Source: an uncultured bacterium (GTDB lineage Bacteria > Chloroflexota > Anaerolineae > J036 > Brachytrichaceae). Taken from it: a DNA stretch of 34,601 nt. Below are positions 1 through 34,601 of the stretch, piece after piece (within the stretch, counting starts at the first letter, position 1; each line of letters begins with the position of its first letter). A program made the translations under genes and the position numbers. The notes below the pieces were generated by a model. That model had not been told where the DNA came from, made no database searches, and worked only from the letters and a program-made list of their open reading frames with translations. Where the stretch lies: positions 1 through 34,601 of the forward strand of contig CAIXPS010000520.1 of assembly GCA_903921365.1 (NCBI GenBank), in the 5' to 3' direction.

Positions 1-387
1 CCATACGCCTATGGACGCAATGATGTGATCTTCACGCGCGACCGGGGGCAAACCTGGCTTGTCCCAACCATCCTGCACGAATATCACAGTCGCAAAGCGC
101 TGATCCGCCTCCTGGTGCGCGCCTGTATGGGACACGCGCGGCTGAGTCAGGTCGTCACCGTGTTGTTGAACAAGGCCGCACTGCTTGGCGCGTCGGCAGG
201 CATCCAGGCAATCCCGCGCGCCGCCTATAGCGGTATTTTTAACCTGCGGCACTATCAAGGCATCGCTGACGAAATGGGCGGACGCGCACAATTCTTTACC
301 GAAGTGGAACGAGCGCGGGTAACGCCATACAAGACCCCGGAAATCCTGAAACCGCGCAGCGTCCATATGGAGCAACCTCATGAATAA
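1..387 (+). CDS. Probable glycosyltransferase, C-terminal part (5' end outside window)
   Basis: The reading frame is open from base 1 and ends at TAA 385-387, so only the last 128 residues are present. The fragment starts with PYAYGRNDVIFTRDRG, contains basic and aromatic stretches, and has the segment YSGIFNLRHYQGIADEMGG. From memory this tail resembles the C-terminus of GT2-type glycosyltransferases of polysaccharide clusters, but the catalytic GT-A core lies outside the window. An internal ATG at 25 is unlikely to be the start because the frame continues upstream. The stop overlaps the start of the next gene by 8 bp, so the two are probably co-transcribed and translationally coupled. The family call is an inference from context and a weak resemblance. 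Confidence 0.5.
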   Translation, partial: PYAYGRNDVIFTRDRGQTWLVPTILHEYHSRKALIRLLVRACMGHARLSQVVTVLLNKAALLGASAGIQAIPRAAYSGIFNLRHYQGIADEMGGRAQFFTEVERARVTPYKTPEILKPRSVHMEQPHE

Positions 388-907
388 AACCTTCCAACAA
401 GATGTGGCGCGTTGGGTAGTCCAGGGACAGTTTGCCGACCCTGCGACGATCACGACCTCAACGGCGCTCAAGCTACTGTTTCGGCAAATGTCGCTGCGCG
501 CGGTCGCGTGGTTCCGGCTTGGCGGGTGGTTCAAGCGCCATCATGTGCCGTTCCTTCCTGGCTTTATTCAACGGCGGTTGTTGCGCGTGTATGGGCTGGA
601 AATATCCCCCGGAGCTGAGGTGGGCGGTGGACTGTATATCGCGCACCCGGTGGGCACGGTGATTTTTGCGCAACGCATCGGGCGCAATTGCAGTGTGATT
701 GCGAACGTCACTATCGGCATGCGCAACAAGTGGGAGTTCCCGGTGATCGGCGACAATGTCTTCATCGGGGCCGGCGCGCGGGTGCTTGGCGGGATCACCA
801 TTGGCGACAATGCGCGCATAGGGGCCAACGCAGTCGTGATCAAGGATGTTCCTGCGGGCGCGACCGCCGTCGGCGTGCCCGCGGTGATCATGGGGACAAC
901 ACCGTGA
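380..907 (+). CDS. Serine acetyltransferase-like hexapeptide-repeat acyltransferase
   Basis: This 175-residue protein is an acyltransferase of the left-handed beta-helix (LbH/CysE-like) type. The N-terminal 60 residues are basic and aromatic. The rest shows imperfect [LIV]GxxxxI repeats (GAEVGGGLYIAHP, IGRNCSVIANVTIG, IGDNVFIGAGARVLG, IGDNARIGANAVV) and the usual end DVPAGATAVGVPAVIMG. The IAHP segment supplies a His in the position typical of the acetyl-CoA-dependent catalytic site. In EPS clusters such enzymes usually acetylate sugars, whereas a CysE in cysteine synthesis is normally longer and linked to cysK. The position between a glycosyltransferase and a lipoprotein favours sugar acetylation, though the substrate cannot be read from sequence. 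It starts at ATG 380 inside the previous gene and its stop overlaps the next start. Confidence 0.82.
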   Translation: MNKTFQQDVARWVVQGQFADPATITTSTALKLLFRQMSLRAVAWFRLGGWFKRHHVPFLPGFIQRRLLRVYGLEISPGAEVGGGLYIAHPVGTVIFAQRIGRNCSVIANVTIGMRNKWEFPVIGDNVFIGAGARVLGGITIGDNARIGANAVVIKDVPAGATAVGVPAVIMGTTP

Positions 908-1845
908 ATCAGACGCGGGGTTGGCGAGGGCGCGCGGGCAAGAGTGGGAAGCTTGTGACTGCCCTGAGTCTCATCGTGATCGCACTCGCAATCACGATCA
1001 TGCTGACCGCGTGTGCGGGCAATGCAGACACCGGGCTCGCCGGCGCAAATGTCGCCCCAACAGTTGCCCCTGAGTTTAAGTCGGTCGATCCGGCGAACAA
1101 GGGATCAACCGCGGTAGTCCTGCGCGACCCCTTTAGTCTCACGCCTTCACCGATATCAAACGATGCGACATCCGCACCCGCCGACGCTGCGAAGACGTCC
1201 AATCCGCCTGCGAACGCAACCACGCCAAGTGTAGACGCAACAGCATGGGTCACGACAGCGCCAATAATGCCGGCTATCACCGCCACACCACAACCGGTGA
1301 TTTACGAGATTCCAGTTTACCGTGGCGCTGGCACGCTCAGCCCTGGCTGGTCGGTGACGCGCTCATGGGCTGTCACCTATTCACTGGCGGCGCCGGGCCG
1401 TTCACTGAGCGGCACACATGCCATCTCCATGGCTGCGCAGGCTGATTACGGCACATTGTTCTTTGGCAACACATCCGACAGCGGTCGTGAGTATTCGCGC
1501 ACGCAGGTGATCGGGCTGCGGATGTTCCTGAATGCCGGCGATCAGACCATCATGCCTGGCGACCTGGCGTTTACGGTTCTGGGCAGTAATGCGTACACCT
1601 ATTATGTGATAGGCGATACCTCGGTGCCCACCACCACGAAGATGTTTTTCTCGGAGAGCCGTCTGGATGAGCTGGGGTTGATGCGCCCGCTTCCGCCCAA
1701 CACCTGGGTTGAGCTCGACATCAATCTCGACTCGCTGATCTATGACCCCGATTACAAGTATGTAACGGCGTTCTATATCAAAACCGATATCGGATTCCGC
1801 CAAACCGTATATATCGACAACATCAGCATGATCATGGTGAAATAA
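904..1845 (+). CDS. Lipoprotein with Pro/Thr/Ala-rich linker and C-terminal carbohydrate-binding-like module
   Basis: I place the start at GTG 904, which overlaps the upstream TGA (GTGA). The frame is open further upstream only because it shadows the acetyltransferase. The product is about 313 residues. A basic start is followed by a hydrophobic segment ending in the lipobox LTAC, so it should be a membrane-anchored lipoprotein. Residues about 40-130 are rich in Ala, Thr and Pro and look like a surface linker. The last 180 residues (from about 1309) form a beta-rich module that aligns well with the N-terminal module of the next gene: both have a GWSV/NWSV segment, IGLR, DL-F/IAV-GSN, a P-W-E-D segment and a final YIDN. 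This suggests a jelly-roll carbohydrate-binding fold. No catalytic domain is present, so it may tether or bind the polysaccharide. Confidence 0.72.
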   Translation: MNQTRGWRGRAGKSGKLVTALSLIVIALAITIMLTACAGNADTGLAGANVAPTVAPEFKSVDPANKGSTAVVLRDPFSLTPSPISNDATSAPADAAKTSNPPANATTPSVDATAWVTTAPIMPAITATPQPVIYEIPVYRGAGTLSPGWSVTRSWAVTYSLAAPGRSLSGTHAISMAAQADYGTLFFGNTSDSGREYSRTQVIGLRMFLNAGDQTIMPGDLAFTVLGSNAYTYYVIGDTSVPTTTKMFFSESRLDELGLMRPLPPNTWVELDINLDSLIYDPDYKYVTAFYIKTDIGFRQTVYIDNISMIMVK

Positions 1846-1847
1846 TA

Positions 1848-1942
1848 ATGAACACCTCAAGAAACAAGGGTGTAGGGGCAATGCCTTGCGCTTGCCCTTC
1901 CGCCGTCATGGTGACACAACGATGAACACCTCAAGAAACAAG
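1848..1942 (+). repeat. Dispersed hairpin repeat flanked by a 21-bp direct duplication
   Basis: Bases 1848-1868 and 1922-1942 are identical over 21 bp. The second copy is the first seven codons of the GH44 gene. Between them lie 53 bp that contain one copy of a dispersed hairpin element (core 1872-1897, arms GGGCAA and TTGCCC around a 10-nt loop). The first copy also begins with ATG and directly follows the upstream stop. The arrangement looks like an element insertion at the gene start that duplicated its target. Confidence 0.8.
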
Positions 1943-4408
1943 TTGCAGCGGATGCTGAGCGGCGCGTGTGCGCTGGCAGTCATGATTGGGGTGCTGGGAT
2001 GTCAGAATAAGGCGCCTGAGACGAACATAACGGGTTTGCCGGAAGGAACGCGTGCCCCGGCCAGCGTGACGGACTGGAATCCAATCGTTCCTGTGACGGT
2101 GTATGACGAAGGGCTGGACCCGAACTGGTCGGTGGACAATGGCTGGGGGCTGGTGACCATAGACCAAAGCGACCGCGCCATTTCTGGCAAGAGCGCGATG
2201 CTCGTCACTGGTCAGTCCGCCAATGCGGCGCTGTTCTTCTCCGTGAAACAGAACACGCTCCGCCCGTATCCGCGCCGCGACTACATCGGCCTGCGTTTCT
2301 GGGTGTACCCCTCCGATAAACCTATTGCGCCAGATGATCTGTCGATCGCCGTGGTGGGCAGCAACAAGATCCCATACTGGTCGAAGGAAGATCAATCGGT
2401 GCCGCAACAGGATGTAGCCTATAGCGGTGAGACGCCGCTTGCGTACTTAGGGATCAGTCAGCCGCTTCAACCAGGCGCATGGGCGGAAATCGACGTGTTC
2501 TTCAATCATCTGCAATACACGCCGCCAACGCGTTATCTGACCGGTTTCTATCTGCGCGGCACGGCGCTTGCTAAACGCCTGTTCTATATCGATAACGTTC
2601 AACTGCTGGCGCTGAATGATCCTGCGCCACCAGTCGTGCTGTCTGCCGCCGCGGTCACTACTGCCATGATCAATGTGGCCTTTAACAAAGACCTCGATCC
2701 GCGCAGCGCCGCAGAGGCAAGCAATTATGTATTGAGCAGCGACGACGACCCTGACTACCGCGCGCCGCGCGCCGCACAAACGGCCAGCTATGACCCGGAG
2801 AATCTGACCGTCGCGCTGGCCTTCGCCAAACCGCTCAAGACCAACGTCCCATATTCTTTAACCGTTCACGGCATCACTGACATTGCGGTCAAGCCGAACG
2901 CGATGAAGGCTTCTGTCAAATTGCCAGTTGTGGCGCGCATGTTCACCATCGATGTTGATGCCGGCAGCGACGTGCACCCGATCAGCCCGTATATCTACGG
3001 CGTGTCGGGGGCGCCGCCCGACTATCTGCTGGCGCTCGATGCGCATCTGAATAGCTGGGGCGGTAACGCCAATACGCGCTACAACTGGCAACTGGGCAAT
3101 GCGTGGAACGCCGCGCGGGACTGGGAGTATCGCAACGGGGATTATGGGTACAAGGGCAAGAGCGCCAGCGACGACTTTATCTCGCAGACGCTCAGCACCG
3201 GCGCCGATGTGTTGATGACGTTGCCGACCATCGGTTGGGTTGCAAGCAACAACGACAACAATACCTGTTCGTTTCCTGGCGCTGATGGCAAGTGCAGCAA
3301 TGCCAAGGGGGCGTCGTGCCGGCAGGCTGGAGAGGTTGCCGACCCGAACCGCGCCAATGTGCCGAGTGATGTGAACTCGATCGTGGCATGGGTGAAGCAC
3401 ATGACCGCTGACGCGAAGTATAACGTGCGGTTCATGGCCATGGACAACGAACCGGATGTGTGGGGCGAGACACACTACGACGTGCATCCGAAGTGCACCA
3501 CGTATGATGAGATCCGCGACAAATATATCGAGTATGCCGACGCGGTGCGCGCCGTCGCGCCGAAAGCCCTGTTGTTTGGCCCGGTGAGTTGTTGCTGGTA
3601 CTACTACTGGACCTCAATGGCCGGCCCAGGAGACAAGGCGGCGCATGGCAACAAAGACCTCCTGCCATGGTTCCTTGAAGAGTTGCGTAAGCACGACGAG
3701 AAGAGTGGTGTGCGCACACTCGACGTGCTCGACATTCACTACTATCCAGCCGGTTTCTACAACGATCAGGTTGACGCGAAGATGGCGGCCGGGCGATTGC
3801 GCAGCACGCGCTCGCTGTGGGACAAGACCTACCCCGATGAGTCGTGGATAAAGGACCCGGTGTACCTGATCCCGCGCATGAAGGAAATGATCACCGCCAA
3901 TTATCCCGGCACGCTCTTTGGGATCAGCGAATGGAACTGGGGCGCCGACAAGACAATGAACGGCGCACTGGCCATCGCCGATGTGCTGGGCATCTATGGC
4001 CGCGAGGACGTGTACTTCGCCACCTACTGGCGCTATCCCGAACTCAATCAACCCGGTTTCTTTGGCTTCAGAATGTTCACAAATTACGATGGCAAGGGGT
4101 CGGATTTCGGCGATACGTCGGTGCGCGCCAGCAGCTTTGATCAGGACAAGGTCGCGTCATATGCCAGCCTCGATACCGCCGCGGAGACCGGTAAGCTGAT
4201 GCTCATGCTGATCAACAAAGACCCCGATAACGAGGCGCAGATCAAGCTCAATATCAAGGGCTTTACTCCGAGCGGCAAAGGCGACCTGTACCGTTACAGT
4301 CAAGCGCAGATCAAGGCAATCACCCACGACGCGCTGACGTTCAGCGACGGGAATATGGTTCTTCCAGCCTATTCGATCAGCCTTGTGATCCTGGAGCCTA
4401 AGAAATGA
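1922..4408 (+). CDS. GH44-family glycoside hydrolase lipoprotein (endoglucanase/xyloglucanase-like)
   Basis: The start is ATG 1922, giving 828 residues that begin with a lipoprotein signal ending in VLGC. The upstream frame to 1886 crosses repeat sequence and is not used. Domains in order: lipid anchor, carbohydrate-binding-like module (about 55-235), an Ig-like module (about 240-330, containing VAFNKDLDP and PYSLTVHGITD), then a GH44 catalytic region to the end. GH44 signatures are SWGGNANTRYNW, MDNEPDVWG with putative acid/base Glu510, and GISEWNWGADKTMNGALA with putative nucleophile Glu670. Known GH44 enzymes cut beta-1,4-glucans such as carboxymethylcellulose and xyloglucan. Anchored outside the cell and encoded within an EPS operon, it may trim or release the cluster's own polysaccharide, as BcsZ does in cellulose operons (inference). 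Its stop overlaps the next start by 4 bp. Confidence 0.88.
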   Translation: MNTSRNKLQRMLSGACALAVMIGVLGCQNKAPETNITGLPEGTRAPASVTDWNPIVPVTVYDEGLDPNWSVDNGWGLVTIDQSDRAISGKSAMLVTGQSANAALFFSVKQNTLRPYPRRDYIGLRFWVYPSDKPIAPDDLSIAVVGSNKIPYWSKEDQSVPQQDVAYSGETPLAYLGISQPLQPGAWAEIDVFFNHLQYTPPTRYLTGFYLRGTALAKRLFYIDNVQLLALNDPAPPVVLSAAAVTTAMINVAFNKDLDPRSAAEASNYVLSSDDDPDYRAPRAAQTASYDPENLTVALAFAKPLKTNVPYSLTVHGITDIAVKPNAMKASVKLPVVARMFTIDVDAGSDVHPISPYIYGVSGAPPDYLLALDAHLNSWGGNANTRYNWQLGNAWNAARDWEYRNGDYGYKGKSASDDFISQTLSTGADVLMTLPTIGWVASNNDNNTCSFPGADGKCSNAKGASCRQAGEVADPNRANVPSDVNSIVAWVKHMTADAKYNVRFMAMDNEPDVWGETHYDVHPKCTTYDEIRDKYIEYADAVRAVAPKALLFGPVSCCWYYYWTSMAGPGDKAAHGNKDLLPWFLEELRKHDEKSGVRTLDVLDIHYYPAGFYNDQVDAKMAAGRLRSTRSLWDKTYPDESWIKDPVYLIPRMKEMITANYPGTLFGISEWNWGADKTMNGALAIADVLGIYGREDVYFATYWRYPELNQPGFFGFRMFTNYDGKGSDFGDTSVRASSFDQDKVASYASLDTAAETGKLMLMLINKDPDNEAQIKLNIKGFTPSGKGDLYRYSQAQIKAITHDALTFSDGNMVLPAYSISLVILEPKK

Positions 4409-5604
4409 GGCAATACAACATCGGATTCATTCTGGAACAGGCGCTCGGGCACGTCACCCACGCGAAAAACCTGATGGCCAATGTCCCGCATGACGCGTCC
4501 ATCACACCGCACTGGGGGCTCGTGCCGTTTGAAGTGAGTGGTCGCGCGGCGAAGATACCGATCTACAAGAGCAACTGGACAGTGCGTTCCGGGCTGCGCG
4601 CGCGCGGGCTGCTGGCAAAGATGGCGCGTGAAGCGCCATTGGATGTCTTGTTCTTTCATACGCAGGTGCCGGCAGTGCTGTGCACGGACTGGATCCGGCG
4701 CATACCATCCGTGGTGTCGCTCGACGCGACCCCGTTGCAGTATGACGAGTTGGGCGCATCGTACAGCCATGAGACCGGCCCGGCCTGGCTTGAGCGCATC
4801 AAGTGGGGGCTGAACCGCGACTGTTTCGCGGCAGCGCGCCAGATCGTCGCCTGGACTGAATGGACGAAGGCCGGGCTGGTGAAGGGCTACGGCGTAGATC
4901 CGGAGAAGATCGCCGTCATCCCGCCTGGCGTAACCGTGCGCGACTGGGTCTCGCCCAAACCCCGGCGCGAACCTTCCACGCGAAGCGTCCAATCTGCATC
5001 CGTGAAAGTGTTATTCGTCGGCGGCGACCTGGAGCGCAAGGGCGGCAGGCTGTTGTTGCAGGCCTTCCGCGCAGTGGCGCAGAGTACTGCAGTGGCGCAG
5101 AGTACTGCGGTGGCGCAGCAACAACCCGGCATCGAACTGCACCTGGTCACCAAAGAGAAACTCGACCCCGAGCCGGGGCTGTTCGTCTATAACAACGTCA
5201 AACCGAACAGCGACTTTCTCAAGCAACTCTATTGGGACAGCGATATCTTCTGCCTGCCCACGCTGGGCGACTGTCTTCCGATGGTGCTGTCTGAGGCGGG
5301 CGCCGCTGGTCTACCGTTAATATCGACGCGCCTTGCGGCCATCCCCGAAGTGGCTATCGAGGGCGAGACCGGATTACTCGTCCCGCCGGGCGACGCTGAA
5401 GCGTTGACGGTCGCGTTGCGAACGCTGGTGGAACAACCCGAATTGCGCGCCCGGCTGGGCGCGCGCGCTGCGCAACTGGTGGCAGAGCGCTTTGACTCGG
5501 AGCGCAACACACAGATGTTGCTCGACCTGCTCAAGATCGTGGCGGATCGGTCTACGGCGCAGCGCACTGCGCTAAAAACATCACAGGAGGGCGCCCATGG
5601 CTAA
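4405..5604 (+). CDS. Glycosyltransferase family 4-type (group 1)
   Basis: This 399-residue protein has the GT-B layout of group 1 glycosyltransferases. The C-terminal Rossmann half contains VKVLFVGGDLERKGG, then DIFCLPTLGDCLPMVLSEAGAAGLPLIST, which holds the acidic donor-binding region, and GETGLLVPPGDAEAL. It probably adds a sugar from a nucleotide donor to a lipid-linked EPS intermediate on the cytoplasmic face; donor and acceptor are unknown. The start ATG overlaps the GH44 stop (ATGA) and the end overlaps the next gene by 8 bp, which indicates tight operon coupling. Oddly, three 18-bp in-frame repeat units (5071-5124) insert about 18 residues (AVAQST twice, then AVAQQQ) after the AFR helix, where family members normally have a short loop. 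Confidence 0.87.
   Translation: MRQYNIGFILEQALGHVTHAKNLMANVPHDASITPHWGLVPFEVSGRAAKIPIYKSNWTVRSGLRARGLLAKMAREAPLDVLFFHTQVPAVLCTDWIRRIPSVVSLDATPLQYDELGASYSHETGPAWLERIKWGLNRDCFAAARQIVAWTEWTKAGLVKGYGVDPEKIAVIPPGVTVRDWVSPKPRREPSTRSVQSASVKVLFVGGDLERKGGRLLLQAFRAVAQSTAVAQSTAVAQQQPGIELHLVTKEKLDPEPGLFVYNNVKPNSDFLKQLYWDSDIFCLPTLGDCLPMVLSEAGAAGLPLISTRLAAIPEVAIEGETGLLVPPGDAEALTVALRTLVEQPELRARLGARAAQLVAERFDSERNTQMLLDLLKIVADRSTAQRTALKTSQEGAHG
5071..5124 (+). repeat. 18-bp in-frame tandem repeat, three units
   Basis: Units at 5071-5088 and 5089-5106 are identical and 5107-5124 is diverged. Each full unit encodes AVAQST. The junction contains the small inverted repeat GCAG-AGTA-CTGC. The unit length is a multiple of three, so the glycosyltransferase frame is kept. 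Confidence 0.9.
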
Positions 5605-6685
5605 CGTGTTGTTAACCGTCTCAGGGACTATCAGCCCGAAGCTGCAGGAGGAACTAAGCCAGAGACGCCGGCCGATGCCCGATTATCTGGCGATGTCGCG
5701 CGCCTTTGGCGCCGATCTGCTCGATTATCCCGACGCCCGCGCCGCCGCCGGGTTTCTCGGCAAACTGATCGAAAAACTCGCGGGGCGCAACGCGCTGCTG
5801 GCATGGGCCTGCTTTATTCAAGCGCGCCGTTATAAGGTGATTTTCACCGACGGCGAGCAGGTGGGCATCCCACTAGCGCTTTTGCTGAAGCTGTTGGGGT
5901 GGGTAATGCCCAACCGCCCGCGCCACCTGATGCTGGTGCACATTCTCTCGGTCGGCAAGAAGATGCTGTTCTTCGACAAGCTGGGCATCCACAGCCACAT
6001 CGATACCTTCTTCGTCTATTCCACCTGGCAGAAGCATTTCATCGAGGATCGCTGGAAGATACCGCCGGAGCGGGTGGTGCTGACGCCGTTTATGGTCGAT
6101 GCGGCCTTCTTCCGCCCCGATGCCGTTACTCCGGCTGGGCCGGATCGGCTGATCTGCAGCGTGGGTCAGGAGTGGCGCGATTACCCGACGCTGCTAGCGG
6201 CCGCGCGCGGCATGAACGGCAAAGTGCGGATCGCGACCGCCAGCCCCTGGTCGAAGCGGCCAGATACTACCGTTGGCATGGACATCCCACCCAACGCTGC
6301 CACATGCCGGTTGAACCAGTACGACCTGCGCCAACTCTATGCGGATAGCCGCTTCATGGTGATGCCGCTCGCTGACGTCGCCTTTCAGGCTGGCGTCACG
6401 GCCATTCTCGAAGCCATGGCAATGGAACGCGCAGTGATCTGCACGCGCACCAAGGGTCAAACCGACGTGATCATCGATGGCGTGCAAGGGCTCTATGTGC
6501 CGCCCGGCGATGTCGAGGCTCTGCGCGCCGCCATGGATCGCCTGCTCGACCATCCAGAAGAGGCCGAGCGGATGGGCAAAGCTGGGCGCAGGCTGATTGA
6601 GGAACAGATGAGCCTCGATCTGTATGCGCAGCGGTTGAACGTCTATGTGCAGGCGGCAATTGGCGCTGAACCGGGGGCGAAATAA
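5597..6685 (+). CDS. Glycosyltransferase family 4-type (group 1)
   Basis: This 362-residue protein is a second GT-B glycosyltransferase. The start ATG 5597 follows a strong ribosome-binding site (AGGAGG, 5585-5590). The C-terminal half contains LICSVGQEWRDYPTLLAAA, a binding strand with VMPLADVAFQAGVTAILEAMAMERAVICT, and GVQGLYVPPGDVEALRAAM, the usual donor-site order of GT4 enzymes. The N-terminal half (IFTDGEQVGIPLALLLKL) is the acceptor half and has hydrophobic patches suited to a membrane-associated lipid acceptor. Its position between another GT4 gene and an epimerase supports a role in EPS repeat-unit assembly. The sugar transferred cannot be deduced. Confidence 0.84.
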   Translation: MANVLLTVSGTISPKLQEELSQRRRPMPDYLAMSRAFGADLLDYPDARAAAGFLGKLIEKLAGRNALLAWACFIQARRYKVIFTDGEQVGIPLALLLKLLGWVMPNRPRHLMLVHILSVGKKMLFFDKLGIHSHIDTFFVYSTWQKHFIEDRWKIPPERVVLTPFMVDAAFFRPDAVTPAGPDRLICSVGQEWRDYPTLLAAARGMNGKVRIATASPWSKRPDTTVGMDIPPNAATCRLNQYDLRQLYADSRFMVMPLADVAFQAGVTAILEAMAMERAVICTRTKGQTDVIIDGVQGLYVPPGDVEALRAAMDRLLDHPEEAERMGKAGRRLIEEQMSLDLYAQRLNVYVQAAIGAEPGAK

Positions 6686-6729
6686 CGCGCTGATCAGGCG
6701 GAACCGCAATGCGGCCCGCGGGAGGAATT

Positions 6730-7650
6730 ATGAAAGCAGTAATCACAGGCGGCGCCGGGTTTATCGGCAGCCATTTACTCGATCGGTTGATCCGCGATGG
6801 CTGGGAGCATGTCGTCGTAGTGGACAATCTGTTCCGAGGGCGGATGGTGAATATCAACGCGCACCTCTCCGACACGGCGGTGACGTTCGCACAGGCCGAC
6901 ATCCGCGATGAGGCAACCCTGCGGTCGATCATCGCCGGCGCCGATGTCGTGTTCCACCTGGCGGCGCAGTCAAACGTGATCGGCGCTGTGACGGATATCG
7001 ATTACTCATTCAGCACCAACGTGGTCGGCACATTTAACGTGCTCAAGGCCGCGCGCGACCTGGGCGCGCGGCGCGTGGTGTTCACATCATCGCGCGAGGT
7101 CTATGGCGAGGCGCAGTATCTGCCAGTGGACGAGGGACACCCGTTTAACGCCAAGAACTCGTACGGCGCGAGCAAGGGCGCGGGCGAAATGTATTGTCGC
7201 GTGTTTAACAATCAGGGCATGGGTGTGTCGGTGGTGCGGCTGTCCAATGCCTACGGGCCGCGCGATGTCGACCGCGTGATCCCGATCTGGCTGACGCGCG
7301 CGCTCAAAGGCGAGGACCTGATTGTGTATGGCGGTCAGCAGTTGATCGACTTCGTGTGGGTCGACGCAATTGTCGAGGCGCTCACGCGTGTCGCGGGAAT
7401 GGACGTGATGGATCCGGTCAACATCGGTTCAGGCCAGGGGACATCGATCCTCGATCTAGCGCAGCGCATCCTGTCTCTGACCAACTCCGGCTCGAAGATC
7501 GTCGTGCATCCCGCCCGTTCGGCAGAGGTAGCCAAGTTCACCGCCGATGTCCGCCGCATGCAGGAGCGACTGGGACTGCAGCCGCCCGCCGATGCGCTGT
7601 TCGGGCTGCCACAACTCGTTGAGTGGTATCGATCGAATCCAACCCCATAG
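6730..7650 (+). CDS. NAD-dependent epimerase/dehydratase (extended SDR, UDP-glucose 4-epimerase-like)
   Basis: The start is ATG 6730, directly preceded by GGGAGGA at 6719-6725; an upstream ATG at 6709 lacks this signal. The 306-residue product opens with the Rossmann dinucleotide motif TGGAGFIG, then has HLAAQ and the catalytic site of extended short-chain dehydrogenases (TSSREVYGE and the Tyr-Lys pair in YGASK). The substrate-binding part includes RLSNAYGPRD and VYGGQQLIDFVWVDA. Such enzymes convert nucleotide sugars, most often UDP-glucose to UDP-galactose, or make deoxy or uronic derivatives. It presumably supplies a donor sugar to the neighbouring glycosyltransferases. The exact reaction is not determined. 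Confidence 0.87.
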   Translation: MKAVITGGAGFIGSHLLDRLIRDGWEHVVVVDNLFRGRMVNINAHLSDTAVTFAQADIRDEATLRSIIAGADVVFHLAAQSNVIGAVTDIDYSFSTNVVGTFNVLKAARDLGARRVVFTSSREVYGEAQYLPVDEGHPFNAKNSYGASKGAGEMYCRVFNNQGMGVSVVRLSNAYGPRDVDRVIPIWLTRALKGEDLIVYGGQQLIDFVWVDAIVEALTRVAGMDVMDPVNIGSGQGTSILDLAQRILSLTNSGSKIVVHPARSAEVAKFTADVRRMQERLGLQPPADALFGLPQLVEWYRSNPTP

Positions 7651-7675
7651 GCCGGGCTTGTCCGGGAGCACAACC

Positions 7676-8884
7676 ATGACATTACTGAACATGCTCGTAA
7701 CCATCGGCCAGGGGATTGTCCTGGCGCTCGGCATCTTTCTGGCGATTGAAGTCGGGTATCTGCTGCTCCTCACCGTCGCGGCGCTGTTCGCGCGCCGAAC
7801 AACCCCTGCGCGTGCTGGAGATGCAAAGACGCGCTTCCTCGTGCTGGCGCCCGCGCATAACGAGGAAGTGCTGATCGAGCGCACCGTCGATTCGCTGTTG
7901 CAGATGGACTATCCGCGCGACGCCTATACCGTGTGCGTGATCGCTGATAACTGCACGGATCGGACGGCGCAACTCGCGCGGGCGCGCGGCGCGATGGTCG
8001 AGGAGCGCACCAACCCCGATTTGCGCGGCAAGGGCTATGCGCTGGACTGGGCGCTGCAACGCTGGTGGGACTCCGGCCGGCCGTGCGATGCAGTCGTGAT
8101 CATCGACGCGGACACGGATGTGTCGCCCAACTTTCTGCGCGTGATGGACGCGCGGCTGGCGCAGGGCGATGTCGCGGTGCAGGGTTATTATGCCGTGCGC
8201 GACCCCGGGCGGTCGTGGACAGCCGCGTTGCGTTACGCGGCGCTGGCAGTGCTGCATTACCTGCGACCACAGGGGCGCATGACGCTGGGCGGCTCGGTCG
8301 GGTTGAAGGGCAACGGAATGGTATTCACCGCCGAGGTTATGCGCGGGCATCGCTGGACGGCCTCGCTGACCGAAGATGTCGAGTTTCACATGAATCTGGT
8401 GCTCGACGGAAAACGCGTGACGTTCGCGCCAGACGCCGTGGTGTGGGCTGAAATGCCGAATACGCTGGGCAACTCGACGACGCAGAACGCGCGCTGGGAA
8501 CGCGGGCGCATCCAGATGGTGCAGCGCTACGTCCCGACGCTGTTGAAGCGGGCACTGGCGCAACGCAGTTACGTCATGGCCGACGCGGCAATGGAGCAGT
8601 TGATCCCGCCGACGTCGGTGCTGGCATTCCTGATCATCGCCTGTCTCGTCGGTGGGATCGCACTCGGAAGCGCGGCCGGAACGGCACTCGGCGTAGTGCT
8701 GCTGATCGGGCTGGCCGTCTACATCCTGACCGGGCTGCTGCTCGCGCGCGCACCGGGGAAGGTGTACCTCGCCATGATCTACGCGCCCTTCCTGATGCTG
8801 TGGAAGGTGTGGCTATACATTAAAGTGCTCATCAACCCGAACAAGTCCGGCTGGGTGCGCACGGCGAGGAATGAGAAGAAGTAG
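7676..8884 (+). CDS. Membrane GT2 processive-type glycosyltransferase (cellulose/hyaluronan synthase-like)
   Basis: I choose ATG 7676; the frame upstream to 7547 overlaps the epimerase gene. The 402-residue protein has an N-terminal membrane helix (about residues 8-38). A GT-A domain follows with APAHNEE, DNCTD, the metal-binding DAD in VVIIDADTD, the TED of SLTEDVEFH, and a Q-x-x-R-W motif in QNARWERGR. Two or three further membrane helices lie in the last 100 residues. The D, DxD, TED and QxxRW set is that of synthases that extend beta-linked polysaccharides at the membrane, so this may be the chain-forming or a priming enzyme of the cluster. A GH44 beta-glucanase in the same operon would fit a beta-1,4-linked product (inference). 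Confidence 0.88.
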   Translation: MTLLNMLVTIGQGIVLALGIFLAIEVGYLLLLTVAALFARRTTPARAGDAKTRFLVLAPAHNEEVLIERTVDSLLQMDYPRDAYTVCVIADNCTDRTAQLARARGAMVEERTNPDLRGKGYALDWALQRWWDSGRPCDAVVIIDADTDVSPNFLRVMDARLAQGDVAVQGYYAVRDPGRSWTAALRYAALAVLHYLRPQGRMTLGGSVGLKGNGMVFTAEVMRGHRWTASLTEDVEFHMNLVLDGKRVTFAPDAVVWAEMPNTLGNSTTQNARWERGRIQMVQRYVPTLLKRALAQRSYVMADAAMEQLIPPTSVLAFLIIACLVGGIALGSAAGTALGVVLLIGLAVYILTGLLLARAPGKVYLAMIYAPFLMLWKVWLYIKVLINPNKSGWVRTARNEKK

Positions 8885-8909
8885 ACCTTAGAAAACAGAG
8901 ACAAGATGC

Positions 8910-8935
8910 GTAGGGGCAATCCCTTGCGGTTGCCC
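8910..8935 (+). repeat. Dispersed hairpin repeat copy
   Basis: This is a second copy of the hairpin element seen at 1872-1897, with arms GGGCAA and TTGCCC around TCCCTTGCGG. It lies in the 98-bp gap between the GT2 synthase and the sugar transferase, inside the presumed operon. No clear flanking duplication is visible here. Confidence 0.85.
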
Positions 8936-8982
8936 ATGTCGATAGGCGCGATATGGCTGGTGATTTATGGCTGGAGGCGGCA

Positions 8983-9723
8983 ATGGAGAATATGGGAACA
9001 CAAGAACAACTGGATGAGCGGGCGGCGCGGATGCTGGATATCTATGCCACGCGCAGTTTCCGCAGCGCGCGCGCCGTGCAGCGGTTGAACTTCACCATCA
9101 CGCTGTGGGTGATCCGGGTGAAGGTCACGGCGAGCCTGAAGCGGCTGCTGGATATCGCAGCCTCTGCGGTTGCAGTGGTGCTGACGTCGCCGATCATGCT
9201 CGGGACCGTCATCGCTATCCGGCTGGACTCGCCGGGGCCGATCATTTTCAAGCAGACGCGCGTGGGCAAGTACAACACCCACTTTACCTGCTTCAAGTTC
9301 CGGTCAATGTACATTGACGCGGAAGCGCGCAAGGCGCAACTGATGGCGCAGAACGAGGCGACCGGGCCGGTGTTCAAGATGAAACGCGACCCGCGCGTGA
9401 CAAAGGTTGGCAGGATCATCCGCAAGTTGAGCATCGATGAGTTGCCGCAATTATTCAACGTGCTGCGCGGCGATATGAGCATGGTGGGGCCGCGCCCACC
9501 GGTGCCCAAGGAAGTGGCGCAATATACGTTCGATGAGCTCAAGCGACTTGACGCCATCCCCGGTATCACTGGGCTGCAGCAGATTTCCGGGCGCAGCGAC
9601 ATGACCTTCAAGCGCTGGGTCGAGCTGGACATGCAGTACATCGCGGAACAGAGCCTGCTCAAGGATATCGAGATCATGTTAAAGACCATCCCGGCCGTGG
9701 TCTCTGGCAAAGGGGCTTACTGA
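8983..9723 (+). CDS. Polyprenyl-phosphate sugar phosphotransferase (bacterial sugar transferase family)
   Basis: The start is ATG 8983, preceded by GGAGG at 8973-8977; an upstream in-frame ATG at 8953 lacks such a site. The 246-residue product is the short, catalytic form of the WcaJ/ExoY/PglC family, which moves a sugar-phosphate from a nucleotide donor to undecaprenyl phosphate and starts EPS repeat-unit synthesis. Visible motifs are KRLLDIAASAVAV with a membrane-embedded helix, SPGPIIFKQTRVG, FKFRSMY, the catalytic Asp152-Glu153 pair in SIDELPQLFNVLRGDMS, MVGPRPP and PGITGLQQISGRS. All residues of the active-site signature are present, in contrast to the C-terminal domain of the gene at 11311. 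It probably primes the lipid-linked pathway that the WecG-type enzyme downstream then extends. Confidence 0.92.
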   Translation: MENMGTQEQLDERAARMLDIYATRSFRSARAVQRLNFTITLWVIRVKVTASLKRLLDIAASAVAVVLTSPIMLGTVIAIRLDSPGPIIFKQTRVGKYNTHFTCFKFRSMYIDAEARKAQLMAQNEATGPVFKMKRDPRVTKVGRIIRKLSIDELPQLFNVLRGDMSMVGPRPPVPKEVAQYTFDELKRLDAIPGITGLQQISGRSDMTFKRWVELDMQYIAEQSLLKDIEIMLKTIPAVVSGKGAY

Positions 9724-9728
9724 TCACC

Positions 9729-11282
9729 ATGACTGTAGCCATTCGCAAGTTACTCATCATCTCCGGAGTGCCAATTGACGACGTCACCATGCCCGAAGCA
9801 CTCGATCGCATCGAGCAGTTCATCACGATCGGGCGCGCCACAGGCAAGACCCATCAGATCGCCACGGTCAACGCCGACTTTGTGATCAAGGCGCAGAACG
9901 ACCCGGAACTGCGGCGCATCCTGCAGGAGTCCGACATGGCCACCGCCGACGGCATGCCGCTGGTGTGGGGCGCGCGCCGACTCGGCGTGCCACTCAAAGG
10001 CCGCGTGACGGGCGCCGACCTCGTCCCCGCCCTGGCGGCGCGCGCAGCGGAGAAAAAGTTCTCGCTCTTCCTGCTTGGCGCCGCGCCGGGGATCGCGGCC
10101 AGCGCCGCAAAGATCATGCAGGAGCGCAACCCCGGGCTGATGATCGCAGGCGTGCTGGCGCCGCCGGTGAAGTCGCTATTCGAGATGGATCCCGCTGTTT
10201 TGGAGACCATCCGCGCCGCCAAGCCGGACGTGTTGCTCGTTGCCTTTGGCAATCCCAAGCAGGAAAAGTGGATCAACATGCATGCGCGCGAATTGCGCGT
10301 GCCGGTGATGATCGGCATCGGTGCAACACTCGACTTTATCGCGGGCATCGTAAAACGCGCGCCGCCATGGATGCAGAAGTCAGGCATGGAGTGGCTGTTT
10401 CGCCTGTTGCAGGAACCGCGCCGGATGTGGAAACGCTACATGATCGACATGACCGGCTTTGCGGTATTTTTCTCGCGGCAGTGGTGGGTGATGGGGCGTG
10501 GGTACACGCCTGGGCGTGGGCACACGCCGGGACATGGGGCGCAAAAGCCAATGGGAGCGCAGCCGTTGCGCAGTCCGCTGCGCCTGCTGCCGTTTTCCGA
10601 AATTGTGGTGGTGGATGGGGTTGCCACCATCCGCGTGCAAGGCAGGCTGGATGCGCAGAACGTCGCCGTGTTCCGAACAAAGTCGGTGGAGGTGCTGGCC
10701 ATTACCTCGCGCATCGTGGTTGATCTGTCAAAGGCCGATTTTCTCGACAGTTCTGGTATAGGAGCGTTAGTGCATCTGGCTAAACAGGCGCGCGACGCCG
10801 GTGGAGATGTGACCCTGGTCGCGCCATCCAAACCAGTGATGAATGTGCTGACTATGTTGCGCATGGATCGCTTTTTTGAGATACGCGCCAGCGCAGGCGC
10901 GACGACCGCCACAGGAGCCAGCTCACCACTAGCCGCGCGGGCTGTAGCGACTACGCAGGCGCCGGGGCAGGGCGGCTGGACGATCATGCAGATGCCGCGC
11001 CAACTTGACAACACCACGACGCCAGCGATGCTGGCACAATGCCGCGACACGCTAGCGGCTCACCCGCGCATAGTGTGTGATTTTTCAGCGACAGTATTTG
11101 TCTCAAGCGCCGGCCTGGCCGCCCTGATGCAATTGAGCCGGCAAGCCAAAGGGCTGGGCGGCGATCTGCGCGTCGCAGCATGCCAGGGTGACGCCCTGCG
11201 CACGATGCAACTGGCGCGCTTTGACAAACTATTCCCGCTGTACGCCAATGTGACCGCGGCGACCGCGGCAACCGCGCAATGA
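9729..11282 (+). CDS. WecG/TagA/CpsF glycosyltransferase fused to two STAS domains
   Basis: ATG 9729 starts 5 bp after the previous stop. Residues 1-245 form a complete WecG/TagA/CpsF domain (VNADFVIKAQ, ATADGMPLVW, GRVTGADLVPAL, FLLGAAPGIA, VAFGNPKQEKW, GIGATLDFIAG), the family that adds the second sugar to a polyprenyl-linked sugar. A Gly/Thr/Pro repeat linker follows (residues 256-271), then two STAS domains (about 285-390 and 415-512). STAS1 has the phospho-acceptor-type motif FLDSSGIGAL (Asp340, Ser341/342); STAS2 has FVSSAGLAAL, where Val replaces Asp. STAS domains of SpoIIAA type bind anti-sigma kinases. The fusion suggests that the glycosyltransferase is regulated by, or sequesters, a partner-switching module (inference). 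The stop is followed 28 bp later by the next gene. Confidence 0.88.
   Translation: MTVAIRKLLIISGVPIDDVTMPEALDRIEQFITIGRATGKTHQIATVNADFVIKAQNDPELRRILQESDMATADGMPLVWGARRLGVPLKGRVTGADLVPALAARAAEKKFSLFLLGAAPGIAASAAKIMQERNPGLMIAGVLAPPVKSLFEMDPAVLETIRAAKPDVLLVAFGNPKQEKWINMHARELRVPVMIGIGATLDFIAGIVKRAPPWMQKSGMEWLFRLLQEPRRMWKRYMIDMTGFAVFFSRQWWVMGRGYTPGRGHTPGHGAQKPMGAQPLRSPLRLLPFSEIVVVDGVATIRVQGRLDAQNVAVFRTKSVEVLAITSRIVVDLSKADFLDSSGIGALVHLAKQARDAGGDVTLVAPSKPVMNVLTMLRMDRFFEIRASAGATTATGASSPLAARAVATTQAPGQGGWTIMQMPRQLDNTTTPAMLAQCRDTLAAHPRIVCDFSATVFVSSAGLAALMQLSRQAKGLGGDLRVAACQGDALRTMQLARFDKLFPLYANVTAATAATAQ
10494..10541 (+). repeat. 18-bp in-frame tandem repeat in the WecG-STAS linker
   Basis: Units at 10494-10511 and 10512-10529 differ by two bases, and a third partial unit follows. 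They encode GRGYTP and GRGHTP, then GHG. Each unit contains an inverted repeat, GCGTG around a 4-nt loop and CACGC. The repeats sit exactly at the join between the enzyme and the STAS domains. Confidence 0.88.
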
Positions 11283-11310
11283 GGGCTGATACACGAAGGA
11301 TGGAACCGAC

Positions 11311-12993
11311 ATGCAAGCAGTAATACTCGCCAGTAACGAGAAAGAGCGCTTTCAGCAGTTAGGGACTGCCTTGGTAGTGCCGATGTTGCCGATCGCCGAC
11401 AGGCCGGTGGTCTCGCTCGCAGTCGAATTGCTGGCGAAGAACGGCCTGCGCAACATCCTGGTGTCCACTTACCACAGCGGAGAATACATTGAAGGCTATC
11501 TGGGCAGCGGGCGGCGCTGGGGCGTCAACTTCACCTACGCCCGCCACCGCCAGCAATTCGGCACAGCCGGCGCGCTCAAGCGTTCCGAAGGGCTGCTCAA
11601 GGAAACATTTGTCGCCGTTTCCGCTGACGCTATCACCATGGTTGACCTGAGCGCCGCATTGGCGCAGCACCACGCGCGCCAGAGCGCCGTAACCGTTGTC
11701 GTTCATGCGTGTGACAAAACATATGCGGGCGCGCGCGTCCTCACCAATGCGTCCGGTCGGGTTACCGCCTGCGGACGCAACCTTCCTGAGGATGTGCTGC
11801 GCAACGCTGGCGTAGCGCTGGCTGGCACTGGCGTGTTCATCATCGAGCCGAGCATTCTGCCCCTGATCCCGGGCGCAACGATCACGGCGATTGACGAGGA
11901 CCTCGTGCCTGCACTGTTAATGCAGGAGCAAGCGGTCGATGTCTTTGTGACTGAGGGCTACTGGAATCCATTGGCGTCTCTGGCCGATTACGACGCGGCC
12001 CAGCATGCATTTCTGCAGAGCGCCTGGCAGCCTGGGCTGGACGCTGCCATCCCCGGCTACACAATCAACGCCTCTCAGATCGCGCCGGGTGTGTGGATCG
12101 GGCGCAACCACGCCATCCACCCGACCGTCAAAATCGCGCCGCCGATCTTCGTGGCCGACAACTGCTACATCGGAAAGGATGTCGAACTGGGACCGTACGC
12201 AGTGCTCGCCGAGAACACCATCATCGACGACGAAGCCACAGTCGCCAATAGCACGATCCTGGCTGGCACCTATGTCGGGCGGCTGGTGAAAGTAGAGGGG
12301 CGCGTGGTCAACAAAACAGTTATCGCCGACCCCGTCACGGGCGAGGCGACGCAGGTCGTGGACGCTTTCCTGCTCTCCGAGACGCGCCCCGCAGTGACGC
12401 CCGATATCTTCCGCCGTTACCTGGATGCGTTGTTCGCGCTGCTCGCTCTCGTCGTCACACTGCCATTGACGCTGCTCATCGGCCTGGCGGTTTTGTTGAC
12501 CAGTGGCGGGCGGCTGATCCGGCGGCTGCCGCGCGTCACCGGACATACAGCAGAGGACGCCAGCAGCGCGCCATACCGCCCATTCGACCTGTTGCGCTTC
12601 GAGACGCGTCGGCGCGATGGAGATCGTTTCACCGCGATCGGTCGTTGGCTGGAGCACTGGGAGTGGAACCGTTTCCCAGAGCTGTGGAACGTCATCCGGG
12701 GCGATCTGCGCTGGGTAGGGGTCAAACCGCTCACGCCACAAGAGGCCGCCCAGGTCGCTGAGGAGTGGCAGACGCGCCGCTTTACCTGTCCATCAGGACT
12801 CACGGGGCTGTGGTACGTTCAGTCGGGTCTGGCGCAAGACATGGACTCCATCCTGGACGAAACGCTCATTGCTGATGCGTATTACGTCGCCACGCGCAGC
12901 CTGCGCGAGGATATACGGTTGCTGTGGCGCACGCCGGCGGCATGGGCGCGCCGGCTGCGGTCGGTCAGTCCTGTGGCGCCAGCGCTAGTGTAA
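11311..12993 (+). CDS. Nucleotidyltransferase-like / beta-helix / sugar-transferase-like fusion, possibly catalytically degraded
   Basis: This 560-residue protein starts at ATG 11311 after AAGGA (11296-11300). Residues 1-240 resemble sugar-nucleotide pyrophosphorylases (MLPIADRPVVSLAVELLAKNGL, SADAITMVD), but the Gly-rich nucleotide loop GxGTRL is replaced by ASNEKERFQQLGTAL. Residues about 260-330 form a left-handed beta-helix (WIGRNHAIHPTVKI, YIGKDVELGPYAVLAENTI). Residues 370-550 follow the sugar-transferase fold, with a hydrophobic hairpin and ELWNVIRGDLRWVGVKPL, but the catalytic Asp-Glu pair of that family is Asn453-Arg454 here (EWNRFPELWNV). Such a fusion would join sugar activation and lipid loading. 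The missing signatures suggest a regulatory or scaffold role, or a diverged mechanism. Confidence 0.78.
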   Translation: MQAVILASNEKERFQQLGTALVVPMLPIADRPVVSLAVELLAKNGLRNILVSTYHSGEYIEGYLGSGRRWGVNFTYARHRQQFGTAGALKRSEGLLKETFVAVSADAITMVDLSAALAQHHARQSAVTVVVHACDKTYAGARVLTNASGRVTACGRNLPEDVLRNAGVALAGTGVFIIEPSILPLIPGATITAIDEDLVPALLMQEQAVDVFVTEGYWNPLASLADYDAAQHAFLQSAWQPGLDAAIPGYTINASQIAPGVWIGRNHAIHPTVKIAPPIFVADNCYIGKDVELGPYAVLAENTIIDDEATVANSTILAGTYVGRLVKVEGRVVNKTVIADPVTGEATQVVDAFLLSETRPAVTPDIFRRYLDALFALLALVVTLPLTLLIGLAVLLTSGGRLIRRLPRVTGHTAEDASSAPYRPFDLLRFETRRRDGDRFTAIGRWLEHWEWNRFPELWNVIRGDLRWVGVKPLTPQEAAQVAEEWQTRRFTCPSGLTGLWYVQSGLAQDMDSILDETLIADAYYVATRSLREDIRLLWRTPAAWARRLRSVSPVAPALV

Positions 12994-13041
12994 GAGAGGG
13001 TTACCCTGTGAGGCGGCGCAGGGTGATAATAGCTGGCACCC

Positions 13042-14820
13042 ATGAAACTCGAAGAGATACTGCTGAACCATAATAACGACGCATTGCGTCCGCTGCTTCA
13101 TTACGTCTCGCAGCCGCCGAACCCGCTGCCGACCCGCAAGTCCGAGAGGATCGCGCTCCTGTGCGCAGAGATGACCGATCCCGCGCGACTGCGCTTGCAA
13201 TGGGATGCCCTGACCGACCTCGAACGCGCGGCGGTTACAGAGGCGCTGTATAACCGCGGCAAATTGGACAAGACGGCCTTCGTTGCTTTGCACGGCAGCC
13301 TGCCAGCGTCCTATTCTGAACGCTATTCGCGAAATCCCGTGGCGATACCGCTTATCTTCGATTCCGCCTGGCAGCTTGCCGATGAACTGATCCCGTTATT
13401 TAAGAAATGGGTGCCGAAACCCAAACCGTATCAGGCGGCTGAGAACGACGCGCTGCCAGAAACCGTCGCCCCATTTGGCCAGCCGATCCCCCTAACGCAT
13501 GTTGAGACAGAGCCGATTGCCTTCCACGACCTGAGCGCGACCCTTCTATTGGCGCGTGACGGCAAACTGAAGGTGAGCGAACAGACCGGTCTACCCGGAG
13601 GCGCCGTCCTGCGCGCACTAGCCGGGCGGCTGTTGCTCTCCGATTACTATGAGTCTGGAGACAGTGGAAAAGCGGCTGACTATATTCGTCCTTTCGGGCT
13701 GGCCGTGCTGGCGGAGGTGGCGCGCCTGGTGAAAAAGCGGGGCGATCAGCTCAGGCTGACGCCGACGGGCGAAGCCTGGCTGGCACAGCCCGACCCGGAG
13801 CAGTACAGACGCATTGTCGACGCCTGGGCGAGTTCTGATCTACACGACGAACTACGCCGCATCAACCTGATCAAAGGGCAGCAATCGCGCGGGATATCGC
13901 TGAACGCGCCGTTGTTGCGGCGTCAGGCGATCCTCAATACGCTGACAAGCTGTGCGCCTGGCAAGTGGCTGCATATTAACGAGTTCTTCAAGCTGTTGAA
14001 ACTGACCCGCAACAACTTCGATGTTGAGACAGGAAACTATACCCGTCTGTATGCCTATCACCAGGAATATGGCTGGTTTGGTGGTTTGTCTGACGAAACT
14101 CAATGGCGCATCGTGCAGGGGCAGTATATCCTCGTCGTCTTGTTCGAGTATCTGGCTGGGTTCGGGCTGGTCGATGTCGCCTATGTGCGGCCTGAAGACG
14201 CGCGTTATCAGGTCGATCACCTGTGGGGATATGACAACGAGCCGTTTTTCAGCCGTTACGACGGCCTGCAGTACATCCGCCTCACGGCGTTGGGCGCGTA
14301 CGTGCTCGATCAGACCGACGAATATACGCCAGCGACGGCAGGAAACGGGCGCCTTCTCGTTCCCGGTGAGGCCGCGCTCAAGGTGTTGCTCAACCGCCAG
14401 ATCGTCGTCATGCACCGGGGCGAACTCAAACCAAATGACCGGGCCTTGATTGAACGCATCGCGGAGCGGGTCAGTGATGATGTTTACACGATCGACACCC
14501 GCATGTTGCTGGACGCGTTTGAGACCGGGTTGACCGGGCAGGGCGTGGTTGAGTTTCTTGAATTGGCTTCCGGCGGCGCGTTACCGCAAACGGTTGCGGT
14601 GCTCATTGACGACGCGGCTGCGAATAGCCGCAAGATCGAACGCGCGGGCGATGCGGCGCTGTTTCGCGTTGTCGATGCCCCATTGGCGGCGCTGCTGGCA
14701 AACGACCGTGAGTTAAAACAGTACTGCCTGTTGGCCGGTGAGAATACACTGGTCGTGCCCGCCGCGAAACAGAATGCTTTTCGCAAGCGGTTGAAGCAAC
14801 TGGGTTATGGCGTGGCCTGA
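13042..14820 (+). CDS. Large hypothetical protein, possibly helicase-associated (XPB/Ssl2-like domain)
   Basis: This 592-residue protein starts 48 bp after the EPS cluster on the same strand. It has no signal peptide or membrane segment. The N-terminal part (residues 1-230) looks like winged-helix repeats (LTDLERAAVTEALYNRGKLDKTAFVALHG; GAVLRALAGRLLLSDYYES). The C-terminal 130 residues (MLLDAFETGLTGQGVVEFLELAS, AVLIDDAAANSRKIERAGDAALFRV) recall, from memory, the helicase-associated XPB-like domain seen in actinobacterial and Chloroflexi proteins without a helicase core. No Walker motifs are visible. A possible -10 GATAAT at 13025-13030 and a missing ribosome-binding site suggest its own promoter. 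The function is unknown and the family assignment is tentative. Confidence 0.55.
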   Translation: MKLEEILLNHNNDALRPLLHYVSQPPNPLPTRKSERIALLCAEMTDPARLRLQWDALTDLERAAVTEALYNRGKLDKTAFVALHGSLPASYSERYSRNPVAIPLIFDSAWQLADELIPLFKKWVPKPKPYQAAENDALPETVAPFGQPIPLTHVETEPIAFHDLSATLLLARDGKLKVSEQTGLPGGAVLRALAGRLLLSDYYESGDSGKAADYIRPFGLAVLAEVARLVKKRGDQLRLTPTGEAWLAQPDPEQYRRIVDAWASSDLHDELRRINLIKGQQSRGISLNAPLLRRQAILNTLTSCAPGKWLHINEFFKLLKLTRNNFDVETGNYTRLYAYHQEYGWFGGLSDETQWRIVQGQYILVVLFEYLAGFGLVDVAYVRPEDARYQVDHLWGYDNEPFFSRYDGLQYIRLTALGAYVLDQTDEYTPATAGNGRLLVPGEAALKVLLNRQIVVMHRGELKPNDRALIERIAERVSDDVYTIDTRMLLDAFETGLTGQGVVEFLELASGGALPQTVAVLIDDAAANSRKIERAGDAALFRVVDAPLAALLANDRELKQYCLLAGENTLVVPAAKQNAFRKRLKQLGYGVA

Positions 14821-14824
14821 TGTG

Positions 14825-14920
14825 TCAATACGGCGGCGTGGCCGGCCCGGTATAGCCGCACATCCCCATGCGCGGTGAGTTGACAATCTCGACCGGCTCA
14901 CCATAGTTATCATGTAGATG
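14825..14920 (-). pseudogene. Gene-tail remnant with CGYTG motif
   Basis: The minus-strand frame ending at 14825 reads HLHDNYGEPVEIVNSP followed by RMGMCGYTGPATPPY and a stop. It has no start of its own and runs straight into a truncated ATPase in another frame. From memory, NSPRxGxCGYTG is a C-terminal tail found in some pRiA4b ORF-3-like proteins; this is uncertain. It is best read as the surviving 3' end of a deleted gene. Confidence 0.35.
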
Positions 14921-15059
14921 TGTGTTCGCGTGGGCGTCGCACAAGCCAGCGTAACGTGGTGGTCTTGCCCACCCGGCGCATACCGGTGATGACCACGATC
15001 CGGCGATCCGCCAAGGTTGATTTGAGCGCAGGAAACAGGGCGCGTTCTACGGTTGTCAT
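14910..15059 (-). pseudogene. Truncated COG1373-type ATPase (N-terminal fragment with Walker A)
   Basis: From ATG 15059 the minus strand encodes 49 residues that contain RIVVITGMRRVGKTTTLRWL, a clear Walker A P-loop of the AAA_14/DUF4143 ATPases, and then stops at 14910. Family members are about 370-430 residues, so only the start of the gene survives. It overlaps a different gene tail in another frame, which indicates a deletion junction. The upstream region keeps an inverted repeat that may be the old operator. Two intact relatives lie at 15231-16505 and 29682-30809. Confidence 0.75.
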
Positions 15060-15104
15060 ATAGCAGTGAGTACTCCGTGCGCTATTTCACAGAAAATGAA
15101 GACA

Positions 15105-15146
15105 TTTGTAAAGTGATGCCTTACAAATATGCCACCTTTTGTAAAA
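15105..15146 (-). promoter_or_regulatory. AT-rich inverted repeats upstream of the truncated ATPase
   Basis: TTTGTAA (15105-15111) and TTACAAA (15121-15127) form a 7-bp inverted repeat with a 9-nt spacer, and a related TTTTGTAAAA lies at 15137-15146. On the minus strand one arm supplies a TTTACA -35-like box, 17 nt from a weak TGAAAT -10. By analogy with the two intact ATPase genes this may be a leftover operator and promoter. Confidence 0.4.
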
Positions 15147-15230
15147 TAGATCTCCCGGACGCAACCTTGTGCGACTGATCGGGCACCTCGACTTTGCCAA
15201 GTTTGCTGTGGCATCTACCGCGTCCATAAA

Positions 15231-16505
15231 TCAACCGCCGGTGATCATCCGCCACGGCAGGGCGATGACCTTTTCACCAAGCCGCACAATTTCATCGCCT
15301 AAGTAGAGCAGCACGCCGGCTGCGGCATTCGGGTAATGACCGAGGAAGGCGGTCAGGCCGGCGGTGTCAGAAAACCGGGCTGTGGAGGTCATCTTGACCT
15401 CAATCGCGATCAACTGCCGTCCGTGTTCGATGACAAAATCTACTTCCTCGCCCCGCTGTGTGCGCCAGTAGTGGATCAATGGTTTCGGCGTCATGATCTG
15501 GCACAATACATTCAGGTGATGGAAGATCATCGTCTCGAAAAACGCGCCGAGTTCGCGGGCTTGCCCCAGGCTGTCAATATCGAAGTACCCGGATAGATAG
15601 ACGGCCAGACCGGGGTCGCACCACATCAACTTTGGCGACTTTACAATGCTGACTCCTCGGTTGCCAGAAAAAGCAGTGATGCGTTGGGCCAGATGTGAGG
15701 CCTCGATCAGGTTCAGGTAACGATGGGTGGTGGGCTGAGTCACCTGCGCATCGCGCGCCACCTCGCTTTGATTGAGCAACTGGGCTGTTCGCAAACCGGC
15801 GAATTGCATCACGCGCCGGAAATCCGGTAACGCGTCAATGCTCGCAAACTGTCGCAGGTCACGCTCAAGATATGTTGCCACATAACCCTCCCACCATTGC
15901 ACCCATAGATCGGGGCGTGGCAAGTCGAAGAGCGGCGGCATGAAACCGCGCAACAGCCACTCGATCGGACTGATCTTCGTTTGCGCCCTCTCGTCCGCCC
16001 CTGATTGCTCTGTGGAGGGTATCTTCCCATTTAGAAGGTCTGTGAGAAGCGTGGGCGCAGGCTGTCCGAGCGCTTCGCCGATTGTCATCGGGTTGAGCAC
16101 GAAGTAAACTGCTCGGCCTGCCAGGCTTTCACTGACTTGTTTCATCAGTAACAGGTTTGCGGAACCGCTGATAACGAAACGCATCCGGCGCCGATCTCGA
16201 TCCACGGCGAGTTTTACTGCGGACAAAATGCCGGGCGATTTCTGCACTTCGTCAATCACAACTGTGGATGCTCCAGCCCAGAGGTCTTCAGGATGACTCA
16301 GTGACCGTTCCAACGCTTCCGGGTCGTCCATAGTAACGTAACGCCAGGAGCGCATCGGCTCAGCGTGGCGCAGCAAAGTGCTCTTGCCCACCTGGCGCGC
16401 GCCGGTCACAACGACGACGGGGTGATCCTCGACGGCTGCCTGGATGCGCGCAGTCAGCCAGCGCGCCTTGTAGTTTAATTCACCGGGTGAATAAATTCTA
16501 TTCAC
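15231..16505 (-). CDS. COG1373-type AAA ATPase with C-terminal DUF4143 domain
   Basis: This 424-residue protein belongs to the AAA_14/DUF4143 ATPases, whose biological role is poorly known. Visible are the Walker A VVVTGARQVGKSTLL, Walker B STVVIDEVQKSP, a sensor-like FVISGSANLLLM, a winged-helix segment (SEVARDAQVTQPTTHRYLNLIEAS) and a C-terminal PD-(D/E)XK-like stretch (EEVDFVIEHGRQLIAIEVKMT). The start is GTG 16505; no ATG lies nearby in frame. A TATTAT -10 box ends 7 bp upstream, so the mRNA is probably leaderless. Two 15-bp palindromes cover the start and -10, and the winged helix suggests the protein may repress itself (inference). It is probably an accessory gene. Confidence 0.85.
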   Translation of the reverse strand: MNRIYSPGELNYKARWLTARIQAAVEDHPVVVVTGARQVGKSTLLRHAEPMRSWRYVTMDDPEALERSLSHPEDLWAGASTVVIDEVQKSPGILSAVKLAVDRDRRRMRFVISGSANLLLMKQVSESLAGRAVYFVLNPMTIGEALGQPAPTLLTDLLNGKIPSTEQSGADERAQTKISPIEWLLRGFMPPLFDLPRPDLWVQWWEGYVATYLERDLRQFASIDALPDFRRVMQFAGLRTAQLLNQSEVARDAQVTQPTTHRYLNLIEASHLAQRITAFSGNRGVSIVKSPKLMWCDPGLAVYLSGYFDIDSLGQARELGAFFETMIFHHLNVLCQIMTPKPLIHYWRTQRGEEVDFVIEHGRQLIAIEVKMTSTARFSDTAGLTAFLGHYPNAAAGVLLYLGDEIVRLGEKVIALPWRMITGG

Positions 16506-16518
16506 CCGGTGAATAATA
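16478..16518 (-). promoter_or_regulatory. Double palindromic operator over a leaderless promoter
   Basis: Two near-identical 15-bp palindromes, ATTCACC-G-GGTGAAT (16478-16492) and ATTCACC-C-GGTGAAT (16500-16514), are spaced 22 bp centre to centre, about two DNA turns. The second overlaps the GTG start (16505) and the end of a minus-strand -10 box TATTAT (16513-16518). This is the geometry of a cooperative repressor site. Confidence 0.75.
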
Positions 16519-16550
16519 TCACAAGGGGCGCGGGGCGTTGCGAGGCGTAT

Positions 16551-17534
16551 TCATTTTGCGGCAGATTCCGCCGGAGCCGGCGGCAGGTATGGGTTGAATA
16601 TCTCCACTCGGTTGCGCCCGGTGTGTTTGGCCTGGTACAGCGCCTTGTCGGCGCGCTCCAGCAGCTCCGCCGCCTTAGTCACGCCGAGCGATGGGATTGC
16701 CGCGATGCCAAACGATACTGTGATGCGGATCGGGCCGGCTTCAGCATTGAGCGTAGTCTGCTCAATCTGCTCGCGCAGTCGTTCGCATGCGACTGCTGCG
16801 GCGTGCGCGTCAGTCATCGGCAAGATCATGATGAATTCTTCACCCCCATAGCGCGCAATTACATCTCCCAGCCGCAACCTGCTCTGCATCAGTGCGGAGA
16901 CGTTCTGCAGCACCCAGTCGCCGGTGGGGTGGCCGTATTTGTTGTTAACCTCGCGAAACAGGTCGATATCAGACAGCACGATTGCCAGCGCGGTCTTGTA
17001 ACGTATCGCAAACGAGAACTCCTTCTCAAACACCTCGGCGAAATAGTGCCGGTTATACAGCCCGGTCAAATAATCCGTCAGGGCGATGCGTCGTAGCGCC
17101 TGGTAGGATTGCTTCTCGCTCGTCAATCGCGATAGCAGTTCGTCGATCGTGTTTTTGATGCGCAACAGCGCCTCAACATGCGCCAGTAGTTCGCGCGGGT
17201 TATAGGGCTTGGCCAGGTAATCGTCCGCGCCGACGGTGGTAAGCGCGCCGATGCGATCCTCCATCCCGGTGCGCTCGCCCGTGAAGATCAGGATCGGGAT
17301 GTAGGTAGTGACTGACCGGCGCACAAAGCGGCATATCTCGAAGCCGTCTATGTCCGGCAACACCACGTCCAGCAGCAGCAGATCCGGGTGGGTCGTCTGG
17401 GCAAGTTCTATGCCTGCGCGGCCGGTCTCGGCGACAGTGACGCGGTACCCCGCGCCTTCCAGCAAACGACGCGCAAACAACGCCTGTGTGCGGCTGTCTT
17501 CCACGAGCAAAATGTATTTTTTCTCAGCGTCCAT
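16551..17534 (-). CDS. Response-regulator diguanylate cyclase (REC-GGDEF, WspR/PleD-like)
   Basis: This 327-residue protein is last in the chemosensory operon, 12 bp after cheB. The receiver (residues 5-125) has ILLVEDSRT, the phospho-acceptor Asp56 in LLLLDVVLPDIDGFE, and Lys109 in YLAKPYNP. A short coiled linker leads to a GGDEF domain (150-310) with DYLTGLYNRHYF, SDIDLFREVNN and the intact active site GGEEF (230-234). The inhibitory I-site RxxD is present as RLGD (221-224), five residues ahead. It should condense two GTP into cyclic di-GMP when phosphorylated and be inhibited by its product. Known WspR has the same REC-GGDEF architecture. CheA in this operon is the likely phosphodonor. Confidence 0.93.
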   Translation of the reverse strand: MDAEKKYILLVEDSRTQALFARRLLEGAGYRVTVAETGRAGIELAQTTHPDLLLLDVVLPDIDGFEICRFVRRSVTTYIPILIFTGERTGMEDRIGALTTVGADDYLAKPYNPRELLAHVEALLRIKNTIDELLSRLTSEKQSYQALRRIALTDYLTGLYNRHYFAEVFEKEFSFAIRYKTALAIVLSDIDLFREVNNKYGHPTGDWVLQNVSALMQSRLRLGDVIARYGGEEFIMILPMTDAHAAAVACERLREQIEQTTLNAEAGPIRITVSFGIAAIPSLGVTKAAELLERADKALYQAKHTGRNRVEIFNPYLPPAPAESAAK

Positions 17535-17546
17535 AAAATACCAAGT

Positions 17547-18680
17547 CTAGCAGCGTAATATCTGCGTAAGTATCATCAACCGTTCGGCGATCAGTTCGAT
17601 GGGTAGCGTCTCCATGGCGGCGCCCATTTCCACGGCCACCTTGGGCATGCCGTAAACCACGCTGCTGCTCTCGTCCTGCGCAATGGTGTACGCGCCAGCG
17701 TTGCGCATTGCGAGCAGCCCGCGCGCGCCGTCCTGTCCCATACCTGTGAGTTGCACGCCAACCGCGCGCGGCCCGTAGCTCAGCGCCAGCGATTCAAACA
17801 ACGCGGTCACCGACGGACGATGCCCGTCCACAGCGCCGCCATTGTCCAGCGCCGCTATACCACCCCGCCGGATTACCAGATGGCGGTCGTCGGGTGCGAG
17901 GTAGGCAGCGCCTGCCAGCAGTATCTGGCCGTCCTCAACGACCTGGCATGGGATGCGCGTGGTCTGCGCCAGCCAACTCGCCAGTCCAGCGATGAAGCCG
18001 CGGCTCATGTGTTGCACGATCACAATAGGCGCGTTGACGGTTCCACCGCCTGACGCCGGCGCAGTAGTGAGCCCGGCCAGGATTGTCTGCAACGCGGGCG
18101 GCCCACCTGTCGACACGCCAATCCCGATGATCGCAGGACGCTCGCGCAACAGCATCGGCGCCGTGGAGCGAGGAGGTGCGCCACCCGCGCGTTTCTGCAG
18201 CCACAACGGGCGACTCACGACCTTGACGCCCGCCATGGTCTTGATCTCGTTGATCAGTGTCTCGGCATTATTTCCGCTGCCTGGCCGGTCGTGCAGCGTG
18301 GGTTTCTCCAGCACCGACAGTGCGCCCAGTTCAATTGCCTTGAAGCTGATGTCAAACAGGGTGTCTGTGTTTGTGGACGGCGCGGCTCCGTCCGCGGACG
18401 GCACGGCTCCGCCCGCGGGGTACGCCCCGCCAGCTGCCGTCAGCACGACAATCGGGCGCGGCGATTCACTCATGATCAGCCGGATAGCTTCATAACCATC
18501 CATGCCCGGCATGTTGATATCCATAGTGACGATGTCGGGCTGCAATTCGACGCAACGTGTCAACGCCTCTCGCCCACTGCGCGCTTCGCCCACGACAACC
18601 AGCCCGGAGTCAAGCTCGAAGAGCATGCGCAGGAGCAGTCGCGCTGTTGGCGAGTCGTCGACGATAAGAATACGTATCAT
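17547..18680 (-). CDS. cheB: CheB protein-glutamate methylesterase (receiver + esterase)
   Basis: This 377-residue protein removes methyl groups from receptor glutamates (and deamidates glutamines), which resets receptor activity. The receiver has MIRILIVDDS and phospho-acceptor Asp54 (IVTMDINMPGMDGYE). The methylesterase domain keeps the Ser-His-Asp triad: Ser190 in GIGVSTGGPP, His224 in IVQHMSRGF and Asp317 in LTGMGQDGARG. Unusually, about 20 residues rich in Gly, Ala and Pro (83-103) are inserted after receiver strand 4, just where phosphorylation signals are passed on; the insert comes from palindromic tandem repeats. It lies 18 bp after the CheA gene. In a Wsp-type system this protein (WspF) limits cyclase activation. 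Confidence 0.95.
   Translation of the reverse strand: MIRILIVDDSPTARLLLRMLFELDSGLVVVGEARSGREALTRCVELQPDIVTMDINMPGMDGYEAIRLIMSESPRPIVVLTAAGGAYPAGGAVPSADGAAPSTNTDTLFDISFKAIELGALSVLEKPTLHDRPGSGNNAETLINEIKTMAGVKVVSRPLWLQKRAGGAPPRSTAPMLLRERPAIIGIGVSTGGPPALQTILAGLTTAPASGGGTVNAPIVIVQHMSRGFIAGLASWLAQTTRIPCQVVEDGQILLAGAAYLAPDDRHLVIRRGGIAALDNGGAVDGHRPSVTALFESLALSYGPRAVGVQLTGMGQDGARGLLAMRNAGAYTIAQDESSSVVYGMPKVAVEMGAAMETLPIELIAERLMILTQILRC
18375..18430 (-). repeat. Palindromic in-frame repeat insert in cheB
   Basis: The segment contains inverted repeats GGACGG-7 nt-CCGTCC (18375-18393) and GCGGGG-TACG-CCCCGC (18415-18430), with a related imperfect unit between them. Units are 18-21 bp and encode GGAYPA, GGAVPSA and DGAAPST. 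The frame is kept, which adds a loop of about 20 residues to the receiver domain. Confidence 0.8.
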
Positions 18681-18698
18681 GCCGTCTGTTCGTGTGTG

Positions 18699-21194
18699 TT
18701 AACCAATCAGTCTCTCGATCGTTTCGAGCAACTCGCGCTGGTCGAAGGAACTTTTCACAATATAGGCGTCGGCGCCCGCCTCCATGCCGCGCACGCGATC
18801 CTCAGGAGAATCGAGCGAAGTAACCAGGATGACGGGAATGCGCGCCAGGCGCGGGTCGCGCTTGACTGCCTCTGTCAGTGCGAAGCCATCCATATTCGGC
18901 ATGTTGATATCCGATACTATCACGTCTGGGAGCAAGGATTGCGCAACTTGCTGGTCAGTCCCCTCGTTCTCACTCAACATCTGCCAGGCTTCAAGCCCGT
19001 CAGCGGCAGTAACCACATCATACTCTGCATTGCGCAGAATGTGTTTGACCAGCGTGCGCGTGGTAATCGAATCATCGACCACCAGCACACGCCGCGCCTG
19101 CGAACGACTGGGCGCGCTGACTGTGGGCGGGGACTGCGCGGGCCGGTTCTGCATCGTCTTCATCAGGTCGGCCATGTTCAGGATCAACACCACCTGCCCG
19201 TTGCCAAGCACCGCCGCGCCCGCAATGTTGCGCACACGCCGCACTTGGCGGCCCATTGGTTTGATCACCACCTCTTGAGTGGAAAGCAAGGTGTCCACTC
19301 GCACGGCCAGTCGTCTGTCGGCCAGACCAACGATGACTACCGGAAACCGCTCCGCCTGCTGCGCAGATGCCCCAGGAAGCTCAAGCAGATGCGCCAGGTC
19401 AAACAGCGGCAGCAGCCGATCATCGAGATGGATCGCCGGTTTGTTCTCAATGGCGCCAACCTGCGCCGAGTTTACGCGCATGATGCGCTCAACATTCATC
19501 AGCGGAAGCGCGATGACCTGACCGGCCGTCTGCACAAGCAGCACATTGCTGGTGCTGAGCGTCAGTGGCAGTGTCATCGTAAAGCGCGCGCCTTGGCCCA
19601 ACTCGGTGTGCACCTGAATCACGCCGCGCAGTTGCTCAATGTTTTTGCGCACGACATCCATGCCGACACCGCGCCCCGATATGCTGCTCACCTTATGTGC
19701 GGTGGACAGGCCGGGGCGGAACATCAGCTCGAGCGCTTCCTCGTCGCTGAGCGCTGCGGCCTCGTGCTCTGACAGCATGCCGCGCTCGACGGCTGCCTGC
19801 CGCAATGCCTTGACGTCAATTCCTTTGCCATCGTCGCTGACTTCGAGCACCAGCCGGTCGCCGCGTTGTTCAGCCCGCAACCGCAGAATGCCGTGGGCAG
19901 GCTTGCCCGCCACCTCGCGCTGCATGGGCGCCTCAATGCCATGGTCAATCGCGTTGCGCACCAAGTGTGTAAGCGGATCCTTGAGCAGTTCAAGCGCCTG
20001 GCGGTCTACTTCGGTGTTCGTGCCTTCAGTCTGCAAGAATACCTCCTTGCCGCGCTCGCGCGCCAGGTCGCGCACCATGCGTGGGAAGAAGTCGAACAGC
20101 GTGGCAATTGGGAGCATGCGCATGTTACGGATGCTGTCCTGCAGGTCGCTGGTGACAAGTTGCAAATGGTTATGGTCGCTGCTCATGCGCCGTAACAGCA
20201 GGTCGAGTTCGGCTTTGATCGCCTTGATTTCACGATCGCTTGCGGTCAGGGTTTCATTCAACAGCGCCGCAGACGGTGAAACCGAGTCGGGGGCGCTGTT
20301 GGGCGATGGAATCGCTGGCGTTGCAACCGCCGCGTCGCGCGGATGGAACGTCTCCGCTCGTTGCAGCCGGGTCATCTGCGCTCGCACCTTCCGCCAGTCC
20401 TTCTGCCACGCGGCCGTCTGCATTTGCAATTGACGGACCTCCTCGACAAGCTGTCCCATCCGCATGCGCGCCACCAGCAACTCGCCCATATTGTCCATCA
20501 GAGTGTCCAGTTTGCCCGTCGATACGCGCACACTGCGGATGTCGTCCGATGCGCTGCCGGGCCCCGATGATTGTTGTCCCAGCCCACTCGGCTGGTTGAC
20601 ATTCCCCTTTCCCGGTGTCGCGACTGCGTCAGTCCCCGCGTTACTGCGCCGCGTTACTGCGCCTTCTTTATGTGGCAGAACAGGCGCAAACAGATCAGAC
20701 TCGAACGGCGTTGTCCCTGTGGGCGCCGAGGCCGTGTCTTCACCTGCGGGCGCGTTGGCGAACTGCTGTGGGACGGATTCGCTCTCAACTTCGCGCGTCA
20801 CGCTGTCGAGCCGCACAAAGAGCGCATTGATCTGCGCCGGCGCATAGGTCTCGTGGCGCAGGTGCGTGCTCATGATATCGCGGATCGTATCGACGGCAGC
20901 AAGCAGGGTGTCAGCGTGCGCGGGTAATAATGTGCTGTTGTGTTTACGCACCTGACCCAGCGCCTCCTCCATCCGATGTGCAACTGCTTCGATGTCTTCC
21001 AGCCCAACCGCGCGCGCGGCGCCTTTGATGCTGTGTGCGGAGCGGAACACTGCTGAGAGCAACTCTGCGCGCGGAGCCTCTGCGTGTCCCTGCTCAAGCG
21101 CCATCAACCCTTTGTTGAGCGTTTCGAGGTGTTCCTCCAGTTCCGGCTGGAAGATCGCCATCAGTTCCTGTTGGATTTCGTCAGGTTGAAGCAT
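18699..21194 (-). CDS. cheA: Hybrid chemotaxis histidine kinase CheA with C-terminal receiver (WspE-like)
   Basis: This 831-residue protein has one Hpt domain (residues 1-110, phospho-His54 in FRSAHSIKGAAR), a Pro/Ser linker, and a dimerisation region. Its HATPase has an N box in LVRNAIDHGIE, and DDGKGID and GRGVGMDVV as ATP-lid motifs. A CheW-like domain follows (VLLVQTAGQVIALPLMNVERI), then a receiver (RVLVVDDSITTRTLV with phospho-acceptor in VIVSDINMPNMDGF). CheA autophosphorylates under receptor control and passes phosphate to response regulators. The attached receiver can act as a phosphate sink, as in WspE, FrzE and PilL/ChpA types. No separate CheY gene is present, so its main targets should be CheB and the REC-GGDEF protein. 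A 13-bp direct repeat (20638-20663) lies in the linker. Confidence 0.95.
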   Translation of the reverse strand: MLQPDEIQQELMAIFQPELEEHLETLNKGLMALEQGHAEAPRAELLSAVFRSAHSIKGAARAVGLEDIEAVAHRMEEALGQVRKHNSTLLPAHADTLLAAVDTIRDIMSTHLRHETYAPAQINALFVRLDSVTREVESESVPQQFANAPAGEDTASAPTGTTPFESDLFAPVLPHKEGAVTRRSNAGTDAVATPGKGNVNQPSGLGQQSSGPGSASDDIRSVRVSTGKLDTLMDNMGELLVARMRMGQLVEEVRQLQMQTAAWQKDWRKVRAQMTRLQRAETFHPRDAAVATPAIPSPNSAPDSVSPSAALLNETLTASDREIKAIKAELDLLLRRMSSDHNHLQLVTSDLQDSIRNMRMLPIATLFDFFPRMVRDLARERGKEVFLQTEGTNTEVDRQALELLKDPLTHLVRNAIDHGIEAPMQREVAGKPAHGILRLRAEQRGDRLVLEVSDDGKGIDVKALRQAAVERGMLSEHEAAALSDEEALELMFRPGLSTAHKVSSISGRGVGMDVVRKNIEQLRGVIQVHTELGQGARFTMTLPLTLSTSNVLLVQTAGQVIALPLMNVERIMRVNSAQVGAIENKPAIHLDDRLLPLFDLAHLLELPGASAQQAERFPVVIVGLADRRLAVRVDTLLSTQEVVIKPMGRQVRRVRNIAGAAVLGNGQVVLILNMADLMKTMQNRPAQSPPTVSAPSRSQARRVLVVDDSITTRTLVKHILRNAEYDVVTAADGLEAWQMLSENEGTDQQVAQSLLPDVIVSDINMPNMDGFALTEAVKRDPRLARIPVILVTSLDSPEDRVRGMEAGADAYIVKSSFDQRELLETIERLIG

Positions 21195-21233
21195 CGCGTG
21201 TCTCCGTGCATTCCATGTTCACGCTCGCGCCCA

Positions 21234-22868
21234 TCAGTCTACCTTGTAGCGCTTGACTAGTTGCGCGAGCTGGCCGGCCAGGTTATCCAGGTTCCGCGCG
21301 GCTTGTTCCACCTGTCGCATGCCGGTCTGGGTCTGCGTCGCGCCGACGTTGATATTTTCCACCGCCTGGGTGATCTGGTTCATCCCGGCCAACTGCTGGC
21401 GCGCGCTGGCTGCAATCTGTTGCGCAGCCTGGTTCACGCGCTGGGTGTGTTCACGGATTGCCCGCACCACTTCGCCGCTGGATTTGGTCAACTCGACGCC
21501 GGTCTCGGCGCGCTTGGTGCCCTGCTCGGTGACCATGACGGCGGTGTTGGCTGCCTTCTGGATGTCGCCCAGGATGCTCTTGACCTGCCCGGTGGCCTGG
21601 CGCGACTGGTCGGCCAGGTTGCGCACCTCAGACGCAACGACGGCAAAACTCCGCCCGGCATCGCCGGCGCGGGCAGCCTCCATGGCGGCGTTGAGCGCAA
21701 GCAAGTTGGACTGGTCGGCGATGTCGTTGACGGTGGCGATGATCTCGCCAATAGCCTGGGTCTGTTCGCTCAGGGCCAGGATGGTCTCGGCGATGGTGCG
21801 GACCTGTTCCTTCAAGTTGAGCATGCCTTCCTCGGTCTTCTGGATGGCCTGCAGGCCGCGGTCGGCCAGTTGCAGCGAGTTGCCGGCCATGTCGGAAACC
21901 ATCTGTGCGCGCTCCGCCGATTGTTCGGATGTCTGGCGCACTTCTTCCAGGCTCGATGTGGTCTCGATGACGGCCGCGGCCTGTTCCGTCGCTGTAGCGG
22001 ATTGTTCGGCGGTGGCACCCGAAATCTGCGCTGTGGCGCTCGTTATGTTGTTCATCGCTTCGCGCAACCGCGCAGTGTTGTCCTGCAGACTATCCAGCAT
22101 CGCGCGAAACGCTTTTTCGATCTCGCCGATCTCATCACGGCGCGGGGCGTTGTGCGCAGGATTCATTGCCATCGCCCCCGTCAGGTCGCCAGCAGTGACC
22201 AGATCGGCCATTTTTGCCAGCTGCATGAGTGGGCGGGTGATGCTCTTTAATAGCATAGTGATGATGACGAGGAAGAAAATAAAGAGCACAATTGTCGCGC
22301 TGATCATGATCGTGCTGATCTGGCGTCCCAGCGAGATGATGGCATCGGCCTGTGCTTTGATTTGTCCTGTCACGATATCCTGCAGTATGGCAGCGTCACT
22401 GCTGACGGCGCTTACGGCCGCATCCAGCTGGGCAATCTGGGCCTGCGTCTCACCCTCGCTGGATCCAGCGACCGGGTGAGTGATCTCGTCCACGGCGCTG
22501 GTGTAATCGGCCACATCCTTCTTGATTCTGCCGATTACGTCGAGCTGATTCTGATCCTCGTTTCGCGCAGCGATCTGATCCAGCACTGTCTCGATCTGCT
22601 TCAATTGCTCGCGCGCGAGCTTGATTTCGTTGTTCTGAGGCGCAACAAGATATCGGGCTGTGGTAAACCGCGCTGTGATCATCTGCGCTTTGATATCGCT
22701 GACCATCAGTAGTAGCGTTTGCTGAGTCCCGGCGAGTTGCGTCATCCCACTCGCCACCTGGTTGTATTGAAACACAGTCACGCAGGCCTGAATCGAGAGC
22801 AGGAGCAGCGTGACATAAATCACACCAGGCACCTTTATTCTGATACGGATATTGTTGATGAATTCCAT
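21234..22868 (-). CDS. Methyl-accepting chemotaxis protein
   Basis: This 544-residue receptor has a membrane helix near residues 12-32, an extracytoplasmic helical domain of about 150 residues, and a second helix near 188-208. A HAMP domain follows ([20 protein letters not shown]), then a long signalling coiled coil. The hairpin tip reads [21 protein letters not shown]. The next residues are [20 protein letters not shown], where most receptors have [16 protein letters not shown], including the neighbouring paralogue. No pentapeptide tether for CheR is visible at the C-terminus ([11 protein letters not shown]). It should bind CheA and CheW in arrays and sense an unknown stimulus. The signalling half is almost identical to that of the next receptor, so they arose by duplication or are homogenised. 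Confidence 0.93.
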
Positions 22869-22933
22869 TTTACGCTCCGCTTTTGCTTCAATGTCTTTTC
22901 ATTGCGACCAGTGCCCTTACCGCGCGTTCTGCC

Positions 22934-25048
22934 TCAGGTCAGCTTGTACTGCTGCACCACATCTGAAAGTTGCGCTGCCAGGTCGTTCAGGTTGCGCGCG
23001 GCCACTTCCACCTGGCGCATACCGGTCTGGGTCTGCGACGCGCCGACGTTGATGTTCTCCACGGCGCGCGTGATCTGATCCATCCCGGCTAACTGCTGGC
23101 GCGCGCTGGCGGCGATTTGCTGCGCGGCCTGGTTAACGCGCTGGGTATGCTCGCGGATCGCGCGAATAGCTTCGCCAGTAGACTGGGCCAGTTCGACCCC
23201 GGTCTCGGCGCGCTTGCTGCCTTGCTCGGTGACCATGACGGCAGTGTTAGCCGCTTTCTGGATGTCGCCCAGGATACTCTTGACTTGCCCGGTGGCCTGG
23301 CGCGACTGCTCGGCAAGGTTGCGCACTTCAGAGGCGACGACGGCGAAACCGCGCCCAGCCTCGCCGGCGCGGGCCGCTTCCATCGCCGCGTTGAGCGCGA
23401 GCAAGTTGGACTGGTCGGCGATGTCGTTAACAGTGGCAATGATCTCGCCAATTTGCTGGGTCTGCTCGCTGAGAGCCAGGATGGTTTCGGCGATAGTGCG
23501 AACCTGTTCCTTCAGGCTGCGCATGCCCTCCTCGGTCTTCTGAATAGCCTGCAAGCCCCGGTCAGCCAGCTGGAGTGAGTTGCCAGCCATGTCGGAGACC
23601 ATTTGCGCGCGCTCCGCGGACTGTTCGGAGGTCTGGCGCACTTCTTCAAGGCTGGAGGTGGTTTCGGCAACAGCGGCAGCCTGTTCGGTCGCGGTAGTGC
23701 TTTGTTCAGCTGTGGCAGTGGATATCTGCTGTGTGGCGGTGGTGATGTTGGCAGTGGATTGGCGCAGCCGGACAGTGATCACCCGAAGGCCTTTGATCAT
23801 GGTGGCGAAGGCATTGCCGAGTTCATCGCGTTCGGAGCGCGGTTTGATCTCAATGGACAGGTCTCCGCTGGCCATCTGGCGAGCCCTGTCGGCCATCGGC
23901 ATGATGTAGTGATTCACCATGCTGCGGAAGGCGCGTTCTATCTCGCCGATCTCGTCCCGGCGCACCAGCACCGCGCGCTCAATCTCGTGCTGGAACCCTG
24001 TCCCGGCCAGGTCACCCTCAGCGACCCTATTGGCAGCCTTGACCAGGTTAGCGAGTGGTTGCGACATGCTGCGCGCCATCGAAAATACCGATGTCGCGCC
24101 AGAGGCGACGATAACAATGGAGACGATGAGCAGCCCCAATGACAGGGTGTCGCTGGCATCCTTGATCTGGTTCGCGATCACCTGGTATTGCGCGCTCATG
24201 GCGGCGATCAGTGTCTGGCTGTTCTTCAGCATCTCGGTTTCGAGCGGATTGAGCCGGATCGTTATGATCTGGGACTGGCGCGCAAACCCGGCTTTCACGG
24301 TGACGAACCCGAGGGCATAGGACTGCGTAGCGGTTCTGGCATCCGATAGCAACAGGCGATTAGCAGCGTCCTTTATCAGCGGATCGAGCGCGGTGAACGC
24401 TTGTGTCGCCAGTTGATTCTGTGCATCAAACTCGGCAACGAGCGCGTCGTCACCGCTGGACTTGTAGCTGGTTTCAATTACACGAAGCTGGTTGAGCCTG
24501 TTGCGGGTATCAGAGGCGGCCAGAACTGCGGGCGCGCCGTCATTTGCGACTGCCGCGCGCGCCACCGCATCCAGTTTGTCCGTAGCGGCCGTGTGCTGCA
24601 CATCCAGCACATCGCGGCTGACCTTCTGACGCTCATCGATAATGCGGACGATATCCTCGAACGCAGAACCGTAGTCATTGACACCCTTCTTAATCGCGTC
24701 CAGCGTGGCGCGGTCTTGCGCGTTTCCTATGATTGTGTAAGCCTGTGTGATCTGCTCCTGATACGCGCTGAAGGCGTCACGGGCGAGCTTCAGATTGCCC
24801 GGAGTCTGTTCGGCAGCATATTGGTTGATCGTCAGCCGTAACGGCGCGATCCCCCCGGAAATCTGGCCGGCCATCGTCAGCCCTGCCGTCTGCGCGCCTG
24901 CCATATTGTTGATCCGCCTGTCGATCGTGGTGTTATTCAGGTAGGTTGCACTGTTGAAAAGCGCCATCAACACCATCGTAAAAACGAAGCCGCCGTTCAA
25001 CTTGGCTCCGATGCTCAGGTTATTTGTAAATTTATTCAAAAAGCCCAT
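22934..25048 (-). CDS. Methyl-accepting chemotaxis protein with tandem HAMP domains
   Basis: This 704-residue receptor has a membrane helix near residues 15-35, a large helical extracytoplasmic domain of about 260 residues, and a second helix near 300-322 ([19 protein letters not shown]). It then has two HAMP-like segments in a row ([20 protein letters not shown] and [19 protein letters not shown], each followed by a DE-x-G motif). The signalling tip [41 protein letters not shown] is canonical. The sensor halves of the two receptors are unrelated at sight, so they probably detect different cues or states while sharing output. It is encoded 18 bp after a CheW gene. Confidence 0.93.
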
Positions 25049-25066
25049 ATCCTGATATCTCCATGC

Positions 25067-25624
25067 TCAGATGTTTTCGTTCACAATGATTTGCGGGTCC
25101 GAGAGCAACCGTTCCATATCCAGAATGACCAGCATGTCGCTCGTGATTCCGCGCGCATAGTCCTGCAACTTTAACGACAGCGTCGCCGGCGGCGGATACA
25201 GCCGGCTGGCCGGGCCGCGCTCGATCGTGGGCATGTCGTTGGCCAGCAGCGTGAGCTCCATCGCGCCGCCCTCGTGCGTCCCGCCTACGACCAGCAGGAT
25301 GTAAGCGCCTTCCGAGATCGGTTGCGCCGGCTGGCCGAGGAAGCGCGACAGATCCATGATCGAGTACAGATGCCCGCGCAGGTTGATCAGCCCGATGATG
25401 AACGACGGGGCGCACGGCACCGGCGACCATTGCAGCGTGTGCAACGCCTGTATCTCGCGCACCATCGTGGTAGGAATGCCGAAACGGTCGTTGCCCGAGT
25501 GAAACGCGACAACCTCAATCAGGTCTTCGGCTTCAGTATTCACCATTGGCGGTTGTGCCAGAAGCCGGGCGCGCTCCTGCAGGACAAAGCTGACGCGCGC
25601 ACTATCAAGTTGAATATCTGTCAT
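25067..25624 (-). CDS. cheW: CheW-like coupling protein
   Basis: This 185-residue protein is a single CheW domain after an N-terminal extension of about 35 residues. Diagnostic segments are DLIEVVAFHSGNDRFGIPTTMVREIQAL, PSFIIGLINLRGHLYSIMDLSRFLG and a C-terminal helix ending MLVILDMERLLSD. CheW links CheA to receptor tips. It lies between the CheR-TPR gene (21-bp gap) and the first receptor gene. It is one of two CheW genes in the operon, as in Wsp systems (WspB and WspD). Confidence 0.92.
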   Translation of the reverse strand: MTDIQLDSARVSFVLQERARLLAQPPMVNTEAEDLIEVVAFHSGNDRFGIPTTMVREIQALHTLQWSPVPCAPSFIIGLINLRGHLYSIMDLSRFLGQPAQPISEGAYILLVVGGTHEGGAMELTLLANDMPTIERGPASRLYPPPATLSLKLQDYARGITSDMLVILDMERLLSDPQIIVNENI

Positions 25625-25645
25625 GGTGGATTACCTATGTGCTGG

Positions 25646-27145
25646 CTATGCGCCAAAATGGCGCAGCGCAATAGCGCGATGGCGCGCAGCCTCCGCATGG
25701 CGGCCAGTCCGCTGGTAAAGCGCGCTGATGGTGTAGTGAGCCAGTGTTAACGACGGGTCAAGGTACAACGCCTTGCGCAGGCTATCCACTGCCTCAGTGA
25801 GTTCACCCAGTTCGTCGTGCACCAGCCCAAGTAAATAGTGGCTCTCGGCATAGAGCGGGTCCAGTTCAATGGCCTGCTGTGCAAACAGGCGCGCTTCCTG
25901 CAAATGACCGCCGTCCGCCGCGCGCTTTGCCAGGCCGCAACGCGCGTACACACAACGCGGGTTGTGCTGAAGGCACGCTTCCGGGCTGAGTGGCTCGCTA
26001 CGCACATCGGTGTCTGTTGCGGCGAGCGCGGTTGTCATGTTATACGAGCAACTGGCGCAGTCCACGCGCACAGGGATGAGTGCGATTGGTTGCGCGTCGA
26101 CTAATGTTGGTCTGACCACCGGTTCCATAACCGGTATTGGCGCGGCCTCTCCCCTCTCCCCTATTCCTTCTCCCACGCTCCTGCTCTCCTCATCCCTCTC
26201 TCTCCTTCTCTCCTCTTCTCCCTGTCCTTTGCAATAAACCATCGCGTTGCCGATGCGCACCAGTTGGAACTGCGCATAAATGTCCGGGTGGTACTCGCTC
26301 GCGCCGACGATCAGCCATCCGCCCGGCGCCAGGCAACGCTGGAAGCGATTGATCACACGCTGGGTGACATCGATCGGCAAATAGATGATCACATTGCGAC
26401 ACAGGATAAGATCGAGGTCGGCGGTGAAGTTTGTTGTGGAAGGATAGCTGTCCTCGGCCAGGTTGAGGTAGGCGAAGGTGACCATGCGCCGGATAGCGGG
26501 ATTCAGCTCATACAGGTCGCCCTCCTGCGCAGCAGATGCGTCCTGCGCACCAGGCGCGTCATGCGCATACGGCGCAAAATAGGTGTGGCGCAGCGACAAC
26601 TCGGTCTGACGAAATGACCATGGCCGATAACGCGCAACGCGGGCGTGGTGCAGGGCGCGTTTATTCAGGTCAGTCGCCAGCAGCGTGATTTTCCAGCGCT
26701 CAATATCCGGAAGCAATTGATCCAGGAGGATCGCGAGTGTGTAGGCCTCTTCGCCGGTGGAGCAACCGGCGCTCCAGATACGCAGCGCGCGGTCAGCCTG
26801 GTGTGCCGCGATCAGCGCCGGCAGGATGGACGTGCGCAGCGCGTGCATCTGCTCGGTGTCGCGGAAGAAATAGGTCTCAGGGATCGTCAGGAACTGGATC
26901 AGGCGATCCCAGATGGGAGAGTTGGTTTCAGCGGTCTCAAGCGCGTCCAGATATTGGGCAATCATGTCGTGGCTTTGCATCTCCCCGATATAACCATGGT
27001 GGCGGGCCCCATCAAGGCAACCCTCTTCCAGCACGTGAAGGCGTCTGTCGCCGAATGCCAGACCGGTGCGCGCCGCCACGAGCGCACACGCGCGCGCGAG
27101 GTCGTCGATTGAGAAAAGCGTGGTGGGCACGGTGGTGGATGTCAT
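25646..27145 (-). CDS. cheR: CheR methyltransferase with C-terminal TPR repeats (WspC-like)
   Basis: This 499-residue protein methylates receptor glutamates with S-adenosylmethionine. An N-terminal helical domain leads to ETYFFRDTEQMHALRTSILPAL and the SAM site RIWSAGCSTGEEAYTLAILL, then LATDLNKRALHHAR and LILCRNVIIYLP. After residue 310 comes a charged Glu/Arg linker (KGQGEEERRRERDEESRS), a segment with five cysteines (CASC, then C-x6-C-x3-C-type spacing around PRCVYARCG), and TPR repeats (AIELDPLYAESHYLLGLVHDELG; ALYLDPSLTLAHYTISALYQRTG). TPR-bearing CheR proteins are typical of Wsp and other non-flagellar systems and may bind receptors lacking a tether. Three in-frame 18-bp repeat units (26519-26566) add about 14 residues to the methyltransferase domain. 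Confidence 0.93.
   Translation of the reverse strand: MTSTTVPTTLFSIDDLARACALVAARTGLAFGDRRLHVLEEGCLDGARHHGYIGEMQSHDMIAQYLDALETAETNSPIWDRLIQFLTIPETYFFRDTEQMHALRTSILPALIAAHQADRALRIWSAGCSTGEEAYTLAILLDQLLPDIERWKITLLATDLNKRALHHARVARYRPWSFRQTELSLRHTYFAPYAHDAPGAQDASAAQEGDLYELNPAIRRMVTFAYLNLAEDSYPSTTNFTADLDLILCRNVIIYLPIDVTQRVINRFQRCLAPGGWLIVGASEYHPDIYAQFQLVRIGNAMVYCKGQGEEERRRERDEESRSVGEGIGERGEAAPIPVMEPVVRPTLVDAQPIALIPVRVDCASCSYNMTTALAATDTDVRSEPLSPEACLQHNPRCVYARCGLAKRAADGGHLQEARLFAQQAIELDPLYAESHYLLGLVHDELGELTEAVDSLRKALYLDPSLTLAHYTISALYQRTGRHAEAARHRAIALRHFGA
26519..26566 (-). repeat. 18-bp in-frame tandem repeat in cheR
   Basis: Units at 26549-26566, 26531-26548 and a partial one at 26519-26530 (minus strand) encode AHDAPG, AQDASA and AQEG. 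They contain small inverted repeats such as GCGC-CTGGT-GCGC and TGCG-CAGGA-CGCA. The repeats expand a loop after the TYFAPY segment. Confidence 0.82.
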
Positions 27146-27154
27146 GGGTTCCTG

Positions 27155-27697
27155 TTATAGCTTTGCATCCCCCTGGGACTGGGGCAGGCGGCTGTATTCG
27201 GGCGAGGCGAGTAGACGCGCGGGATCAAGCAGAAAAATCACCTTCCCGGCGTGGTGCACCGTGCCAACCATAAAAGGCGAACGCGCCAACGGCAGGTCGG
27301 GCGTCTGGTCGATGGTCAGGTCGAGCACATCGCACACTTCGTCGGCAACCAGGCATATTCGACGCCCCATGATCGACATGATCACCAGGCGGTCGCTGAG
27401 GCTGGGCGCCCGTGCCGGCAACCCAAAGATGCGGCGCACATCCAGCACCGCGGCCAAATGTCCTTCGATATTGATGACGCCATACAGCCCGGCAACCCCG
27501 TCCGGCACGGCGGTGACAGCGGCCATGCGCACGGCGCGTTCAACACTCTCCAACGGCAGCCCATAGGTCTGCCCGTGAACGCGGAACGTGACAAAGCGAT
27601 GTATCAACTCGGCGGTAATGACGCCCTTCTCTGAAGGCCCCATCCCGGAGGGAGGCTCGTACTCACGCAAACTGACCTGTCGATTCAGATTGTCCAT
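27155..27697 (-). CDS. cheW: CheW-like coupling protein (first gene of the chemosensory operon)
   Basis: I choose ATG 27697, preceded on the minus strand by AAGGA; a TTG at 27709 is the only alternative in frame. The 180-residue product is one CheW domain: HRFVTFRVHGQTYGLPLESVERAVRMA, GVAGLYGVINIEGHLAAVLDVRRIFG, ICLVADEVCDVLDL and FMVGTVHHAGKVIFLLDPARLL. It lies 9 bp before the CheR-TPR gene. The pair of CheW proteins flanking CheR-TPR is the same gene order as wspB-wspC-wspD. It may serve one of the two receptors preferentially (inference). Confidence 0.92.
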   Translation of the reverse strand: MDNLNRQVSLREYEPPSGMGPSEKGVITAELIHRFVTFRVHGQTYGLPLESVERAVRMAAVTAVPDGVAGLYGVINIEGHLAAVLDVRRIFGLPARAPSLSDRLVIMSIMGRRICLVADEVCDVLDLTIDQTPDLPLARSPFMVGTVHHAGKVIFLLDPARLLASPEYSRLPQSQGDAKL

Positions 27698-27991
27698 TAT
27701 CCTTGCCAATCACCACACAGCGTCGCTAACCCGATACTCGATGCTGCTAGGAGTGTAATGTAGGCGTGTGTTCCCTGCAAATCCGTTAAATAGCGTATTT
27801 CATAACCAATGGGTGAATATAAACATTGCGGTTTGTGCGACAGAGTTGCAGAATTACGCCATCTTTTTTGCTCGATGACGATTTCCTATTGCGCCACAGC
27901 GTAAACCTTGAGCGCCGTTCCGACATTCGGCGGACCAAGGGCATGTTGGACTCGGTGTCAACATTCATCGGCATATTTATGCGCCCGATAG

Positions 27992-28030
27992 TCAGTGCGC
28001 AGGCGCACTGAGTTTGTTGCTCGGAGCAAC
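27992..28030. repeat. Two adjacent perfect palindromes
   Basis: Bases 27992-28011 form a 9-bp-arm palindrome (TCAGTGCGC, AG, GCGCACTGA). Four bases later 28016-28030 form GTTGCTC-G-GAGCAAC. No T-run follows either, so they are not typical terminators. They could be protein-binding sites or RNA hairpins. Confidence 0.7.
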
Positions 28031-28270
28031 ACTGCGTCGTTGACGTTCGGCGAGGAAATTATAAGATACATATTGTTTGCGCAGTAGCCATCGCGGCACG
28101 ACCACTGGTCAGCACCAAATAGCGCCCGGACGATATCGGGGGCGATCTATCCAAGTGGGGGGGCCGCCGAAGCCTGGTTGATCCAGCACAACGACTTGAT
28201 CGACCAGGGAGTCGACGGAACCACAGCGATCCCTGTCACCCTCCACGATTCGTGCCCGATATCGCCTTGG

Positions 28271-28290
28271 ATTCCCGGTTTCCCGGGAAT
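28271..28290. repeat. REP-like hairpin ATTCCCGG/CCGGGAAT
   Basis: ATTCCCGG and CCGGGAAT surround TTTC, in the context TTGG-hairpin-GACGG. This is the widespread type of short intergenic hairpin seen in many bacterial genomes. It lies 46 bp beyond the stop of the Hint lipoprotein gene and may act as its transcript end, but there is no clear T-run. Confidence 0.65.
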
Positions 28291-28336
28291 GACGGATATC
28301 CGCTCCTCCTCTCCTCTTCTCCTCTTCTCCCCGCTC

Positions 28337-29467
28337 CTACCTGAGCGTGCTTGCCACCAGCACCCCATTCGCCCAGTAGAAGCCAGTCGCACCATCGGGA
28401 AGCAAGTCGTAAGTCGAGCTGAAGGGATATGGTTCACGGTCAGCACCGGTCACACGCGCGCCGTCGAGGAGATCGCCCGGCGCGAGGTCGCCAATGACGC
28501 GCCCATCGGCGGTGGGGTGGCCGGGTGAGGCGCGCAACTCGCGCCCATCGCTCAGCCGCATATGCACGATCTGATGTTCGGCGGGCACAGCGGTGTGTGC
28601 GACCTGTGCGACGGATGCTGCGATGCGTTCACTCCGTTGATTCAGCGTCCACACCTGCATCCCAACCCGGATGTCTTGAACCGATACCGGCCCATCCGGC
28701 GTGTCGATGCGCGTGCCGAGTGACAGACAGAGCGGGCATACCAGCGGCACACTGCGCTGTTTGACGATGGTGATGCTTCCCTGGGGTGTGATCGTGCCAT
28801 CGGTCTGTTGCCCGATTTCTACCGTGCCTGAACCACGTTGCGATACGCGCACACTGAACTGGTATGCGTTATCTGCCGGGGTGAGTGTGACTGCGCTAAG
28901 CAGCTTGTGTTCGCGGTAGATCAGCAACCCCTGCGCAGGCGTGAGCGAGGCATTGGTCAGCCCGAGATGCGCCAGGATGCTGTTGTACTCGTCTGCACTT
29001 TTACTTACCGATGCCAGCCACTTCTCAGCAGACGCCTCTTCGCTGCCGCGTGCCACCGGATAAATGTCGCTGTCGCAAAAGAAAACGGGCGGAGCCCCGA
29101 CGCGTCCAAAACGGGCGATGATCAGGTAGCGCAACTGCGTCTGCGTCAGGCTGGCGGTGGATGTGGCCGGCGCAGTTGGCGGCACTGCGCTCGCTTTAGT
29201 GGATGGGATCGCCGATGGATTCACGACGGTATCAGCAGTCGGACGCGCTGGTGGCTGCGCGGTTGCGTTTGCAGTCAGACGCGATGTGGGTTGCGCGATC
29301 CGTGTGCCTGGTGTGGCGAAGATCAACGGTGTGGTCGTGACTGGACTGCTTGGCGTTGTCGGTAGCGGCCACACGCTCGTCGGACTGATATCCGGCAGCA
29401 TAGTGCAACCCGCTGTGCAGAACAGCGCCAAGCCAAGTAAAAGAAGGAAGGACAACTTACGGTTCAT
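28337..29467 (-). CDS. Lipoprotein with C-terminal Hint (hedgehog/intein-type) domain
   Basis: I choose ATG 29467, whose product begins MNRKLSFLLLLGLALF and ends its signal with the lipobox TAGC; the frame upstream shows no signal. The protein is 376 residues. Residues 25-100 are a Pro/Thr/Ala-rich linker. A mixed domain (about 105-245) follows. The last 130 residues form a Hint fold: Cys247 in CLSLGTRIDTPDGPVSVQDI, VGMQVWTLN, LSDGRELRASPGHPTADGR with the B-block His317, LAPGDLLDGA, and the end ATGFYWANGVLVAST. Hint domains cleave or rearrange peptide bonds through the first Cys. There is no C-terminal His-Asn and extein, so N-terminal cleavage, cross-linking or a non-catalytic role are all possible. 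It would be exposed on the cell surface. Confidence 0.82.
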   Translation of the reverse strand: MNRKLSFLLLLGLALFCTAGCTMLPDISPTSVWPLPTTPSSPVTTTPLIFATPGTRIAQPTSRLTANATAQPPARPTADTVVNPSAIPSTKASAVPPTAPATSTASLTQTQLRYLIIARFGRVGAPPVFFCDSDIYPVARGSEEASAEKWLASVSKSADEYNSILAHLGLTNASLTPAQGLLIYREHKLLSAVTLTPADNAYQFSVRVSQRGSGTVEIGQQTDGTITPQGSITIVKQRSVPLVCPLCLSLGTRIDTPDGPVSVQDIRVGMQVWTLNQRSERIAASVAQVAHTAVPAEHQIVHMRLSDGRELRASPGHPTADGRVIGDLAPGDLLDGARVTGADREPYPFSSTYDLLPDGATGFYWANGVLVASTLR

Positions 29468-29591
29468 GGCACGCTTAAATTCCAAACCCTTGTGAGGGGA
29501 TGATACTTCAGAAACGTGAGAATAACCCGCCTGTGACCAGGCGCGCATCATGCACCAGCACGTCAGCAACCCTTTCCAGCATACGCTTAAA

Positions 29592-29640
29592 GGCAGCGCC
29601 ACTACCTGTTTTTATATATAAAACAGGCAGTAGCACTGCC
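29592..29640. promoter_or_regulatory. 49-bp hairpin upstream of the ATPase promoter
   Basis: Two 21-nt arms (29592-29612 and 29620-29640) around TATATAT pair at 18 of 21 positions; the inner eight, CCTGTTTT and AAAACAGG, are perfect. The three differences are transitions, some compatible with G-U pairing. It ends 6 bp before the -35 box of the following ATPase gene. It may be an operator; a short T-run after it leaves a terminator role open, although no plus-strand gene lies upstream. Confidence 0.65.
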
Positions 29641-29646
29641 CTCTTT

Positions 29647-29675
29647 TTGACAAATCGACATCCTTTACTTATACT
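29647..29675 (+). promoter_or_regulatory. Near-consensus sigma-70-type promoter, leaderless
   Basis: TTGACA (29647-29652), a 17-nt spacer and TATACT (29670-29675) match the housekeeping consensus at 11 of 12 positions. Only six bases separate the -10 box from ATG 29682, so the transcript should begin at or next to the start codon. Confidence 0.8.
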
Positions 29676-29681
29676 GAGTGC

Positions 29682-30809
29682 ATGTATACGCGATACTGTG
29701 AGCCACTGGATGCGCGCATGATGCCCAATAAGGTGCTTGTGATCTACGGGGCGCGCCGAGTCGGTAAGACCACTTTATTGCGCCAGTATCTCAACCAGAC
29801 CGCTTTCAAATACAAGCTCGACTCCGGGGATAACATACGGACTCAACAGATTCTTAGCTCCCAGGATTTTGGACAGATACTTTCTTATGTTGAAGGTTAT
29901 GACCTGCTGGCAATCGATGAGGCTCAGAACATACCGAATATAGGTATAGCTTTGAAAATCATTGTTGACCAGGCGCCAGGCATACGAGTCATCGTGACTG
30001 GGTCATCCTCGTTTGAACTTGCCGGCCAGGTGGGCGAACCGTTGACTGGGCGCAAAATGACCCTGAACTTGTATCCAATGGCGCAATCTGAGCTTTTATC
30101 CGTTTACAACAGGTTCGAACTGCGCGAGAATCTGGCCGATTTCCTGATCTATGGCAGTTATCCCGAAGTGCTTCAGGCGACTACGCACAACGCCCGCATC
30201 GAGATATTGACTGAGATTGCCAACGCCTACTTGTTAAAAGACGTTCTGGCGCTGGACCGGATTAAAAGCTCCCGCACGTTGCTGGATTTATTGAAGCTGC
30301 TTGCTTTCCAGGTTGGGAGTGAGGTGGTGCTTACGGAGTTGGCTACCCAACTGGGGATCAACGTGAAAACCGTTCATCGTTATCTCGACATCCTGGAAAA
30401 GGCTTTCGTTATTTATCGGTTGGGTGGGTTCAGCCGGAATCTACGCAAGGAAGTCACTAATAAATCGAAATACTATTTTGTCGATAACGGCATTCGGAAT
30501 GCCCTCATCGCCCAGTTTAACGGCGTCGACCAGAGAAACGATCTGGGGGCGCTCTGGGAGAACTTCATGGTGACGGAAAGGCAGAAGTATCGGTCATATC
30601 TCCCGCTACATGCGAACGTTTATTTCTGGCGCACCTACCAGCAACAGGAAATCGATCTTATCGAAGAGCACAGTGGGAGGCTGGCGGGGTATGAGTTTAA
30701 GTGGTCAGCCAGTAAGGGAAGTCGCCCGCCGGCTGGCTGGATGGAGACCTATGAAAACGCGGAGTATCAGGTAATCAACCCGGATAATTATCTGGAGTTC
30801 ATCCTGTGA
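29682..30809 (+). CDS. COG1373-type AAA ATPase with C-terminal DUF4143 domain
   Basis: This 375-residue protein is a second member of the AAA_14/DUF4143 family. It has Walker A VLVIYGARRVGKTTLL, Walker B DLLAIDEAQNI, a sensor-like VIVTGSSSFEL, and the segment GSYPEVLQATTH found in the family. A winged helix (LTELATQLGINVKTVHRYLDIL) follows, and the C-terminal nuclease-like fold ends with QQEIDLIEEHSGRLAGYEFKWS. Cellular function is unknown. Its AT-richer upstream region, strong leaderless promoter and position between unrelated genes suggest lateral acquisition. It converges on the GT2 gene with an 18-bp gap. Confidence 0.87.
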   Translation: MYTRYCEPLDARMMPNKVLVIYGARRVGKTTLLRQYLNQTAFKYKLDSGDNIRTQQILSSQDFGQILSYVEGYDLLAIDEAQNIPNIGIALKIIVDQAPGIRVIVTGSSSFELAGQVGEPLTGRKMTLNLYPMAQSELLSVYNRFELRENLADFLIYGSYPEVLQATTHNARIEILTEIANAYLLKDVLALDRIKSSRTLLDLLKLLAFQVGSEVVLTELATQLGINVKTVHRYLDILEKAFVIYRLGGFSRNLRKEVTNKSKYYFVDNGIRNALIAQFNGVDQRNDLGALWENFMVTERQKYRSYLPLHANVYFWRTYQQQEIDLIEEHSGRLAGYEFKWSASKGSRPPAGWMETYENAEYQVINPDNYLEFIL

Positions 30810-30827
30810 TTTCAATCGTGGGTTTTG

Positions 30828-31841
30828 CTACCGATCCAGCAACGCTTCCAATTCCGCCCCGCTGATGGTGCGTGTTTTCTGCACGGCGCTCCGGCGCATC
30901 AACATGCGTGGGATGCCCGCGATCCCGGCCAACTGCCCCTTCAACCGCATGCGGGCGGCCTGCCCGCGCCAAGCGCGCGCCGCAGATATGGTGATGTCGA
31001 GCTGTGACTTTAGAATAGCCCAGGCGTGCCTGCGCCAGATGTCGCAGGGCACGTCCTTCACCAGCAGCCAGATGAAGTTGCGCCCATCGTAGTAGCTGTT
31101 CAGGATGCCGCCGCCGGTCGCGCTGACCTTGTGGTACACGATGGCCGTGTGCGCGAAGGCACACTTGTACCCGGCCAGTTGCGCCCGCCACGACAGATCG
31201 ACATCCTCGCACGAAAACGCGAAGGTCTCATCCAGCAATCCGACAGCGTCAAGCATCGCGCGCCGGTAGACCGATGCCGCGCCACACGCGCCAAACACGT
31301 AGTCACTGTCGAATTGGCCGGCGTCCACCTGCCACACGCCACGGTTTCCCGGCACGCCCCGCGCGCTGTAGAAGTCGCCGGCGGAATGCAGCTTGTCGCG
31401 CTGGTCAAACAGGCGCAGCTTGCTGGCGACAAAACCGGCATCAGGGTGCGAGTCAAACGTCCTTGCGACATTGGCGAGCCAGTTCGGGTCGGCTTCGGTG
31501 TCGTTGTTGAGCAATGCCACGTACTCGCCGCATGATGCGCGCATGCCCACGTTGCATGCGCCGGCAAACAGGCGGTTGTGCGGCAAGCGGATAGTGTTCA
31601 CCTCTGGATAGTCGCGTTCGACGATCTGCAGCGTGTCGTCGCTGGACGCGTTATCAACCAGGATGATCTCGTAGGGCGGGAGAGTCTGGCGGCGCAACGC
31701 GCCGATGCACGCAGCCAGATGGCGCGCGCCGTTCCATGTCGGGATGACGATCGAGATGAGCGCGCGCGGTATGGGTGTGACAGATGTGGGTGGGTTTGGC
31801 TGCATATTGCTCGCAGATGATTGTGGGCTTGGTGAAGTCAT
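30828..31841 (-). CDS. Glycosyltransferase family 2 (rhamnosyltransferase-like)
   Basis: The 337-residue product (from ATG 31841) has a GT-A domain: ALISIVIPTWNGARHLAACI, EIILVDNASSDDTL, then NRLFAGACNVGMRASCGEYV, the DxD-like NNDTEAD, VFGACGAASVYRRAMLDAVG and the acceptor-site EDVDLSWRAQLAGY. This is the pattern of GT2 rhamnosyl- and glucosyltransferases of surface polysaccharides. No membrane helix is obvious apart from a basic C-terminal segment. Start choice is uncertain: ATG 31889 and a later Met are in frame, and none has a clear ribosome-binding site. It is divergent from the sigma factor gene and separate from the main EPS cluster. Confidence 0.85.
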   Translation of the reverse strand: MTSPSPQSSASNMQPNPPTSVTPIPRALISIVIPTWNGARHLAACIGALRRQTLPPYEIILVDNASSDDTLQIVERDYPEVNTIRLPHNRLFAGACNVGMRASCGEYVALLNNDTEADPNWLANVARTFDSHPDAGFVASKLRLFDQRDKLHSAGDFYSARGVPGNRGVWQVDAGQFDSDYVFGACGAASVYRRAMLDAVGLLDETFAFSCEDVDLSWRAQLAGYKCAFAHTAIVYHKVSATGGGILNSYYDGRNFIWLLVKDVPCDIWRRHAWAILKSQLDITISAARAWRGQAARMRLKGQLAGIAGIPRMLMRRSAVQKTRTISGAELEALLDR

Positions 31842-31847
31842 TATAAT
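31842..31847 (+). promoter_or_regulatory. Candidate -10 box (TATAAT) for the sigma factor gene
   Basis: A perfect TATAAT lies 40 bp upstream of ATG 31888 in the gap between divergent genes. No good -35 is seen at 16-18 bp; TTGTGG lies at a 15-bp spacing. The box overlaps the presumed GT2 start on the other strand. Confidence 0.4.
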
Positions 31848-31887
31848 TCGCTCGCGGAACCTGACGGCAGGTCTGGTGTTAGAAAGC

Positions 31888-32523
31888 ATGAATCAAATTG
31901 AACGCGGTGAAATCGATGAGGCGCTCGACGAAGACGTGAGCGCGGCGTCGCAGAATGGAATATACAAGAGCGAGGACGACCAATCCCTGGCGCGAACCGC
32001 GCGGGAGGATCAGGCCGCGTTTGGCGAGTTGTACGAACGTCATATCACAGCGATCTATCGGTATGTCTACTATCGCTGTGGCAATGTCGAGGACGCCGAG
32101 GATTTGACGGCGCGCGTGTTTATGCGCGCGTTGAAACATGTCCGTCATTACGACGATCGCGGCGTGCCGTTTACGGCATGGCTGTATCGCATTGCGCACA
32201 ATGTCGTGGCGAACTATCACCGCGACAACAGCCGGCACCCCTCTATCCCGCTGGATGAGGTGGAATTGCATGGCGCGCACTCGGATGATTCCGACATACA
32301 CATCGACAGTCAACGCGACCGTGAACGCCTGCTCCTGGCGATGCGCACACTGCCCGAGGAACGGCAGCAGTTGGTGGTGTTGAAATTCGTGGAGCAGTTA
32401 CAGAACGCGGAGATTGGCCAGATCATGAAGCGCAGCGAGGGGGCGATCAAGTCGCTTTACCATCGCACGCTGGTGCAATTGCGCGAAGCGCTGGATAAAC
32501 TGGATGAGATCAAAACTGACTGA
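31888..32523 (+). CDS. ECF-type RNA polymerase sigma factor
   Basis: The 211-residue product from ATG 31888 (the frame upstream overlaps the divergent gene) has an acidic N-terminal extension of about 45 residues. Region 2 follows (AFGELYERHITAIYRYVYYRCGNVEDAEDLTARVFMRAL, then FTAWLYRIAHNVVANYHR), then a linker and region 4 (LPEERQQLVVLKFVEQLQNAEIGQIM, GAIKSLYHRTLVQLREAL). There is no sigma-1 or sigma-3 region, so it belongs to the group IV/ECF class and would direct polymerase to a dedicated regulon. The next gene, overlapping by 20 bp, encodes a small membrane protein that could be its anti-sigma factor. Confidence 0.9.
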   Translation: MNQIERGEIDEALDEDVSAASQNGIYKSEDDQSLARTAREDQAAFGELYERHITAIYRYVYYRCGNVEDAEDLTARVFMRALKHVRHYDDRGVPFTAWLYRIAHNVVANYHRDNSRHPSIPLDEVELHGAHSDDSDIHIDSQRDRERLLLAMRTLPEERQQLVVLKFVEQLQNAEIGQIMKRSEGAIKSLYHRTLVQLREALDKLDEIKTD

Positions 32524-32749
32524 TGATGATGTCTTGTGGCTTGAAAACCACTTGAGCACCGCCCTGGCGCCGATTGAGCCGCGCCCCGCATTTGTCCACG
32601 ACGCCAAAGAAGCGCTGTTCAACGGATCGCGCGACGAGACGTTTGATCCGCGCACCGCCGCCACCCCGCTGCTGTCGCTCGCGATGCTCACGCTCGGGTT
32701 GACGCTCTTCTTCGCCACAGTCTATCGCCGCTGGCGGCGCTGGCTATAG
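32504..32749 (+). CDS. Small single-pass membrane protein, candidate anti-sigma partner
   Basis: This 81-residue protein starts at ATG 32504 inside the end of the sigma factor gene. It has an acidic N-terminal half (LTDDDVLWLENHLSTALAPIEPRPAFVHDAKEALF) and one membrane helix near residues 55-72 (LLSLAMLTLGLTLFFATVY) followed by basic RRWRRWL, which predicts a cytoplasmic C-terminus. It is too short for a known zinc-binding anti-sigma domain and lacks His-Cys-Cys motifs. The 20-bp overlap suggests translational coupling with the sigma factor, so a regulatory partner is a reasonable inference. Its end overlaps the convergent Nudix gene by 6 bp. Confidence 0.65.
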   Translation: MRSKLTDDDVLWLENHLSTALAPIEPRPAFVHDAKEALFNGSRDETFDPRTAATPLLSLAMLTLGLTLFFATVYRRWRRWL

Positions 32750-33208
32750 CGATTCACGCGCGGCGTTGCGCTGTTTGCCGCGCTGTGCCTGGCGCACCGC
32801 GGGGGCCTGATGGTGGCGGAATATGGGCGAGTCGCTTGCCGCACCCTCAAACGCGTCTTTGATGCGCTCGATATGACGCGGCAGAGTGTTCTTCGGAAGA
32901 TCCGATAGCGCGTACCAGCCGACCGCGTCAGATTCAGGCGACAAACCCAGCTTGCCGCCGATGGGGATACACGCAAACACAAACGCCAGACCGTTGCGCT
33001 CGCGTTTGCCATAGATGGCAATCAGCTTGATCACCGCCACGCGCAAGCCGACTTCCTCGCGCGTTTCGCGGACGACGGTCTCAGTCGGCAACTCGCCCTG
33101 TAGGGCGCGTCCGCCCGGCAGATTCCAGTAATCCATGTCAGTGCGATGACACAACAACACCCGCTGTGTCTCATCCTGAATGATTGCAAATGCGCCTACT
33201 GAAAACAT
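32744..33208 (-). CDS. Nudix hydrolase
   Basis: I choose ATG 33208, preceded by GAGGAAGG on the minus strand; the frame upstream lacks family features. The 154-residue protein contains a full Nudix box, GGRALQGELPTETVVRETREEVGL (pattern GX5EX7REUXEEXGU), within the fold MFSVGAFAIIQDETQRVLLCHR. Such enzymes hydrolyse nucleoside diphosphates linked to another group, for example damaged nucleotides, nucleotide sugars or ADP-ribose. The substrate cannot be predicted here. The last 30 residues are basic and rich in Gln and Arg. It converges on the sigma factor pair. Confidence 0.88.
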   Translation of the reverse strand: MFSVGAFAIIQDETQRVLLCHRTDMDYWNLPGGRALQGELPTETVVRETREEVGLRVAVIKLIAIYGKRERNGLAFVFACIPIGGKLGLSPESDAVGWYALSDLPKNTLPRHIERIKDAFEGAASDSPIFRHHQAPAVRQAQRGKQRNAARESL

Positions 33209-33294
33209 GCCGTTCAAACCTTCCTCATTTAAGTGGTCGTAGCATAATCGTAATTTCAATTTGTGCGAGGCATCAACATTAAAAAACACCAGTT

Positions 33295-33337
33295 GGCGCC
33301 ATTTGCGCCTCGCCATTTACACAGCGCCATTTGCGCC
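33295..33337. repeat. Short direct repeats with inverted arms (GCGCC-ATTT-GCGCC type)
   Basis: GGCGCCATTTGCGCC at 33295-33309 recurs as GCGCCATTTGCGCC at 33324-33337. Each copy has GGCGC/GCGCC arms around a short loop. They lie in the gap between the Nudix and sugar kinase genes, which diverge, and could be regulatory. Confidence 0.5.
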
Positions 33338-33387
33338 CCTGTGCGCCGCGGGGTAAACTGGGATATATAACTGAAGGAGTTATCGTC

Positions 33388-34419
33388 ATGAAAACATTTG
33401 TCACTTTCGGCGAGATCATGTTGCGACTCTCGCCGCCGCCGTTTTATCGCATCATTCACACCCGCAGTTTCGACGTGACCTTCGGCGGCGCTGAAGCCAA
33501 CGTCGCCGTATCACTGGCGCAATTCGGCCTGCCGGTCGAGTTCGTCACCCGCCTGCCTAAGAACGACGTGGCCGACCTGTGCGTGAACTCGTTGCGCTCA
33601 GTCGGCGTCGGCACGAATCACATCGTCCGTGGCGGCGACCGCCTTGGCATCTACTACCTCGAATTCGGGGCCGCCCAGCGCGGCAGCAAGGTCATCTACG
33701 ACCGCGCCAACTCGGCCATCGCCACGCTCAAGCCTGGCACAATCGACTGGAAGTCCATCTTCGCGGACGCCGGGTGGTTTCACTGGACCGGCATTACGCC
33801 GGCCATCAGTGAGAGCGCCGCGGCATGCTGTCTAGAGGCCATCAAGGTCGCGAAAGAGATGGGTGTGACCGTGTCCGCCGACCTCAACTACCGCGCCAAT
33901 CTGTGGAAGTGGGGCAAGAAGGCCAACGAAGTGATGCCCGAGATGATCGGCCTGTGCGATCTGGCGATCGGCAACGAAGAGGACGCCGACATGGTGTTTG
34001 GCATCAAGGCCGCCGACACCGATGTGACGAGCGGCAAGGTCAGCGCCGATTCGTACGTCTATGTGTGCGAAGAGATGAACAAGCGCATGCCGGGGCTGAA
34101 GCAGATCGCCATCACGCTGCGCGGCTCGCTCTCGGCCAGCCACAACACGTGGAGCGGGATGCTCTGGGACAACGGCGTCGTGTACACTGCGCCGACCTAT
34201 GACATCAAACACATCGTCGACCGCGTCGGCGGTGGTGACAGCTTTATGGGCGGGCTGCTGTACGGTCTGCACACCTACCCTGAGAAGCAGAAGGCGATCA
34301 ACTTCGCGGTGGCGGCGTCGTGCCTGAAGCACAGCGTCATGGGCGATTTCAACATGGTCACCGTGGCCGAAGTCGAGAAGCTCATGAAGGGCGACGCCTC
34401 TGGGCGCGTCTCGCGCTGA
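33388..34419 (+). CDS. kdgK: PfkB-family sugar kinase, 2-keto-3-deoxygluconate kinase-like
   Basis: The start is ATG 33388, 8 bp after GAAGGAG; an upstream in-frame codon at 33331 is not supported. The 343-residue product begins MKTFVTFGEIMLRLSPP, as in KDG kinases, with the sugar-binding GGAEANVAVSLAQFG. The PfkB signature near the end is DRVGGGDSFMGGLLYGL, with the catalytic Asp and anion hole. ADLNYRANLWKWGKKANEVM is also typical of KdgK-like enzymes. It would phosphorylate 2-keto-3-deoxygluconate to KDPG with ATP, feeding the Entner-Doudoroff route or uronate breakdown. No KDPG aldolase lies in the window, so the substrate is a family-level inference. It has no clear link to the neighbouring sigma factor. 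Confidence 0.85.
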   Translation: MKTFVTFGEIMLRLSPPPFYRIIHTRSFDVTFGGAEANVAVSLAQFGLPVEFVTRLPKNDVADLCVNSLRSVGVGTNHIVRGGDRLGIYYLEFGAAQRGSKVIYDRANSAIATLKPGTIDWKSIFADAGWFHWTGITPAISESAAACCLEAIKVAKEMGVTVSADLNYRANLWKWGKKANEVMPEMIGLCDLAIGNEEDADMVFGIKAADTDVTSGKVSADSYVYVCEEMNKRMPGLKQIAITLRGSLSASHNTWSGMLWDNGVVYTAPTYDIKHIVDRVGGGDSFMGGLLYGLHTYPEKQKAINFAVAASCLKHSVMGDFNMVTVAEVEKLMKGDASGRVSR

Positions 34420-34471
34420 TGCGCAGCCGGCGTGACATAGGCGCGCGCAGGCTGCCTTGCGTGTCGTTCCG

Positions 34472-34601
34472 TGTAGGGGTGATCCCTTGCGGTCGCCCAT
34501 CTTGCGGTCACGCGTGGTGCCATGTAGGGGCGATCCCTTGCGGTCGCCCATCTTGCGGTCGCGCGTGGTGCCATGTAGGGGCGATCCCTTGCGGTCGCCC
34601 A
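34472..34601 (+). repeat. 51-bp tandem array of the dispersed hairpin element
   Basis: Three units with period 51 bp (34472, 34523 and 34574, the last cut by the window end) each contain the hairpin core with arms GGGCGA and TCGCCC around TCCCTTGCGG (GGGTGA in the first unit). A linker of CATCTTGCGGTC and CGCGTGGTGC type lies between cores. It follows the KdgK-like gene. Confidence 0.9.

Follow-up and report, generated by a model that had tools for sequence, protein, structure and literature searches.

Among the known systems closest to the locus reported here are the Wsp systems, in which a chemosensory array is wired to a GGDEF protein with a receiver domain (REC-GGDEF). A synteny-based survey of 2021 regarded Wsp as exclusive to the beta- and gammaproteobacteria and described an alternation of its output between WspR and WspH (PMC8552884). 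Wsp annotations have also been reported in Planctomycetes (PMC6461901), and the main text of a 2012 study, by way of Wuichet and Zhulin, places chemosensory pathways of the CheR-TPR or alternative cellular function (ACF) type in about 80% of Chloroflexi, with flagella lacking (PMC3447774). That main text counts about 20 REC-GGDEF regulators in CheR-TPR clusters and does not state which phyla bear these outputs. In view of these two reports, a preliminary description of the present locus, which held Wsp-like systems to be known mainly from Proteobacteria, was overstated.

In this study we analyse a stretch of 34,601 bp (the window), a contig of an uncultured bacterium of the Chloroflexota class Anaerolineae that carries an operon of eight chemosensory genes. 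We consider it likely that the operon encodes a complete ACF-type array with a diguanylate cyclase as its dedicated output. A literature search without most subscription journals returned no description of the exact eight-gene unit. ACF systems in Chloroflexi and REC-GGDEF proteins beside CheR-TPR were already known in 2012, from the main text cited above (PMC3447774), and the most interesting aspect of the locus is the possibility that its wiring is convergent with that of Wsp.

The operon, its receptors and its surroundings

The genes run from 27709 down to 16551 on the minus strand, all co-directional, in the order CheW, CheR-TPR, CheW, MCP1, MCP2, CheA-REC, CheB and REC-GGDEF (Table 1), with intergenic gaps along the direction of transcription of 9, 21, 18, 65, 39, 18 and 12 bp. 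Pfam confirmed the domains of all eight products far past the cut-off. The start codon of the first CheW is either the ATG at 27697, used in the preliminary description, or a TTG upstream at 27709. Motifs are intact in CheA (His54 and the receiver), in CheB (the S/H/D residues) and in REC-GGDEF (Asp56, GGEEF and RxxD), where the inhibitory site, RLGD, lies exactly five residues upstream of GGEEF. Judged by motif, the last protein has what is expected of a diguanylate cyclase, namely GG[DE]EF, an RxxD I-site and a phosphorylatable receiver. Several earlier statements are borne out by these results: the arrangement on one strand with gaps of 9-65 bp agrees with the ORF positions and Pfam, the intact GGEEF and RxxD sites with the motif check, and the operon does have two receptors instead of one and a gene order unlike that of Wsp. 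In GC content the operon (0.604) does not differ from the remainder of the window, no donor for a lateral transfer of the operon was found, promoter and terminator scans gave a number of sites not above chance, and neither Rfam nor tRNA scans gave a hit in the window.

Table 1. Genes and motif positions of the operon in window coordinates.
Feature	Position	Strand	Description
CheW-a	27155..27709	-	Pfam CheW 4.4e-26; G001 orthologue 74% identical; WspB/D-like role
CheR-TPR methyltransferase	25646..27145	-	Pfam CheR 1.8e-45 and TPR; WspC-like architecture
CheW-b	25067..25624	-	Pfam CheW 1.2e-20
MCP1	22934..25048	-	two TM helices, HBM-type periplasmic sensor, tandem HAMP, 40H-like signalling domain; Pfam MCPsignal 2e-42, HAMP x2
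MCP2	21234..22868	-	two TM helices, four-helix-bundle sensor, HAMP, 40H-like signalling domain; MCPsignal 7e-39
CheA-REC hybrid kinase	18699..21194	-	Pfam Hpt, H-kinase_dim (extended dimerisation region), HATPase, CheW, REC
CheA phospho-accepting His54	21033..21035	-	motif AHSIKGAA
CheB methylesterase with receiver	17547..18680	-	Pfam CheB_methylest 2e-56, REC 9e-20
REC-GGDEF diguanylate cyclase	16551..17534	-	presumed output; Pfam GGDEF 2.8e-43, REC 1.6e-23
REC-GGDEF receiver phospho-Asp56	17367..17369	-	motif LLLLDVVLP
REC-GGDEF GGEEF active-site motif	16833..16847	-	RLGDVIARYGGEEF, residues 221-234

A genome of the same genus (G001; contig record L004, CAIQQO010000240.1) has the identical eight genes in the identical order. 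When 18 flanking genes of the window were searched by tblastn, with the cyclase as positive control, the cyclase alone was found on the G001 contig, so conservation covers the eight-gene unit but not its surroundings. Of the eight genes, that of the cyclase is under the strongest constraint: its product is 90% identical to the G001 orthologue, and its dN/dS is 0.037, against 0.08-0.16 for the other seven, at synonymous sites that are near saturation. Chance assembly is excluded by the shared genes and order together with the purifying selection on all eight (dN/dS 0.04-0.16). A matching CheA was found neither in three other genomes of the genus nor in the sampled members of the family.

Positions 380-12993 of the window hold a polysaccharide cluster with a GH44 glycosidase, which includes a fusion of a WecG/TagA-type glycosyltransferase with two STAS domains (9729-11282) and a single protein made up of a nucleotidyltransferase, hexapeptide repeats and a bacterial sugar transferase (11311-12993). 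This cluster was considered as a partner of the operon and dropped, since not one of the flanking genes searched for by tblastn turned up on the G001 contig. The operon is flanked on both sides by AAA_14/DUF4143 ATPases (15231-16505 and 29682-30809), relatives of which are present on many plasmids and which may mark insertions. At 28337-29602 lies a putative secreted protein or lipoprotein with a short match to a Hint (intein/hedgehog-type) domain.

Across their last 290 residues the two receptors are 85% identical, as against only about 35% in the N-terminal part. Such near-identical signalling domains below unrelated-looking sensors (HBM and four-helix) suggest either that a sensor was exchanged following a duplication or that gene conversion took place. 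The predicted MCP1 sensor, modelled from two sequences, resembles the McpS ligand-binding domain (2yfb; TM(target) 0.87, rmsd 2.2), and that of MCP2, also modelled from two sequences, is a plain four-helix bundle that matches four-helix sensors at modest scores. This predicted pair suggests that small-ligand sensing is at least as likely as surface sensing. Over the aligned stretch the signalling hairpin of MCP2 exceeds that of Tsr (chain 1qu7) by 28 residues, or four heptads, a length consistent with the 40H class.

The host genome and the proposed signalling route

The host genome (6.88 Mb in 603 contigs, 97% complete) contains three CheW domains, all inside the operon. As these are the only ones in the genome, the operon CheA is the only CheA found, and the operon is, as far as the assembly shows, the sole chemosensory kinase system of its host. 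Three MCPs were found, the third away from the operon on a 3.7-kb contig (L122 1-1452, genome G000, contig C322); it has a C-terminal CZB zinc-binding domain, and the genome yielded no second CheW/CheA system with which it might work. Its alignment to MCP2 spans 328 residues and contains only six gap positions and no heptad-sized gap, so it could enter the operon's array, and we think that this orphan receptor probably shares that array with MCP1 and MCP2.

A search for FliG that was positive in four control genomes gave no match in the host genome. The earlier remark that CheY and flagellar genes are missing is true of the operon, and genome-wide FliG was not found either. PilZ and the MshEN c-di-GMP receptor were likewise looked for in the host genome and not found; a c-di-GMP-I riboswitch search gave no match there, but none in the control genomes either. 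GGDEF matches number 21 and EAL matches two. With single-sequence queries, and with a few of the remaining GGDEF loci truncated at contig ends, a receiver domain was detected at one of the 21 GGDEF loci, that of the operon cyclase. Further phosphorelay proteins are present in the genome. Three features associated with ACF systems in the main text of the 2012 study (PMC3447774) are seen here: a multidomain response regulator as output (REC-GGDEF), a CheR-TPR fusion in the cluster, and no flagellar link, as FliG was not found in the genome.

Because the only CheW domains of the genome, and hence its only CheA, are in the operon, and no FliG match was found, the most likely route leads from the receptors through CheA to the cyclase. 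The preliminary description had likewise named c-di-GMP as the most likely output, which is upheld by the single CheW/CheA system and by an intact, terminal REC-GGDEF that is both the operon's most constrained gene and the only GGDEF locus with a detected receiver. We infer phosphotransfer, c-di-GMP synthesis and the orphan receptor's membership of the array; every signalling step follows the precedents of Wsp, PleD and DgcR. Two receptors with different sensors and near-identical signalling domains would share, with the two CheW, one array that governs how CheA autophosphorylates. From CheA the phosphate would move to the receiver of REC-GGDEF, and the phosphorylated protein would dimerise via its coiled-coil linker and synthesise c-di-GMP, with the RxxD site providing feedback inhibition of the GGDEF domain. 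The receivers of CheA and CheB may serve as phosphate sink and adaptation feedback, and CheR-TPR and CheB would reset the receptors. A second target of CheA is possible; many relatives in the class use a lone REC.

Phylogenetic placement and rival readings

In the CheA tree the window groups with kin from its class (57 rows, support 100/98), apart from the Wsp clade (100/100), and in a tree with Tfp-type references added its clan (39 rows, 100/99) stands apart from the Wsp, flagellar-type and Tfp-type kinases. This clan reaches beyond the class, for it also includes some proteobacterial CheA-REC kinases, of Magnetococcales, Gallionella and Iodobacter. The CheR of the window lies in a non-Wsp group of 26 rows with CheR-TPR proteins of the class (99/96), the Wsp CheR clade having support of 100/100, and its REC-GGDEF falls outside the WspR clade (100/100). 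AU tests of joining the window to Wsp gave p = 0.013 for CheA, 0.048 for CheR and 0.039 for REC-GGDEF, which is moderate evidence against the union, and p = 0.058 for CheB, for which the union is not rejected. Membership of Wsp was thus rejected for CheA, CheR and REC-GGDEF, and an identification of the system as Wsp is not supported; the component set, called exactly that of Wsp in the preliminary description, does include all components of WspA-F and WspR, with one MCP in excess. The system would work like Wsp but is probably not Wsp. Wsp operons of Alphaproteobacteria (L141, L142 and L010, from Mesorhizobium pMLb, Novosphingobium and Ancylobacter) cluster with Pseudomonas WspR and Cupriavidus Wsp, in contrast to the 2021 survey, which limits Wsp to beta- and gammaproteobacteria (PMC8552884).

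It is quite unlikely, in our judgement, that the operon is nevertheless a true Wsp that came from Proteobacteria by inheritance or transfer, gained a further receptor and a rearranged gene order, and senses surface contact. Such an origin would fit the shared component set and the 40H-like receptors, WspA having been assigned to the 40H class (PMC2577667); the joint clade of CheB is not rejected, and the rejections for CheA, CheR and REC-GGDEF are only moderate. Against it, the fully supported Wsp clades of the CheA, CheR and WspR trees exclude the window, and the nearest CheA proteins outside the genus are those of class members (39-53% identity over the best segments), whereas proteobacterial CheA-REC matches reach 31-37%. 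The operon moreover lacks the wspA-wspF synteny that published definitions require (PMC8552884) and has two receptors, one of them with an HBM sensor. Highly improbable is a type IV pilus system (Tfp-class, Chp-like) or a flagellar one that steers movement. The window CheA does have an extended dimerisation region, and a published assignment to Tfp exists for Chloroflexota CheA proteins whose dimerisation domains are long (PMC10782961), but the AU test rejects a single clade of this CheA and the Tfp-type set (p = 9e-11), the kinase has a single Hpt, and no FliG was found in the genome. The Chp-like operons of the class also differ, consisting of REC, CheW, MCP, CheR and a CheA with two Hpt (G073, G315). 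The preliminary description had named a flagellar or type IV pilus placement of CheA as evidence against its reading; the kinase lies in neither group, and this assignment was rejected.

The cyclase could also be secondary, or driven by other kinases, with the main target of CheA a stand-alone receiver encoded elsewhere. Many sister operons in the class do have a lone REC after CheB, and the genome has its further phosphorelay proteins; the operon itself, however, has no lone receiver, and REC-GGDEF is the terminal and most constrained gene of a unit kept in G001 without flanking synteny. We hold this to be unlikely.

Outputs on a shared core and comparison with known systems

The reading that we prefer, an ACF-type array with a cyclase as its dedicated output, can be set among the related loci of the class. 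A search across the class found a CheA match at 1e-60 or better in 107 of 396 genomes; the best CheA loci were annotated and 55 compared for gene content. A core of CheW, CheR-TPR, CheW, one or more MCPs, CheA-REC and CheB recurs, and the outputs on it vary from a lone REC or a REC-histidine kinase to, in a few loci, a c-di-GMP module. c-di-GMP domains occur at six of the 55 loci, in five genomes: the window, G001 (twice), G308, G269 and G159. The G308 locus has REC-GAF-GGDEF and belongs to a third CheA lineage. In G269 a GAF-GGDEF-EAL gene lies within the chemosensory operon between MCP and CheA (L183 5834-8218), and in G159 a GAF-HD-GYP gene lies inside it between CheR-TPR and CheW (L172). 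The second operon of G001 (L123 5082-10326 and L137; contigs C161 and C166) has REC-GGDEF followed by REC-GAF-HD-GYP, a predicted cyclase and phosphodiesterase pair under one CheA. A joint clade of its CheA with that of the window is rejected (AU p = 4e-10); for a joint origin of the two cyclases, whose sequences are very divergent, AU p = 0.39. Going by gene content and trees, the core is a CheA-REC lineage common in the class, and the cyclase is one among several attached outputs.

The kinase, methyltransferase and output enzyme of the operon appear to be of a lineage different from those of Wsp, so this kind of circuit seems to have arisen on more than one occasion. The two REC-GGDEF operons of G001 have different CheA lineages, and a third lineage carries REC-GAF-GGDEF. 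On balance we lean slightly towards the hypothesis that Wsp-type wiring, from array to REC-GGDEF, came about repeatedly in a single class without descent from Wsp, the array core being a plug-in sensor that has repeatedly captured c-di-GMP outputs and that in the present host is the sole chemosensory system and acts without PilZ proteins. Should the wiring prove convergent, Wsp would be just one of several solutions, and the independent cases would reveal which contacts (CheA with receiver; receiver, linker and GGDEF) are needed to plug a cyclase into an array. The hypothesis predicts that a chemosensory array controls c-di-GMP in bacteria in which neither flagellar nor PilZ genes are detectable and in which the c-di-GMP effector must therefore be something else.

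Among known systems, the swapping of outputs in the class mirrors the alternation of WspR and WspH: the WspH variant of Burkholderia (PMC8552884) similarly exchanges REC-GGDEF for a REC-histidine kinase on one core, but is of a proteobacterial lineage and without cyclase. The Chloroflexi ACF pathways, as given in the main text of PMC3447774, share CheR-TPR, CheA-REC, multidomain response regulators and the absence of flagella. The output protein has the REC, coiled-coil linker and GGDEF architecture of PleD (1w25/2v0n), DgcR (6zxb/6zxc/6zxm) and WspR (3bre), and is about 30-33% identical to PleD and WspR while lying outside the WspR clade; in the alignment its linker is seven residues, one heptad, longer than that of PleD and seven shorter than that of WspR, differences of exactly seven at which the helical register would be kept. 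With the Wsp systems of Pseudomonas, Cupriavidus and Mesorhizobium the operon shares CheR-TPR, two CheW, CheB, a terminal REC-GGDEF, a CheA-REC without a P2 match, a four-helix receptor and a 40H-like signalling domain. It differs from them in the clades of its CheA, CheR and REC-GGDEF, in its second receptor with an HBM sensor, and in its order of W-R-W-MCP-MCP-A-B-DGC, that of Wsp being MCP-W-R-W-A-B-DGC.
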